Source: Comamonas sp.
Lineage (GTDB): Bacteria; Pseudomonadota; Gammaproteobacteria; Burkholderiales; Burkholderiaceae_C
Assembly: GCA_028690035.1 (NCBI GenBank)
Contig: JAQVCA010000005.1
Coordinates: 1 to 64,000, forward strand
Direction: 5' to 3'
Length of the DNA: 64,000 bases
In this document: one piece after another, positions 1-64,000 of the stretch
How positions within the stretch are numbered: position 1 is the first letter of the stretch
How the letters are laid out: every line of letters begins with the position of its first letter
The notes under the pieces: generated by a model
Seen by the model: the letters and a program-made list of their open reading frames with translations, nothing else
Database searches by the model: none
What the model was told of the DNA's origin: nothing
Position numbers and translations under genes: made by a program

Positions 1-39
1 AGAAAGGGCGATGGTGAGCCCGGGGCCAAGACGCTATGG

Positions 40-924
40 CTAGGCTTGCAGGAGGTAGCCATCTTTGTCGAGGGTGCCCGCTACGCCAGGGAGTTTGGCG
101 AGGCGGGGACTTGTGTGTAATGGGATGAGGTATAGGATGTAACGATCCTCAGTAGGAAAATACCCCTCTGTCACCGTCAGCTTCTCTGTGTTATCCCACA
201 CACAATCGCTCAAGATGCCGAGAAAATCCTTTGTAATGCCGAGTGGACGCCAATAACGCGAGGCGGCATCAACATTGTCGATGTCGTACTTTTCCTTCTC
301 GCCACCTCGCGCGTAGTCCGGCCGCTGTAAATCAATCCTCAACACAGGCTCGGAAACGTCTGCAGTTCCAGGTTTTGTGATGCCAAGTCTATCGATTTTC
401 AGCTTTTGTCGAATGAATGTGTGAGCTCTGCTATCTGAGGGTTGCACCAGCAATACCGCCAATAGCAGTGCCTTGTACTCTTGACCGATACCGAGGAAAC
501 GACGGGAGTCCTCAAGATTGGCTCCTTTGATGCGTCCACGAAATTTCTCTTCGTAGTCGGCAATCAAGTCGGTAACAGTAGTGTTGTGGCCAGAGTAATA
601 GATCAAGACGTTGTCGGGGAATGGTGTTTGCCCCAGCGTTTTGCGATCTTCGTCCTTGTTGATTCGCAGTTTTCCCGCCTTCCATTCGATTTCAGTCTCT
701 TGCTCTTCGATTTCGTAACTCACGAGGTAATCGAAGGAGATTTCATTCGCAGGGCGGCCAAATTGATCTAGATGCCGGAATACCTCAATCAGCGCCTCGA
801 ATAGATTCGACTTGCCGCTGCCATTCTTTCCTACGAACACATCGATAAAGCTCGTGCCATCAAAACTCAACGTAAAATTCTTTAGATTCTTGTAGTTGCT
901 GACAAAGAGTGATTTCAGGCGCAT
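40..924 (-). CDS. AAA-family ATPase, C-terminally truncated or frameshifted
   Basis: The product (294 residues) opens like SMC/RecF-type AAA ATPases (MRLKSLFVSNYKN) and has a clear Walker A, GKNGSGKS, at residues 32-39. Such ATPases normally run past 400 residues and carry a signature motif and an acidic Walker B near the C-terminus. I see neither before the TAG stop at 40-42. The gene is probably truncated or shifted, with the rest beyond the window edge. It starts 10 bp after the hsdS stop on the same strand, so it is likely the last gene of the type I operon. ATPases of the RloA kind are known passengers of type I restriction loci. Its substrate cannot be read from the sequence. Confidence 0.6.
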   Translation of the reverse strand: MRLKSLFVSNYKNLKNFTLSFDGTSFIDVFVGKNGSGKSNLFEALIEVFRHLDQFGRPANEISFDYLVSYEIEEQETEIEWKAGKLRINKDEDRKTLGQTPFPDNVLIYYSGHNTTVTDLIADYEEKFRGRIKGANLEDSRRFLGIGQEYKALLLAVLLVQPSDSRAHTFIRQKLKIDRLGITKPGTADVSEPVLRIDLQRPDYARGGEKEKYDIDNVDAASRYWRPLGITKDFLGILSDCVWDNTEKLTVTEGYFPTEDRYILYLIPLHTSPRLAKLPGVAGTLDKDGYLLQA

Positions 925-934
925 GACTGTTTTC

Positions 935-2632
935 TCACATCTTCACCATCAGGGAGCTCAACAACGCTGCCTGCTGGTTGGCGGCGGCGTCAATCTTCTC
1001 TTCCAATGCATTGCACATATTCATCAGCCGATTGATCTTCACCACAATTCGGTGCTGTTCTTGAATCGGCGGGATTGGTATTGGGAGGCTCTTTAGAGTC
1101 TTTTGGTTAATTTTCGGCATCGTCCCCGACGTTCCGGATGCTCGCTCCCTGAGAAAGTTTCTTGCTGGCTCCGAACTCATCGCAAAGTACAGGTAATCAG
1201 TGTCAAGCTCCGAGGACACACGGAGCTTCATCATCAAATCTGGATAGATGTAACAGTTGGGCTCACCCCGATAAACAGCAGGTACGCCAACGTACTCCAG
1301 CGTATTCCCTCGTTGGACCAGAATGTCGCCGTCACGCAGCCAAAGGTCGGAGTCAGACGAAATTTCGTCCGCGATAAATTTCGCGTGTTCGCCTTTGAAC
1401 ACACCCGAAGTTGTCGCACTGAGCGTCAGTGAACGCACTGGAGTCTCATAGTCAACTGCCCTCGGCGAGAATCCATTGGTTGGCCCAGAGACAAGAAGGT
1501 CGCCGAGGCAGTGCCACTCCCAGTGTCCAGGGATCTCGTAGCCTAATGGCTTGGCATCGCAAATCGGATTGGGTGACTCTTGAATCTTGAGGCGACGCCG
1601 TTCTGACGCTACCTTAGCTAAGGTCTCAGTCGCTGAACCGTCCTCATCGGTCTGATCGCTTAACTTGCCCCGCACGGCAAGCTGCAGGATGGTCTTACGT
1701 AGTTCTGTGACATTTTCTTTGACTGAATATAGATCGCCGAAGTGCTGGGTGATAAAGGCCCAAGCATCGTCGGCGCTGCGGTCGCCAGTAGTGTCGAGCA
1801 GCTGCGAGAGCGCAGCAGCGTGTGTGGTCAAGCGCTTTTTTTCGCGCTCAATTCGCAGATTTTCCAGCACATCACATTGCGCTATTAGTTGATCAACTTT
1901 GGCGACGATGCGGTGTTGCTCTTCAAGTGGTGGGAGTGGGATTGGTATCTCGACAAACTTGGCAATGGAGACGCCACCAATGATTCCGGTCATCGCGGCT
2001 GTAAATAAAGCGCGGAAGGCTGGGGACAGATAAACGTAGAGGATGAATCGAGACGGAATATGCCCATACAATTCATTTGCAAACAGTTTGTTGCCGAAAC
2101 AGATGTCGCGATCTGTCAGTCCACACTTCTTCCCCGCGCTGCCACCTTCAGCACAAATCAGCACAGCGCCTTGATGTGCGATCCTGAATTTTTCTTCATC
2201 CGGGGGAATGCAAATGCCGTTGTCGTAGTCCAGCGGTTCGAAACCGTAGCCGACATCCTTGGTTGCTATGTAGGGCAACCCCTCGACACCGGCATATTTC
2301 GATTCTTTTTCGGATGCATTGATGCTGTTGCCATTGAAAATATTGCCCATCGCACCGAGTCGAACCCACTGCCACCCGTGGGGCAAAGAGTAGGGTTCAT
2401 CACTGGCGGTGATCTCCGGCAAGGTTTTGGGCGTTTTGATCTTGCGTTCTTTAACCAGCCGCTTCTTTTCGGCTTCAATCGTCCTGATCAGTTCGCTGGC
2501 CGGTGAGTCATTTGGATCTTGCGGCACCAGTTTTCCCTGCATCGCAAGCTTCAAAATCAGCTCGCGCAACTTCGGGATGCCATCGGGCGTGGCAAAGGCC
2601 GTATCGAAGTGTTGCTCCAACAGTTCCATCAC
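935..2632 (-). CDS. hsdS: Type I restriction-modification specificity subunit HsdS
   Basis: HsdS gives the HsdR2M2S complex its bipartite DNA target. The protein (565 residues) shows two target-recognition halves. Each ends in the conserved spacer phrase with PLPPLEEQHRIV (first half, about residues 230-245) or PIPPIQEQHRIV (second half, about 520-535), followed by a helical region. It begins with a GTG overlapping the hsdM stop (GTGATG at 2632-2627), so either the GTG or the ATG three bases on could be used, and coupling to hsdM is likely. Length and two-domain layout are normal for a complete HsdS. The recognition sequence cannot be predicted. Confidence 0.93.
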   Translation of the reverse strand: MMELLEQHFDTAFATPDGIPKLRELILKLAMQGKLVPQDPNDSPASELIRTIEAEKKRLVKERKIKTPKTLPEITASDEPYSLPHGWQWVRLGAMGNIFNGNSINASEKESKYAGVEGLPYIATKDVGYGFEPLDYDNGICIPPDEEKFRIAHQGAVLICAEGGSAGKKCGLTDRDICFGNKLFANELYGHIPSRFILYVYLSPAFRALFTAAMTGIIGGVSIAKFVEIPIPLPPLEEQHRIVAKVDQLIAQCDVLENLRIEREKKRLTTHAAALSQLLDTTGDRSADDAWAFITQHFGDLYSVKENVTELRKTILQLAVRGKLSDQTDEDGSATETLAKVASERRRLKIQESPNPICDAKPLGYEIPGHWEWHCLGDLLVSGPTNGFSPRAVDYETPVRSLTLSATTSGVFKGEHAKFIADEISSDSDLWLRDGDILVQRGNTLEYVGVPAVYRGEPNCYIYPDLMMKLRVSSELDTDYLYFAMSSEPARNFLRERASGTSGTMPKINQKTLKSLPIPIPPIQEQHRIVVKINRLMNMCNALEEKIDAAANQQAALLSSLMVKM

Positions 2633-4092
2633 TGCCCCCCGAGTGCGAGCATCAGCTCAGCCTTGAGTGCATTCTGTGCCTCGGTAAGTTGGCGGCTGAT
2701 TTCCTGATACTCCGCCATCAACTCAGCTGGATCACGGTGGTTCACCTCCACCGCGTGGGGGTTCTTGCAGTCCAGGTTGTAGTTGCGTGCCGCAATGTCT
2801 GCAGCCGACACTTTCCAGGCGTTCTCTGTTGTCTTCCGTCCTTTGCGTGAGGGGCCACCCCACCAGGCCTTTTCGAGGTCGAATTCCTTGATCTCCAGTG
2901 GCTTGGAGCGTGAATAGCTCTTGTAGCCATCCGGGTACGGGTGTTCAAAGAACCAGACATCTTTCGTCGGCTCGCCCTTTTCGAAGAACAGCACATTGGT
3001 GGCGATGCTGGTGTAGGGCGCAAAAACACCTTTGGGCAGGCGCACGATGGTGTGCAGGTTGAACTCTTCGAGCAGTTCGCGTTTGAGCGTGGTCTTGGCG
3101 CCTTCACCGAACAGGAAGCCATCGGGCAGCACGACGGCGGCGCGGCCCGTGTCGTGCTTGAGCAGATGCATGATCAGCGCCATGAACAGATCGGCGGTTT
3201 CGCGGGTCTGGTACTTGCGCGGAAAGTTGTTCTCAATGCCGTCTTCTTCCATGCCACCAAAGGGCGGATTGGTGAGGATGATGTCCACCCGGTCCTTCGG
3301 GCCGTAGTCCTTGAGTGGGCGACTCAGGGTGTTGTCGTGCCTGATATTGCTGGGAACATCGATGCCATGCAGCATCAGGTTAGTCATAGCCAGCATGTGG
3401 GGCAGCGGCTTTTTCTCGACGCCATGGATGCTGTCTTGCAGCGTGATGCGGTCTGCCGCTGTTTTGACTTGTGCTTTCAGGTGTTCGATGGTGCAGGTCA
3501 AGAAACCGCCCGTGCCGCAGGCCGGGTCCAACACGCTCTCGCCCAACTGCGGGTCAAGAACATCCACCATGAACTGGGTGACGGCACGCGGCGTGTAGTA
3601 CTCGCCAGCATTGCCCGCCGATTGAAGATCAGCCAGGATTTTTTCGTAGATGTCGTTGAACAGATGCCTGTCTGTGGAGGAGTTGAAATCAACATCATCT
3701 TCAATGGTGTTGATAACCTGCCGCAGCAGGGTGCCAGATTTCATGTAGTTGTAGGCATCCTCGAACACCGAACCCACGACTTTGCCGTGCGGCGTTACGC
3801 CAGCGGAGGTGGCCAGCTTTTTCAACGAGGGGAAGAGTTCGTTGTTGACGAAGTCAATCAGCTCTTCGCCGGTGATGCCCTCGGCATCTTTGGCCCAATT
3901 GCTCCAGCGGAATCGACTTTGCAGCGGCGACTTGTAGCCGGGAATAGTGAGCTGCCATTCCTGCTCTTTGTCGTCGAAGATTTTGAGGAACAGCAGCCAG
4001 ACAATTTGGCTGATGCGCTGGGCGTCGCCATCCACGCCGACGTCCTTGCGCATGATGTCTTGGATGGTTTTGATCAGGGTACCGATAGACAT
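2629..4092 (-). CDS. hsdM: Type I restriction-modification DNA methyltransferase HsdM
   Basis: This is the adenine N6-methyltransferase subunit of the type I enzyme. It has the helical N-terminal HsdM domain (about residues 1-140), the S-adenosylmethionine motif DPACGTGGF at 189-197 and the catalytic NPPF at 275-278. The length of 487 residues is normal for a complete enzyme. The stop overlaps the hsdS start, and hsdR ends 23 bp upstream. Because M and S are needed for protection and R for cleavage, an R-first operon order implies control after transcription or an internal promoter; I see no obvious internal promoter. Confidence 0.96.
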   Translation of the reverse strand: MSIGTLIKTIQDIMRKDVGVDGDAQRISQIVWLLFLKIFDDKEQEWQLTIPGYKSPLQSRFRWSNWAKDAEGITGEELIDFVNNELFPSLKKLATSAGVTPHGKVVGSVFEDAYNYMKSGTLLRQVINTIEDDVDFNSSTDRHLFNDIYEKILADLQSAGNAGEYYTPRAVTQFMVDVLDPQLGESVLDPACGTGGFLTCTIEHLKAQVKTAADRITLQDSIHGVEKKPLPHMLAMTNLMLHGIDVPSNIRHDNTLSRPLKDYGPKDRVDIILTNPPFGGMEEDGIENNFPRKYQTRETADLFMALIMHLLKHDTGRAAVVLPDGFLFGEGAKTTLKRELLEEFNLHTIVRLPKGVFAPYTSIATNVLFFEKGEPTKDVWFFEHPYPDGYKSYSRSKPLEIKEFDLEKAWWGGPSRKGRKTTENAWKVSAADIAARNYNLDCKNPHAVEVNHRDPAELMAEYQEISRQLTEAQNALKAELMLALGGQ

Positions 4093-4115
4093 GATTGTGT
4101 ATTCCGTGTTTTTTG

Positions 4116-6512
4116 TTATGCGCGCAGCTGCTGTGAGCCATAGAGTGCTTGTTCGAGTTCGTGCACCGCATGCTGGTATTTATCCAGCCCGCCAAAGGCG
4201 CGGATAATTTCCATGGGGGTGCCGAAACTGGTGAAGGGCGCGATCGTAAGGATCTGGGTTTCCTCAATGGGGCCAACGCCTTCATCTGCGTATTTGTCGA
4301 GCAGGGCTTTCAGCACGCGCTGTGCTTGTTCGCCATAGCGGGTGAAGTAATCGCGTTTTTTGACCTGCTCGACGCGCTCTTTGCGGGTGAGCGGCGGCTG
4401 GTCCCAGGCTACGTGGCAGACCAGATCGAAAGGGTCGAACTCCTTGCCGGATTGACGGCCAATTTCTTCGGCAAGCGCATCAAAGAACACACCCTCGTTG
4501 GCCAATTCGTCAATGATGGCCTGCTTTTTCTCAGCATCGTTCCAGCGACGCAAGAAATCGTCGAGTGAGCTGAACTCTTTGGCGAGCGCCTTGCGTGTGT
4601 AGTCTTTGAGAGATTCGGTGATCAAGCGGCCAGCGGCATCGAAATACTGCACCCGCTCGGACGCCACTTTGACTTCTACATTGGCGACAACGTAGCGGCG
4701 GATGCTACTGCCTTCCTCGCCGGGCCGAGGTTCAGCTACTCCCGACCACGGCGATTCTTCTGTCGGCGCATAGGTGAAACCATCTTGGGCCGGTAAACCC
4801 TCGCCCTCATCCGGCGGTACGGGCGAGTCAATGCCCTTGGGCTCATAGATTTGTACCGGGTCGCCATCGAAATCAGGATCGGCAAACAGCTCCGTGGCCT
4901 TCTTGAAATCAATGATGGTGAAGTAGTACTTGTCGTAATCCTCATTGATGCGCGTGCCGCGCCCGATGATCTGCTTGAACTCGGTCATGGACTGGATACG
5001 CTGATCCAGAACGATGAGTTTGCAGGTCTGCGCATCCACTCCAGTTGTCATTAGCTTTGAGGTGGTGGCAATAACGGGGTACTTGGACTCAGGGAAGATG
5101 AAATTGTCGAGCTCGGCTTTGCCCTCTTCGTTGTCGCCGGTAATGCGCATCACGTACTTGCTGTTCTGTGCCACGAGATCGGCGTTCTCGTTGACCAAGG
5201 CTTGGCGCATACGCTCGGCGTGATCGATGTTGTCGCAGAAAACGATAGTTTTATCGAAACGATTTGTTTGCTTCAGGAAGTCGCTGATCTTTTTGGCAAC
5301 CAGTTCCGTGCGCTTTTCCAGAACGAGGTTTTTGTCAAAATCCCGCTGGTTGTAAATCCTATCCTCGATCTGATTGCCGTATTTATCGACCATGCCTTTA
5401 TCAGGGCGCCAGCCGGTGAGGTCTCTATCTAGGTCAATGCGTACGACCTTGTAGGGTGCCAGAAAGCCGTCGTCGATACCCTGCCGCAGGGAGTAGGTGT
5501 AAATCGGTTCGCCGAAGTAATCGATGTTGGATACTTCTTTGGTTTCCTTCGGGGTAGCTGTCAGTCCGATCTGTGTGGCCGACGAGAAGTACTCCAGAAT
5601 CTCCCTCCAGGCCGAGTCGGCTGCTGCACTGCCTCGATGACACTCGTCGATGACGATCAGGTCGAAGAAGTCACGACTGAACTGCTTGTAGATATTGCGT
5701 TCTTCTTCTGTACCCGTGACAGCCTGATACAGCGACAGATAAATCTCATACGACTTGTTGGCCTGCCGCTTCTGGATTTTGGTCATTGCCGAACCGAAGG
5801 GCTTGAAATCGTTGGTCATGGTCTGATCAACCAGGATATTGCGGTCGGCCAGGAACAAGATGCGTTTTTTGGCTTTGGATTTCCACAAGCGCCAAATGAT
5901 TTGGAAGGCGGTGTAGGTTTTTCCGGTACCGGTGGCCATGACCAGCAGCAGGCGGTTCTGGCCGCGAGCGATGGCTTCAATGGTCTTGTTGATGGCCAGT
6001 AACTGGTAGTAGCGCGGGGTTTTGTTGCTGCCGTCGCTGTAATAGTCCTGCGAAACCAGTTCGCTTTGTGTTGAGTTTAGGCCAAGGTGTTCTGCCCACC
6101 ATTGCCAAAGCACATCCGGCTCCGGCAATTCGTGCAGAGCCAACTCGCGCTCGATGACGCCGTCTTTGGCAATTTTGTTGTGAAATAGGAAACCGTCACC
6201 ATTGCTGCTGAAAACGAAGGGCACTTGCAGCATTTCTGCATATCCCAGCCCCTGTTGCATGCCATCGCCCAACGAGTGTTTGTTGTCCTTTGCCTCGATG
6301 ACTGCGATAGGCATGTTGGGCTTGTGGAACAAGACGTAGTCGGCGCGTTTGTTTTGAGCGCGAGTGTGCAGCTTGCCTCGGACGATGATGCGCCCCTTGG
6401 TGAGCGGAAACTCTTCACGTACCTGAGTAGCTATATCCCAGCCCGCCTGCTCAAGTGCGGGGGTAATGAACTTGGTGCAGATGTCGCGCTCTGACAGCTC
6501 TTTCTTGTTCAT
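4116..6512 (-). CDS. hsdR: Type I restriction endonuclease subunit HsdR (EcoEI type)
   Basis: HsdR is the ATP-driven translocase and nuclease of the type I complex. The N-terminal PD-(D/E)XK site is visible as D58, E73 and K75 (ADYVLF then VIEAKD). The motor has Walker A ATGTGKT at 193-199, DECH at 289-292 and GLTATP shortly after, then helicase motif VI ([12 protein letters not shown]). A C-terminal EcoEI-type domain follows to residue 798. All key residues are present, so the enzyme looks functional. The start codon overlaps the stop of the small RHH gene upstream (ATGA at 6512-6509), which indicates translational coupling. Confidence 0.95.
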
Positions 6513-6700
6513 ACGCCATTCCCTCCCGGCTTGTGCTCAGAGGAACTGGCCCTCAATTCGTGAACTCGCGCGTACTCCAACACCAAGATTTCGATCATCG
6601 ACGCCACTGAACGGCGCTCGCGATCAGCCGCCAACCGCAAAAGCTGCTTGATCTCGGCGGAGGTGCGGATGGAAAGGGTTTCGTCCTTCAGGCGTGACAT
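6509..6700 (-). CDS. Small ribbon-helix-helix protein leading the hsd operon
   Basis: The 63-residue product resembles Arc/CopG-type ribbon-helix-helix DNA-binding proteins: a short strand ([20 protein letters not shown]), then helices around [20 protein letters not shown]. It is the first gene of the type I operon and overlaps hsdR by four bases. It could be an autoregulator, since a 7-bp inverted repeat lies 39 bp upstream at 6739-6765, or an antitoxin-like protein that has lost its toxin. I see no toxin next to it. The RHH call is moderate; the regulatory role is inference. Confidence 0.7.
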
Positions 6701-7085
6701 GGCAGTGTCTCGACAATTGCGTCACGCAAATGTACTGCCTTTGCAATAACTTGTGCAATGCAAAGTTCACCACTCGCACCATCGTTGCGGACGCTCGCCG
6801 ATCACAGCTCGGCGTTCAATGCAAATGTGGCAATGAACGATGACCGTCCTCGGACGGCGGTGGCTGGAAGCGCGCCTGGGGGAATGAGTCAAAGGCGATT
6901 TTGTAAGGAAAACCTACCGGATGCTTGCTGCAGTTTGACTTCCCGCCGCAGCCAAACGCCTGGAGGTTGGTTCGACGAAATCGTGCGCATGGTGCTCCTC
7001 TTCTGCTCGCAGGGCATCCAAGCGAGCGGACGCGAGGGAGGTAAAAACACTGTGCAGCCCTGTTCAAAAACCACGCGCGGGCGTA
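6701..7085. other. Noncoding gap upstream of hsd operon
   Basis: No convincing gene is seen here. The part next to the RHH gene should hold the hsd promoter and the inverted repeat noted separately. The rest, up to the end of the XRE gene, contains no start codon with a good ribosome-binding site followed by a conserved-looking frame. Confidence 0.5.
6739..6765. promoter_or_regulatory. Inverted repeat, possible operator of the hsd operon
   Basis: CTTTGCA at 6739-6745 is repeated as TGCAAAG at 6759-6765, with 13 bases between. It lies 39 bp upstream of the RHH start, where a promoter is expected. Binding by the RHH protein is inferred from position only. Confidence 0.4.
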
Positions 7086-7370
7086 TCACTGACGGGGAAT
7101 GGCCGGGGGCAGAATTTTGCCAGGCAACAAGGGGGCACAACTGTCGAGCTCCCGCACAAAGTCCGCCAACTCGCAACCCAGCGCTTTGAGCCAGATGCGG
7201 AGCTCGATCACATCCAGCCTGCGCACCCCCGTTTCGCACTTGCTCACGTCCGCTTGCGTCCAAGTCAAGCGGCGCGCCAGCTCCACCTGGCTGACTTGGG
7301 CATCTGTGCGTTTGGCGCGCAGCAGCGCAAGCATCTGCTGGTATTCGCGGGTGTAGAGGGTCTTGTACAT
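7086..7370 (-). CDS. XRE-family helix-turn-helix regulator
   Basis: The product (94 residues) has a Cro/CI-type helix-turn-helix at about residues 26-58 (VSQVELARRL, then QADVSKCETG), the typical spacing of this family. A short C-terminal tail includes LKALGCELADF, often seen in small XRE proteins. It is transcribed away from the unknown gene at 7494, and a perfect 7-bp palindrome lies in the divergent region (7409-7425). It is probably an autoregulator controlling both directions. Its targets are unknown. Confidence 0.85.
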   Translation of the reverse strand: MYKTLYTREYQQMLALLRAKRTDAQVSQVELARRLTWTQADVSKCETGVRRLDVIELRIWLKALGCELADFVRELDSCAPLLPGKILPPAIPRQ

Positions 7371-7408
7371 GGGCAGCTCGGCCCATGAGGTTGCATGCGA
7401 TCATTGAA

Positions 7409-7425
7409 TATGCGAATATCGCATA
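7409..7425. promoter_or_regulatory. Palindromic operator between XRE gene and 7494 gene
   Basis: TATGCGA and TCGCATA form a perfect 7-bp inverted repeat with a 3-base centre. It lies 38 bp upstream of the XRE start and 68 bp upstream of the divergent gene, and its size suits an XRE dimer. Binding is inferred. Confidence 0.55.
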
Positions 7426-7493
7426 ATTAAGCGCCCTGCCGCTTTTGAAAATCGGTGGGAAAAGCATCAAAACCAGAACCTGCAAGGATGCCC

Positions 7494-7946
7494 ATGTTTC
7501 AAGTAGAGCAACGTTTTGAACGTTCGATGATTAATTTTGGAGAGAAAGAGCGACCGATTCGGCATTATCCCGTTGCCGAAGTAGTTGCTGGTCATCTTGT
7601 TTTACACATCATAGGCATTCAGTTGATCAAAGCGCCTGATGGTCACGTTTACAAACGGCGAACGCATCTTATGGTGACAAAGGCCGGGATTGCTGCGGAA
7701 ATCCTGGAGCAGAACTCGTTTGAAGAGGTGGTCGTTTTTATGGTTATGCCACCACTGAGCCCGACTTCACCTGCACCAGAAATAAAGAGATGCACGGTTA
7801 TTTTTGAATTTCAGGATAAAGAGCAGCCTGACTCAAAAGGATGGGGATGGGGGTGCGAATGTGATGGTGAAACATTTGTCGATCCAACGGATGATATTGA
7901 CCTGATCAATATCACCGGCAAGAAAATATTGTGGAAATCAGAATAA
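7494..7946 (+). CDS. Unknown protein, first of a two-gene unit
   Basis: I do not recognise this 150-residue protein. It has no membrane segment or signal peptide and contains many beta-prone stretches (VVAGHLVLHIIGIQLI, KRCTVIFEFQ) with a Gly/Trp-rich turn (KGWGWGCE) near the C-terminus. The ATG at 7494 is preceded by AAGGA at a suitable distance. A GTG at 7455 would add 13 residues but has no better ribosome-binding site. It is divergent from the XRE regulator and 24 bp before the next gene, so the two probably form one operon under that regulator. Confidence 0.6.
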   Translation: MFQVEQRFERSMINFGEKERPIRHYPVAEVVAGHLVLHIIGIQLIKAPDGHVYKRRTHLMVTKAGIAAEILEQNSFEEVVVFMVMPPLSPTSPAPEIKRCTVIFEFQDKEQPDSKGWGWGCECDGETFVDPTDDIDLINITGKKILWKSE

Positions 7947-7970
7947 GCAAACACCGGGAGTTTAATTAGC

Positions 7971-8537
7971 ATGTCCAGATTTGACAATTCATACCTTGCA
8001 GAATCCGTTGGCTACAACAATGGTCATGCCCGTGGACTGGAGGCTGGTATCGACATGGGCCTGGAGAACGGGTACACCCGTGGGTGGAATGAGGCTACCG
8101 TGCTCGGCAATCAGGCTGTGGCTGAGCGTGACGCCACTATCGACAAGTTGTACTCGGCCAATGAACGGCTTGCCGCTGAAAACGCTCAGTTGCGACAACA
8201 CATCCAGTTGCAGCAGGAGCAGGCGCATGCGCTGCGCGCTGACTACGAAGGCATGCGAATGGCCTTCCTCGGGGCCGTTTCCATCGCCTTCCCCGCCATG
8301 AAGGCGGTGGCAAAGCTCCCCCTGCAAGAGCGCAATGACGTGTTCTACCAGTACGGGCGGCAGGCCTTTGAATTGCAATCGAAGGAATATGTTGCTGCAA
8401 ATCGCTTCCCGCACGATCAGCCGCTCGTGCGGAAGTACCTGCCCATCGCGCATCAGGTTTTCAGCCAAACCTATGCGCAAATGCAGAAGCAAAAAACCGG
8501 CCCTGTAGACAAAACAAAAGATAATAGTAAGAGCTGA
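7971..8537 (+). CDS. Unknown coiled-coil protein
   Basis: I do not recognise this 188-residue protein. Residues 10-40 are rich in Gly with a loose repeat (GYNNGHARGLEAGIDMGLENGY broken up by acidic residues). Residues about 50-90 form a probable coiled coil (DKLYSANERLAAENAQLRQH), followed by a helical domain. A GGGAG element precedes the ATG. It follows the 150-residue gene by 24 bp and likely shares its transcript. Nothing here supports a specific function; mobile-DNA accessory status is inferred from context. Confidence 0.6.
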   Translation: MSRFDNSYLAESVGYNNGHARGLEAGIDMGLENGYTRGWNEATVLGNQAVAERDATIDKLYSANERLAAENAQLRQHIQLQQEQAHALRADYEGMRMAFLGAVSIAFPAMKAVAKLPLQERNDVFYQYGRQAFELQSKEYVAANRFPHDQPLVRKYLPIAHQVFSQTYAQMQKQKTGPVDKTKDNSKS

Positions 8538-8610
8538 AGAACCACCAATTTATGCCCCAAATGGCATAAGGAGGGTAATTCAGATGATATGTACTGTATA
8601 GGTGTCGTAT

Positions 8611-8698
8611 TGGCTCCATGATGGCTCCATGATGGCTCCATGATGGCTCCATGATGGCTCCGTGATGGCTCCGTGATGGCTCCGTGATGGCTCCGTGA
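8611..8698. repeat. 11-bp tandem repeat, 8 units in two variants
   Basis: Eight head-to-tail 11-bp units: four TGGCTCCATGA followed by four TGGCTCCGTGA, then a partial TGG. The unit length is close to one helical turn, so each copy faces the same side of the DNA. There are no spacers, so it is not a CRISPR array. Iteron-like protein binding is possible, but no replication initiator is adjacent. Confidence 0.95.
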
Positions 8699-8834
8699 TG
8701 GCGCTATTCACGGGATGCTGCATTACTTTCCTTCGTAACGCATTCGCGAGCTTATGCGACACCTTCTCAGCACATATACGACCCATGATGGCAAATAGAG
8801 GTTGCCTTATCTGTTCGCCTCAAAATATTTCTTC

Positions 8835-9059
8835 TGGTCACAAAGCGGGAGTGCAGCATTACTCCCCGAAATTTTGCCGCCGCGCATCGAATGGACTCTT
8901 GCCGAATGCATAGTTGCTGCGATACGTACACATTTTTGCTGATTTTTGGCACAAATTGACCTTATTGACAGCATTTTCAGGATTTTTCTTGCTGCGATAC
9001 ATACCACTTTTGGCGGCGATACGTACACATTTTTGGGGAGTAATGCTGCACTGTGACCA
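8835..9059. repeat. 225-bp element with terminal inverted repeats and internal direct repeats
   Basis: The left arm is TGGTCACA (8835-8842) then an 18-bp block at 8850-8867. The right arm is the exact complement of that block (9035-9052) overlapping TGTGACCA (9052-9059). Inside, a 20-bp block starting GCGATACGTACACA occurs at 8919-8938 and 9016-9035, with a degraded copy near 8994. It has no coding capacity, so it could be a MITE-like non-autonomous element or a regulatory array. I found no clear target-site duplication. Confidence 0.75.
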
Positions 9060-9183
9060 AGAAAACACCCTCTGCGAACGATGCGGTTCGAACTTGCCAT
9101 CGAAACAAGCACTCCTGCAACCATACTTTGTCGCCATAATCATGATGCTTGACAACAAACTTTATGCTTTATGAATCCAGTCA

Positions 9184-10434
9184 ATGCGCTGTTTTGATTG
9201 CGAATTCATAGCATCTTGCGCCCACTCGGCGACTCCTGTATCAGTGTTTAATAAAATCTTGTCCCCACTCGGGATTCGAAAGCAAGACCAGGCTTTTACC
9301 ACATTGCTTCCACATAGTATGTATAGAGAATCATTTAATGGCACACTTCGTGCGAATACATTATTGTGTCGCATTGCAACAGAGGAATCAGTTGGCGAAT
9401 CATTGTCCCCGGATACCATAGGCTTATATTTAAGGAAAATTAGGCAAGTCGCGATTCGCGCATCCGTTAATAACTATCAACAACTAGCGCCTGAAATTTT
9501 TGTGCGAGATTTGCAAGAACGTATAGACTCGAAAAAAATCACACAGGCGACTGCACGCCTAGAGAAAGCTGCGGCCCTATTTTATTTGGCAGATCAAGGA
9601 AAGATGGCCATGGACTCTGGTTCCTGTGATTTATGGCGATTTGAATTGGCGTACCGTGACATCTCATCAATGTCTGTTGGCGCTCTGCCGAAAAAATCAA
9701 AAAACACCTCTTCAAATAAACTCAAATCATTTTCTGATGAGGTTTTTGATTTTCTTATGAAAAAGACCTTAAATCAAAAATCAGATACCACTCACAACCT
9801 ACTACTCTTCATCAGAGCAAACCTTCTTATTGGACTGCGTCCTGTCGAGTGGCTAAATGCTTGTTTTATCAACTATCAACACAGAAATGCCTTGGGTGAG
9901 TTGGTGGTTCTACCTGATGGATCGATAAAGAGATCTCCAGCGCTCGAGGTTAAAAATGCAAAGCACTCCAGTATTCGCGGAAATGGAGAGAAGAGAATTA
10001 TTTTACTCGACAATCTTGATGACGTAAAAATACAATACATTCACCAATGGCTTCAGGTAGTCAATAAATTAAAAACAGATGATTTAATATCACTATCAGA
10101 AGCCGATATAAACAAAAAAGTATATGGAAGCATGCAACGCGTGATGCGCAATTTATTGATGGGAAATGACCCGAAAGAGAATGTTCCAACCATTTACAGC
10201 ACCAGACATCAGGCTGTAGCCAATGCACGTGCGGATGGGCTGTCCCAAAAGGAAATAGCGGCGCTATTTGGGCACAGCAGCACCAATACAGCTCGAAGAC
10301 ATTATGGAAAGAAGACCGCAGGTTATTCCGGGCGAACTATGCGTCCTGCGCCTGAATCGCTTCAGGCTGTCCGTAGCACGATTGCCGTGCGTCCCAAGGC
10401 TGCGCGAGCCGAAGCTTCTCCTGGCTTGGGCTGA
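9184..10434 (+). CDS. Tyrosine recombinase / integrase-like protein
   Basis: The 416-residue protein shows the C-terminal catalytic pattern of tyrosine recombinases: Arg in LIGLRPVEW (about residue 220), TRHQ (Arg-His, about 340), Gly-His in FGHSSTN and the nucleophile Tyr in ARRHYGKK (about 375). The body is AT-rich, with codon use unlike its neighbours, which points to a separate origin. The last 35 or so residues switch abruptly to GC-rich codons, as if the gene read into flanking DNA after an insertion. No att repeat was recognised beside it. Its role, whether island integrase or orphan recombinase, is open. Confidence 0.8.
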   Translation: MRCFDCEFIASCAHSATPVSVFNKILSPLGIRKQDQAFTTLLPHSMYRESFNGTLRANTLLCRIATEESVGESLSPDTIGLYLRKIRQVAIRASVNNYQQLAPEIFVRDLQERIDSKKITQATARLEKAAALFYLADQGKMAMDSGSCDLWRFELAYRDISSMSVGALPKKSKNTSSNKLKSFSDEVFDFLMKKTLNQKSDTTHNLLLFIRANLLIGLRPVEWLNACFINYQHRNALGELVVLPDGSIKRSPALEVKNAKHSSIRGNGEKRIILLDNLDDVKIQYIHQWLQVVNKLKTDDLISLSEADINKKVYGSMQRVMRNLLMGNDPKENVPTIYSTRHQAVANARADGLSQKEIAALFGHSSTNTARRHYGKKTAGYSGRTMRPAPESLQAVRSTIAVRPKAARAEASPGLG

Positions 10435-10473
10435 TTGCTTCAGCGTGGGTGTTGTTTTGCCAGAGGAAGCGTA

Positions 10474-11196
10474 ATGATTTATTTTTTTGGAGACACCCAT
10501 GGCCACTTCGGGCATGTGCTGGAGGTCGTCTCCAGAGATCGCCCGGCAGCCATCGTCTTCCTGGGCGACTTGCAGGCACAGCGCCCGTTGGATACCGAGT
10601 TGGAATCCATCCTGGGAATGACCGAAGTCTGCTTCATCCATGGCAACCATGACACGGACTCCGATGCCGACTACGACCACCTGTTTGGCTCGGCCTTGGC
10701 AGACAGGAACTTGCATGGGCGCGTTGCCCTGATCGATGGTGTACGCATTGCCGGGCTGGGCGGCGTCTTCCGGGGACAGGTGTGGACGCCCCCAGTTGAT
10801 TGGCTCTACGAGTCTCCTGAAGAGTTCACGGCGCGCTGCGATAGGGGCAACCGCTGGCGCGACGGGCTGCCGCGCAAGCACCGCAGTTCCATTTTCCCGG
10901 AGGATTACTTTCGCCTGGTGTCCCAACGCGCCGACATCCTGGTAACGCACGAGGCTCCCAGCGCCCATCCGCACGGCTTTGAGGCCATTGATGAACTGGC
11001 GCGCAGCTTGCGTGTGGGCAAGGCGTTCCACGGCCACCACCATGACTGTCTGGACTACAGCCACGACTGGGAGCGGCTGGGGTTTGCCGCCTTTGGCGTG
11101 GGGTTTTGCGGGGTCACCGATATGAACGGCGGCTGCATTCAGCCGGGGAAGTTTGACCAGGCACGGGCAGCACGCCTGCGGCAGGGGAGTGCATGA
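10474..11196 (+). CDS. Calcineurin-like metallophosphoesterase
   Basis: The product (240 residues) carries the metal-binding series of this superfamily: GDTHGH at the very N-terminus, FLGDLQ, HGNHDTD, a later THEAP and HGHHHD. It is a cytosolic phosphoesterase whose substrate (nucleotide, protein or nucleic acid phosphate) cannot be told from sequence. I place the start at ATG 10474, so the product begins MIYFFGDTHGH as in close relatives; upstream in-frame codons overlap the recombinase tail. It overlaps the next gene by four bases (ATGA), so the pair is co-translated. Confidence 0.88.
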   Translation: MIYFFGDTHGHFGHVLEVVSRDRPAAIVFLGDLQAQRPLDTELESILGMTEVCFIHGNHDTDSDADYDHLFGSALADRNLHGRVALIDGVRIAGLGGVFRGQVWTPPVDWLYESPEEFTARCDRGNRWRDGLPRKHRSSIFPEDYFRLVSQRADILVTHEAPSAHPHGFEAIDELARSLRVGKAFHGHHHDCLDYSHDWERLGFAAFGVGFCGVTDMNGGCIQPGKFDQARAARLRQGSA

Positions 11197-11828
11197 AAGA
11201 CCAACGACAAGAGCGCTTGGGGCGCTTGCAGCGCGAGTACCATCGCAACCATCCATGGCGGCTGGGGCCGAGCGGATTGTTTGTCCCGCACAGCTATACC
11301 GAGGTCAAGCAGGATGCATTGTCTTGGTGGGATGACGTGGGCTTCATCCTCAATCGTCGGCGCGTCATCGTGTGGTGGCGGCATCCGCGCCACGTGTACC
11401 GCGATGCCATTGAAGAGCTGGCGCAAGAGCAAACTGGCGAGTTCCCGTTCGACGATTGGTTGACGCGAGGTGCAATTCCGAACTACCGCAAGGTAGGTCG
11501 ATCGCGCAAGAAAATCGTCAGTTGCACCTGCCGCCCGCCATCTGAAGCATCACGTGCCTATTTCCAGCGTCTGCGAGCCCTGGAACAGGAAATGTCAGCG
11601 CAAGGGATTGACTGCAGTGTGCGCCCCAGCAGCAAGCGCAAGCGCCTGTCGTGGGCAACCGGGCTGGAGTTGGTTGCGCCACTGGAGGTGCGCAACGAAC
11701 AGGAGCTTGCCGTCGTGGCCGATCTGGCCCGGCGCCTGCTGCTGGGCAGAACCACGCTTGAGCGGGAATTCGCCGACTATTGCTACGACAAGGCGATCTG
11801 GTTATCCGAGGCAGCAGCCAGAGCATAG
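11193..11828 (+). CDS. Unknown protein coupled to the phosphoesterase
   Basis: I do not recognise this 211-residue protein. It is basic, rich in Arg and Trp at the N-terminus (HPWRLGPSG, RRRVIVWWRHPRH), with a CTCRPPSEASRAYF segment in the middle and a helical C-terminal third. No signal peptide or membrane segment is visible. Its ATG overlaps the phosphoesterase stop, so the two products likely act together. It converges on hipA with about 50 bp between. A nucleic-acid-related role is only a guess from the basic composition. Confidence 0.65.
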   Translation: MKDQRQERLGRLQREYHRNHPWRLGPSGLFVPHSYTEVKQDALSWWDDVGFILNRRRVIVWWRHPRHVYRDAIEELAQEQTGEFPFDDWLTRGAIPNYRKVGRSRKKIVSCTCRPPSEASRAYFQRLRALEQEMSAQGIDCSVRPSSKRKRLSWATGLELVAPLEVRNEQELAVVADLARRLLLGRTTLEREFADYCYDKAIWLSEAAARA

Positions 11829-11878
11829 CCATCCATTGCAATAGGCTGGATGGCCGAGGCATCTACTGTGGCCATGCG

Positions 11879-13186
11879 TCAGGCAATTTGCTTGGTCATC
11901 TCTTTGAGGACGGTGTGCAAGATGGCTCTGAGGCATCGCAATTCGCCTGCCAGGGTAGCTGCCAGTTCTGGGCGCGTCTGGACGATTCGGGCGTTATCGG
12001 CCTCAACCTCGGCGTACAGCGTTTCAGCTTCCGGCATCACACGATGGCGCAGGTTTTCCAATAGGCGCTCTGCTGTGCCTTTGGCCAGGTTCAGTGCCTC
12101 CCCAGCTTGCAGCAGCACGCCACGATGGATATTGGAGAAATGGTGAACGCCCAAAATGGGCCAGGCCAGTGGGGTTTGCGCGGGCCAGCCGTTCTTGTCA
12201 AAGGCGGGGGAGTCGTAGGTGGCGACGCTGAGCAGGTCATAGAACGGCGCCAGCTGCACGCCCTCGTGCGAGACCAGAAAGCTCAGGTTTTTCAAGTGGG
12301 CATCGCTGTTGCCCACGAGCACGTTGAACACCAGCCAGCCAAACAGCCGCGTGCGTGCCACAGCCGGGCTACGGCAGGCCCTGGCCAAAGCCGCCAAGCT
12401 ATCCATGCTGCCCTGGCTGTACTTGAAGCCTCGATCGAGGCCAAGCAACTGGCAAGCATCAATGGCGTGACGACGCTGCCACCCCTGGGGGCCTGGCACC
12501 CGGTCAAAACGATCAACCAGGTACACCGGCGAGGGCACGTAGCGTCGATGCACGTTGGGCACATCCAGGCCGAGTCGCTGGGCCAGCCGCATGACAAACC
12601 ATTCGTTGATGACGGAATGAGGGTAGTCCTCGTCAGGGTGATCAGGCTTGAGGATGTGGGTGGAAGGCGTGGCACCGGCAGGCTCAAACAATGCGCCCTC
12701 TTGCAAGACAACGGCCAGCTTGTGCTGCGCCCCAGCCAGCGACATGCGCTTGATTGCTGCGTGCGTCAACGGCGCCTTCGGCATCTGCAGGATGCGCGCC
12801 TGCAAGGGCTCATCAGGCAAAGGGCGCAACGGCTCGGTGGCTTGGGGCGCGGCCTCGGGCGGCAGTAAGGTCAGCGATCCGGCAGACTCCGCGCCATACC
12901 ACCCCAGCAGGCCGAAAGCATCGGCAGCATCCAGCCTGGCATCACCGGCCAGCAGGGTGCGTTGCCCCTCCTCGGGCAGCAGATTGTCAAAGTACCACTG
13001 CACCGGGCGCTGACTGGCGCCGTCCAGCAAGGGCTCGGCGCTCAAGGGCAGGTGCGGGCTCAGCGCAAAGGCCTGCGGGTGGTTCAACCAGCTTGCGGCG
13101 TATTGAAAACTCCACAGGCCTGCCACCTCTTGCAGGCTGCCGACTTCCTGCTGATTGATCGAGGCACGCAGTGAGCGGCCATTCAT
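11879..13186 (-). CDS. hipA: HipA-family serine/threonine kinase toxin
   Basis: HipA toxins phosphorylate translation factors (glutamyl-tRNA synthetase in E. coli) and cause growth arrest. The protein (435 residues) has the N-terminal HipA subdomain, MSLAGAQHKLAVV (about residues 148-160), HILKPDHP (about 180), the catalytic loop NSDAHLKNLSFL (about 293-304) and the FYDLLS metal loop, so all kinase elements are present. It overlaps hipB by four bases (ATGA at 13186-13183). The gene order hipB-hipA and the coupling are standard for this toxin-antitoxin type. Confidence 0.93.
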   Translation of the reverse strand: MNGRSLRASINQQEVGSLQEVAGLWSFQYAASWLNHPQAFALSPHLPLSAEPLLDGASQRPVQWYFDNLLPEEGQRTLLAGDARLDAADAFGLLGWYGAESAGSLTLLPPEAAPQATEPLRPLPDEPLQARILQMPKAPLTHAAIKRMSLAGAQHKLAVVLQEGALFEPAGATPSTHILKPDHPDEDYPHSVINEWFVMRLAQRLGLDVPNVHRRYVPSPVYLVDRFDRVPGPQGWQRRHAIDACQLLGLDRGFKYSQGSMDSLAALARACRSPAVARTRLFGWLVFNVLVGNSDAHLKNLSFLVSHEGVQLAPFYDLLSVATYDSPAFDKNGWPAQTPLAWPILGVHHFSNIHRGVLLQAGEALNLAKGTAERLLENLRHRVMPEAETLYAEVEADNARIVQTRPELAATLAGELRCLRAILHTVLKEMTKQIA

Positions 13187-13446
13187 GACTGCCCCTTGCT
13201 GCGCACAGCCTCAAGATGTGCAGCCACGTCCTCTGGCACATCCACCATGACGCGGATGCCCAAACCCTCCAGCACCTGAAAGAGCTTTCCCCACTGCACG
13301 GATTCGCTGCCACGCTCCACCTTGCCCAGGAAGTTCTCACTCACGCCGACACTACCGGCAGCATCGTCTTGGCGGATTTTTTGCGCCTTGCGGCTGGCAC
13401 GTACCACTTTGCCGATGGTTGATGCGCTGGTTATGGGTATATTCAT
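13183..13446 (-). CDS. hipB: HipB-family antitoxin and autoregulator
   Basis: The 87-residue protein is an XRE-type helix-turn-helix (KIRQDDAAGSVGVSENFLGK) with a C-terminal strand and helix (IRVMVDVPEDVAAHLEAVR) like HipB. I choose the ATG at 13446 rather than a TTG two codons upstream, because the TTG falls inside the operator. HipB neutralises HipA and represses the operon. Two copies of one palindromic motif upstream (13451-13472 and 13551-13572) fit that role. Confidence 0.92.
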   Translation of the reverse strand: MNIPITSASTIGKVVRASRKAQKIRQDDAAGSVGVSENFLGKVERGSESVQWGKLFQVLEGLGIRVMVDVPEDVAAHLEAVRSKGQS

Positions 13447-13450
13447 GGTC

Positions 13451-13472
13451 AATCCTCACAATTGCAAGGATT
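13451..13472. promoter_or_regulatory. hipBA operator 1
   Basis: AATCCT and AGGATT form an inverted repeat with a 10-base centre containing CACAAT. It directly abuts the hipB start. The arrangement resembles the TATCC-N8-GGATA operators of E. coli HipB, with a longer centre. Confidence 0.7.
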
Positions 13473-13550
13473 TTGAGCCAAACGAAGAGCCTTGACAATA
13501 AATCCACTCAGTCATGCGGATTTGCACGCCAGTCGGTTCTTCCGCAAAAA

Positions 13551-13572
13551 AATCCTTACAATCACGAGGATT
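13551..13572. promoter_or_regulatory. hipBA operator 2
   Basis: A second AATCCT-N10-AGGATT copy with a near-identical centre (TTACAATCAC against TCACAATTGC), exactly 100 bp upstream of operator 1. Two operators on the same helical face could allow looping by HipB dimers. Confidence 0.7.
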
Positions 13573-13675
13573 TTTAGAGTAGACAACGCTGCGCGTTGCC
13601 TGCTCTCTACTCGTTTCTACGAAACCCGGAGAAATACAGCTACAGCCACCATCAGATGGCAAGCCATCTCGATCA

Positions 13676-14782
13676 TCAGCCCAGCTTCTTGGCCAAATCT
13701 TCCGCTCGCGGATGGTAGTAGCGCTTGAGCATGCGCAAGTCTCGGTGCCCTGTCACTGCGGACAACTCCAGCACGTTGGACAACTTTTCTGCCAGCCTCG
13801 AAGCCGCTTCATGGCGGGTATCGTGAAAGTGAACGTCGCTCAGGAAGCCTGGTTGCGGCCTTCTGCGTGCGGCTTTGCAGTCAGCCAGGTAGTCCTGCTG
13901 CGCTCGCTCAATCGCCCGCGCAAACCCCTTGCGCAACGCCATCGCAGTCGTCGGAAATACCGACCCAGCCACCCGTTCAACAGGCTTTCCGCGTTCTGTC
14001 TTCGGGCGCGAAGGCAGCTCCTTCAGAATACTGACCGCCGTCGTGGACAGCGGCACGGTGCGCGCATCACCATTCTTCGTGTCCGGCAGGTGCGCGGTGC
14101 GTCGTTTGAGATCGACGTTCTCCCACTGAAGGGCCAGCAACTCGCCCCTGCGCATTGCCGTTTCCAACGCCAGCCGCACCAGCGGCAGCAACCACGGATT
14201 ACGCGCCCCCTTGGTGAAGGTTCCATCCTGTTGGCGCACTCCGCCCGTCAGCGCTGCCAACAAGTAGCTTTCCTCTTCATGCGAAAGCCGCCGATCCCGC
14301 GCTCGCGCCTTTTCCGGCCGCTTCACCAACGGAATCGGGTTCTCGACATGGATGCCCCACTCTCGTCGCGCATGGTTGAACACTGTGGAAAGCACGTCGA
14401 TTTCCCGATTGACGGTGCCTCCAGTCACCTCCTTGAGCCGACGGTCACGCCACCTGGCGACCTCCGTACTAGTGATGGCCGTCATCTTCAGACCCACCAA
14501 CGCCGCATCGCGCAAGAGCACATCGATCTTCACGGACTCGATGGCAGCAGACTTCTTCCCCGGCGTTATCTCCTGCTGATAGCGTTTGAGAATCGCTGCA
14601 AGCGTGTTCTTCTCAGCCTCCCGCCGATCGATGAACCCCTTGGTTTCCAGTTCGCTCTCAACCGTGCGAACCCACTTCTCGGCATCTTCCTTGTACGTGA
14701 AGGTGCGGGACTGTTCCGGGAAGCCCTTGCGCCTCACCTTGGCCCGCCACTGATACTCCCCGCGCTTTGTAATTTGCCCCAT
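13676..14782 (-). CDS. Tyrosine-type site-specific integrase of island A
   Basis: This 368-residue integrase has an N-terminal arm-binding/SAM-like region and the catalytic residues: Arg in TAMRRGELLAL (about 210), HDTRHEA (about 315), GHRDLRM (about 340) and Tyr in RYYHPRA. It reads leftward, with its start 97 bp from the att copy at 14880-14927, so it is the best candidate for integrating island A into tRNA-Pro. It is only distantly similar by eye to the 540-residue integrase on the other side of that att, so the two islands seem to be independent arrivals. Confidence 0.93.
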   Translation of the reverse strand: MGQITKRGEYQWRAKVRRKGFPEQSRTFTYKEDAEKWVRTVESELETKGFIDRREAEKNTLAAILKRYQQEITPGKKSAAIESVKIDVLLRDAALVGLKMTAITSTEVARWRDRRLKEVTGGTVNREIDVLSTVFNHARREWGIHVENPIPLVKRPEKARARDRRLSHEEESYLLAALTGGVRQQDGTFTKGARNPWLLPLVRLALETAMRRGELLALQWENVDLKRRTAHLPDTKNGDARTVPLSTTAVSILKELPSRPKTERGKPVERVAGSVFPTTAMALRKGFARAIERAQQDYLADCKAARRRPQPGFLSDVHFHDTRHEAASRLAEKLSNVLELSAVTGHRDLRMLKRYYHPRAEDLAKKLG

Positions 14783-14879
14783 GTCGCATTTGCCTCACAT
14801 CGTCGCCAATGGCCCAAGAATGGCCCAACAAATGCTATCACGGACACAGATACCAGGGAGAAATGTAAAAAATCGATAC

Positions 14880-14927
14880 GTTCGGGACGTAGAGGCCGGA
14901 GGTTCGAATCCTCTCACCCCGACCAGG
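14880..14927 (+). repeat. Central att site: 3' end of tRNA-Pro(CGG)
   Basis: This 48-bp block is identical to 39505-39552. It reads as the 3' part of a tRNA on the plus strand: anticodon loop TTCGGGA (anticodon CGG), stem, variable loop, T-arm GGAGG-TTCGAAT-CCTCT, acceptor CACCCCG, A, CCA. The 5' half is absent, so it is not a functional tRNA. Four bases before it (14877-14880, TACG) still pair with the CGTA of the anticodon stem. It is attR of island A and attL of island B. Confidence 0.93.
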
Positions 14928-14983
14928 TTTCTATAGGGAAAAGGCAGTTCTTGCCCCCTCCCACACGCCAAAAAGAGGCGTTT

Positions 14984-15003
14984 AGTGGGAAATCTGTGGT
15001 TCA
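14984..15003 (+). repeat. Left copy of island-end 20-bp repeat
   Basis: AGTGGGAAATCTGTGGTTCA, identical and in the same orientation as 39359-39378. It lies 56 bp inside the left att. Integrase or excisionase arm-binding is a reasonable guess from position. Confidence 0.8.
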
Positions 15004-15078
15004 GCAGAGCCACCACAGCAAAAAAGCGAAGTCGACTAAAAGCAACGCTATACGTAGTTCCAGCAACTTTTTGGAGCT

Positions 15079-16701
15079 ATGCCTGTGGCACATATCGAAA
15101 ATCGCTCGCGAACCAGGGTCACCGTCAAAAATCGCGATGACCTGACGCGTTTCTTCCCTTTCAATAAAAATGATGCAGCAAAGCTGTACTTCGCTGAGCT
15201 GAAGGCTCAAGGCCTCAAACCAGCTGCGACCGTCCTAGACGAGGCATACCTCGTGCGTTACAAGGCCAATGGTCGACGCCAGACGTTCACAGCCACCAGT
15301 CATGATGAAGCAATCGCTGTAAAAAAGCGCATTGAAGCAGAGCAGCATTCAGGCCTGTTCATCAACTACAGCAAAGCGCACCAAACAACTTTTGCCGACC
15401 TGCTCACTCGCTACCTGCATGAGGAGGCTCCGCGCAAGAAGGGCTTTCTCGTCATTGGCTACCAAATTAATTCTTGGCTCCAAGATGTTGGGCTCGAACG
15501 CCAAGATATCGCTGCCATACACGCCGCACACCCCAATCCGCACAACCCTGCACTGCGCATTCCCAAGACCACTGGTCGGCGCATGTCTTCTACCTGCTCA
15601 ACTGTTGCATTCATTCGCAAAAGCTTTGTAGCAATTGGCCCAGAGGACTTCAGGGACTACATAGATGAGCGCCTGCAATCAGCAGAACCAGCCACTGTGG
15701 ATCGCGAACTTGACGTGTTCCGTGCGGTTTGCAAAACGGCTATCGCCACTTGGCGCATCCATGTTCACATGGACCCGATGGCTGGATTGGAGCGCCCTAA
15801 ATACTTCAACGAACGCGACCGAAGACTACGCCCAGGCGAAGAAGAGCGACTCATGGAAGCAGCAGCGGATGAAGACAAACGCTGGACCGAGCGCTTACTC
15901 GCCGACCAACATTTTGAAAACCGCCCTTCGTCAACGAAGTACCAACGACTCATAGCCATTCAAGAAGCACGCGACGTAGTACAACAAGGCCATGGACTCA
16001 TCCCCATGCTGTCAACGTTCCTGCAGTTCCAACTCATGACCGGAGCGCGCAGAAGTGAAACGTTAAAACTCACTTGGGCACATGTTGACCTAGAACGTCA
16101 AGCGGCCTTTCTTCCCGAAACGAAGAATGGGCGCCCGCGCACGCTGCCACTGCGCCTGGACTTGGTAGCGCTACTGCAGCAACTCCCCCGAACAGGCGAG
16201 TACGTTTTTCCAATTCCTGCGGACTATCTACGCAACGCCTGGAGCCGCATGTGCCAAGCAGCAGGCATTGAAACAGAGGGAGAGGGACGGCTGCGCATCC
16301 ACGACCTGCGCCATGAAGCCATCTCACGCGTTGCCGAGGTGGGTAGCCAAACGCCCGGAGGCTTCTCTTTGCTAGACCTGCAGGCATTCAGCGGACATCG
16401 CGACCCACGCATGTTGATGCGCTACACCCACTTGACCCCGACTGGGCTGGCTCGTCGTCTTGACCTGGCCTTCTCACAAAAGGGCCTAAAGGACGGCACC
16501 ACTACCGTGCATAAAGGGCGAATGCGTCTCACCACAGCAGCGCAGCAGTCCATGCAAGAGCTGATGACCCTGCCCCTGTCAAACCAGATAGCAGACAACG
16601 GGTTCGAGATTGCACAGCTTGCCACGGTAGAACAAGCCCACAAAACATTGCCAAGCAATGTAGTGAGCTTTCACAACTACCGAAAAGCGGCTGCAGCATA
16701 A
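15079..16701 (+). CDS. Tyrosine-type integrase of island B
   Basis: A 540-residue tyrosine recombinase, longer than usual because of inserted segments in the central region. Catalytic motifs are MTGARRSETLKL (Arg, about residue 322), HDLRHEAISR (about 410), SGHRDPRML (about 440) and Tyr in MRYTHLTP. It reads rightward, starting 151 bp from the att at 14880-14927, as expected for the integrase of the island to its right. The gene looks intact and should allow integration. Excision may need the AlpA-like protein at the other end of the island. Confidence 0.93.
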   Translation: MPVAHIENRSRTRVTVKNRDDLTRFFPFNKNDAAKLYFAELKAQGLKPAATVLDEAYLVRYKANGRRQTFTATSHDEAIAVKKRIEAEQHSGLFINYSKAHQTTFADLLTRYLHEEAPRKKGFLVIGYQINSWLQDVGLERQDIAAIHAAHPNPHNPALRIPKTTGRRMSSTCSTVAFIRKSFVAIGPEDFRDYIDERLQSAEPATVDRELDVFRAVCKTAIATWRIHVHMDPMAGLERPKYFNERDRRLRPGEEERLMEAAADEDKRWTERLLADQHFENRPSSTKYQRLIAIQEARDVVQQGHGLIPMLSTFLQFQLMTGARRSETLKLTWAHVDLERQAAFLPETKNGRPRTLPLRLDLVALLQQLPRTGEYVFPIPADYLRNAWSRMCQAAGIETEGEGRLRIHDLRHEAISRVAEVGSQTPGGFSLLDLQAFSGHRDPRMLMRYTHLTPTGLARRLDLAFSQKGLKDGTTTVHKGRMRLTTAAQQSMQELMTLPLSNQIADNGFEIAQLATVEQAHKTLPSNVVSFHNYRKAAAA

Positions 16702-16835
16702 AGCACCTGCCTACAGGTGGCATCCGCTTGCACTCCCGCATTGATGGCTGAAGCCTTTAGGCCAAGAATCGGTGTGGGAGAGGACAGGTGATTGCCACAC
16801 ACCAGACGTTGCCCACCTCGTGAAATGGTTTCATC

Positions 16836-17690
16836 ATGCAGTTCTCACCCAGTAATATCGACACCCGACCGCATTCTTCCTTTGTTGGGATACATCAGGA
16901 GTTGTGTTTCTCACCGAGCTGGTTACACCGTGCATCTAAAGGCTACGCTTCCATTGGCGCCAAAGAACTTGGGAAAGCAGGCACTGCGCCAGCACACCGC
17001 ATGGTTGCCATGCTTTTGTTGGGACAGCTTTTCCCTGGGGACTCGGTGCTACACCGCTGTGGCAACCGTAAATGCCACAACCCATACCACCTGTACATTG
17101 GCGGCGATGCTGAAAATAAGCGCGATGCAAAGCTACACAGGACGAGTGGGCAACTTTGGGGAAATCTCTATCAGACCTGCGGCTTCGGCACTCACATCGT
17201 TGAGATGCAGCAACCGCTGGTGTTGAGCACAGAAACTTGTCGAAGGTCACTCAAGTTCAAAGGCTTTACTCCGTGCGCATGTTTTCACGTTGACTGGCTC
17301 GCAGCAACCACTGATGGCTACCCGCAACTGCATGGCCATCAACTTCCAGCAGATATAGCAGGAGCGCACCGCAAGATTCACCAGTTATTCTGCGGCCCCA
17401 TCGACAGATACGACATCGTTGGACACCGCTGTGGAGACCCGACTTGCCTCAACCCTTACCATCTCGCCATTGTGGGCCGGGCAGACATCGGCGAGTGGAA
17501 TCTGAAGTACGACAAGCGCTTCAAGCTAACACCTGCAGACCACGCCCGAATTGCCTTATCCACAGCTACGAATGCACAACTTGCCGCAGATTTTGGTGTG
17601 CATCCTCAAACGATTCAAAGCTACAGGTTGTCTGGCCGCAACGGTCGACAAACTGGCAGAAATTATTCAAGAGTTCGCACAACTACATAG
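16836..17690 (+). CDS. Double His-Me-finger (zinc-loop) endonuclease-like protein
   Basis: The 284-residue protein contains two copies of a Cys/His signature like the zinc loop of I-PpoI-type His-Me-finger endonucleases: HRCGNRKCHNPYHL from residue 73 and HRCGDPTCLNPYHL from residue 197. Each copy is preceded by a His-containing helix (APAHRMVAML and AGAHRKIHQLF). The C-terminal 50 residues look like a helix-turn-helix (NAQLAADFGVHPQTIQSYRL). Tandem duplication plus a DNA-binding tail suggests a site-specific nicking or cutting enzyme. It lies downstream of the integrase on the same strand, so either a mobility or a defence role is possible. Moderate confidence in fold, low in role. Confidence 0.65.
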   Translation: MQFSPSNIDTRPHSSFVGIHQELCFSPSWLHRASKGYASIGAKELGKAGTAPAHRMVAMLLLGQLFPGDSVLHRCGNRKCHNPYHLYIGGDAENKRDAKLHRTSGQLWGNLYQTCGFGTHIVEMQQPLVLSTETCRRSLKFKGFTPCACFHVDWLAATTDGYPQLHGHQLPADIAGAHRKIHQLFCGPIDRYDIVGHRCGDPTCLNPYHLAIVGRADIGEWNLKYDKRFKLTPADHARIALSTATNAQLAADFGVHPQTIQSYRLSGRNGRQTGRNYSRVRTTT

Positions 17691-17773
17691 TCACTCAAAG
17701 GCGCGTGATGCTGGACGCACTGCTTCCCATCACCGGTGATGCTACACAGTGCAAGCTCCCTATCTGGTAAGTG

Positions 17774-18592
17774 TTACCCAGGTAAAATTTCCGAGGTTAT
17801 GTCTGCACCACTGGCACTACTTACCTGCGTCACATCCTGGCGCCTTTCACTCCACTGGGCAGGACGCTTGAGCTGCTGGCGTTGATTAAGCACGGCTATC
17901 GCGTCCGATGTGTTAAACCACATTTGCTGCACTTGTTGGACGGTGTCAGCGGAAAAGTCGTAGCCACGGCCAAACTGCTTGCCGGACATAGGCACCATCT
18001 GCTGTATCTCGTGACAGGCATGGTTGATACCAGCAAGCAATTGCTGCAGCCGCTGCTCCGAGCGCGCAGGGTCGGCTGAGCACTGGGCATGAGCGTCAAC
18101 CACGTGAGGCCTAGTAGGTTGCACCACCAAGCGCTTTGCCTCTTCAAGCGCCAGTCGTACCTCTTGTTGAATCTCAGGGTCTGCTAAATGAATGTCTCGA
18201 TAGGCATAGCCTGCGGCCTCGTTCAGTTGGAGACGGGCAAAGCAGATGCAGCCTTTAATCCGAGAGCGCTGCTCCTGGAGTTCTTTTTCTTCGCGACGCT
18301 GGCGCGCAGGTACCAGTGCGCGGTCATGAATCGCTTGCACCAACTGCTTGTAACGCTCAGGATTTCCCAGCGTTGCTTGGCGCAGTCGCTCTTGAAATTC
18401 CAGTGGAATGTCAGTCTCGTGCAGGGAAAAAGAGCACAAGTACTCCTGGGCGGACAGACCGCGCTGGTCATCCGTTCCCTTGATATAGATATTGCGGTAC
18501 AACATCACGCTTGTCGCGTTGATTTTGAGAGATACCGAAAACGGGCTGGCGATAGCACCAGTGTCCGGGCTAGATGTTGGGGATGTGTTCAT
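17774..18592 (-). CDS. Unknown helical protein divergent from the defence cluster
   Basis: I do not recognise this 272-residue protein. It is mostly helical and charged, with a basic/acidic stretch (PARQRREEKELQEQRSRIKG) in the middle. I choose the ATG at 18592 because it has an AGGAC ribosome-binding site nine bases upstream; a start 47 codons upstream lacks one. It is transcribed away from the helicase cluster, with 443 bp and a perfect hairpin between. A regulatory or accessory role for the cluster is possible but unsupported by any motif. Confidence 0.6.
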   Translation of the reverse strand: MNTSPTSSPDTGAIASPFSVSLKINATSVMLYRNIYIKGTDDQRGLSAQEYLCSFSLHETDIPLEFQERLRQATLGNPERYKQLVQAIHDRALVPARQRREEKELQEQRSRIKGCICFARLQLNEAAGYAYRDIHLADPEIQQEVRLALEEAKRLVVQPTRPHVVDAHAQCSADPARSEQRLQQLLAGINHACHEIQQMVPMSGKQFGRGYDFSADTVQQVQQMWFNTSDAIAVLNQRQQLKRPAQWSERRQDVTQVSSASGADITSEILPG

Positions 18593-19035
18593 ACAAAGTC
18601 CTAAAGATTCTTCAGAACATGTATAGGCACGCCGCAGCGGTAAATTGAAGATGGGCGTGAAGATTTTTTCACTGTACGACCACACTTGACGATGACCGCA
18701 GTGGCTGAAGAAGTTCTGCCAAAGCTGCATCAAAACCCGAAAATTTCAGCCGGTAGATGGGTCGGTATGTGGCCAACACCAGTCAAAAAAAGGCACAGGG
18801 TACGTGACCTCTCCGACGTTAAGAAGAGTCATGTAGGGGGGCGTAGTTCTCCGACCTCTGTCGGAGAACTACGCCCCCCTACATGTGCTGGTCTGCGGGA
18901 TACTTAGGATGGAGCTCTGCCTGGTGCGCTGTAATGGTCTTTGCCGTGTAAAAAATAGGGGCTTCTGTGACATAGTTGTCCTGTAGGCAACTAATCACAA
19001 GCTGGCTCATACACACAAAACTACGCGGGATTGCT
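18593..19035. other. Divergent noncoding region with long hairpin
   Basis: No gene is seen. The region must hold promoters for the 272-residue gene (leftward) and the defence cluster (rightward). Its only clear structure is the 26-bp hairpin at 18830-18885. Confidence 0.55.
18830..18885. repeat. Perfect 26-bp inverted repeat with 4-base loop
   Basis: The left arm 18830-18855 (starting CATGTAGGGG, ending CTCCGAC) and the right arm 18860-18885 are perfect complements around CTCT. No T-run follows on the plus strand, so it is not a standard terminator. It lies 150 bp upstream of the helicase start. It could be a cruciform, an initiator nick site, a transcript hairpin or the remnant of an inverted duplication. 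Confidence 0.95.
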
Positions 19036-22000
19036 TTGAACGTTTTTGAATTTCGCCAAACGCTGGTCAACGAGTACGCTCAGTTCACGCGTAGCTTCAC
19101 ACGCATCAAGGCCGATGACATCCGGACTTTTGTCGATGCAGAGTACACATCGCAGAAGTACTGGCCTGAACCCCTCATCCAAGTTAACCCGAATTTTCAG
19201 CCGGGTGGCAGCGTCGAATCGCTGTGCGAAGCTGGGCAGCTCAACCCACAGTGTGCAGAAATCTTTCGCTTTGGAAAAACAGTCTCCTCCGCTGGCGAGA
19301 CACTGCCCTTGTACAAGCACCAAGTGGAGGCTATCAGTTTGGCCTCGGCAGGCGAAAGTTATGTGCTGACGACCGGCACAGGCTCCGGCAAATCACTCTC
19401 CTATTTCATACCCATTGTGGATGCTTGCCTCGCGGCAAGATTGGCCGACAAAACGCCTAGAACCCGGGCCATCGTCGTTTACCCAATGAACGCACTGGCG
19501 AACAGCCAGCTGGAAGAACTCAAGAAATTCCTGGGCGCCGACCCTGGTACCCGAGCCGTGACGTTCGGGCGCTTCACTGGGCAAGAGAGCACCGAAGAGC
19601 GCGAGGCCATGAAGGCGAACCCGCCGGACATCCTGCTGACCAACTTCATGATGTTGGAGTTGCTGCTCACTAGGCAAAACGCTATTGACCAGCAAGTCAT
19701 TGCCAATGCCAAGGGCCTGCGGTTTATGGTTTTGGATGAGCTACACACTTATCGCGGTCGCCAGGGTGCCGATGTTGCCTTGTTGGTACGCCGTGTGCGT
19801 GAAGCGCTGGCCGACCGCCTAGTCTGTATCGGAACGTCGGCCACCATGGCCACTGACGGCACAGAAATCGAGCGTAACGCCAAGGTGGCGGAAGTCGCAA
19901 GTCGCTTGTTCGGCATCAAGATTCCGGTGACCAACATCATTACCGAGACCCTCAAGCGCACCACACCTGAGACCGAAACCCTTGAAACTATCGCCCCCCG
20001 CCTGGCTGGCGCGATTCAAGCAGGCGTCCCCCAAGACCTCGATTTCGCGGCCATGGCACAGCACCCTGTGTCCATCTGGGTGGAGCTGACACTGGGCTTG
20101 ACGTACGAGAGCGGCAAACCACGCCGCGCCAAACCCAAAACCCTGGAGCACGCTGCCCAACTGTTGGCTGAGGCCTCCGGGCTGGAGCCAACCCAATGCA
20201 GCGACTATTTGCAGCGTTTCCTGCTCAAGGCTTACAACGTCGCAGACCCTTCCGGTAAATCGCTATTTGCTTTCAAGCTGCACCAGTTCATATCTGGTGG
20301 TGGAAAAGTTTTCACCTCGCTGGAAACACCGGGGCAACGCACCGTCACCCTGGATGGTCAGCAGTTCGTTTCAGGCGACCGCAGCCGCCACCTCTACAAC
20401 GTCCACTTCTGCCGCGATTGCGGGCAAGAGTACATCCCTGTTTGGGATCAAGACGGCGCGGAGGGACGCACTTTTGCCGTTCGCAGCATCGAAGAACGTG
20501 AGCATGAGGACGATGCCATCAAGGCGGGCTTCCTGATGCCAGATGTCTCAGGCATCTGGGACGAGGGTAACCTTGAAAACTATCCAGAGACTTGGATTGA
20601 AGAGCGCACGGACGGCGAATGGCGTGTCAAACCTGCGCAAAAGAAGTTCTTACCGCAAGCGGTCAAGGTGCGCTCTGATGGTGTGATTACCAATACAGGC
20701 GGCTTGAGAGCCTGGTTTATCCCCGGCAGCTTCAGGTTTTGTTTGTCCTGCGGAGTCACCCACACCACTGCCGGTAAAGACTCACTGCGATTGACATCCC
20801 TGTCTGGTGAAGGCCGAAGCTCGGCGACCACCATGCTGACCTTGGCCTCACTGCGTTACTTGTACGAACAAGACCACGAGCTCTCGCCTGATGCCAAAAA
20901 GGTGTTGGGCTTTTCCGATAACCGACAGGACGCATCACTACAGGCGGGGCATTTCAATGACTTTTTACAGGTATTGCTCACCCGCTCCGCCTTGTATTCG
21001 GCCCTGGAAGCTGCGCCGAACCACGTTTTGTCGGAAAAGGACATTGCCAACGCTGTCTTCGTCGCTCTAGGGTTTGACCGCGATGACTACGCAGTGCGCG
21101 CCGAATACATGCAGCAGCCTGATGTCAAAGGCAACACCCGGCGCCAGGTGCAAGAGGCGATGCGCTCCATCCTCGGGTATCGGACTTTCTTTGACCTGCG
21201 CAGAGGATGGCGTTTTAACAACCCCAACTTGGAACAGCTGGGGTTGATGCAAATCCATTACCAGGACATTGATGATCTGGCGGCCGATGAGAAGGAGTGG
21301 AGTGAAGCACCCCAAGTGCTGCGTGCAGCCAGACCCGCTGAACGCGCCCATGTACTGCGCTTACTGTTTGGTTTCATGCGCGAGGGCTTGTGCGTGGCAT
21401 CACGCTACCTAGACCGCACAGAACTCGACCAATTGCGCACGGTCAGCTTCGCCAATCTCTGCGAGCCCTGGGGCTTCACGGAAGATGAACGGCCCGTTCC
21501 TGCACGATGGTTTGTCACCAATCGGCCCAAGGAGGAGAAGCCACACCGCAGCAAGCGTCAGAAGCTGGAAGAGTACTTGGCTATTGGATCCAGCCGCTCT
21601 CGCTTGGGCAAAGAGCTGCGCAAGAGCAGCACCTGGGGCGGTGGCAATCCGTTTTACAAAGAAATCAAGGATGCAACGTACGGCAACGTGGTGTCAGCCC
21701 TGCTCAAAGCCGCTGAAAGCTATGGCCTGGTTCGCAAGGAAGAAACCGACTTTGGTCTCACTGGCTGGCAGCTCAATGGCAGCGCCATGCTCTGGAGCGT
21801 GGGAGATGGCACCACCGGCCGCCAAGCCCACGACAACGCATTCTTTCGCAATCTTTATAGGAATATCGCCAAACTTTTGAGCGAGCCCGCCCATCGGCTG
21901 TTTGACTTTGAGGCTCGTGAGCACACCGCCCAGGTGGAGCAGGAAGACCGTCTGGAGCGCGAGGCCCGGTTCCGCTTCACGGACAAAGACCAGGGCGAAT

Positions 22001-24363
22001 GGCGTGAAAAACACGGCCATGAACTCGAATGGCTCCCGGTGCTGTTCTGCTCCCCCACTATGGAGCTGGGCGTGGACATCTCCTCGCTCAACACCGTGTA
22101 CATGCGCAACGTGCCGCCCACCCCTGCAAACTACGCCCAACGCAGTGGCCGCGCAGGCCGTGCGGGGCAGCCGGCCTTGGTCATCACTTACTGTGCCAGT
22201 CAGTCCCCACACGACCAGTATTACTTCCGTGACCCGGTGCGCATGGTGCATGGCCAAGTCAATGCACCCACCTTGGACCTAGCCAATCGCGAACTGGTGC
22301 AAAGCCATTTGCAGGCGATTTGGCTGGCCGAAACCGGCAAAAAACTGGGTAACAGCATTCGCGACTTGCTCGACATGGAAAAGCCCAAAGAGCTGCCGCT
22401 GCTGATGGAGCTGGCCGATGAGCTCTCCAAACCAGCTGCCCAGCGCAAAGCCCATGAGCGTGGCTTGGCGATACTGGGCATGCTCAAAGATGAACTCACG
22501 CCCGAGCGTGCCCCTTGGTTCACGCCAACCTGGCCGGAGGCGGTTTTTCAGCGGGCTTTCAAGGAGTTTGATGGCGCTTTGAACCGCTGGCGTGACCTCT
22601 ACCAAGCTACGGCGCAAGCCATTGAACTCAACTACAGCAAGGAAAACAACCCAGCCGCCAGCGAGCGTGAACGCCGTGAGGCCCAGCAACGCCATAACGA
22701 GGCCCGCAAGCAACGCGACCTGCTGCTGGCTGGCAACAGCGCCTTTAATAGCGATTTCTACACCTACCGCTATCTGGCCAGCCAGGGCTTCCTGCCGGGT
22801 TACAACTTCCCGCGCCTGCCGCTGATGGCCTACATCCCAGCCCGCCGGGGCAATATCGGCCGCGAAAGCTTCCTATCGCGCCCGCGCTTCTTGGCGCTGA
22901 GCGAGTTTGGCCCCTACAGCCTGATTTACCACGAAGGCAGCCAGTACCGAGTCATCAAAGCCTTGCTCACGATTGGCGGCCAAGACCAAGTGGCCGAAGG
23001 CGCCAAATTGCCCACCGAAGTGGCGCGTCTGTGCCCCATCTGCGGCTATGGCCACTTTCGCACCCAGCGCGATGCAGACCGCTGTATTTCCTGCGGAGCT
23101 TCACTGGATGGTGCCGAAGAGGTCAAAAACCTCTACCGCATCGAAAACGTCTCGACCAAACGAGCCGAACGCATCACTGCCAACGAAGAAGAGCGCGTGC
23201 GCCAGGGCTATGAAATGCAGACCACCCTGCAATTCGCCCAGGCCGATGGCAAGCTGCAGATGGTTACTTCCGTGGTATCCGATGCGCAAGGCCAGCCTTT
23301 GCTGGAGCTGCAGTACGGCCCAGCAGCCACCATCTGGCGCATGAACTACGGCTGGAAGCGGCGCAAAGATAAAAAAGTGCTGGGCTTCATGATTAACCCG
23401 GTGACAGGCCACTGGGTCGGTGGCGAAAACGAAGCTGGCGATAGTGAGGGCGACGATGCTCCCCCAGACAAAACGCCCCCGCAGCGCATCGTTCCGTTTG
23501 TGGAAGACCGCCGCAATATTCTGGTCGTGATGCCGCACTACACGCTGGGCGTGTTGTCCGAGAAGACCATGACCACGCTGCAATACGCCTTGATGCGTGG
23601 CATCGAGGCGGTGTACCAGTTGGAAGAGAGCGAGCTCATGGCGGAACCGCTGCCTGGGCGCGATAACCGCCAGTCCATCCTGTTCTTCGAAGCCGCTGAA
23701 GGCGGAGCCGGGGTGCTCACCCGCATTGCCACCGAGCCCAAGGCTTTGCAGGCGGTTGCCGCAGAGGCACTGCGCATCATGCACTTTCAGACACCGGCGC
23801 AAGGCCAAGGTTGGAAGAAGTCTGAACTCACCCAAGCGCTGGACGAGCATGGCGCACTGCTGTGTGAGGCTGGCTGCTATCGCTGCCTGCTGTCCTACTA
23901 CAACCAGCCTGACCACCCCTTGATTGACCGGCAAGACAAGAATGCCGGTGGCCAGCTGCTGGACATTCTGTGCCGGCTCACAGAGTCCACTTCGGCCCTG
24001 GGCTCCCAAGGGCGAGCCCCCGAGCAACACAGCGCCGAGCTGGAGCGCATGTCCTCCAGCTCCCTAGAAAAAGCCTGGCTGGCCTATGTTGAGCAGCATG
24101 GCCACCTCAAGCCCGACCGGGCCCAGCACACACTCACGGCCGCCGGTGTCAATGCCGACTTCTTCTACGACAACTACGGCCTGGCAGTATTCATCGACGG
24201 CCCCCACCACGAAACCGAAAGCCAAAAGGCCAAGGATGCCCAGGCCAACCGCAAGCTGGAAGATCTGGGCTTCATCGTCGTACGCTTTCCCAAAGAACAA
24301 GAGCAATGGCCCGCCATATTTGCGGCCAATGCGGACCTGTTTGGCTCCAGCCAGAAAAACTGA
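19036..24363 (+). CDS. DEAD/DEAH helicase-DUF1998 protein with C-terminal PD-(D/E)XK-like nuclease (DISARM DrmA/DrmB-like or DruE-like)
   Basis: This very large protein (1775 residues) joins three parts. The N-terminal superfamily 2 helicase has TTGTGSGKS at 112-120, DELH at 234-237, SAT near 265 and motif VI RSGRAGRAG from 1036. After a Cys pair region (CPICG at 1333) comes a DUF1998 domain ending in the cysteine motif C1610, C1614, C1617 (CEAGCYRCLLSYYNQ). The C-terminal 100 residues look like a DUF559/Vsr-type nuclease (D1708, then VFIDGPHH with D1721). DISARM splits the helicase and DUF1998 between DrmA and DrmB; Druantia DruE joins them. The start is TTG 19036 (MNVFEF, GCGGGA upstream). 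It is the first gene of the cluster; the next starts 2 bp after its stop. Confidence 0.85.
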   Translation: MNVFEFRQTLVNEYAQFTRSFTRIKADDIRTFVDAEYTSQKYWPEPLIQVNPNFQPGGSVESLCEAGQLNPQCAEIFRFGKTVSSAGETLPLYKHQVEAISLASAGESYVLTTGTGSGKSLSYFIPIVDACLAARLADKTPRTRAIVVYPMNALANSQLEELKKFLGADPGTRAVTFGRFTGQESTEEREAMKANPPDILLTNFMMLELLLTRQNAIDQQVIANAKGLRFMVLDELHTYRGRQGADVALLVRRVREALADRLVCIGTSATMATDGTEIERNAKVAEVASRLFGIKIPVTNIITETLKRTTPETETLETIAPRLAGAIQAGVPQDLDFAAMAQHPVSIWVELTLGLTYESGKPRRAKPKTLEHAAQLLAEASGLEPTQCSDYLQRFLLKAYNVADPSGKSLFAFKLHQFISGGGKVFTSLETPGQRTVTLDGQQFVSGDRSRHLYNVHFCRDCGQEYIPVWDQDGAEGRTFAVRSIEEREHEDDAIKAGFLMPDVSGIWDEGNLENYPETWIEERTDGEWRVKPAQKKFLPQAVKVRSDGVITNTGGLRAWFIPGSFRFCLSCGVTHTTAGKDSLRLTSLSGEGRSSATTMLTLASLRYLYEQDHELSPDAKKVLGFSDNRQDASLQAGHFNDFLQVLLTRSALYSALEAAPNHVLSEKDIANAVFVALGFDRDDYAVRAEYMQQPDVKGNTRRQVQEAMRSILGYRTFFDLRRGWRFNNPNLEQLGLMQIHYQDIDDLAADEKEWSEAPQVLRAARPAERAHVLRLLFGFMREGLCVASRYLDRTELDQLRTVSFANLCEPWGFTEDERPVPARWFVTNRPKEEKPHRSKRQKLEEYLAIGSSRSRLGKELRKSSTWGGGNPFYKEIKDATYGNVVSALLKAAESYGLVRKEETDFGLTGWQLNGSAMLWSVGDGTTGRQAHDNAFFRNLYRNIAKLLSEPAHRLFDFEAREHTAQVEQEDRLEREARFRFTDKDQGEWREKHGHELEWLPVLFCSPTMELGVDISSLNTVYMRNVPPTPANYAQRSGRAGRAGQPALVITYCASQSPHDQYYFRDPVRMVHGQVNAPTLDLANRELVQSHLQAIWLAETGKKLGNSIRDLLDMEKPKELPLLMELADELSKPAAQRKAHERGLAILGMLKDELTPERAPWFTPTWPEAVFQRAFKEFDGALNRWRDLYQATAQAIELNYSKENNPAASERERREAQQRHNEARKQRDLLLAGNSAFNSDFYTYRYLASQGFLPGYNFPRLPLMAYIPARRGNIGRESFLSRPRFLALSEFGPYSLIYHEGSQYRVIKALLTIGGQDQVAEGAKLPTEVARLCPICGYGHFRTQRDADRCISCGASLDGAEEVKNLYRIENVSTKRAERITANEEERVRQGYEMQTTLQFAQADGKLQMVTSVVSDAQGQPLLELQYGPAATIWRMNYGWKRRKDKKVLGFMINPVTGHWVGGENEAGDSEGDDAPPDKTPPQRIVPFVEDRRNILVVMPHYTLGVLSEKTMTTLQYALMRGIEAVYQLEESELMAEPLPGRDNRQSILFFEAAEGGAGVLTRIATEPKALQAVAAEALRIMHFQTPAQGQGWKKSELTQALDEHGALLCEAGCYRCLLSYYNQPDHPLIDRQDKNAGGQLLDILCRLTESTSALGSQGRAPEQHSAELERMSSSSLEKAWLAYVEQHGHLKPDRAQHTLTAAGVNADFFYDNYGLAVFIDGPHHETESQKAKDAQANRKLEDLGFIVVRFPKEQEQWPAIFAANADLFGSSQKN

Positions 24364-24365
24364 AT

Positions 24366-27191
24366 ATGAACGCTCCCGTTGCTGAGTTTTACCCCGGCAG
24401 TCTCGTCTCGGCCCGTGGCCGTGAATGGATAGTGTTGCCCGAGTCCACCACCGATACCCTGCGCCTGCGTCCCTTGGGCGGTGGTGAGCAAGACGAATCC
24501 CTTATCTACCTGCCGCTGGAGCCCCAGCCTGTGGGGCCTGCCACCTTCCCGTGGCCCAGCGTGGCCCAAGCCCGCAACCACTCGGCCAGTCAGCTGCTGA
24601 TGGATGCCTTGCAACTCAAGCTGCGCAGCGGCGCTGGCCCGTTCCGCAGCTTTGGCAACATTGCCGTAGAACCGCGTGCCTACCAGCTTGTGCCACTGCT
24701 CATGGCCATGAAGCTCCCTACAGTGCGCCTGCTGATTGCCGACGACGTAGGTATCGGCAAAACGATTGAAGGAGCCTTGGTAGCCCGCGAAATGCTGGAC
24801 CGAGGCGAAATCCAGCGCATGGCAGTGCTGTGCCCGCCCCACCTGTGCGAGCAATGGCAGCGCGAACTGGAAGAGCGCTTCCACATCCAGGCCGTCGTGG
24901 TGCGCAGCTCCAGCGCCAACCGGCTGGAGCGTGACCTGCCGCCGGGCACCTCGGTGTTTGATGCCCACCCCTTCACAGTCGTCAGCCTGGACTACATCAA
25001 GTCCGAACGTCGGCGCGAAGCTTTTCAGCGCTTTTGCCCTGAATTCGTGATTGTGGATGAGGCCCACACCTGCACCCAGGGTGTCCAAGGCCGCCAGCAG
25101 CGCTTTCAACTGCTCAAAGGCTTGGCAGAAAACAACCAGCGCCACATGGTGCTGCTCACCGCCACCCCGCACAGCGGCGATGAAGAAGCGTTTTTCAATC
25201 TGCTGGGGCTGCTGCGCCAAGACTTCACCCAACTCAAGGACCTGCCCCCTGGTGCCCGTACAGATTTGCGTGAAGACCTATCGCGCCACTTTGTGCAGCG
25301 CCGCCGCCCGGACATTGCCGAGTGGCAGGACTCCAGCATGTTCCCTGACCGCAAAACAGCGGAAATCACCTACAAGCTGACCGGCGCCTGGGGCCAGCTG
25401 TTCAACGATGTGCTGGACTACGCCCGCGAGCTGGTGGAGCGCTCCGAAGGCAAAGGCCAGCGCGAACAGCGCATGAACTGGTGGGCAGCGCTGGCCCTGT
25501 TGCGTTGTATTTCCTCCTCCCCTGCAGCAGCCGTCAATGCCTTGCGCACGCGCCTCAAGGGCGGCCAAGAAGAAGAAAACGAACTCACCCTAGAAGAACT
25601 GGAAGCCCAGGCCAGTGAGCGCGTGATGGATGGCCTCGACGATGCCCTGTCCACCGACGATATTGAGCCCGCCGCCCAAACCGAAGACTCCGCCCGCCTG
25701 CAAGAGCTCATCGCTGCCGCCGAGAGCTTGGCGGGCGCCGCCAAAGACCCCAAACTGGCCAAGTTGGCCGACCACTTGCAGGCCCTGGTGAAAGAAGGCT
25801 TTCAGCCCGTGGTGTTCTGCCGCTATATCGCTACCGCTCACTATTTGGCGGAGTACCTGCGCGGCAAGTTCAAAAAGGCCACGGTCAAGGCGGTCACCGG
25901 CGAATTGACACCCGGCGAGCGCGAAGCGGCTGTGGCCGAGCTGGGAGATACAGAACAGCGCATCCTGGTGGCCACCGACTGCCTCTCCGAAGGCATCAAC
26001 CTGCAAAGCCTGTTCACCGCCGTGGTGCATTACGACCTCAGCTGGAACCCCACCCGCCATGAGCAACGCGAAGGCCGCGTGGACCGATTCGGCCAACAGG
26101 CCAAAGAGGTGCGCAGCACCATGCTTTACGGCGAAGACAACCCCGTCGATGGCGCCGTACTGCAAGTGATTTTGCGCAAGGCCGAAAGCATTCGCAAAGA
26201 ACTGGGCGTGTTGGTGCCCATGCCTGATGATGAAGGCAAGCTCACCCAAGCCCTGCTCAACGCCGTGCTGCTGCGCAAACACAACGCCATGGGGAACAAA
26301 GCCCAAATTGGCTTCGACTTTGGCGAACCAGCCCAGCAGATTGAGACCGCCTGGCAAAGCGCCCGCGAAAAGGCTGCCAAAAACCGCTCCATCTTTGCCC
26401 AGCGCCGCTTAAAGCCTGATGACGTGCTGCCCGAATGGCGCAAATCCGCCGCCGCCCTGGGCAACGCAGAAGATGTGCAGCGCTTTGTGAACCGCGCCAT
26501 GGCCAAGCTGGGTGCGGGCCTGGAGCCCTACAAAAACCACTTCAAGGCCCCACTGGGTGAATTGCCCTCCACCTTGAAAGAACGCCTCGCCGCCGAAGGC
26601 CTCAGCGGCACCGTGCGCATCGACTTTCATCAGCCGCCAGCCCAAGGTGCCACCTTTATCCAACGCACCCACCCCCTGGTACTGGCACTCGCCGATGCCC
26701 TGCTGGAGCAAGCCCTGGACAGCCAAACCAACGAAGCCGATGCCGTTGCCCGCGCCGGGGCGGCATTCGTGGCCCAGGTCAGCCTCAAAACCACCGTGCT
26801 GCTGCTGCGCCTGCGCCACCAGCTCACCGTCACCCGTGACCACCAAACGCGCCTCATGCTGTGTGAAGAAACCGTGGCCGTGAGCGCTGCCGGTGCCGAA
26901 GCCCTCATCGAACTACCGCTCCATCAGGCCCGGGAGTTGCTGGGCGCGGAAGCCAGCCGCAACATGCCCCCCGTGATTCGCGACCGCCATATCCAGCAAG
27001 CCCTGGACAACCTCCCCACCTGGCAACCCGCCCTGGAGGAAATCGCCAAAGCCCGCGCCCAAGCCCTGCTGGCCGACCACCGCCGCATTCGCGAAGCCGC
27101 CGATGCCCGGGGCAGCTACCAGGTGACGGCCAGCCTGCCGGTGGATGTGATGGGTGTTTACGTGCTGGTACCCGCAGCAGCAGGAGTTTGA
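24366..27191 (+). CDS. SNF2/RapA-type helicase (DISARM DrmD-like)
   Basis: The 941-residue ATPase has a RapA-like SNF2 core: ADDVGIGKT with K132, DEAH at 231-234, LLTATPHSGDEEAF shortly after, and motif VI HEQREGRVDRFGQ around 565-577, then a helical C-terminal third. DISARM class 1 encodes a protein of this kind, DrmD. ATG 24366 lies 2 bp after the helicase-nuclease stop; an upstream in-frame start would overlap that gene. The methylase starts 3 bp after its stop. Tight spacing through three genes shows one operon. The motor probably remodels or moves along DNA for the methylase/nuclease partners; this is inferred from DISARM. Confidence 0.88.
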   Translation: MNAPVAEFYPGSLVSARGREWIVLPESTTDTLRLRPLGGGEQDESLIYLPLEPQPVGPATFPWPSVAQARNHSASQLLMDALQLKLRSGAGPFRSFGNIAVEPRAYQLVPLLMAMKLPTVRLLIADDVGIGKTIEGALVAREMLDRGEIQRMAVLCPPHLCEQWQRELEERFHIQAVVVRSSSANRLERDLPPGTSVFDAHPFTVVSLDYIKSERRREAFQRFCPEFVIVDEAHTCTQGVQGRQQRFQLLKGLAENNQRHMVLLTATPHSGDEEAFFNLLGLLRQDFTQLKDLPPGARTDLREDLSRHFVQRRRPDIAEWQDSSMFPDRKTAEITYKLTGAWGQLFNDVLDYARELVERSEGKGQREQRMNWWAALALLRCISSSPAAAVNALRTRLKGGQEEENELTLEELEAQASERVMDGLDDALSTDDIEPAAQTEDSARLQELIAAAESLAGAAKDPKLAKLADHLQALVKEGFQPVVFCRYIATAHYLAEYLRGKFKKATVKAVTGELTPGEREAAVAELGDTEQRILVATDCLSEGINLQSLFTAVVHYDLSWNPTRHEQREGRVDRFGQQAKEVRSTMLYGEDNPVDGAVLQVILRKAESIRKELGVLVPMPDDEGKLTQALLNAVLLRKHNAMGNKAQIGFDFGEPAQQIETAWQSAREKAAKNRSIFAQRRLKPDDVLPEWRKSAAALGNAEDVQRFVNRAMAKLGAGLEPYKNHFKAPLGELPSTLKERLAAEGLSGTVRIDFHQPPAQGATFIQRTHPLVLALADALLEQALDSQTNEADAVARAGAAFVAQVSLKTTVLLLRLRHQLTVTRDHQTRLMLCEETVAVSAAGAEALIELPLHQARELLGAEASRNMPPVIRDRHIQQALDNLPTWQPALEEIAKARAQALLADHRRIREAADARGSYQVTASLPVDVMGVYVLVPAAAGV

Positions 27192-27194
27192 ACC

Positions 27195-31901
<4,707 letters not shown>

Positions 31902-31918
31902 AACGTAAAGGAGTCAGC

Positions 31919-33256
31919 ATGATGGATTGGAACAAGCTACTGTCAACAAAACGGCTGGGACGGACAAATGACCAAGCAGAGCCTAAAACACCCAGGACAG
32001 ACTTCACACGTGACTACGACCGAATCATCTTTAGTTCTGCTTTTAGACGACTTCAAGATAAGACGCAGGTTTTCCCCCTGGCGAAGAGCGACTATGTTCG
32101 GACGCGTCTAACCCACAGTCTGGAAGTTGCCAGTGTCGGCCGTTCGCTCGGCATGCTTGCTGCTGAGGTTATTGCTGACAAGCAGCCCGAGTTCAAGTCA
32201 GTCGCACTCCCGCACGACGTAGGAACCGTAGTGGCTACGGCTTGCTTGGCGCACGACATTGGCAACCCTCCCTTTGGGCATGCGGGTGAGTCGGCCATTC
32301 AGGAGTGGTTCGAGTCCAGCCGTGCCATCGACTTGCTTAACGGCGCGGAGCGCAAGGATTTGTTGAAGTTCGAAGGCAACGCGCAGGGCTTTCGGACCCT
32401 ATGCACATTGCAACAAGCACCGCAGCGAGGCGGAATGCAGCTCACCAGTGCCGTGCTTGGTACGTTTACCAAATACCCGCGCGCCTCTGAAGTGGATAAA
32501 ACTCAAGAAACCGGTATCAGTGGAAAGAAATTTGGCTTCATGCAAAGCGAGGCGGTGCTCTTTCAGGAGCTCGCCGATGAGCTGGGCCTGATACGAAAGC
32601 CGGGAACGGCGGCCGCCTGGCACCGGCATCCACTGGCATTCTTGGTCGAGGCCGCCGACGATATTTGCTACCACGTGATGGACATTGAAGACGGCTACAA
32701 GGCTGGCTGTATTTCTTTCCAAGAAATTGCTGACTTACATCGACCGTGGCTGACTGAACAGCGGTGGAGCCGTGGTGAAGAGATTGAGGACCTTGGGCGC
32801 CGGGTTGAATACTTCCGAGCCATCACAGTGGATGCCATGGTCAAGGCAGCGGTGCGTGCTTTTGCCGACAACTATGACGGACTCATGAACGGGTCTTTCG
32901 ATGAGGAACTGACCGCCAAGGTTGAACTTGCCCAGGAGCTCAAAGCATTCAAGACACTCGCTCGTGAGAAGGTCTACAGCGCCCGACCAGTGGTGGAGAT
33001 TGAGGCATGCGGATTCGAGGTCATCGGCGGCTTGCTCGAAGCCTTCGTCGGCGCCATCAATGCAAAGGCAACGAAATCTGAGACGGGCAAGGTTCGTACG
33101 CGCACCTTGCTAAGCCTGATGCTCAAAACTAAGGCAGACCTTGAACAGCTGAGTGCGTACGAAAGAGTCCTACTGGCGACCGACTTTGTGTCCGGTATGA
33201 CTGACTCTTTTGCTGTTGATCTCTATCAACGCATTCGTGGCATTTCGCTGCCGTAA
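31919..33256 (+). CDS. dGTPase-like HD-domain dNTP triphosphohydrolase
   Basis: The protein (445 residues) matches the Dgt family, which hydrolyses dNTPs to deoxynucleosides and triphosphate. The metal-binding His and His-Asp are H66 (TRLTHSLEV) and H112-D113 (LAHDIGNPPFGH), and the N-terminal FSSAFRRLQDKTQVFPL is typical. A strong AAAGGAG lies before the ATG. It follows the methylase by 17 bp, so it is likely part of the same transcript. dNTP-depleting HD enzymes are known antiphage effectors, so a place in this cluster is meaningful. A housekeeping copy carried along by chance is the alternative. Confidence 0.9.
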   Translation: MMDWNKLLSTKRLGRTNDQAEPKTPRTDFTRDYDRIIFSSAFRRLQDKTQVFPLAKSDYVRTRLTHSLEVASVGRSLGMLAAEVIADKQPEFKSVALPHDVGTVVATACLAHDIGNPPFGHAGESAIQEWFESSRAIDLLNGAERKDLLKFEGNAQGFRTLCTLQQAPQRGGMQLTSAVLGTFTKYPRASEVDKTQETGISGKKFGFMQSEAVLFQELADELGLIRKPGTAAAWHRHPLAFLVEAADDICYHVMDIEDGYKAGCISFQEIADLHRPWLTEQRWSRGEEIEDLGRRVEYFRAITVDAMVKAAVRAFADNYDGLMNGSFDEELTAKVELAQELKAFKTLAREKVYSARPVVEIEACGFEVIGGLLEAFVGAINAKATKSETGKVRTRTLLSLMLKTKADLEQLSAYERVLLATDFVSGMTDSFAVDLYQRIRGISLP

Positions 33257-33293
33257 AAATTGCTAATTGTGCGTACTGCAGGAAGGTTGTTCG

Positions 33294-34199
33294 ATGGTCG
33301 AACCGATTCGCTTTGGTTTCCTGAACGAGCCGCTTTTTGTCACTTGGTACTATGGAACCATAAGACCCGTGCCCAACTTTGAGGAGATTGCCAGCTGTTT
33401 TGAGCAATCAGCTGGTGTCTACAAGGGATGGGTCTATCCACCTATCAAGGCAGTGGATGGTCAGGGTGCTGCTGCAAAGAAGGCCTGGGTACCTACAACC
33501 TTTTCGTTGCCGTCATCGCACATCCTCACGCTCAATGCCGACGTGAACCCGGCGCACAGTGATTTCTTTATTGCACTGTTCGGGTTTTTGCATGGCCGAC
33601 GACTGCAGCGTGAGGGTTGGCAGCATTTTTACAAAGCGCCGCTCAGCCGGAAGTTGTGCGACTTTGTAACGAACAAAAAATCCACGGAATGGGCCCTGAA
33701 TCAAGCGCTGGCGTTTTGTGAAATGCACAGCAGCAACACTGAGGTACTAAAGCTGGCTTTTGGTGCCTTGCACTGGCATACCTTCGCGCAGTTGTATGAG
33801 CATGAATTTGAGCGGTTTGATGCCCAGTACAAGGCGCTGGACGCTTGTTACAAGCTCACACTCCTTACTCAGACTGGCTTCAGGGCAGCGACACATGCCG
33901 AAAGAGCATTCCGCTTATGTGGGCACTTCGGGATAGAGCCCCCTGATTGGGTCAGTCCACCAGGCAATCAGACCAACTCAAGCACATCCGAACTCGCGCT
34001 CCGTCGCAATGCACTTGCCCACGAAGCGCTGTACGGCGGCCAACCTTTAGGGTTCGCCCATCCAGCAGACAACGGTGCCATGGTCTCAGGTTTGAAATCC
34101 TTGGTAGCACGCATCCTCCTGAGTACTCTGGGCATAAAAAACAGCTACACCCAATCCAGTTCAACAACGCGGTCGATGTCAGCATTTGAATGCCCATAG
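33294..34199 (+). CDS. Unknown protein with a HEPN-type RNALAH motif
   Basis: This 301-residue protein is not recognised overall. Near its C-terminus it has RRNALAHEALYG, which fits the R-x4-H active-site motif of HEPN ribonucleases (R238, H243), especially the RNxLAH form of the Apea-like group. The preceding part is helical and includes many aromatic residues (LHWHTFAQLYEHEFERF). HEPN proteins are common toxic effectors in antiphage systems. ATG 33294 has an AGGAAGG upstream; the gene starts 37 bp after the dGTPase and likely ends the operon. HEPN assignment rests on one motif and needs structural support. Confidence 0.6.
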   Translation: MVEPIRFGFLNEPLFVTWYYGTIRPVPNFEEIASCFEQSAGVYKGWVYPPIKAVDGQGAAAKKAWVPTTFSLPSSHILTLNADVNPAHSDFFIALFGFLHGRRLQREGWQHFYKAPLSRKLCDFVTNKKSTEWALNQALAFCEMHSSNTEVLKLAFGALHWHTFAQLYEHEFERFDAQYKALDACYKLTLLTQTGFRAATHAERAFRLCGHFGIEPPDWVSPPGNQTNSSTSELALRRNALAHEALYGGQPLGFAHPADNGAMVSGLKSLVARILLSTLGIKNSYTQSSSTTRSMSAFECP

Positions 34200-34358
34200 C
34201 CATTCCAGTTATTTTTCAGATGATTTTTTGCATGTTTCTTCGCCTTCGACTGTTTCCAGTTGGAGGTGCGGTAGCGGGACTTGCTGGACAGACTCATGCA
34301 ACAACGCCTACTGCAAGCACAGCGGCATTGGCGCCTGGCGCACACTAACCCCAAAAAA

Positions 34359-34377
34359 GTACGGCAAAATACCGTAC
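34359..34377. promoter_or_regulatory. Operator-like palindrome of the RHH-GNAT module
   Basis: GTACGG and CCGTAC with a 7-base AT-rich centre, 20 bp upstream of the antitoxin ATG. RHH antitoxins of this class repress their own operon through such palindromes. Confidence 0.6.
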
Positions 34378-34397
34378 AAAATGCAAAAAGAGCTGCC

Positions 34398-34670
34398 ATG
34401 ACCACTACCACCGCCCGCCTAGACCTGCGTTTGAGTGCCCGCGATAAAAGCCGTATTGCACGCGCTGCGGCGCTGCGTGGCATGCCTGTCGCTACCTTTG
34501 TGCGCGATACCGTGCTGCGCGAGGTGGATGCGGCCATCGCAGCCGAGAGCACCGCCATGCTGTCTGACGAAGAATCGCGCCGCTTTCTGGCAGCTTTGGA
34601 TGCGCCGTTTACTCCCAACGAGCGCCTGCAGCACGCCATGCAGGCAGCCGCTCAACTGCAACCGCGTTGA
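34398..34670 (+). CDS. DUF1778-type ribbon-helix-helix antitoxin
   Basis: The 90-residue product begins with the strand and helices of DUF1778 antitoxins (TTTTARLDLRLSARDKSRIARAA broken at residue 23), then PVATFVRDTVLREVDAA and the conserved C-terminal toxin-wrapping tail (SDEESRRFLAALDAPFTPNERL). I choose ATG 34398, which gives the normal length and places the palindrome in the promoter. It would neutralise the GNAT toxin encoded 15 bp downstream and repress the pair. Confidence 0.93.
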   Translation: MTTTTARLDLRLSARDKSRIARAAALRGMPVATFVRDTVLREVDAAIAAESTAMLSDEESRRFLAALDAPFTPNERLQHAMQAAAQLQPR

Positions 34671-34685
34671 GCAACGGTTGCTGCA

Positions 34686-35177
34686 ATGGCACTGCGCATT
34701 ACCTTGCTCGACGGCAAGCTCCATGACCGTTCGGGCTTTTCTTGTGGCATTGCCGCGCTGGATGACTACCTGCACCAACGGGCGGGGCAGCACCAACGCG
34801 ACGGCATTGCCACCACCCATGTGTTAACCGATGACGCCCAGCCTGCCCGAATACTGGGTTTTTGCGCTCTATCGGCAGCGCAACTGCATCTGAGTGAACT
34901 GCAGCAAGGCGATCTCAAGCGCCTGCCTGCCTACCCAGTGCCTGCCATGCGCATGGGGCGCTTGGCGGTGTCAGCGTCTGAGCAAGGCAAGGGCTATGGC
35001 CAATTGCTACTGGGGCATGCGGTGAATCTGGCGCTCTCAGTACGGCAAACGATGGGGGTGCGGGTGCTTATCGTGGACGCCAAAGATGCACAGGCTGCCG
35101 CGTTTTATGAGCGTTATGGTTTTCGCCCAACAACCAGCAAGGCACTAAGCCTCTATCTGCCGATTTCTGCTGCATGA
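34686..35177 (+). CDS. GNAT acetyltransferase toxin (TacT/AtaT type)
   Basis: The 163-residue protein has the GNAT fold of tRNA-acetylating toxins, with the N-terminal FSCGIAALDDYLHQRA typical of the group, the acetyl-CoA loop EQGKGYGQLLL (about residues 100-110) and the C-terminal FYERYGFRP. Such toxins acetylate charged tRNAs and stop translation. Gene order (RHH antitoxin first), spacing and length are standard. It sits between the helicase cluster and the AbiL-like operon and may help stabilise the island. Confidence 0.92.
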   Translation: MALRITLLDGKLHDRSGFSCGIAALDDYLHQRAGQHQRDGIATTHVLTDDAQPARILGFCALSAAQLHLSELQQGDLKRLPAYPVPAMRMGRLAVSASEQGKGYGQLLLGHAVNLALSVRQTMGVRVLIVDAKDAQAAAFYERYGFRPTTSKALSLYLPISAA

Positions 35178-35248
35178 GGGTGCTGGTGCATCAACCAAGC
35201 CTGTGATGCAACAACGCCGTTCAGCAGATAGAAATTCGCACTTTGGTA

Positions 35249-35297
35249 GTTTTCAGTTATTTTTTTGTCTATATGATGCAAAAAATACACTGAAAAC
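35249..35297. promoter_or_regulatory. Inverted repeat in the AbiL-like operon promoter
   Basis: GTTTTCAGT (35249-35257) and ACTGAAAAC (35289-35297) are perfect complements 31 bases apart, flanking an AT-rich promoter-like stretch just upstream of the ATPase start. A repressor site or a transcript hairpin is possible. Confidence 0.5.
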
Positions 35298-35305
35298 CAT
35301 CATTC

Positions 35306-36592
35306 ATGCTCATCGAGTTCACTGTTTCCAACTTCCGCAGCATCCATGAGCCCCAAACTTGGAGCATGGTGGCAGCCCCTGCTCTCAAAGAGTGGGAGGA
35401 ACGCAATACCTTCCCAGCCTTGGAGAGTAAGAAGGAGCTGCGCCTGTTGCGTGCTGCTGCGCTCTATGGCCCCAACGCCGCTGGCAAAAGCACCTTGGTG
35501 CAGGCTTTGGCGTTTGTCAAAGATCAGGTGGTCAACTCGGCCCGCGAGTCACAGCAGGGCGATTTGATTCCAGTGGTTCCCTTCAAGCTAACGGCTGCGT
35601 CGCGAGCGGCGGACTCTGAGTTTTCGGTGCAGTTCATCGAATCAGGCGTGCGTTACGAGTACGGCTTTCGCTGCAACGCCCTGCGCTTTACCGAGGAGTG
35701 GTTGTATGCCTATCCCACGGCAAGGGCGCAAAAGTGGTTTCATCGGGTGTATGACGCACAAACTGGCAAAGATGCCTATGCACCGTTTTCAGCCCACTTT
35801 TTGGGTGGCCAGCAGCGCCATGTCTGGGCCTCGGAAACCCGGCCCAACGCCTTGTTTCTGTCGCGTTGCATGCAAAGCAACAACGAACAACTAAAGCCTG
35901 TTTTTGAGTGGTTCAGTCAGCGCCTGCGCGTAGTGGAGGCGCCAGGAGCGCTCAGCAGCAGCTTTACGGCGCAGCAGTGCGAAAGTGATGCAGGTCGGAC
36001 TAAGGTGGTGGAATTTCTCACTTCGGCAGATTTGTCGATTGATGGCATTCGCCTGGAGCACCGTGCATTTACCCCCGACATGCTTCCCAGCAGCGTCAGT
36101 GATGTGATGCGCCAAGAACTGCTCAACCACTATCGGGGCAAGGAGTTCACCACGCTCAAGTTTCAGCGCAGGGATGCCAACACAGGTGAGATGGTCGAAT
36201 TCGACGAGAACGAAGAATCTGATGGAACGCGAGCCCTGTTCGCCTTCGCAGGCCCCTGGATGGACGTGATGGAGCACAGCTTGGTGCTGGTCGTCGACGA
36301 GCTGGACTCCAGCCTTCACCCCTTGGTGGTACGGCACTTGGTTTCCCTGCTACTCCACGCAAATAGCCAGGCCCAGTTGCTGTTCACCACCCACGACACC
36401 ACCTTGCTGAGTCAAAAGCTACTGCGCCGCGACCAGGTGTGGTTCATCGAAAAAAACGACGCGCGTGAAGCACGTTTGTACCCATTGTCGGATTTCAGCC
36501 CCCGCGAGAACGAAGCCATTGAACGTGGTTACCTCAATGGCCGTTATGGCGGCATCCCTCATCTGCAAGAGCTGGACTTTTATGGCAGCTAA
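35306..36592 (+). CDS. AbiL-like / RloA-like AAA ATPase
   Basis: The protein (428 residues) starts MLIEFTVSNFRSI, as in RloA/AbiLi ATPases, with Walker A GPNAAGKS at 55-62, the Walker B acidic pair D331-E332 in VVDELDSSLHP and a switch His in LLFTTHDTTLLS. It is paired with a RloB-like protein, overlapping it by 11 bp, exactly as in the AbiL abortive-infection system (AbiLi-AbiLii). The ATPase is thought to sense phage and license the RloB partner. The promoter region carries a 9-bp inverted repeat. Confidence 0.9.
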   Translation: MLIEFTVSNFRSIHEPQTWSMVAAPALKEWEERNTFPALESKKELRLLRAAALYGPNAAGKSTLVQALAFVKDQVVNSARESQQGDLIPVVPFKLTAASRAADSEFSVQFIESGVRYEYGFRCNALRFTEEWLYAYPTARAQKWFHRVYDAQTGKDAYAPFSAHFLGGQQRHVWASETRPNALFLSRCMQSNNEQLKPVFEWFSQRLRVVEAPGALSSSFTAQQCESDAGRTKVVEFLTSADLSIDGIRLEHRAFTPDMLPSSVSDVMRQELLNHYRGKEFTTLKFQRRDANTGEMVEFDENEESDGTRALFAFAGPWMDVMEHSLVLVVDELDSSLHPLVVRHLVSLLLHANSQAQLLFTTHDTTLLSQKLLRRDQVWFIEKNDAREARLYPLSDFSPRENEAIERGYLNGRYGGIPHLQELDFYGS

Positions 36593-37268
36593 AGACTTGT
36601 TTGGGAGCCGCAAGCCACGCAACCCCAAGGCTGAGCGCGCTGCACGACCACTTCGACAGCCCGCACCTCGAATACTTCTGGTGTGTGAGGGCGAGAAAAC
36701 CGAGCCCATCTACTTCCGTGACATGGCCGATGCTTGGGGCATAAGTACCCAAGTCAAGATTGCTCGTAACGATGGTTTGTCTCCTGACAAAATCGTTGCG
36801 CAAGCCGACGAACTGTATGCACAAGCCAGACAAGAGGGCGACGAATTTGATGATATTTACTGCGTTTTCGACCGCGACGCCCATGAGCACTTCAATGCTG
36901 CGATCAACCGGCTGCACACACTAAAAGCCAATGGTCGGCCACTGAACGCGGTGGTGTCTGTCCCGTGCTTTGAGTTTTGGCTGCTACTGCACTTTGGCTA
37001 TACAGACAAGCCGTATGCCTGCAAGGGTAAAAAATCGGTAGGGCAAGTCGTGGTTTCAGATCTGAAAAATCAGCCTGGCTTTGAGAAATACGACAAGGGT
37101 ATGGTTGGCGTTTTCAAGTTGTTGGGCCCAAAACTGGAACAAGCACTTAAGCATGCACAGCGGTTGGCAGCAAACCCGGCCGAACATGCTGAGCATCCCA
37201 ACCCATCCACCCAAGTGCATGTGCTGGTCAATCGCCTTAAAGAACTCAAGGCACATCAGAAGCCATGA
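36582..37268 (+). CDS. RloB-like protein (AbiLii, Toprim-like)
   Basis: The 228-residue product fits the RloB family: ILLVCEGEKTEPIYF (about residues 30-45) carries the acidic Toprim-like motif, and FDDIYCVFDRDAHEHF (about 86-100) the second acidic pair. RloB is the predicted nuclease effector of AbiL. ATG 36582 lies inside the end of the ATPase gene, so translation is coupled. Its stop overlaps the start of the HNH gene (ATGA), making an unbroken three-gene operon. Confidence 0.92.
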   Translation: MAAKDLFGSRKPRNPKAERAARPLRQPAPRILLVCEGEKTEPIYFRDMADAWGISTQVKIARNDGLSPDKIVAQADELYAQARQEGDEFDDIYCVFDRDAHEHFNAAINRLHTLKANGRPLNAVVSVPCFEFWLLLHFGYTDKPYACKGKKSVGQVVVSDLKNQPGFEKYDKGMVGVFKLLGPKLEQALKHAQRLAANPAEHAEHPNPSTQVHVLVNRLKELKAHQKP

Positions 37269-38005
37269 CCCCACTGAAACGTATCCGCATAGAAAAAGCA
37301 GCTGCCGATTGCGGCTTTGAGCGCGAGCCTGTTCTAAGCGATAGCGGACAGCTGGAGCTGCGGTCTGCGTTGTTTCCAGAAGTGCTTTCGGTGTCTTCTT
37401 TAGGTGCAGCGGGCTTCAAGGTTTCAGTACCCAATCCCGCCATGCTGGGTAGCACATCCTGCACTGAAGTGGCTGTGGAAAATGTGGCGAAACTCTATGC
37501 CGTGCTGCAATACGCATCAACTTTTGCTCGCGTAATGCCCAACCGGGTGGCAGATGAATTTCGCGCCAAAACCCAAAATTTGCCTCGAACAACAGAGGCG
37601 GAACGCATCGTCGCTCAACGCATAGGCCAGGATATTTTTCGCAATTCACTGCTCGATTACTGGCAACGGCGCTGCTGCGTCACTGGGCTGTCGGTGCCCT
37701 CCCTGCTTCGGGCATCGCATATCAAACCTTGGGCGCTGTGCGAAACTGACGACGAGCGGCTAGATGTCTTCAATGGTCTGCTACTAGCCCCACATCTGGA
37801 TGCTTTGTTCGATGGCGGATGGATTTCGTTTTCCAATCAAGGCACCTTGATAATGTCCAAAGAGCTACCAGCCTCAGCAAAAACACAGCTTGGCATTGCA
37901 ATCACGTGGCGCATAGAAGGTCTCAAAGCTGCTCACGAACCCTATCTTGGCTTTCATCGCCGTGTAGTTTTCCGCTCAGGAAAGCAACCATCTGGGATTT
38001 TTTAG
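37265..38005 (+). CDS. HNH endonuclease (HNH_2 type) in the AbiL-like operon
   Basis: The 246-residue protein has a C-terminal HNH fold with Cys-Val-Thr-Gly in the first strand, ASHIKPWA with H152, N170 in VFNGLLL and H177 in PHLDALFDGGW. This is the HNH_2 form common in restriction and defence loci. The N-terminal 130 residues could be a sensor or DNA-binding part but show no known motif. It overlaps rloB by four bases. Two-gene AbiL does not normally include this, so it may be a third component or an independent nuclease. Confidence 0.88.
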   Translation: MTPLKRIRIEKAAADCGFEREPVLSDSGQLELRSALFPEVLSVSSLGAAGFKVSVPNPAMLGSTSCTEVAVENVAKLYAVLQYASTFARVMPNRVADEFRAKTQNLPRTTEAERIVAQRIGQDIFRNSLLDYWQRRCCVTGLSVPSLLRASHIKPWALCETDDERLDVFNGLLLAPHLDALFDGGWISFSNQGTLIMSKELPASAKTQLGIAITWRIEGLKAAHEPYLGFHRRVVFRSGKQPSGIF

Positions 38006-38022
38006 CCGCAATCTGCATGCAT

Positions 38023-38712
38023 CTAGCTGCGCAACCGCATACCTCGTGAAGTCCAAACGTAAGGACAGATAAACAATTCGCCGGTAAGGATATCGACCCA
38101 CCCAACTCTAGGAATACGCTTGGGACGCGAAAGCACAGGCAATACGCACTGCAGCCAACGCGGTAAGCCCGCAAACCGCATGGCATCCTCACCCTCCATA
38201 TCCAACCCCCCTGCACCAAATAGCCTCAGGCCTTTAGCAACTCCCTCTTTGGTCTCCGATTTCCCAATGTATTTGGCCCAACGAAACGTAGAACGACACG
38301 CTTCTGCATCGCTAAAACCATGAGTCCACCAGCGCGTCAGTTGCTTTTGCTCAAGCCGAATTCCCCGAGGTAGCCAAATCATCAGGTGGTAGTGATAGGC
38401 TGCAGAGCGCTCTAGCGTCCAGACATACAGCAAAGGCTTGCTCATCCTCTTGAGCTTTGCACGCAATTTGTCGAGCAAAGATGACACGTGCTTGCCACTG
38501 GGCTCATCACCGGGGCGGTATGTAAGCGTCAGCGCAACAGCATACAAGCCATGTTTTTTGGCCATTCGACCATGCTCTTTGACAAAGGCAGACAGCTTGC
38601 GCTTTAGTCGTTGTATCCGTTTTTTATGTTTTAACGGACTTGTTTCTATCTTCTTGACAAGTACAGCCGGGGCTGCTGGCGGGCTTCCACAAGGGGTTGT
38701 GGTGTAAGACAT
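38023..38712 (-). CDS. HUH-type rolling-circle replication initiator
   Basis: The product (229 residues from the ATG at 38712) shows the HUH motif in AAYHYHLMIWLP (His-Tyr-His) and, about 45 residues later, YIGK, which fits the catalytic YxxK of single-tyrosine Rep proteins. The N-terminal part has a strongly basic helix (KHKKRIQRLKRKL). It resembles Rep proteins of filamentous phages and small plasmids. An alternative start lies four codons upstream at 38724. It is next to the right att of island B, so it may allow replication of the excised circle. Confidence 0.75.
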   Translation of the reverse strand: MSYTTTPCGSPPAAPAVLVKKIETSPLKHKKRIQRLKRKLSAFVKEHGRMAKKHGLYAVALTLTYRPGDEPSGKHVSSLLDKLRAKLKRMSKPLLYVWTLERSAAYHYHLMIWLPRGIRLEQKQLTRWWTHGFSDAEACRSTFRWAKYIGKSETKEGVAKGLRLFGAGGLDMEGEDAMRFAGLPRWLQCVLPVLSRPKRIPRVGWVDILTGELFICPYVWTSRGMRLRS

Positions 38713-38862
38713 GGTGCGCTCCAAATGGGGCGCTCGCTTCCATATGTGTCCTCAAGGTGGTCAAATGACCGATGTGTTGTCCTCAAATGCGAGCAAAAGC
38801 TAGCCGCCCGACATGGCGGCAAAAACAAAAAGTAAAGTGGAAAACTGGCCAGGATGCAGCAG

Positions 38863-39195
38863 TCAGACGCACTCGTCTTCAATTGCAGCAAGGCGCTTGC
38901 TGTTTTGGCGTCTTAAAAGCTCTTGCTCGGTGGCGCCTCGCGAGGTAGCTTTTTTCGACTTTTGAGGGATGCTCTGTTCAGAAGTAGCAATGGCGGAAGT
39001 GCTTGCACCCTCGCGCAATCGCGTGTCGAGCCAAGCATAAAAAATGTCGGGATGCCAAAACACACGTCCGCCCAGCGTTGTGGGAGCAGGCATGATGCCT
39101 TCCGAAGTCCAGTTTTCGATAGTTCGAGGTGTCACGTTCAGCACTTGCGCGACGTCTTTTTTTGTCAATGGTGAGAATGGGGCATGGGATGCCAT
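38863..39195 (-). CDS. AlpA/MerR-like small HTH protein
   Basis: The 110-residue protein has a MerR-like winged helix-turn-helix (LTKKDVAQVLNVTPRTIENW, then GGRVFWHPDIFYAWL), the form used by AlpA-type excision activators and many island regulators. The C-terminal half is basic and disordered. It precedes the Rep gene on the same strand and is the last gene before the right att. It is a good candidate for the excision factor or repressor of island B. ATG 39195 or one three codons upstream may be used. Confidence 0.75.
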   Translation of the reverse strand: MASHAPFSPLTKKDVAQVLNVTPRTIENWTSEGIMPAPTTLGGRVFWHPDIFYAWLDTRLREGASTSAIATSEQSIPQKSKKATSRGATEQELLRRQNSKRLAAIEDECV

Positions 39196-39358
39196 GGGTA
39201 TCAACGAAAGAGTTACAGATGTACCGTATAGCTCTCGTTCAGCTCGACTCGCACCTTTTGCGCCAGCAAGCTTGAAATTTCCTTCATTTACTCACCTGCC
39301 TGGTCTGCCCGACAGAGTCTGGAAGGGGTAGCAGCTGGCCTGTTGCGCGCGTGAAATC

Positions 39359-39378
39359 AGTGGGAAATCTGTGGTTCA
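39359..39378 (+). repeat. Right copy of island-end 20-bp repeat
   Basis: AGTGGGAAATCTGTGGTTCA, identical to 14984-15003, 126 bp inside the right att. Probable recombinase or excisionase binding site. Confidence 0.8.
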
Positions 39379-39465
39379 TACCGTTTCACGAACATGCGCG
39401 AAGATAGGCGAACGCAAATTTTCAAAGTCCTGCAAACTCTCTAAGCTGTTGATTTATAATGAGCA

Positions 39466-39491
39466 CAACACTACAAAATAGTGTTGTTTTT
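39466..39491 (+). terminator. Terminator-like hairpin at island end
   Basis: CAACACTA and TAGTGTTG form an 8-bp stem around CAAAA, followed by TTTTT. It ends 14 bp before the right att and would stop transcripts leaving the island. Confidence 0.75.
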
Positions 39492-39504
39492 ATACGTCAA
39501 GTGG

Positions 39505-39552
39505 GTTCGGGACGTAGAGGCCGGAGGTTCGAATCCTCTCACCCCGACCAGG
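39505..39552 (+). repeat. Right att site: 3' end of tRNA-Pro(CGG)
   Basis: The second identical 48-bp copy of the tRNA-Pro 3' end. The 5' half is missing here too. It is followed 12 bp later by a strong terminator, which is presumably the original terminator of the tRNA gene, so this marks the right edge of the inserted DNA. Confidence 0.93.
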
Positions 39553-39564
39553 ACATAAAACAAA

Positions 39565-39597
39565 GCCCGCCAACATAGACCAGTTGGCGGGCTTTTT
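39565..39597 (+). terminator. Native tRNA-Pro terminator
   Basis: GCCCGCCAAC and GTTGGCGGGC form a perfect 10-bp stem with an 8-base loop, followed by five T. It lies just after the att copy. Confidence 0.92.
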
Positions 39598-39669
39598 CAT
39601 TGGGAAAGCAGCTCTGTTCAACACCGGCCAAGACGGTACCCTGGCAGCCCAAAACCGATCAACTCAGCT

Positions 39670-40656
39670 TCAAAACAAGTGACGAATACCGATGCTGATG
39701 GCCTTAAGGTCTTGGTCGGACAGCGTGTCGGAAAGGCCGTAGCTGGCGCCGCCCTGGTTTTTTACTGTTGTATAGAACGCGTACAGCTTGGTGCGGTTGC
39801 TTAGGCGCTGGTTGTAGCCCACAGTCCATTGGCTGGCTTCCTGTGAGCCCCGACCGTTGGCATGGCCAAAGTTTGCGTGTATTTCACCAGCACCAATCGC
39901 ATAAGCCATGGCGGCACGGGTCACGTTGCGCTGGCCGTCCGCCAAGTTGACTGCGTGCTGTTGCATGTCCCAGTTCTCACTGCGCTGGTGGTAGGCTGAA
40001 ACTGTCCAGGGATCCGTTGCCCATGTAGCGCGCAGGGCGTATTGCTGAGCCTGCCCTTGTTCGCCATAGGTGCCCGCAAAAGACCAGCCTCCATGCTCGT
40101 AGCTGGCGACCAAGTCGTATGCATTTTTATCTGTAGCATCACCGTTTTGGCGCTCATGCAGGCTTACTGCACCCTCTAGAGTCAAACCGTTGAACACGGG
40201 AGACTTGTACGCGATGCGATTGGTGTCACGGCCCACATATGCATAGAGCATGTCGGCAGTGATACCGAAGTCCTCGTTGTGCAGACTCACTCGGTCAGCC
40301 ACAGCGTAGTACGAAGGGTGCAGGAAGCGCCCCATGCGCACCGTCCCGACAGGGCCTTGCACAAAAAGCTCGCTGCGATTACCGAAGAACTCCCCGGCAT
40401 TAGAGCCTGTATCAGCGTCAAACGCGCTTTCCAGCTGGAGGCCGACCGTCAGCCCGCTGCCCAGCGACTCCGTCCCGATAAAGCCAAAGTGTGAGCCCGC
40501 ATTGGCAATGCCATAGGTGCGTGCTGTGCCAACCTTGGCGTATTGCAAAGAGGTGTCGATCCGGCCATAGATGGACACGCTGCTGTCAGCCATAGCGGTT
40601 GTCGAGAGGGCAAACAGACAGTGGGCTGCTGCAAATTTTTTAAGAGAAAAGTTCAC
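39670..40656 (-). CDS. Gram-negative general porin
   Basis: The outer-membrane porin (328 residues) has a signal peptide (KKFAAAHCLFALSTTAMA, then mature DSSVSIYGRID), repeated amphipathic strands and the C-terminal Phe (IGIRHLF) needed for outer-membrane insertion. Betaproteobacterial porins of this type form trimeric 16-strand channels for small solutes. I prefer the GTG at 40656 because it gives a normal signal peptide; an ATG at 40689 would add 11 residues. No clear ribosome-binding site supports either. It is divergent from the hemerythrin-like gene. Confidence 0.9.
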   Translation of the reverse strand: MNFSLKKFAAAHCLFALSTTAMADSSVSIYGRIDTSLQYAKVGTARTYGIANAGSHFGFIGTESLGSGLTVGLQLESAFDADTGSNAGEFFGNRSELFVQGPVGTVRMGRFLHPSYYAVADRVSLHNEDFGITADMLYAYVGRDTNRIAYKSPVFNGLTLEGAVSLHERQNGDATDKNAYDLVASYEHGGWSFAGTYGEQGQAQQYALRATWATDPWTVSAYHQRSENWDMQQHAVNLADGQRNVTRAAMAYAIGAGEIHANFGHANGRGSQEASQWTVGYNQRLSNRTKLYAFYTTVKNQGGASYGLSDTLSDQDLKAISIGIRHLF

Positions 40657-40791
40657 AGTGAAGACATTTAGGTAAGAAAAAATTGGCATGACCGGGGATG
40701 GGCGGCACAGGGGCTGGAGGCAACCCAAGCAAGCAGGTGCCACCCCGTATCCGCCCTGGTCACGTAGCGCTCAAACGCCGAGGAGAATCTC

Positions 40792-41082
40792 ATGCAGCGA
40801 CTCTCACCATGGAGCTCTGCGCTCAGCGTCAGAAACGCACAGCTCGATGAGCAGCATATCGTTCTGATTGAACTGGCGACAGAGTTGATTGCTCGCCTTA
40901 CGTCAGGCCTCCCCCACAGTGCAACGATTTCTGACCTGCTCGCAGATTTTGTCGAGAGTGTCAGACACCACGATGCTTTAGAGGAGGTCGTGCTTATAAG
41001 CGCTGGATATGCCGGTGGTTGGCTACCTGGGCTCGGCGCTGCACCATCCGCCATCATCCACACAGGCTCTGCTGACCGCTGA
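40792..41082 (+). CDS. Short hemerythrin-like protein
   Basis: The 96-residue product has bacteriohemerythrin features: Trp near the start (SPWSSALSV), LDEQHIVLIELATELI and VRHHDALEEVVLISAGY, which carry His/Glu iron ligands. Normal bacteriohemerythrins are about 130 residues, with a further His pair after this point. Here the sequence turns into AGGWLPGLG and stops, so the C-terminal helix is missing. A good GAGGAG precedes the ATG. It may be a degenerate gene, in line with the decayed parA next to it. Confidence 0.55.
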   Translation: MQRLSPWSSALSVRNAQLDEQHIVLIELATELIARLTSGLPHSATISDLLADFVESVRHHDALEEVVLISAGYAGGWLPGLGAAPSAIIHTGSADR

Positions 41083-41083
41083 C

Positions 41084-41439
41084 TCAGCTGCGGTCTAGCC
41101 AGGCCGTGATGGACGCCCAGGCCTCCAGGTCTTTGGCGACACGACCAGGCTGCACATCAAACAACGTCAGTCCTTGCATGGCCAACCAGCGGGTGTGTCC
41201 AGCACCACGTGGGTGGTGCCGCGCGGGGGGCGCAGCACATCCACCGACGAGGCATCCCACGTCACAATCGGACGGGCCTGCGCTGACCGCTGTCGCAACC
41301 AGACAGCACAGGACTGCTGCCGATCCGCATCCCCGAGCATGACCGCATAACCCTGACGGGCAAAGTACCCAGCAATGTTGGTGGACAGCGTGGACTTACC
41401 TGCACCGCCCTTGGGGTTGGCAACAACGACTATCGGCAT
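41084..41439 (-). pseudogene. Decayed ParA-family ATPase gene with internal deletion
   Basis: The N-terminal 86 residues are a good ParA/MinD-type start: ANPKGGAGKSTLS (deviant Walker A), LGDADRQQS and HVVLDTPAG. The reading frame then stops at 41167 after WPCKD. In another frame the sequence continues as MQGLTLFDVQPGRVAKDLEAW to a stop at 41084, which looks like the normal C-terminus of this family. About 90 central residues are missing and the two ends are out of frame, so an internal deletion destroyed the gene. It followed the 132-residue gene at 41456 in one operon. Confidence 0.75.
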
Positions 41440-41455
41440 GGACGTACTGCATCGC

Positions 41456-41854
41456 TCACGATGTCTGCGCCGCTGTTTTTCGGGTTGCCTTGCGCGTGAC
41501 CGGGCGTTTGACAGGCGGCTCGTCGGCCAGCTCCACAGGCTCCACAGCAGGCGCAGGCGCTTCAATATCTGCCTCAGGCTCGAACCCGGGCTTGGTCGAA
41601 GGGCGACCCGTCTTGAGATTGGGCACGGCATCGATATAAGCCAGCAGGCTCGCATCATCGGCACGTGCCAAGGCCAGTACCCCGGCACGCAGCAGCTCGC
41701 TTTTCTTGACGGCTTTGCTCAGCGTGAGCAAGCGCTGCTTGAGCGCTTCAATCTCTGCATATTCCTCCCTGGGCATACAAAAACTGTCGCGAACCAGCTT
41801 TACTTTCTTGGCCTTGGCAGCAGCTGCGGCTTTTGCTTTTTTTTCTATGGGCAT
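41456..41854 (-). CDS. Conserved hypothetical protein upstream of parA remnant
   Basis: This 132-residue protein has an Ala/Lys-rich start, a central helical part (MPREEYAEIEALKQRLLTLS, then KKSELLRAGVLALA) that resembles a ribbon-helix-helix-like segment, and a long Pro/Ala/Lys-rich disordered tail. In related genomes I recall such genes directly preceding ParA-family genes, and here it ends 16 bp before the parA remnant. It may be the DNA-binding partner of that ATPase, now orphaned. This role is inference. Confidence 0.6.
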   Translation of the reverse strand: MPIEKKAKAAAAAKAKKVKLVRDSFCMPREEYAEIEALKQRLLTLSKAVKKSELLRAGVLALARADDASLLAYIDAVPNLKTGRPSTKPGFEPEADIEAPAPAVEPVELADEPPVKRPVTRKATRKTAAQTS

Positions 41855-42086
41855 GACGAATAATAAACAATGTAAACGGTATAAATAGTTTGCAAGATTT
41901 ATCTGTTGATGTCAATAGCCCGCTGCATTTATCCGTCCCCCAAAAGCCTCTGGCACGCTCACTCTCTATAAAAAAACTAAGTGTCTCCCTTATGATGACA
42001 GCGGTTCGCTTGCGTGCTGCATTGCGGGAGGTTGCATCCTCTGCGCAGCACCTTTTTTCCTATTTGGTTTGATTGAGGTTTCCCCC

Positions 42087-42518
42087 ATGGCACTTTCCAC
42101 TGTCACTGCCACCGCTGTCATGAAAGACAGCTTTCGCACCGAAATTCTGTGCTCCAACCCCTTCGTCATCGACCAGCCTGTGGCCGGTGGTGGCAAGAAC
42201 GAGGGGCCCAATCCGCTGGAGGTGTTCATCTCCACCCTGCCCGCCTGCATTTGCGCGATTGCGCGCATCGTGGCCATGCAGCGCGGTATCCAGCTGCGCG
42301 GCGTCGAGGCCCACGCCGAGGGCGATATCGATAAAGCCTTTCTGCTGGGCAAGACCACTGAGGGCCGCGCAGGTTTTGTCGCCATTCGCGTGAACGTGAA
42401 AATCGACGCCGATATGACCGATGCCGAAAAAGCTGCTTTCCTGCACGAGGTGGAAAAGCGCTGCCCGATTGCCGACAACATGGCCGGCACCACCAGCATT
42501 ACGGCCCAGCTGGCGTAA
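42087..42518 (+). CDS. OsmC/Ohr-family protein
   Basis: The 143-residue protein fits the OsmC/Ohr family of thiol peroxidases for organic hydroperoxides. The two redox Cys are probably C54 or C56 in STLPACICAIA and C126 in EKRCPIADN. GGGKNEGPNPLEVFIS is the usual family loop. I choose ATG 42087, which gives the standard N-terminus. It converges with priA across a shared terminator. Confidence 0.88.
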   Translation: MALSTVTATAVMKDSFRTEILCSNPFVIDQPVAGGGKNEGPNPLEVFISTLPACICAIARIVAMQRGIQLRGVEAHAEGDIDKAFLLGKTTEGRAGFVAIRVNVKIDADMTDAEKAAFLHEVEKRCPIADNMAGTTSITAQLA

Positions 42519-42580
42519 GCGGTCGTTCAGCGGGCACGGTGGGCCACACTGGCCCGTGGCCCGTGGCCCATGCACACCAC

Positions 42581-42606
42581 AGCCACCGCGCAAGCGGTGG
42601 CTTTTT
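42581..42606. terminator. Bidirectional terminator between osmC-like gene and priA
   Basis: AGCCACCGC and GCGGTGGCT form a 9-bp stem around GCAA, with a T-run after it on the plus strand. It separates two convergent genes. Confidence 0.85.
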
Positions 42607-42622
42607 CTTTGGGCGCGGCGGC

Positions 42623-44755
42623 CTAGAGCGTCTGCGGGTCCACATCCACCAGCCAGCGCTGCACCTGCCGGTGCTGTGTGCGCAGCTGGTGCAGATACGG
42701 TTGCCAGGCTTGCAAAAATTTTTGCAGCGCCCCACGGTGGCTGCATTCCAACAGCATCTGCGCCCGCTCGACGTTGGCCACGCGCTGCACGGCCAGCGGG
42801 ATGGGCGGGTAGATGAACACCCCCACCGCCTGCGCGTAGGTCTGGCCCAGGTCGGCAGCGGCCTGCAAAAAGCGCTGCGCTTGCTCTTGGGTTTTGGCGT
42901 CGGCACGCACCAGGGCTTGAAAGACAAAGGGCGGCATGGCCGCCTGTTGGCGCTCTTGCAGTTGCTGGCGCGCAAAGGCGGGGTAATCGTGCTGCAGCAG
43001 GCACTGGTACAGGCTGTGCTGCGGCGCCAGGGTCTGAATCCACAGCTCGGGCCGACTGTCCTGGCGCGCCATGAAGTGGGCATCGCGCCCGGCACGGCCC
43101 CCCGCCTGCATGAGCAGCGCAAACAAGCGCTCTGGCGCCCGAAAGTCGCTGCTGTACAGCGCACTGTCGGGCTGCACCGCCGCCACCAGGGTGATGCGCC
43201 GAAAATCGTGCCCCTTGGCCACCATCTGCGTGCCCACCAGCACATCCACGGCGCCGCTGTGCATGGCCTCCAGCTGGGCCTGCAGCTGACCGGCGCCTTG
43301 GGTGGTGTCGGCATCGATACGGCCAATGCACGCAGGTTGGCCATCGGGGCGCAGCACATTGCGCAGCGCCTGCTCCAGCTGGGCCTGCACCTGCTGGGTG
43401 CCGTGGCCCAGGGGCAGCAGATCGGGATTGCCACAGCCGGGGCAATGGCGCGGCACACGCTGGCTGGCGCTGCAGTGGTGGCAGCGCAAACGCCCATCGG
43501 TTTGGTGGAACACCTGGTGCGCGCTGCAGTGCGGGCAATCGCTCTTCCAGCCGCAATCGCCGCAAAAAAGCACGGGGGCATAGCCCCGGCGATTGAGCAG
43601 CACCAGCACCTGCTCGCCGCGCTGCACCCGGGTGACGATGGCCTGCAGCAGGGGGGCAGCCAGCACGGTGTGTTTGGGCTGCTGCCCCATGTGCAGCAGG
43701 CGCACGGTGGGCAGCTGCGCGGCACCCACGCGGCTGGGCATGTCCAGGCGCTGGTAGCGCCCTTGCTCGCAGGCATGCCAGCTTTCCAGCGAGGGCGTGG
43801 CGCTGCCCAGGATCACTTTGGCCCCCACATCGCGCCCGCGCCACAGGGCCAGATCGCGCGCGGAGTAGCGTGCGCCCTCTTCTTGCTTGAAGCTGGGGTC
43901 GTGCTCTTCATCGACAACGATGACGGCCAAGTACGGCAAGCTGGCCAGCACGGCCATGCGTGTGCCCAGCACGATGCGGGCTTGGCCCGTGTGCGCGGCC
44001 AGCCAGTGGTTGATGCGCTGCGCCTCGGTCAGGCCGCTGTGCAGGCTGACCACGGCCTGCGCGCCCCACAGCGGGGCAAAGCGGCGCTGAAAACGCTCCA
44101 ACAGCTGCGGGGTGAGGTTGATTTCTGGCACCAGCACCAACGCCTGCGCTTGGGGATCGCGCGCTAGCGCTTGCTGCACCACGTGCAGATAGACCTCGGT
44201 CTTTCCACTTCCTGTAGCACCATACACAAGAAAGGGGCCGCTTTGAGACTCAATTTGCTCGCAAACTGTTTGCTGCTCAGCGGTAAGCGCTACGATTTTT
44301 TCTGATTCTGGGCCTGCATGCCGATCTGGTGGCGCTTTGGGGGCCGGGCGGGCGCGTTGCAAGCGCCGCTGCAGCTGCTCGGTGCTGAGTTTGCGCAGCA
44401 GGGGCGGCAGCGCCATGGTGGCCACCTCGCCCACGCTGCGCTGGTAGTAGCGCGCCGTAAAGGCCACCAAGCGCTGCCAGCTGGCGGGCAGGGGGGGCAG
44501 CGGCTGCAGCACGCTGGCTACGGCACGCAGCTGCACCTGCGCGGGTAAGGGCAGCGCGGGGGCAGCGTCCCACACCACGCCGAGCAATTGCCGCGCGCCC
44601 AAAGGCACCCGCACCAGCGTTCCAGCAGGCAAAGGGGCGGTGTGGCTGTAGCTGAGCAGACCGCCCACGCGGGTGTGCAGCGGCGTGTGTACGGCCACCT
44701 GCACCACTGCTGCTGCAGCGCCATCCATCGCGTTGGGAGAAGACTCCGTGGTCAT
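42623..44755 (-). CDS. priA: Primosomal protein N' (replication restart helicase PriA)
   Basis: PriA reloads the replisome at stalled forks. The product (710 residues) has the N-terminal 3'-end-binding domain, Walker A YGATGSGKTEVYLH (about 210), DEEHDPSFKQ (about 305), GSATPSLES, the zinc-binding cysteine series from CGDCGWKSDCPHC through CPGCGNPDL (about 420-465) and the C-terminal helicase motifs. ATG 44755 gives MTTESSPNAMDG. A consensus DnaA box (44762-44770) lies only seven bases upstream of this start. Confidence 0.95.
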   Translation of the reverse strand: MTTESSPNAMDGAAAAVVQVAVHTPLHTRVGGLLSYSHTAPLPAGTLVRVPLGARQLLGVVWDAAPALPLPAQVQLRAVASVLQPLPPLPASWQRLVAFTARYYQRSVGEVATMALPPLLRKLSTEQLQRRLQRARPAPKAPPDRHAGPESEKIVALTAEQQTVCEQIESQSGPFLVYGATGSGKTEVYLHVVQQALARDPQAQALVLVPEINLTPQLLERFQRRFAPLWGAQAVVSLHSGLTEAQRINHWLAAHTGQARIVLGTRMAVLASLPYLAVIVVDEEHDPSFKQEEGARYSARDLALWRGRDVGAKVILGSATPSLESWHACEQGRYQRLDMPSRVGAAQLPTVRLLHMGQQPKHTVLAAPLLQAIVTRVQRGEQVLVLLNRRGYAPVLFCGDCGWKSDCPHCSAHQVFHQTDGRLRCHHCSASQRVPRHCPGCGNPDLLPLGHGTQQVQAQLEQALRNVLRPDGQPACIGRIDADTTQGAGQLQAQLEAMHSGAVDVLVGTQMVAKGHDFRRITLVAAVQPDSALYSSDFRAPERLFALLMQAGGRAGRDAHFMARQDSRPELWIQTLAPQHSLYQCLLQHDYPAFARQQLQERQQAAMPPFVFQALVRADAKTQEQAQRFLQAAADLGQTYAQAVGVFIYPPIPLAVQRVANVERAQMLLECSHRGALQKFLQAWQPYLHQLRTQHRQVQRWLVDVDPQTL

Positions 44756-44761
44756 GCGAAC

Positions 44762-44770
44762 TGTGGATAA
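44762..44770 (-). promoter_or_regulatory. DnaA box (TTATCCACA)
   Basis: Perfect consensus on the minus strand, directly before the priA start. Possible DnaA control of priA. Confidence 0.6.
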
Positions 44771-44950
44771 CTTTGTGGGAATATGTGAGCCAAGCCCTAT
44801 ACACCAAAGCATGGGCGATGCTTGGATTTTGGGTGAATTTTTTGCAAATATTTTTTATTTTTATTGAAAATCAAATACTTAAAATATTTTCTCGCACTTT
44901 TTTGCTATGGATTCAAGAGCAATTCTGTCCGCCCTAATGACCAGAGATTT

Positions 44951-44959
44951 TGTGCATAA
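44951..44959 (-). promoter_or_regulatory. DnaA box (TTATGCACA)
   Basis: Matches the TTATNCACA consensus on the minus strand, 190 bp from the first box across an AT-rich run. Confidence 0.5.
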
Positions 44960-45061
44960 GTCACTCCGGGGATAAATCCACCGCGCGCACGCTGCACCCA
45001 CGGCGTAAAAATGCCCGCCACGGCTGGCACCGGCCAGCACGCAGCGGGCAGGGCGTGCGCA

Positions 45062-46180
45062 TCAGCCCTGGCGCAGGGCGCGAGAGTGGCTGTGCACCGC
45101 CTCGACCAGCGCCGCCACGTGCTCGGGCGGGGTGAACTGGCTGATGCCGTGGCCCAGGTTGAAGATGTGCGTGGGGCCGGTGGTGGTCTTGTCGGTGTGG
45201 GGTGTGCCAAAGCTGTCGAGCACCGCGCGCGCCTGCGCGGCCACCATCTCGGGCGGGGCAAACAGCACGTTGGGGTCGATGTTGCCCTGCAGCGCCTTGC
45301 CCGGGCCGCCCACCTGGCCACCGACGATGGCGCGCGCCTTGCCCAGGTTGGCTGTCCAGTCCAGGCCCAGCACTTCGCAGTCGATGTCTTTCATGTCTTC
45401 CAGCCAGATGCCGCCGCCCTTGGTGAAGACGATGCGCGGCACGTCTTGCCCGTCCACGCCGGTGCGCTTGAGCTGCGCCAGCACGCGGCGCGTGTATTCC
45501 AGGCTGAACTGCTGAAAAGCACCATCGGCCAGCACGCCGCCCCAGCTGTCAAAAATCATCACCGCCTGGGCGCCTGCGTCGATCTGGGCGTTGAGGTACT
45601 GCGCCACGGCGTCGGCGTTCACGGCCAGGATGCGGTGCATCAGGTCGGGGCGGCTGTACATCAGGCTCTTGACCAGGCGGTAGTCGTCGCTGCCCTTGCC
45701 TTCGACCATGTAGCAAGCCAGCGTCCAGGGGCTGCCCGAAAAGCCAATCAGCGGCACGCGGCCATTCAAGGCTTTGCGGATGCTGGTGACGGCATCGAAC
45801 ACATAGCGCAGCTTGTTCAGGTCGGGCGCGGCGAGCTGGGCCACATCGGCCTCGGTGCGGATGGCTTTGGCAAAGCGCGGGCCTTCGCCCTCGGCGAATG
45901 ACAGGCCCAGGCCCATGGCGTCGGGCACGGTGAGGATGTCGCTGAACAAAATGGCCGCATCCAGCGGAAAGCGTTCCAGCGGCTGCAGCGTGACCTCGGT
46001 GGCGTAGTCCACGTTGGTGGCCAGCCCCATGAAACTGCCCGCCTGGGCGCGCGTGGCCTTGTACTCGGGCAGGTAGCGCCCGGCTTGGCGCATCAGCCAC
46101 AGCGGCGTGTAGTCGGTGGCCTGACGACGGCAGGCACGCAAGAAAGTGTCGTTGGTCAAAGGGGCAAAAGAGGTAGTCAT
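45062..46180 (-). CDS. hemE: Uroporphyrinogen decarboxylase
   Basis: HemE converts uroporphyrinogen III to coproporphyrinogen III in haem synthesis. The 372-residue product has the family start [31 protein letters not shown], broken at residue 20 by RRQ, the substrate-site Asp in [18 protein letters not shown] and the C-terminal [12 protein letters not shown] 46180 gives the normal N-terminus. It follows the CoA-binding protein gene by 26 bp on the same strand. Confidence 0.97.
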
Positions 46181-46206
46181 GGGGTGGGATTGTCGCAGCC
46201 TTGCCC

Positions 46207-46638
46207 TCAGGCCGCGCCCAGACCGCGCCGATGCACCAGCTTGGTGCATTCGTCCTGCACCACGAGCAGGCCTGCGGCCTCGGCGCGCCGGGCCGCATTA
46301 TCGTGGCGCACGCCCAGCTGCAGCCACAAAAAGCGGGCGCCGATGGCGATGGCATCCTCGGCCAGAGGCGGGATGTCGTCGCTTTTGCGAAAGCAGTCCA
46401 CCAGATCGATTTGCACGCCCTGGGGCGCCAGGGCCGAGGCCGCCTCGCGCAGACTGGCAAAGCACATTTCGCCCAGGATCGGGCGGCCATGCATGCTGGG
46501 GTTGATGGGCACGATGCGGTAGCCCTGCGCCTGCAGGTAGCGCGCCACATCGTGGCTGGGGCGATCGGGGCTCGGCGAGAGGCCCACCACGGCAATGGTT
46601 TTGCTTTCTTTCAGAATGTGCTGGGCAATGTTTTGCAT
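46207..46638 (-). CDS. CoA-binding domain protein (YccU-like)
   Basis: A 143-residue Rossmann-type CoA-binding protein: [21 protein letters not shown] at the start (glycine-rich loop, about 15-30), [11 protein letters not shown] in the middle and [14 protein letters not shown] later. Members bind CoA, but their role is unclear. It lies between the DsbD-like gene and hemE on the same strand; a family repeat occupies the 48-bp gap to the former. Confidence 0.88.
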
Positions 46639-46649
46639 GATTTTGCTCT

Positions 46650-46691
46650 CTAACGCTTGCTAAATAAGCGCAAGCAGCTATGGTTTTTATA
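46650..46691. repeat. Interspersed repeat, AGCTGCTTGCGCTT type
   Basis: A partly palindromic block around CGCTTGC and GCGCAAGCAGCTAT in the gap between two genes. It is a member of the repeat family also seen at 52701-52800, 59460-59512 and inside the methylase gene. Confidence 0.6.
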
Positions 46692-49041
46692 TACGCGCCA
46701 AGGCTTCCAATACCTCGTCGGCATCGATCAGTTCGGTCAGCACCTGCGGGCTGCGCCCCGGCGACAGCAGCACGTACACCGGCACGCCACTGCGGCCCAA
46801 GGCATTGAGGGCGGCGGTGATCTCGGGGTCACGCCGCGTCCAATCGGCGCGCAGCAGTCGCACCCCGCGCTGGGCAAATGCCTGCAGCACCTGGGGGTCG
46901 GAGAGTGTAGTGCGCTTGTTGTACTGACAGGTCACGCACCAAGCGGCGGTGTAATCGACAAACACCGGCTGGCCCTGCGCCAGCCACTGCGCCTGGCGCT
47001 GGGCGCTCCAGGGTTGCCACAACGCCTGTGCGTTCTGGTCTGGCTGTGCGGCCACATCCGCACGCTGGCCCGGGGCGGGCGGTGCGTCCAGATAGGGCCA
47101 CAACATTGGGGCCGCCCACGCCAGCAAGGCCAACAACAGCGCCACCAAGCCCCAGCGCGTGCGCCCGGACAGGGTCAGAGCCCACACCAAGGCCGCCGCC
47201 AGCAGCAGCAGCGCCAGCAGCGCGGCAATGCCATCCACCCCGGTCTGCTGGCCCAGCACCCAGGCCAGCCACACCACCGTGGCCAGCATCGGAAACGCCA
47301 TGGCCCGGCGGAAGGTGGCCATCCACGGCCCCGGGCGCGGCAGCCAGCGCACCAGCCCGGGGGCCCAGCACAGTAGTAGGTACGGCAAGGCCATGCCCAC
47401 CCCCAGCGCCGCAAAAATGGCCAGGGCCTGCGCCGTGGGCAAAGCAATCGCCATCCCCAGCGAAGCTCCCATGAATGGCGCGGTACACGGCGAGGCCACG
47501 GCCACCGCCAGCACGCCCGACCACCACGCCTCGGCCACAGGATGGCGCAGATGCGCACTGGCCAGCGCGCTGGGCAGCATCTGCCCGAACTCGAACACCC
47601 CCGCCAGGTTCAATCCCAGCACCGTGAACAGCAGCGCCAGCGCGGCCACGACTGTCGGGTTTTGCAGCTGAAAACCCCAGCCCAATTGCTCACCAGCAGC
47701 GCGCAGCGCCAGCAGCAGCGCCCCCAGGGCGACAAAACTGAGCACCGTCCCCGCCGTATAGGCCAATCCCCCCAGGCGCTGGGCGCGCAGGTTGTCGCCA
47801 TGGCGCGCCAGACTGAGCAGCTTGATGGCCAGCACCGGAAAGACGCACGGCATCAGATTGAGCAGCAGCCCCCCGAGCACCCCGCCCACCAGCGCCATCC
47901 AGACGCTGGCCCCCAGCACCGAAGGTGCCGCACCTGCAGCTGCACCGACCGCCACGGGGTCTGGCGCAGCCTCGGCATTGGCCGCCAGCGCTGCGGCCAG
48001 CGCGGGGGACATCGACGCTTGCTGTGCGGCCTGCCATTGGCCCTGTATCGGCACCCGCACGCGCCAGGCCTGCGCCGGGGGCTGCTCGGCCACGCTGGCA
48101 CCGGCCACGGGCAGGCCCAGCACCAAGTCCAGGGCCTCGGGCGTGGTGCCACGCATCTCGGACAGGGGCAACTCGGCATGCCAGACGGCGCCGTCCCAGC
48201 GCTGCTGCCAGTCCTGCCCCAGCACGGCAGCATGGCGCAAGGTGTCGGGCGCCTCGGGGTACCAGGCCAGTTCCTGCCCGTGGGCCGAGGCAGGCAGCCC
48301 GGCCACGCGCAGCGCCACCCGGTCGCCCGATGGCAGCACCGTCATTTGCGCATCCAATTGGCTTAAAACGTTGGGCTGGCGCGCGCTGGCAGCTATAAAT
48401 TCTGCATTAAACGCCATATGACTTTGTGCTGCGGGCACCTGCAACTGCAGTTGCACCTCTTCGGGGATGCATTCCACCCGGCACACCAGCCAGCTGACAT
48501 GCAGCCCAATCTGCACCTGCCCCGCCGCGTCGGGCACAAAATCAGGCCCCACCTGCAGCGGCACGGGCAGCAGCACCGTGCCCTCGTAGCCGTAATTGAG
48601 CAAATCGCCCACGCGGATTTGCTGCGGCACGGGCCACTGCACCGCGCCCGCGCTCAAGCCCGGCGGCAGCGTCCAGGTCAGCTGGGTGGGCAGGCCGGAA
48701 TCGCCGGGGTTTTTCCAATACGTGTGCCAGGCGGGCTGGTGCTGCAGCAGCACCCCCAGCGTGGCCGGTGCGCCCGGGGCGATGCCCTCTGGCGCCTGCA
48801 GCACCAGCTGCGCCTGCACATGGGGCGTGCTGGCGCGGTCGGACGGCGTGGCCGGTGCGGTACTGTCCCACTGCAGCTGCAGGCGCTGGCCGGGCACCTG
48901 TGCCTGGACTTGGGTGGGAGCGATACCGATCCACAGCGCACACAGCAACAGCACGCACCCCAGCCACCACAGGAAAAACGACGCCCGGGACGACCGAGAC
49001 GCCCAAGACGGGCACAAAACAGAAACAGAGGCAGAAAACAT
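46687..49041 (-). CDS. DsbD/ScsB-like thiol:disulfide interchange protein
   Basis: This 784-residue inner-membrane protein carries electrons from cytoplasmic thioredoxin to the periplasm. After an N-terminal signal/anchor (LWWLGCVLLLCALWIGI) comes a periplasmic domain with VSWLVCRVEC (CxxxC). About eight membrane segments follow, with the redox Cys in LMPCVFPVLA and SPCTAPFMG, and a C-terminal thioredoxin domain with WCVTC. I choose ATG 49041, since anything further upstream would run into the divergent creatininase gene. The layout with a DsbC-like N-terminal domain favours the ScsB/DsbD family. Confidence 0.9.
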   Translation of the reverse strand: MFSASVSVLCPSWASRSSRASFFLWWLGCVLLLCALWIGIAPTQVQAQVPGQRLQLQWDSTAPATPSDRASTPHVQAQLVLQAPEGIAPGAPATLGVLLQHQPAWHTYWKNPGDSGLPTQLTWTLPPGLSAGAVQWPVPQQIRVGDLLNYGYEGTVLLPVPLQVGPDFVPDAAGQVQIGLHVSWLVCRVECIPEEVQLQLQVPAAQSHMAFNAEFIAASARQPNVLSQLDAQMTVLPSGDRVALRVAGLPASAHGQELAWYPEAPDTLRHAAVLGQDWQQRWDGAVWHAELPLSEMRGTTPEALDLVLGLPVAGASVAEQPPAQAWRVRVPIQGQWQAAQQASMSPALAAALAANAEAAPDPVAVGAAAGAAPSVLGASVWMALVGGVLGGLLLNLMPCVFPVLAIKLLSLARHGDNLRAQRLGGLAYTAGTVLSFVALGALLLALRAAGEQLGWGFQLQNPTVVAALALLFTVLGLNLAGVFEFGQMLPSALASAHLRHPVAEAWWSGVLAVAVASPCTAPFMGASLGMAIALPTAQALAIFAALGVGMALPYLLLCWAPGLVRWLPRPGPWMATFRRAMAFPMLATVVWLAWVLGQQTGVDGIAALLALLLLAAALVWALTLSGRTRWGLVALLLALLAWAAPMLWPYLDAPPAPGQRADVAAQPDQNAQALWQPWSAQRQAQWLAQGQPVFVDYTAAWCVTCQYNKRTTLSDPQVLQAFAQRGVRLLRADWTRRDPEITAALNALGRSGVPVYVLLSPGRSPQVLTELIDADEVLEALARI

Positions 49042-49128
49042 GGAGACCTTGGAGAAAGCGGTGGCCAAGGAGGTTCCCCCCTTGCCTGCGGGCAGGCACG
49101 GCACCCCAGGATTTAAGATGCCCGGCCT

Positions 49129-49992
49129 ATGCCCGATACCACCCACACACACGCTGCCAGCGCCTTGTCGCACTGGCCTTGCCCTTATTGGGCACAACTG
49201 AGCACCCGCGATTTTGCGCTGGCCCAGGCCAGTGGCTTGGCGGCGCGCACCGTGGCCATTTTGCCGGTGGGTGCCACCGAGCAGCACGGCCCCCACCTGC
49301 CGCTGTGTGTGGACAGCGCCTTGACCGATGGCATCTTGCAGCACGCCCTGGCGCAACTGCCCCCCGACGTCCCCGTGCTGGCTTTGCCCACGCAAACGAT
49401 TGGCCTGAGCGTGGAGCACCTGGCCTTTGCGGGCACCCTCAGCCTGCAACCGGCCACCTTGCTGGCGCTGTGGACCGAGCTGGGCGCCTGCGTGGCACGT
49501 GCCGGGGTCAAAAAGCTGCTGATCTTCAACGCGCATGGCGGCAACGTCAGCAGCATGGACATCGTGGCGCGCCAGCTGCGCCAGCAGTGCGGGCTGCTGG
49601 TGTACCACTGCAGCTGGTTCAACCTGCCGCTGCCCGAGCAGGTGCAGCAGTCCTTCAGCGCGCACGAGCACCGCTTTGGCATCCATGCCGGTGCGGTGGA
49701 AACGTCCATGATGCTGCACCTGGCCCCACAGCTGGTGGCCATGGAGCAGGCACAGCACTTTGCCTCCACCTCCGAGCAGCGCGCGCAGCGCTATGCCATT
49801 TTGGGCAATGGCAAAAGCGCCAAACTGGGCTGGGCCATACAGGACTACCACCCAGCGGGGGCCGTGGGCGATGCGGCCAGTGCCGATGCGGTACGCGGCC
49901 AGGCCCTGGTGCAAGCGGCCGGCGCCGGTCTGGCGCAGTTGCTGCAGGAAATGGCCCAGCTGCCGCCCGATACCGTCGGCCCCGCGTACTGA
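49129..49992 (+). CDS. Creatininase-family amidohydrolase
   Basis: The 287-residue protein has the family metal-site motif VGATEQHGPHLPL (Glu-His) with Asp in CVDSALTDG, then EHLAFAGTLSL and FNAHGGNVSSMD. The family includes creatininase and enzymes acting on cyclic amides in cofactor or siderophore pathways. The substrate cannot be told. It is divergent from the DsbD-like gene with 87 bp between, and its 3' end converges on pgi. Confidence 0.88.
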   Translation: MPDTTHTHAASALSHWPCPYWAQLSTRDFALAQASGLAARTVAILPVGATEQHGPHLPLCVDSALTDGILQHALAQLPPDVPVLALPTQTIGLSVEHLAFAGTLSLQPATLLALWTELGACVARAGVKKLLIFNAHGGNVSSMDIVARQLRQQCGLLVYHCSWFNLPLPEQVQQSFSAHEHRFGIHAGAVETSMMLHLAPQLVAMEQAQHFASTSEQRAQRYAILGNGKSAKLGWAIQDYHPAGAVGDAASADAVRGQALVQAAGAGLAQLLQEMAQLPPDTVGPAY

Positions 49993-50001
49993 GGGCGCGG
50001 T

Positions 50002-51659
<1,658 letters not shown>

Positions 51660-51663
<4 letters not shown>

Positions 51664-52619
51664 GCGCGCGCCCCCGCCTGGCGCATCAGGGCTTCGAGCT
51701 TGAGCGTATCCACAGCAAAGGCGCGGATGCCTTCGGCCAGCTTTTCGGTGGCCATGGCGTCTTCGTTCAGGGCGTAGCGAAAGCGCGCTTCGTCGTACAC
51801 GACGGGCTGCAGCTCCAGCTGGCGCGCGGCCTGGGCGTCCAGCGCGCGCTCCACCGGGGCGCTGCTGGCCTCCAGCTGGGCCAGCAGTTCTGGGGCGATG
51901 GTGAGCAGATCGCACCCGGCCAACGCCACGATCTGGCCCACGTTGCGAAAGCTGGCGCCCATCACCTCGGTGGCAATGCCAAAGCGCTTGTAGTACTGAA
52001 AAATCTCGCGCACCGAGCGCACGCCCGGATCGTTGGCACCGGCCATGGCGGCTTCGTCCCACTGGCTGCCCGCCTGCTTTTTGTACCAGTCGTAGATGCG
52101 CCCCACAAAGGGCGAAATCAGCCGCACCTTGGCCTGCGCACAGGCAATGGCCTGCACTTTGGAAAACAGCAGCGTCAAGTTGGTGTGGATGCCCTGCTGC
52201 TCCAGCTGGCGCGCGGCCTCGATGCCCTCCCAGGTGGCGGCAATCTTGATGAGCACGCGCTGCACGGGCACGTTGGCGCCCTGGTACAGCTCAATCAGCC
52301 GCTGCGCACGCGCCACGGTGGCGTTGGTGTCGAACGACAGACGCGCATCCACCTCGGTGGACACGCGCCCGGGCACGGCCTGCAGGATTTCACAGCCAAA
52401 GCGCACCAGCAGGCGGTCCATGATGTCGTCCAGCGGTGCGTCGGCAAAGCGCTGCACCACCTCGTGCAGCAGCGGCGCGTACTGCGGCTGCTGCACCGCC
52501 TTGAGGATGAGCGACGGGTTGGTCGTTGCATCCTGGGGCCGGTACTGGGCCAGTTGCTGAAAGTTGCCGGTATCGGCGACCACGGTGGTGTATTGCTTCA
52601 AAGCGTCCAGTTGGTTCAT
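51660..52619 (-). CDS. tal: Transaldolase
   Basis: Pentose-phosphate pathway enzyme of 319 residues, with [10 protein letters not shown] (about 34-43), [12 protein letters not shown] carrying the Schiff-base Lys (about 130) and [15 protein letters not shown] (about 155). ATG 52619 gives MNQLDALKQ, the usual start. It is the first gene of the tal-pgi operon, divergent from the RpiR/HexR-type gene. Confidence 0.97.
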
Positions 52620-52700
52620 GGTGCAAGGCGAAAAGTCAGAGGAAATGCGAACAATCGGCAAAAACAGGCACGACGCACCAAGTGTAGAGCAGCCCCTGTT

Positions 52701-52800
52701 TGAAAATTTTGATAGCTTGTAGCGCTTTATTCACAAGAAAATCACATACTTTTATGCCTAAAAACCAATAAAAACAAGCGCAAGCAGCTATCTTTTTAAA
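52701..52800. repeat. Paired interspersed repeat between tal and hexR
   Basis: GATAGCTTGTAGCGCTTTATT at 52711-52731 (split after 20 as listed) and its inverse near 52768-52792 (AAAACAAGCGCAAGCAGCTATC) form an inverted pair, probably two repeat copies in opposite orientation. Its place in the divergent regulatory region could affect both promoters. Confidence 0.55.
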
Positions 52801-52850
52801 ATATCCGCTTCATCGCACAATTGCCACCCCCACCTTTGCCCACACCGACC

Positions 52851-53699
52851 ATGCTTGAGCGTATTTCTGCCTGCCTGCCCTCTTTGCCCCCTGCCGAACA
52901 GCGCGTGGCCCAGCTCGTGCTGCACGATCCGGGCGCATTTGCGCGCCAGCCGGTGCGCGTGCTGGCCGAGCAGGCCCAGGTGAGCAAGCCCACCGTGGTG
53001 CGTTTTTGCCGCAGCATGGGCTACGACGGACTGGCCGATTTCAAGCTCAAGCTGGTGGGCAGCGTCAGCGAGGGCGTGCCGTTTGTGCACCGCAGCGTCG
53101 ATCCCGACGACAAAAGCGCCGATGTGCTGGTCAAGGTGATCGACAACTCGGTCTCGGCCTTTCTCGAATACCGCAACGCCGCCGACCCGCACGCGCTGGA
53201 AGCGGCCGCCCAGGCCATCTTGCACACCTGGCGCAAGCGCCAGCGTCTGGTGTTTTTTGGTGTAGGCAACTCGGGCATCGTGGCCGAGGATGCGCACCAC
53301 AAGTTCTTTCGCCTGGGCCTGAGCAGCCTGAGCTGCAGCGATGGCCATGTGCAGCTTATGAACGCGGCGCTGCTGCGCAAAGGCGACTGCGCGGTCGTGA
53401 TCTCCAACTCGGGCTTGACGCGCGACCTGATCGCCGCCACCGAACTGGCCGCCGAGGTGGGTGCCACCACGATTGCCATCACCGCCAGCGGCTCGCCCCT
53501 GGCCAAGACCTGCGCCATCCACCTGGCGGCCGACCACCCCGAGGGCTACGACCTGTACAGCCCCATGGTCTCGCGCCTGCTGCACCTGCTCATCATCGAC
53601 GTGCTGGCCACCTGCGTGGCGCTGCAGATCGGCCCCAGCGTGCAGCAGCACTCACGCCGCATCAAGCAGTTGTTGCGCAGCAAGCGCTACGAGCAGTAG
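52851..53699 (+). CDS. hexR: RpiR-family regulator, HexR type
   Basis: The 282-residue protein has an N-terminal HTH_6 domain (EQAQVSKPTVVRFCRSMGY, about 39-57) and a C-terminal SIS sugar-phosphate-binding domain (FFGVGNSGIVAEDA, about 135; VVISNSGLTRDL, about 185). HexR responds to 2-keto-3-deoxy-6-phosphogluconate and controls central sugar metabolism. Divergence from tal-pgi supports that role. ATG 52851 gives the family N-terminus MLERI. Confidence 0.9.
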   Translation: MLERISACLPSLPPAEQRVAQLVLHDPGAFARQPVRVLAEQAQVSKPTVVRFCRSMGYDGLADFKLKLVGSVSEGVPFVHRSVDPDDKSADVLVKVIDNSVSAFLEYRNAADPHALEAAAQAILHTWRKRQRLVFFGVGNSGIVAEDAHHKFFRLGLSSLSCSDGHVQLMNAALLRKGDCAVVISNSGLTRDLIAATELAAEVGATTIAITASGSPLAKTCAIHLAADHPEGYDLYSPMVSRLLHLLIIDVLATCVALQIGPSVQQHSRRIKQLLRSKRYEQ

Positions 53700-53824
53700 C
53701 GCCAGGCAGGCAGGCAATAGGCAGCCAGGGCGCTCAAGCGTCTGGGCGTGCTGCGCGTCCGGGGTTATGCTATCGGCACTGTGTGTACGATGCGTCGCAT
53801 TGTTTCTGCCCACCATCCATCCGG

Positions 53825-53844
53825 GGCCCCGTGGGGGCCTTTTT
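53825..53844 (+). terminator. Terminator-like hairpin just before pilB
   Basis: GGCCCC and GGGGCC around GTG, followed by five T ending seven bases before the pilB ATG. It may end hexR transcription or act as an attenuator in the pilB leader. Confidence 0.6.
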
Positions 53845-53850
53845 GCCGCA

Positions 53851-55566
53851 ATGACTGCTACCACACCCACCGCCCTCGCTGGCTTGGCACGCGCCCTGAT
53901 CGCAGCAGGCAAATTGCCGATTGCTACTGCCGAAGACATCGCGCGCAAGGCCCAGGCCAGCAACAGCTCCTTCGTGGCCCAACTGATCGCCAGTGGCACC
54001 GTGCGTGCCGCAGATCTGGCACACCAAGTGGCCACGATTTTTGCCATGCCGCTGCTCGATTTGGATGCGGTGGATGTACACCACCTACCCAAAAATCTGC
54101 TCGATCCCAAGCTGTGCGCCAGCTACCACGTGCTGCCCGTAGCCAAGCGCGGCAATCGCCTGATCATGGCCACGGCGGATCCCACCAACAAAGAAGCGGT
54201 AGAGAAAATCAAGTTCACCACCCAGATGGGGGTGGATTGGCTCATCGTCGAACACGACAAACTGCTGCGCTTGGTCGAACAGCTGACCAAGTCCACAGCG
54301 CAGGCGTTGGACTCTTTCTCCAGTGATGCAGATTTTCAGCTTGACGAGATCAAAGAAACCAACGACAGCAGCGAAAGCGACTCGGACGCCCCGGACGTGG
54401 AAGACGCGCCCATCGTCAAGTTCTTGCACAAGATGCTCATCGATGCGTTCAATATGCGCGCGTCGGACTTGCACTTTGAGCCCTATGAACACAATTATCG
54501 CGTGCGCTTTCGTGTCGATGGCGAATTGCGCGAAATTGCCTCACCGCCCGTAGCCATTAAAGACAAACTGGCTTCGCGCATCAAGGTGATTTCGCGCATG
54601 GATATTTCCGAAAAGCGCGTACCGCAGGACGGACGCATGAAACTGAAAATCGGCCCAGACCGGGTGATTGATTTTCGGGTATCCACACTCCCCACCCTGT
54701 TTGGCGAAAAAATCGTTATTCGTATTTTGGATCCGAGCAGCGCAAAAATGGGTATCGATGCGCTGGGGTACGAACCAGAAGAAAAAGAGCGCTTACTCAA
54801 TGCCATTCAGCGCCCTTATGGCATGATTTTGGTCACAGGCCCCACAGGCTCTGGTAAAACCGTGTCGCTGTACAGCTGCTTGAATTTGCTCAATCAGCCG
54901 GGCGTGAATATCTCCACGGCAGAAGACCCTTCGGAAATTAACATGCCCGGGGTCAATCAGGTGAATGTGAATGAAAAAGCAGGCCTCACCTTTGCGGCAG
55001 CGCTCAAATCGTTCCTGCGTCAAGATCCGGATGTGATCATGGTCGGTGAGATTCGCGACCTGGAAACCGCCGACATAGCCATCAAAGCGGCGCAAACTGG
55101 TCACTTGGTGCTCTCTACCTTGCACACCAACGATGCGCCCACCACCTTGACGCGCATGCGCAATATGGGAATTGCACCGTTCAATATTGCCTCCAGCGTC
55201 ATTTTGATCACGGCCCAGCGTCTGGGACGTCGCTTATGCGCCAAGTGCAAAGAACCTGCTGACATCCCTGACCAAGCACTGCTGGACGCAGGCTTTCAGG
55301 AAGAAGAACTGGATGGCAGCTGGGTACCTTACAAGGCCGTAGGCTGCCCTGCCTGCAACAACGGTTACAAAGGCCGCGTGGGTATTTACCAAGTGATGCC
55401 TGTGGGCGAGGCCATGCAGGAAATCATCCTGCGCGACGGCTCTGCCCTGGATATTGCCAACCAAGCCCGCAAGGAGGGGGTTAAGTCCCTGCGCGAGTCT
55501 GGCCTGCACAAAGTGAAGCAAGGTGTTACGTCTTTGGAAGAAGTGTTGGCAGTCACCAACCTATAA
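53851..55566 (+). CDS. pilB: Type IV pilus assembly ATPase PilB
   Basis: PilB powers pilus extension. The 571-residue protein has the N-terminal GspE/PilB N-domain (about 1-150), Walker A GPTGSGKTVSLYS (about 330), the Asp box and Walker B (VIMVGEIRD, about 395), the His box and the zinc-binding tetracysteine (CAKCKEPAD, then CPACNNGYKG). ATG 53851 follows the hairpin. pilC and pilD follow in order on the same strand. Confidence 0.96.
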   Translation: MTATTPTALAGLARALIAAGKLPIATAEDIARKAQASNSSFVAQLIASGTVRAADLAHQVATIFAMPLLDLDAVDVHHLPKNLLDPKLCASYHVLPVAKRGNRLIMATADPTNKEAVEKIKFTTQMGVDWLIVEHDKLLRLVEQLTKSTAQALDSFSSDADFQLDEIKETNDSSESDSDAPDVEDAPIVKFLHKMLIDAFNMRASDLHFEPYEHNYRVRFRVDGELREIASPPVAIKDKLASRIKVISRMDISEKRVPQDGRMKLKIGPDRVIDFRVSTLPTLFGEKIVIRILDPSSAKMGIDALGYEPEEKERLLNAIQRPYGMILVTGPTGSGKTVSLYSCLNLLNQPGVNISTAEDPSEINMPGVNQVNVNEKAGLTFAAALKSFLRQDPDVIMVGEIRDLETADIAIKAAQTGHLVLSTLHTNDAPTTLTRMRNMGIAPFNIASSVILITAQRLGRRLCAKCKEPADIPDQALLDAGFQEEELDGSWVPYKAVGCPACNNGYKGRVGIYQVMPVGEAMQEIILRDGSALDIANQARKEGVKSLRESGLHKVKQGVTSLEEVLAVTNL

Positions 55567-55570
55567 TCCA

Positions 55571-55592
55571 AATTTTATTAAACAATAAAATT
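55571..55592 (+). other. AT-rich hairpin between pilB and pilC
   Basis: AATTTTATT and AATAAAATT around AAAC form a perfect 9-bp stem in the 37-bp gap. It has no GC stem or T-run, so a role in mRNA processing or differential expression is more likely than termination. Confidence 0.5.
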
Positions 55593-55603
55593 AGAGCATA
55601 CCT

Positions 55604-56824
55604 ATGGCGACAACAACACGAAAATCCAGCTCCAAAGAAGTTGTTTTTGAATGGGTGGGTAAAGACAAGCAGGGCCGCACCATTCAAGGTGAATTGCGCG
55701 CCGAAGGCGAAGCCATCGCACAGTCCACTTTGCGTCGCCAAGGTATTTTGGTCACAAAAATAAAGAAACGCCGGATGCGCTCCGGTAAAAAAATAAAACC
55801 CAAAGATATTGCCCTGTTCACACGACAAATGGCTACCATGATGAAAGCGGGTGTACCATTACTACAGTCTTTTGATATCGTAGGACGTGGCAACCCCAAC
55901 CCCAGCGTAACCAAGCTGCTCAACGATATTCGACAAGATGTAGAAACCGGTACCTCGCTGAATATGGCATTCAAAAAACACCCGTTGTATTTTGACGAGC
56001 TGTATTGCAACTTGGTCGAAGCCGGTGAGGCGGCCGGTATCTTGGAGGCTTTGCTTGATCGCTTGGCCACCTATATGGAAAAAACCGAGGCCATCAAGGG
56101 AAAAATCAAATCTGCCTTGATGTACCCCATTTCTGTGTTGGTGGTGGCTTTTGTGGTGGTCACCTTGATCATGATTTTTGTGATTCCTGCCTTCAAGGAG
56201 GTATTTACCTCTTTTGGCGCTGATTTACCCGCCCCCACTTTGATGGTGATGGGCATGAGTGAATTCTTTGTGTCCTACTGGTGGCTGATTTTCAGCGTGG
56301 TGGGCGGAGGGCTGTATTTTTTCCTGCAGGCTTGGAAACGCAGTCCCAAGGTGCAGAAGTTCATGGATCGTGCGCTGTTGAAAATACCAATTTTTGGCGT
56401 TTTGATCGACAAATCCTGCGTGGCGCGCTGGACGCGCACCCTGTCCACCATGTTTGCCGCAGGTGTACCGTTGGTGGAGGCACTGGACTCCGTGGGCGGC
56501 GCCTCGGGCAACGTGGTGTACAAAGAAGCCACCGACAAGATCCAGAACGCCGTCTCCACCGGCACCAGCTTGGCCGTGGCCATGACCGATGCCAATGTCT
56601 TCCCCAGCATGGTGCTGCAGATGTGCGCCATTGGCGAAGAATCCGGCGCCATCGACCACATGCTGGGCAAGGCCGCCGATTTTTACGAGGCCGAGGTCGA
56701 TGAAATGGTCGCAGGGCTGTCCAGCCTGATGGAGCCGCTCATCATCGTGTTCTTGGGCTCGATCATTGGCGGCATTGTGGTAGCCATGTACCTGCCCATC
56801 TTCAAGCTGGGTCAGGTGGTGTGA
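55604..56824 (+). CDS. pilC: Type IV pilus inner-membrane platform protein PilC
   Basis: PilC (GspF family) is the inner-membrane platform on which PilB acts. The 406-residue protein has two GspF repeats (TRQMATMMKAGVPLLQSFDI near 70 and ARWTRTLSTMFAAGVPLVEA near 280) and three membrane segments (about 170-195, 215-240 and 380-400). It ends by overlapping the pilD start by one base (TGATG). Confidence 0.96.
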   Translation: MATTTRKSSSKEVVFEWVGKDKQGRTIQGELRAEGEAIAQSTLRRQGILVTKIKKRRMRSGKKIKPKDIALFTRQMATMMKAGVPLLQSFDIVGRGNPNPSVTKLLNDIRQDVETGTSLNMAFKKHPLYFDELYCNLVEAGEAAGILEALLDRLATYMEKTEAIKGKIKSALMYPISVLVVAFVVVTLIMIFVIPAFKEVFTSFGADLPAPTLMVMGMSEFFVSYWWLIFSVVGGGLYFFLQAWKRSPKVQKFMDRALLKIPIFGVLIDKSCVARWTRTLSTMFAAGVPLVEALDSVGGASGNVVYKEATDKIQNAVSTGTSLAVAMTDANVFPSMVLQMCAIGEESGAIDHMLGKAADFYEAEVDEMVAGLSSLMEPLIIVFLGSIIGGIVVAMYLPIFKLGQVV

Positions 56825-57717
56825 TGCCGATACCAGAGTTTCTTCCCGCCGAGCCTATCTGGGTGCTGCTGGCTGGGCTGCTGGGGCTGCTGGTGGGCAG
56901 TTTTCTGAACGTGGTGGTGCATCGCCTGCCCAAGATGATGGAGGCGCAGTGGGATGCCGAATGCGCCGCCCACCTGGCCGTGCGTGCAGGCAAGGAGCCC
57001 GATGCACCCGCTCCTGCGGCACTGACCCTCTCGCACCCGGCATCGCGCTGTCCACATTGCAGCCATGGCATCCGCTGGTTTGAAAACATCCCGGTGCTCA
57101 GCTGGCTGGTGCTGCGCGGGCGCTGCAGCCACTGCAAGGCGGCCATCGGCATGCGCTACCCGCTGGTGGAGCTGACCACAGGTGCGCTGTTCGCTTGGTG
57201 CATCCACTACGCGGGCATGGGGGCTACCGGCTGGCTATGGTGTGGCTTCAGCGCCATGCTGCTGTGTCTGGCGCTGATCGACTGGGACACCACCTTACTG
57301 CCAGACAGCCTGACCCTACCGCTGCTCTGGGCGGGTCTGCTGGCAGCCGCGCTGCGCTGGACGCCGGTAGCGCTGCCCGATGCAGTCTGGGGCGCCGCCG
57401 CCGGTTATCTGGTGCTATGGAGCGTGTATTGGGCGTTCAAGCTGGCCACAGGCAAGGAGGGCATGGGCTACGGCGACTTCAAACTGCTGGCTGCCCTAGG
57501 GGCTTGGTTTGGCTGGCAGGCGCTGGTGCCGATCTTGCTCATGTCTTCAGTGATTGGCGCCGTCGTGGGTATTGCCATGAAGCTGCGCAGCAGCCTGCGC
57601 CCTGGGGGCTATATCCCGTTTGGGCCTTTTCTGGCAGGTGCGGGCTTTGCCGCGCTGCTCTGGAGCCCGGCGCAGTTGATGGCGCTCATCCTTCACCTGC
57701 TCGGACTAGGAACCTAA
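56824..57717 (+). CDS. pilD: Prepilin peptidase / N-methyltransferase PilD
   Basis: PilD cleaves and methylates type IV prepilins. The 297-residue membrane protein has the N-terminal GSFLNVVVHRLP, two CxxC pairs (CPHC and CSHC, about 78 and 100) of the zinc domain, catalytic Asp in LIDWDTTLLPD and GMGYGDFKLL (GxGD). Start ATG 56824; a GTG one codon upstream is also possible. Confidence 0.96.
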   Translation: MPIPEFLPAEPIWVLLAGLLGLLVGSFLNVVVHRLPKMMEAQWDAECAAHLAVRAGKEPDAPAPAALTLSHPASRCPHCSHGIRWFENIPVLSWLVLRGRCSHCKAAIGMRYPLVELTTGALFAWCIHYAGMGATGWLWCGFSAMLLCLALIDWDTTLLPDSLTLPLLWAGLLAAALRWTPVALPDAVWGAAAGYLVLWSVYWAFKLATGKEGMGYGDFKLLAALGAWFGWQALVPILLMSSVIGAVVGIAMKLRSSLRPGGYIPFGPFLAGAGFAALLWSPAQLMALILHLLGLGT

Positions 57718-57720
57718 GCT

Positions 57721-58362
57721 GTGCTGCCACAACAGCAAGCCCACGGTGCCCAGCACTTACACCCATTCAAGCTGGGGCTGACGGGAGGCATTGGCAGTGG
57801 CAAAAGCACCGTAGCGGCCATGCTGGCCGAGTGCGGTGCCACCGTGCTGGATGCCGATGCGATTGCGCGCAGCCTGACGGCGCCTGGCGGAGCAGCCATG
57901 GCACCGATTGCCCAGGCCTTTGGGCCCCAGGCCGTGGCAACCGATGGCGGGCTGGATCGGGATTTCATGCGCGCACGTGCTTTTTCCGATGCTTCGACGC
58001 GCACGCAGCTGGAAGCCATCGTGCATCCGCTGGTAGGTCAAACCATCCAGGCCCGCAGCCAAGCGGCCAGCGACCAAGGCGCACGCTGGCTCGTCTGGGA
58101 CATCCCACTGTTGGTCGAGTCACCCCACTGGCGCCCCCTGCTGGATACCGTTCTGGTCGTGGACTGCCGCCCTGATACCCAGATCGCGCGCGTCCAGGCA
58201 CGCAACGGCCTGAGTGCAGCCACGGTGCGCAGCATCATGGCTGCACAGGCCAGCCGCGAACAGCGCCGCGCTGCGGCAGACTGGGTCATCTTCAATGATG
58301 ACCTTTGTTTACAGCAATTACGTGCCCTGGTGCTATCGATTTCAGCGCAGATGCCGTTATGA
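57721..58362 (+). CDS. coaE: Dephospho-CoA kinase
   Basis: Last step of CoA synthesis. The 213-residue protein has P-loop GLTGGIGSGKSTVA near residue 20, VLDADAIARSL and the C-terminal RAAADWVIFND. The start is a GTG at 57721, three bases after the pilD stop. pilD-coaE-zapD-yacG is the usual order in many beta- and gammaproteobacteria. Confidence 0.96.
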   Translation: MLPQQQAHGAQHLHPFKLGLTGGIGSGKSTVAAMLAECGATVLDADAIARSLTAPGGAAMAPIAQAFGPQAVATDGGLDRDFMRARAFSDASTRTQLEAIVHPLVGQTIQARSQAASDQGARWLVWDIPLLVESPHWRPLLDTVLVVDCRPDTQIARVQARNGLSAATVRSIMAAQASREQRRAAADWVIFNDDLCLQQLRALVLSISAQMPL

Positions 58363-58441
58363 TTTGCCGCCCTGGGGGGTGCAGCCCCGCGATTTCCGCC
58401 CACCGCACCCCCTGTCTGCCCAAGAAATCTCCACCTGCGTA

Positions 58442-59197
58442 ATGCTGTACGAATATCCCTTCAACGAACGCCTGCGTACTTATTTGCGCTTGGAACAGTT
58501 GTTTCAACGTTTGTTGGAGTTGATCACGCGCGAAGCAAAATTGGATCATCACTTTGCCTTGGTGACCATGTTTGAGCTGATTGAGGTCGCAGCACGCACC
58601 GACCTCAAATCGGACGTGCTGCGCGATGTAGAGCGGCAGAAAAACCTGCTCGATGGCCTGCGCAGCAACCCCGACATCGATCAGGATGTACTGCAAAACA
58701 TCATGGATCAGTTGGATCAGCGCTATGCCAGCCTGCAAAGCCAGGCCGGAAGAATGGGGCAATCGCTGCAAGACAACGAGATGCTCAGCGCACTGCGCAG
58801 CCGTCTGGATATTCCCGGTGGCACCAATTGCTTTGACCTGCCGGGCTACCACCGCTGGCAGCACCTGCCCGTAGCGCAACGCCAAGACGATTTGCGGCGC
58901 TGGGGGCAATGCCTGAAACCGCTGGCCGATGCGATTTTTCTGCTCCTAGGCATGCTGCGCGACACCGGAACGCCCCAGCGCGTCGCGGCCAGTCGGGGGT
59001 ATTTTCAACAGTCGTTGCCGCCCAGCAAGGCCTACCAGTTGCTGCGCCTGCGCATCGATCCGGCGCTGAACCTAGTGCCTGAGATCAGCGGCAACCGCCT
59101 CATGGTGACGGTGCGCTTGCTGCGGCCCAGCGCCGATGGCTGCAGCCTGCAGTCCTGCACAGACAACGCCGACTTTGAACTCACCTTGTGTGCCTAA
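58442..59197 (+). CDS. zapD: Cell division protein ZapD
   Basis: ZapD bundles FtsZ filaments. The 251-residue protein begins MLYEYPFNERLRTYLRLEQL, the hallmark start, and continues with the helical core and C-terminal beta domain (LLRLRIDPALNLVPEI). I choose ATG 58442, since the family motif begins there; upstream in-frame codons only add unrelated residues overlapping coaE. Confidence 0.95.
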   Translation: MLYEYPFNERLRTYLRLEQLFQRLLELITREAKLDHHFALVTMFELIEVAARTDLKSDVLRDVERQKNLLDGLRSNPDIDQDVLQNIMDQLDQRYASLQSQAGRMGQSLQDNEMLSALRSRLDIPGGTNCFDLPGYHRWQHLPVAQRQDDLRRWGQCLKPLADAIFLLLGMLRDTGTPQRVAASRGYFQQSLPPSKAYQLLRLRIDPALNLVPEISGNRLMVTVRLLRPSADGCSLQSCTDNADFELTLCA

Positions 59198-59227
59198 CCC
59201 TAAGTGCGCCCAAAGCGTTCGCCTGCC

Positions 59228-59458
59228 ATGTCTCACCCCCAGTCCTTAAACCCCGCCAGTGCAGCACCCATTGTGGTCTGTCCCACCTGTGGCGGCCCTA
59301 GCCTGTTTGCCCCCAGCAACACCTGGCGTCCCTTTTGTAGCCAGCGCTGCAAACACATCGACTTGGGCGCCTGGGCTGCAGAAGAATTCCGCGTACCCAG
59401 CACACCGCCGTACGATGCCGTCCATGGCGACCCACGCCACCGCGACGACGATCAATAA
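59228..59458 (+). CDS. yacG: DNA gyrase inhibitor YacG
   Basis: Small zinc-ribbon protein (76 residues) that binds GyrB. The four Cys are in VCPTCGGP and [15 protein letters not shown], and the acidic tail is typical. It follows zapD by 30 bp and ends the pilB-to-yacG run. Confidence 0.95.
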
Positions 59459-59459
59459 A

Positions 59460-59512
59460 ACCATAGCTACTCGCACTTACCCAGTAAGGGTTTAAGCGCT
59501 TTTTTACTATAA
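59460..59512. repeat. Interspersed repeat between yacG and crp-like gene
   Basis: CATAGCTACTCGCACTTACC, then a TAAGCGCTTTTTTAC segment, resemble the AGCTGCTTGCGCTT repeat family. The T-run may also terminate yacG transcription. Confidence 0.45.
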
Positions 59513-60265
59513 ACCCTCGGCCAGAGTAGGGCGAGCACCCCGAGGGCTGGCAAAGTGCTGGTGGCGCAAGGCCTCCAGATCCAGCACGCGCAGACCGCCG
59601 TACTCCACCTGGATGACGCCTGCCAGCTCCAGCGTGCCCAGGGCTTCGTTCACACGCTGACGCGACAGCCCTACCAGATAAGCCAACTCCTGCTGGGTAA
59701 TGCGCAGCAAGCGGCTCCCGCCCCCGGGGTAAGGAAACAGCACCGGGTTGAACAGCGCTGCCAAGCTGCGCGCCACGCGCAAATCGGGATTGCTCATGCG
59801 GTCAATCTCGCGCGCCTCGATGAACTGCCCTAGTCGTTCATTGAGCTGGTTCATGATGTAGCGGTTAAAGCCCAGCGAGTTGTCCAGCAGCCAGTGGAAA
59901 GTTTCGATCGGCAACCCCGCGACCACGCTTTTGCGCAGCGCCTGCACGTTGTAGCGGTAGAGCTCGCGCTTGATGGCCGTCCCCTCGCCAAACCAGCCCC
60001 CTGGCGGCAGCCCAGCAAACGTCATGCTCACACCCTGGGCGTTTTCCGAGCTCATTTTCAGCAGTCCATCGACCAAACCAAACCAGAACGTGACCTGGCG
60101 CCCCAGCACACACACGTTTTCACCGACAAGAACCTGCATCACCTGCAAAGCCGATACAGCACGGTCGCGCTCGTGCGGCTGCAGCAGGCGCAGCCAGGGA
60201 ATGCTCTCCAATTCTTGGGCATTGGGGGGGCGACGACGTTGGTACAAAGAGGGGTTCGAACTCAT
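59507..60265 (-). CDS. Crp/Fnr-family transcriptional regulator
   Basis: The 252-residue protein has an N-terminal cyclic-nucleotide-type beta-roll (FAGLPPGGWFGEGTAIKREL, about 85-105) and a C-terminal winged HTH with TQQELAYLVGLSRQRVNEALG (about 190-210). It lacks the Fnr N-terminal cysteine cluster, and its loop does not match the cAMP-binding loop of E. coli Crp, so the signal is unknown. It is divergent from the acyl-CoA ligase operon with 300 bp between and might regulate it. Confidence 0.9.
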   Translation of the reverse strand: MSSNPSLYQRRRPPNAQELESIPWLRLLQPHERDRAVSALQVMQVLVGENVCVLGRQVTFWFGLVDGLLKMSSENAQGVSMTFAGLPPGGWFGEGTAIKRELYRYNVQALRKSVVAGLPIETFHWLLDNSLGFNRYIMNQLNERLGQFIEAREIDRMSNPDLRVARSLAALFNPVLFPYPGGGSRLLRITQQELAYLVGLSRQRVNEALGTLELAGVIQVEYGGLRVLDLEALRHQHFASPRGARPTLAEGL

Positions 60266-60565
60266 AACGGGACAAGCATCCGGGCAGATTTGCGCCTTGC
60301 TACCTAGGGTTTGCGACAGGTAGCGGCATTTGGGGAAGAAAACAAGTCGCTACGTTAGAAATAAACCACACCCAAAAAATGAAAACAGGCTCTAAAGGAT
60401 GGATTACCCGATCAGGACTTTCCCGCACATCGTCATTGAAAAGACACGATAACGTCAAACCCACCACTAGGATTGTTGGAAATCTGGCGCAAGCAAGACT
60501 TTTAAGCCTTTTTTACCCGTAACGGTTTGCACCACCCTAAGAACATTTTTTTGTGAGGAACTGCA
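60266..60565. other. Divergent regulatory region, no gene
   Basis: The region between the Crp/Fnr-family gene and the ligase gene should hold promoters in both directions. I could not pick out a convincing Crp/Fnr palindrome. A GAGGAAC ribosome-binding site precedes the ligase ATG. Confidence 0.45.
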
Positions 60566-62500
60566 ATGGCGACCACATTCCCACACCTGCTTTTGCAACA
60601 CGCGAGCCAGCGCCCCCAAGCACCGGCGTTGCGTGAAAAAGAGTACGGTATCTGGCAAACATGGACTTGGAGCGATGTCGCCCGCGACGTGCGCCACATG
60701 GCCTGTGGCCTGGCGGCGCTGGGTCTGTCCAAAGGGCAAAACCTGGCCTTTGTGAGCGACAACCGCCCCCATGTGTACATGGGCTTCTGTGCCGTGCAAA
60801 GCCTGGGCGCGGTGCCCATTCCGCTGTACCAGGATGCGGTGGCCCAGGAGATGGGCTTTGTCGTGCAGGATGCCGATGTGGAGTTCGCCTTCGCGGAAAA
60901 CCAGGAGCAGGTGGACAAGCTGCTGGAAGTGCGCGAAACCGTGCCCAGCCTGCGCCACATCATTTACGACGACCCACGCGGCCTACGCAAGTACCAAGAC
61001 CCAGGCCTGATCAGCACCGAAGAGCTCAAAAAACTGGGCCAAGCCTGGGATCGCGACCACCCCGGTGTGTGGGAGAGCATGCACCAGCGCGTACAGTCCG
61101 AGGATGTGGGCGTCATCCTGTACACCTCCGGCACCACCGGCAAGCCCAAGGGCGTGTGCCTGACGCATGCCAACTTCATTGGCTCGGCCAAGGGTGGGGT
61201 TGAAGTGGACCGCCTGGGCCCCAGCGACAACGTGATCTCGTACCTGCCGCCGGCCTGGGTGGGCGACCACCTGTTCTCCTACGCGCAGTGGCTGTACGCA
61301 GGCTTCACCATCAACTGCCCCGAATCGGCAGCCACGGTCAGCATCGACATGCGCGAAGTGGGCCCCACCTACTACTTTGCCCCGCCCCGCGTGTTTGAAG
61401 GCATGCTCACTTCGGTCTCCATCCGCATGGAAGACGCCGCCCCATTCAAGCAGTGGCTGTACGAACAAAGCATGGCCGTGGCCAAGCGCGTAGGCTCGGA
61501 CATTCTGGATGGCAAGCCCATCAGCGCGCTGGACAAACTCAAATACAAGCTGGGCGATTTGTTCATCTATGGCCCGCTGCGCAACGCCATGGGCCTGTCG
61601 CGCATCCGCGTGGCCTATACCGCAGGGGCGGCGATTGGCCCGGAACTGTTCCAGTTTTTTCGCAGCATTGGCATCAACCTCAAACAGCTGTACGGCCAGA
61701 CCGAAACCTGCGCCTATGTCTGCCTGCAGCGCGACCGTCAGGTCGATATCAACAGCGTGGGCGAAGCGGCCCCAGGCATTGAGCTGAAGATTGCCGACAA
61801 CGGCGAGGTGCTGCTGCGTGGGGTGTCGGTGCTCAAGGAATACTACAAGCGCCCCGATGCCACCGCCGAAGTCATCGACGAACAGGGCTACTTCCACACG
61901 GGCGATGCTGGGGTGATTGGCGCCAACGGGCAGCTGCGCATCATCGACCGCGCCAAGGACGTGGGCAAGATGGCCACCGGCGCCATGTTTGCGCCCAACT
62001 ACATCGAGAACAAGCTCAAGTTCTTCTCGCACATCAAGGAAGCCGTGTGCTTTGGCAACGGCAAGGACAAGGTGTGCGCCTTTGTCAACATCGACTACGA
62101 AGCCGTGGGCAACTGGGCCGAACGCCAGGGCATTCCCTACGGGGGTTATGTGGATCTGGCCTCCAAGCCCCAGGTGCTGGATCTGATTGCCGACTGCGTG
62201 CGCCAGGTCAACGCCACGCTGGCCGCCGAAGAAGGTATGGCCGACACACAGATTGCACGCTTTCTGGTGCTGCACAAAGAGCTGGACCCCGACGACGATG
62301 AGCTGACCCGCACGCGCAAAGTGCGCCGCAACTTCATCGCCGACAAATACGGCGTGCTCATCGATGCGCTGTACAGCGGCAAGACCGAGCAGTTCATCGA
62401 AACGCAGGTCAAGTTCGAAGACGGGCGTACCGGCAGCGTCAGCGCCACGCTCAAGATTTTGGACGCCCACGTCTTTGCTCCCACCAAGGCCGCCGCCTAA
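60566..62500 (+). CDS. AMP-dependent acyl-CoA synthetase (FadD-like)
   Basis: The 644-residue protein is an adenylate-forming ligase: P-loop YTSGTTGKPKGV (about 192-203), motif YGQTETCAYV (about 380), TGDAGVIG and the C-terminal region. Its size and its loop fit the long-chain/aromatic group that sits beside branched-chain amino acid ABC genes in Comamonadaceae. Substrate could be a long-chain or aromatic acid. It is the first gene of an operon with livG and livH downstream. Confidence 0.9.
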   Translation: MATTFPHLLLQHASQRPQAPALREKEYGIWQTWTWSDVARDVRHMACGLAALGLSKGQNLAFVSDNRPHVYMGFCAVQSLGAVPIPLYQDAVAQEMGFVVQDADVEFAFAENQEQVDKLLEVRETVPSLRHIIYDDPRGLRKYQDPGLISTEELKKLGQAWDRDHPGVWESMHQRVQSEDVGVILYTSGTTGKPKGVCLTHANFIGSAKGGVEVDRLGPSDNVISYLPPAWVGDHLFSYAQWLYAGFTINCPESAATVSIDMREVGPTYYFAPPRVFEGMLTSVSIRMEDAAPFKQWLYEQSMAVAKRVGSDILDGKPISALDKLKYKLGDLFIYGPLRNAMGLSRIRVAYTAGAAIGPELFQFFRSIGINLKQLYGQTETCAYVCLQRDRQVDINSVGEAAPGIELKIADNGEVLLRGVSVLKEYYKRPDATAEVIDEQGYFHTGDAGVIGANGQLRIIDRAKDVGKMATGAMFAPNYIENKLKFFSHIKEAVCFGNGKDKVCAFVNIDYEAVGNWAERQGIPYGGYVDLASKPQVLDLIADCVRQVNATLAAEEGMADTQIARFLVLHKELDPDDDELTRTRKVRRNFIADKYGVLIDALYSGKTEQFIETQVKFEDGRTGSVSATLKILDAHVFAPTKAAA

Positions 62501-62535
62501 GCACTCAGCCCCCTTGCCTGGAAAGAACTGCATCC

Positions 62536-63321
62536 ATGACCGACAAGAAAATTGGCGATGTCATTTTGGACATCAAAAACATCAGCCTGCGTTTTGGCGG
62601 CGTCAAAGCGCTGACCGACATCTCGTTCAACGTGCGCGAGCACGAGATCCGCTCGATCATCGGCCCCAACGGAGCGGGTAAATCGTCGATGCTCAACTGC
62701 ATCAACGGCGTCTATACCCCGTCGGAAGGCTCCATCACATTCCGGGGGCAGACTTTTGCCCACATGAACAGCCGCCAGGTGGCCGAAATGGGCGTGGCAC
62801 GCACCTTCCAGAACCTGGCCCTGTTCAAAGGCATGAGCGTGATCGACAACATCATGACCGGGCGCAACCTCAAGATCAAAAGCAACCTGCTCATGCAGGC
62901 ACTGCACTTGGGGCCAGCACGGCGCGAGGAAATCGCGCACCGCGAGTTTGTCGAGCACATCATCGACTTCCTGGAAATCCAGGCCTTTCGCAAAACGCCC
63001 GTGGGCCAGCTGCCCTACGGCCTGCAAAAGCGCGTGGACCTGGGCCGCGCCCTGGCCATGGAGCCCCAGGTGCTGCTGCTGGACGAGCCCATGGCCGGCA
63101 TGAACGTCGAGGAAAAGCAGGACATGTGCCGCTTCATTCTGGATGTGAACGACGAGTTCGGCACCACCATCGTGCTCATTGAGCACGACATGGGCGTGGT
63201 GATGGACATCTCGGACCGCGTCGTCGTGCTGGATTACGGCAAGAAGATTGGCGACGGCGCCCCCGAAGAAGTGCGCAACAACGAAGACGTGATCCGTGCC
63301 TACCTGGGCACTTCCCACTAA
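62536..63321 (+). CDS. livG: Branched-chain amino acid-type ABC transporter ATPase (LivG)
   Basis: The 261-residue ATPase has Walker A GPNGAGKSS (about 44), the signature LPYGLQKRVDLGRA (about 159), Walker B LLLDEPMAGMN and the switch His in LIEHDMGVV. It is LivG-like in length and in the C-terminal segment. Together with the permease downstream and the ligase upstream it suggests uptake of a carboxylic acid or amino acid feeding CoA activation. Confidence 0.92.
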   Translation: MTDKKIGDVILDIKNISLRFGGVKALTDISFNVREHEIRSIIGPNGAGKSSMLNCINGVYTPSEGSITFRGQTFAHMNSRQVAEMGVARTFQNLALFKGMSVIDNIMTGRNLKIKSNLLMQALHLGPARREEIAHREFVEHIIDFLEIQAFRKTPVGQLPYGLQKRVDLGRALAMEPQVLLLDEPMAGMNVEEKQDMCRFILDVNDEFGTTIVLIEHDMGVVMDISDRVVVLDYGKKIGDGAPEEVRNNEDVIRAYLGTSH

Positions 63322-63360
63322 GCAGATTTAGGCAAAAAAGAGAAGTAAAGGAGCAGGAGC

Positions 63361-64000
63361 ATGGCGTTCTTCCTAGAAACCCTGTTTGGCGGCCTCATGG
63401 TAGGCACGCTGTACGCACTGGTAGCCATCGGCTTTGTGCTGATTTTCAAGGCCTCGGGTGTCTTCAACTTCGGCCAAGGTGCCATGGTGCTGTTTGCAGC
63501 GCTGATGATGGCGCGCTTTGCCGAATGGATTCCCGCTGCGCTGGGCATGCAGCCGGGCATGGTGGGCAACCTGCTGGCCATCGTCGTCACCCTGGCAGGC
63601 ATGGTGGTGCTGGCCTGGCTGATCGAGCGCCTGGCGCTGCGCCATCTGGTCAACCAGGAGCCGATCGCGCTGCTCATGGCCACGCTGGGCATTGCCTACC
63701 TGCTGGACGGCTTTGGCCCGATGGTGCTGGGCTCGGAGGTGTACAGCATCGATGTGGGCATGCCCAAAGACCCGGTGTTCATTCTGGATTCGATGTTCCC
63801 CGGCGGTCTGATGATCAGCCTGGAAGACCTGTACGCCGCAGGCATCGCTGCCGTGCTGGTGGCCGCACTGAGCATCTTTTTCCAGAAAACCAAAACCGGT
63901 CGTGCGCTGCGCGCCGTGGCCGACGACCACCAGGCTGCGCAATCGATCGGCATTCCGCTGTCGCGCATCTGGGTCATCGTCTGGTCGGTGGCCGGGGGGG
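63361..64000 (+). CDS. livH: Branched-chain amino acid-type ABC permease LivH (partial, cut by window end)
   Basis: Translation from ATG 63361 gives an open frame to the last base, about 213 residues, beginning MAFFLETLFGGLMVGTLYAL with the LivH hallmark LIFKASGVFNFGQGAMV and RALRAVADDHQAAQSIGI near the end. Several membrane segments are clear. An AAAGGAG ribosome-binding site precedes the ATG. The remaining C-terminal third and probably livM, livF and a binding protein lie beyond the window. Confidence 0.93.
   Translation, partial: MAFFLETLFGGLMVGTLYALVAIGFVLIFKASGVFNFGQGAMVLFAALMMARFAEWIPAALGMQPGMVGNLLAIVVTLAGMVVLAWLIERLALRHLVNQEPIALLMATLGIAYLLDGFGPMVLGSEVYSIDVGMPKDPVFILDSMFPGGLMISLEDLYAAGIAAVLVAALSIFFQKTKTGRALRAVADDHQAAQSIGIPLSRIWVIVWSVAGG

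What the first reader, a model, noticed from the sequence alone, without database searches (positions are those of the whole stretch)
19036..31901. DISARM-like three-gene cluster with a fused helicase-DUF1998-nuclease protein
Sequence: tightly spaced genes (gaps 2 and 3 bp) for a 1775-residue SF2 helicase/DUF1998/nuclease-like protein, a 941-residue SNF2 helicase and a 1568-residue adenine methylase. Known: class 1 DISARM has DrmD (SNF2), DrmMI (adenine methylase), DrmA (helicase), DrmB (DUF1998), DrmC (phospholipase-D nuclease); Druantia DruE joins helicase and DUF1998. Here the parts match DISARM, but DrmA and DrmB are fused and DrmC is absent, in a new gene order. Inference: a DISARM variant or a DISARM/Druantia intermediate.
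Basis: partly seen in the sequence, partly recalled or inferred. Interest (0 to 1): 0.85.

Follow-up and report, generated by a model that had tools for sequence, protein, structure and literature searches.

The report
ARMADA Type I operon with HNH
The three genes are a recently described kind of bacterial anti-phage system (ARMADA Type I) carried on a mobile element in a tRNA gene, and here and in most relatives that could be scored it comes with a second predicted DNA-cutting enzyme whose link to this system I did not find in print.

Summary
In detail: three tightly packed co-directional genes at 19036-31901 encode a 1775-aa YprA-type helicase (DEAD core, DUF1998/MZB and a C-terminal Vsr-like domain in one chain), a 941-aa SNF2 helicase and a 1568-aa PglX-like adenine methylase. 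This is not DISARM and not new as a kind: parts and order match ARMADA Type I, described in a 2025 preprint (PMC12458937) as a link between DISARM and Druantia. In 64 of 65 loci holding all three genes, order and strand are kept. Two things go beyond the preprint text I read. (1) A terminal HNH endonuclease gene with a VcaM4I/TagI-like catalytic half follows the trio here (37265-38005) and in 36 of 55 scored loci (window included); a variable slot of defence-like genes lies between (here dGTPase, TacA/GNAT, RloAB). (2) In a 28-row group the Vsr-like domain lacks its histidine in 28 of 28, while 27 keep the HNH gene, which suggests effector replacement; the tree-aware test has too few pairs to show it. 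A 48-bp tRNA-Pro(CGG) repeat bounds a 24.6-kb integrase/Rep element carrying it all. Verdict: new variant of a known kind.

The parts
14880..14927 (+). attL: 48-bp perfect direct repeat, 3' part of a tRNA-Pro(CGG) gene
   Evidence: 48 identical bases at 14880 and 39505; intact tRNA-Pro(cgg) with the same 3' end at G000:C10:50232
15079..16701 (+). tyrosine integrase next to attL
   Evidence: Phage_integrase 8.2e-20
16836..17690 (+). HNH_3 / zf-His_Me nuclease, homing-endonuclease-like; role unknown
   Evidence: HNH_3 3.3e-12
19036..24363 (+). A: YprA-family SF2 helicase + MZB/DUF1998 + C-terminal Vsr-like nuclease (frame open from 18976)
   Evidence: best PADLOC model DruE1 1.3e-90
23917..24360 (+). 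C-terminal Vsr-like domain of A (residues 1648-1795, numbered from 18976); E1698, D1728, D1741, H1745 and D1754 present
   Evidence: DUF559; model pLDDT 88.2; Foldseek top hit I-Bth0305I catalytic domain, probability 0.99, E 0.017, no hit at E <= 0.001; residues
24366..27191 (+). B: RapA/BrxHII-like SNF2 helicase (frame open from 24306)
   Evidence: SNF2-rel_dom, Helicase_C; PADLOC model named DpdE 3.5e-217, DrmD 2.1e-88
27195..31901 (+). C: PglX-like N6-adenine methyltransferase (DPACGSG and NPPW motifs)
   Evidence: Eco57I 1.6e-17; DrmMI 6.5e-64; motifs in the translation
31919..33256 (+). slot gene: dGTP triphosphohydrolase
   Evidence: NF002205 472.7 bits over cut-off 439; PADLOC dGTPase 1.3e-76; no tblastn match at E <= 1e-8 in the 80 related loci, of which many end soon after C
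33267..34199 (+). slot gene: 310-aa protein without a family
   Evidence: 0 hits in PADLOC, Pfam and NCBIfam
34281..34670 (+). slot gene: TacA1-like antitoxin
   Evidence: PF08681 2.1e-15
34686..35177 (+). slot gene: GNAT acetyltransferase, probable partner toxin (inferred from pairing)
   Evidence: Acetyltransf_7 1.8e-10
35306..36592 (+). slot gene: RloA/AbiLi-like AAA_21 ATPase
   Evidence: AAA_21 9.6e-33; PADLOC AbiLi 5e-92
36465..37268 (+). slot gene: RloB/AbiLii-like
   Evidence: PF13707 1.6e-37; AbiLii 1.6e-29
37265..38005 (+). X: HNH_2 endonuclease, terminal gene of the extended ARMADA Type I unit (H152, N170, D179)
   Evidence: HNH_2 1.6e-13; in 36 of 55 scored Type I loci, window included; model pLDDT 93.9 matches VcaM4I 6yex E 2.7e-10
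38023..38724 (-). rolling-circle-type replication protein (ORF2/G2P family)
   Evidence: PF23343 1.1e-20
38863..39204 (-). small HTH protein, AlpA-like (the name is inferred)
   Evidence: HTH_17 1.6e-6
39505..39552 (+). attR: second copy of the 48-bp tRNA-Pro repeat

Best explanation
An ARMADA Type I anti-phage system, carried with other defence genes by a satellite-like integrative element in a tRNA-Pro gene. Inferred working: methylase C marks host DNA; helicases A and B load on unmarked phage DNA or its ssDNA-containing replication intermediates and move along it; the DNA is cut by the Vsr-like domain fused to A and/or by the HNH protein X encoded at the 3' end of the unit. The genes between C and X (here dGTPase, TacA/GNAT, RloAB) are exchangeable backup defences. 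Shown here: domains, gene order, conservation of the trio, the link of X to part of the Type I tree, loss of Vsr residues in 28 relatives, element ends. Inferred: methylation as self mark, DNA substrate, cutting by Vsr or X, anti-phage activity of this copy (the preprint tested Type II).
For: Domain composition; gene order YprA - BrxHII-like - PglX-like as the preprint gives for Type I; 64 of 65 complete loci in that order; Vsr-like C-terminus by Pfam, fold and residues; all three proteins align with the validated ARMADA Type II of E. coli ATCC 8739 (A 36% over 213 columns of the DEAD region, B 27% over 561, C 26% over 389 plus the NPPW region); A groups with 28 Type-I-like rows, SH-aLRT 99, apart from ArmC II, DruE, DrmA and MrfA rows; no GajB/UvrD fourth gene in the unit, so not Type II. 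X: 34 of 49 Type I genomes have a homologue, 30 of 49 downstream of the trio on its contig, within 8.7 kb of the end of C where measured, against 10 of 360 class genomes without an A match at E <= 1e-150 (Fisher p 5e-29); A and X distances correlate, r 0.73, n 34, 0 of 5000 permutations as high; in four loci X overlaps the end of C by 4 bases (L051, L060, L061, L065). Element: 48-bp tRNA repeat, integrase, Rep and HTH gene, the make-up the preprint reports for ARMADA-carrying elements.
Against: I found no experiment on a Type I ARMADA. The BrxA-like insertion that the preprint treats as the mark of the lineage was not tested. The preprint's own Type I sequence (WP_108720193.1) was not obtained, so membership rests on architecture and order. 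The tree does not join Type I with ArmC II, and puts the long-branched DrmA rows beside Type I (support 82), against the preprint's tree. The fold match of the Vsr-like domain is weak (E 0.017; E. coli Vsr is not among the 50 rows listed) and DUF559 is only just over its cut-off (21.9 against 20.6 bits). X is absent from 19 of 55 scored loci, so it does not define Type I. The background set is one class, the 49 genomes are of several phyla.
Confidence: 0.87

Rival explanations
1. A DISARM class 1 variant in which DrmA and DrmB fused and DrmC was lost.
For: C matches DrmMI 6.5e-64 and B matches DrmD; DISARM shares this pair of genes; DrmA rows fall beside the Type I rows (support 82, branch 7.55, so possibly an artefact).
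Against: A scores 18.7 bits on DISARM DrmA (cut-off 950) and 303 bits on DruE1; no PLD gene found in the unit; A lies outside the DrmA rows; helicase and DUF1998 are one chain.
Confidence: 0.04
2. A Druantia system: A is a DruE with unusual partners.
For: Best PADLOC models of A are DruE1 and DruE3.
Against: No Druantia partner was hit among the genes scanned; the partners are the ARMADA pair in 64 of 65 loci; A separates from the DruE I and III rows.
Confidence: 0.03
3. X is not part of ARMADA but an independent restriction gene (or the end of the RloAB cassette) that only shares the island.
For: Here X overlaps rloB by 4 bp; 19 of 55 loci lack X; four genomes hold an X homologue only elsewhere (L019, L022, L032, L074); auxiliary HNH genes near BREX and BREX-related systems are described (PMC12839542).
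Against: Of 33 loci in which X was placed automatically it follows C directly in 6 and Y directly in 9; strand and side are constant; A-X distances correlate; in 24 of the 30 genomes with X at the locus it is the only match in the genome.
Confidence: 0.3
4. The Vsr-like domain of A is structural or sensory and never the effector; X or host nucleases do the cutting.
For: 39 of 85 A proteins lack the DGxxH-type motif; in a 28-row group H1745 is gone in 28 of 28 while helicase motifs stay.
Against: 46 of 85, the window's among them, keep E1698, D1728, D1741, H1745 and D1754 in 46 of 46, which is hard to explain without catalysis; of the 21 motif-bearing loci scored, 14 lack X.
Confidence: 0.2

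Closest known systems
ARMADA Type I (Bell et al. 2025 preprint, PMC12458937)
   Same: YprA helicase with DUF1998 and C-terminal Vsr-like nuclease, then BrxHII-like helicase, then PglX-like methylase, in this order.
   Different: Here a terminal HNH gene and a variable slot are added; many relatives have a degenerate Vsr-like domain, whereas the preprint text calls the domain predicted active. Its main text holds HNH once, in a reference title; its supplement was not read.
ARMADA Type II (E. coli ATCC 8739, NC_010468.1)
   Same: Homologues of all three proteins; in the preprint on integrase/Rep-bearing islands in tRNA genes, as here.
   Different: Order ArmA-ArmB-ArmC, plus ArmD (GajB-like with RelE-like domain); no ArmD here.
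DISARM class 1
   Same: Homologues of DrmD, DrmMI and the YprA helicase.
   Different: DrmA and DrmB separate there, fused here; PLD nuclease DrmC absent here.
Druantia (DruE)
   Same: A is closest to DruE in the PADLOC library.
   Different: Different partner genes; DruE III ends in PLD domains according to the preprint.
VcaM4I (EVE-HNH) and TagI (SRA-HNH), for protein X
   Same: HNH half, and moniker residues at like spacing: X H152/N170/D179, VcaM4I H224/N241/D250; a helix before the HNH domain (111-132) where VcaM4I has its autoinhibitory linker.
   Different: The N-terminal domain of X (about 1-105) is shorter and no EVE or SRA match was found.
BREX-related (BR) systems (Rakesh and Krishnan 2026, PMC12839542)
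   Same: SNF2 helicase plus N6 methylase plus fused nuclease (Type 1), with auxiliary HNH, Schlafen, HEPN and ABC genes nearby.
   Different: Centred on a DUF499 ATPase; YprA, DUF1998, ARMADA and DISARM have 0 mentions in the main text.

Membership tests
ARMADA Type I | YprA-type DEAD helicase and DUF1998/MZB in one protein | tested here: met
   DEAD and MZB both over cut-off in A
ARMADA Type I | adjacent BrxHII/RapA-like helicase | tested here: met
   B
ARMADA Type I | adjacent PglX-like N6 methylase with NPPW motif | tested here: met
   C; NPP[WFY] in 58 of 58 C proteins over 1000 aa
ARMADA Type I | gene order YprA - BrxHII-like - PglX-like | tested here: met
   window and 64 of 65 complete loci; C lies upstream of A in L085 and viral contig L165, an order the preprint also reports for some Type I
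ARMADA Type I | C-terminal Vsr-type nuclease with catalytic residues | tested here: met
   DUF559 just over cut-off, weak fold match, five acidic/His residues; E. coli Vsr itself not among the rows listed
ARMADA Type I | BrxA-like insertion after RecA1 | not tested
ARMADA Type I | beta-barrel zinc module with at least two CxxC motifs inserted at RecA2 | tested here: inconclusive
   C479/C482 and C589/C592 invariant in 8 of 8 sequences; fold not modelled
ARMADA Type I | grouping with the reference Type I protein WP_108720193.1 | not tested
   I had no way to fetch it by protein accession and did not meet it; A does separate from ArmC II
ARMADA Type II | fourth gene ArmD (GajB-like + RelE-like) and order ArmA-B-C-D | tested here: not met
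DISARM class 1 | DrmA and DrmB as separate genes | tested here: not met
   one chain
DISARM class 1 | PLD nuclease DrmC | tested here: not met
   no PLD hit among the seven genes of 31919-38005 scanned against Pfam
DISARM class 1 | DrmA family score over cut-off | tested here: not met
   18.7 against 950 bits
Druantia | DruE with Druantia partner genes | tested here: not met
   A resembles DruE, but no Druantia partner was hit among the neighbours scanned with PADLOC (TacA/GNAT genes not scanned there)
Dpd | DpdE and DpdJ family scores over cut-off | tested here: not met
   DpdE 215 against 500 bits, DpdJ 86.6 against 800 bits
ARMADA-carrying satellite-like element (preprint) | integrase, AlpA-like gene, HUH-type Rep and direct repeats in a tRNA gene | tested here: met
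   the AlpA name is inferred from HTH_17 and the HUH class from the Rep family; neither repeat copy lies in an intact tRNA, so the ends are composite

The most novel reading that the evidence does not exclude
A major Type I ARMADA lineage has exchanged its effector: the Vsr-like nuclease fused to the helicase is dead in a group spread over several phyla, and the HNH protein X, gated by a new N-terminal domain in place of the EVE/SRA readers of VcaM4I and TagI, is the nuclease that the helicase-methylase complex triggers. Lineages like the window's, with both nucleases intact, are the intermediate state.
Probability: 0.4. Interest if true: 0.66.

Novelty: new variant of a known kind. Interest (0 to 1): 0.5.

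Why it matters
How ARMADA cuts phage DNA is unknown in the work read here. A conserved HNH partner, and a natural series with both nucleases, HNH only, or Vsr only, turns the effector question into a direct genetic test. It also shows that library-based annotation splits one system into Druantia, Dpd and DISARM pieces, and that the place between methylase and HNH collects backup defence genes.

Tried and rejected
dGTPase as a fixed fourth component: rejected. It has no tblastn match at E <= 1e-8 in the 80 related loci, though many end soon after C. Distant HD-domain proteins sit in the same slot in L044, L047 and L059 (that of L044 matches the PADLOC dGTPase model at 7.4e-9), so an HD-type enzyme may be a recurrent type of cargo.

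'X goes with Vsr loss' as a tested correlation: the counts over 55 loci (X and degenerate 29, X and intact 7, no X and intact 14, no X and degenerate 5) look strong, but the tree gives only 3 independent pairs on supported branches and the sign test cannot reach significance. The five degenerate loci without X are L032, L057, L088, L092 and L094. L015, counted as degenerate, lacks only the glycine of the motif and keeps D1728, D1741 and H1745, so it may be active. A first, looser motif rule gave 43 of 85 where the aligned rule gives 46. Of 85 full-length A proteins 30 were not scored for X, because the contig ends early or the genome was not searched; L019, scored as lacking X, has under 2 kb of contig after C.

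DpdJ reference rows: none in 143 genomes or the controls. Phage records: 2 partial weak matches. Viral contigs: 7 loci, X in 0 of 7, several cut short. Of five plasmid records read, two carry X (A. caldus, Mesorhizobium), two show none after C (Roseomonas, where the record ends soon after; D. radiophilus), and the Hydrogenimonas stretch ends inside C. The Fisher table first typed had a wrong cell; one search replaces it.
Full report
What is there. A is open from 18976, but homologues begin near MDVF, aligned with 19036. A carries a DEAD helicase, Helicase_C, MZB (DUF1998) and a C-terminal DUF559 match; B an SNF2-type helicase; C an Eco57I/N6 methylase. PADLOC's 2023 library splits the system: A is called DruE (1.3e-90), B DpdE (3.5e-217) and DrmD, C DrmMI. 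NCBIfam's curated cut-offs for DrmA, DrmD, DpdE and DpdJ are not met.

What it is. A 2025 preprint (PMC12458937; Introduction, all three parts of Results, figure legends and found passages read; supplement not read) defines ARMADA: a YprA helicase plus BrxHII-like helicase plus PglX-like methylase. Type I generally has the YprA gene first, then the other two, and a Vsr-type nuclease fused to the C-terminus; Type II has another order and a fourth gene, ArmD. The window matches Type I in composition and order and lacks ArmD. The three proteins align with the validated Type II of E. coli ATCC 8739. In a 44-row tree A lies with 28 other Type-I-like rows (SH-aLRT 99), apart from ArmC II, DruE I and III, DrmA and MrfA rows. 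That tree is a quick one with long branches; it does not join Type I with ArmC II and puts the DrmA rows beside Type I (support 82), unlike the preprint's tree. The preprint's own Type I sequence was not obtained and the BrxA-like insertion was not tested.

Conservation. An alignment of eight A proteins found 558 relatives in named genomes, of which the best 80 were kept. All 80 hold A; 65 hold A, B and C, and 64 of the 65 have them in order on one strand; L064 differs. The 15 incomplete loci have at most 3910 bases left after A; in L085, C lies before A. Among relatives 3 of 61 genomes hold A at E <= 1e-100, the window's and two of its genus, and in a sample of the class 9 of 369 at E <= 1e-150. 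The nearest proteins are from Paraburkholderia, Aromatoleum, Pandoraea and Scleromatobacter (74-79% identity). 69 plasmid records match A at E <= 1e-50.

The C-terminal nuclease. AlphaFold of A 1648-1795 on 44 motif-bearing sequences gives pLDDT 88.2; the best PDB match is the catalytic domain of I-Bth0305I (probability 0.99, E 0.017, none at E <= 0.001), which I recall as a Vsr-like homing endonuclease. Of 87 A proteins tried, 2 were dropped as under 1500 aa; of the other 85, 46 have the DGxxH-type motif and all 46 keep E1698, D1728, D1741, H1745 and D1754; 39 lack it. On the tree a group of 28 rows on one side of a branch (SH-aLRT 98) lacks H1745 in 28 of 28 while DELH is kept in 28 of 28. 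This differs from the preprint's statement that the Type I domain is predicted active. The nearest relative, L015, has VDDTHH there, which may still be active; the window has IDGPHH.

A fourth gene. Clustering of neighbours turned up a gene of about 250 aa after C, present in the window at 37265-38005 (P0011). It has an HNH_2 domain. Searching it in 49 genomes that hold my Type I loci (50 asked, L020 not held) found it in 34. In 30 of the 49 it lies downstream of the trio on the same contig and strand; in 4 (L019, L022, L032, L074) only elsewhere (for L032 the contig length shows that the hit is on another contig). In the class sample it is in 12 of 369 genomes at E <= 1e-20, that is 10 of the 360 without an A match (both calls drew 369 genomes with the same tallies, so I take them as one set); there, outside the window, only its HNH half matches, though many ARMADA-linked copies also align only from about residue 50-110 on. 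Fisher on 34/15 against 10/350 gives p 5e-29, with the reservation that the two sets differ in taxonomy. Scored over 55 loci it is present in 36, the window included, with 4 changes on the tree. A and X distances correlate (r 0.73, n 34, 0 of 5000 permutations). Where X follows C directly it overlaps C by 4 bases in four of six loci. On two of five plasmid records read the full length of X matches at 40-41% identity after C: A. caldus (A, IS21 insertion, B, VapBC, C, X) and Mesorhizobium (A, B, C, Y, X). The model of X (pLDDT 93.9) matches VcaM4I (E 2.7e-10) and TagI (E 0.019) in PDB, by sequence over the HNH half (2.9e-39). H152, N170 and D179 of X stand in for H224, N241 and D250, named as the moniker residues of VcaM4I (PMC7897488, passages read). 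VcaM4I is reported as held inactive by a linker helix before its HNH domain (same passages); X has a long helix at 111-132 in that place, so gating by its N-terminal domain is a reasonable guess.

The variable slot. Between C and X lie zero to six genes that change from locus to locus. Of 33 loci in which X was placed automatically, it follows C directly in 6 and Y directly in 9. Y, about 660 aa, no Pfam family, ATPase-like by a Walker-type motif seen by eye, occurs in 18 loci, the nearest relatives L015-L018 among them; its distances also follow A (r 0.65, n 18). Others: reverse transcriptase (L016), GmrSD (L016, L030), Schlafen AlbA_2 (L030, L058), HEPN/RES (L058; relatives in L033 and L048), AAA plus DUF4276 (L035), RNA ligase (L027), SNF2 (L021), HD domain (L044, L047; relative in L059). 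In the window the slot holds dGTPase, a 310-aa orphan, TacA/GNAT and RloAB. Auxiliary nucleases of these kinds are described around BREX and DUF499-centred BR systems (PMC12839542; outline, sections 29, 33 and 35 part 1 and passages read), where a compensatory role for a missing fused nuclease is also proposed. So the principle is known; its application to ARMADA was not found in print in the searches made.

The mobile element. A 48-bp perfect repeat at 14880 and 39505 is the 3' part of tRNA-Pro(CGG); searching 41 bases of it with up to 3 mismatches, the only other copy in the genome is the intact gene on another contig. Between the copies lie an integrase beside the left end, the ARMADA unit with its slot and HNH, and on the other strand a Rep of the ORF2/G2P family and a small HTH protein beside the right end. 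This is the make-up the preprint reports for elements carrying Type II ARMADA in E. coli. Since neither copy is in an intact tRNA (one search finds none in the window), the site is probably composite; a second integrase (13679-14782, -) lies just left of the left repeat.

How it most likely works. By homology with Type II, whose four genes are all needed and which acts without killing the cell (preprint), and with DruE III, reported to load on 3' single-stranded DNA (PMC13192584, passages): C marks self, A and B engage unmarked or single-stranded-containing phage DNA, and a nuclease cuts. In the window both candidates, the Vsr-like domain and X, look intact. In the 28-row group only X does (27 of 28 have it). 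I therefore think effector replacement likely, but the comparative test has only three independent pairs and does not reach significance, and I found no experiment.

Verdict. Observation confirmed; interpretation partly right; the trio is a new member of a class described in 2025, and the HNH-bearing form with a cargo slot and a decaying Vsr-like domain is a variant for which I found no description.

Noticed in passing
window 14880-14927 and 39505-39552: 48-bp perfect direct repeat, 3' part of tRNA-Pro(CGG), bounding a 24.6-kb integrase/Rep/HTH element.
   Followed up: yes
window 13679-14782 (-) and 11879-13186 (-): A second tyrosine integrase and a HipA-like gene directly left of the left repeat, hinting at tandem elements in one tRNA site.
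   Followed up: partly
window 33267-34199: 310-aa protein with no match in Pfam, PADLOC or NCBIfam between dGTPase and the TacA/GNAT pair.
   Followed up: no
L015-L018 and 14 further loci, after gene C: Y, a protein of about 660 aa with no Pfam family and weak PADLOC matches (PDC-M68B, LmuB), directly after the methylase and tracking gene A in divergence.
   Followed up: partly
L024, L072, L075, L078, L088 after gene C: Proteins of one cluster (AAA_5, McrB-like, tested on the L024 copy) follow the methylase in Type I loci that lack the HNH gene; four of these five are actinobacterial.
   Followed up: no
L005 and L006 (reverse strand), L039, upstream of gene A; L071 and L074 elsewhere in the locus: Proteins of one cluster (Fic family, tested on the L039 copy) next to Type I ARMADA, directly upstream of A in three loci.
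   Followed up: no
PADLOC model PDLC02853: A model named DpdE matches ARMADA gene B over nearly its full length at 722 bits, so this library's label would call the gene Dpd.
   Followed up: no
G120:C259 (L122, L159): An HNH homologue lies about 7 kb downstream of an ArmC II-like gene, on the same strand.
   Followed up: no
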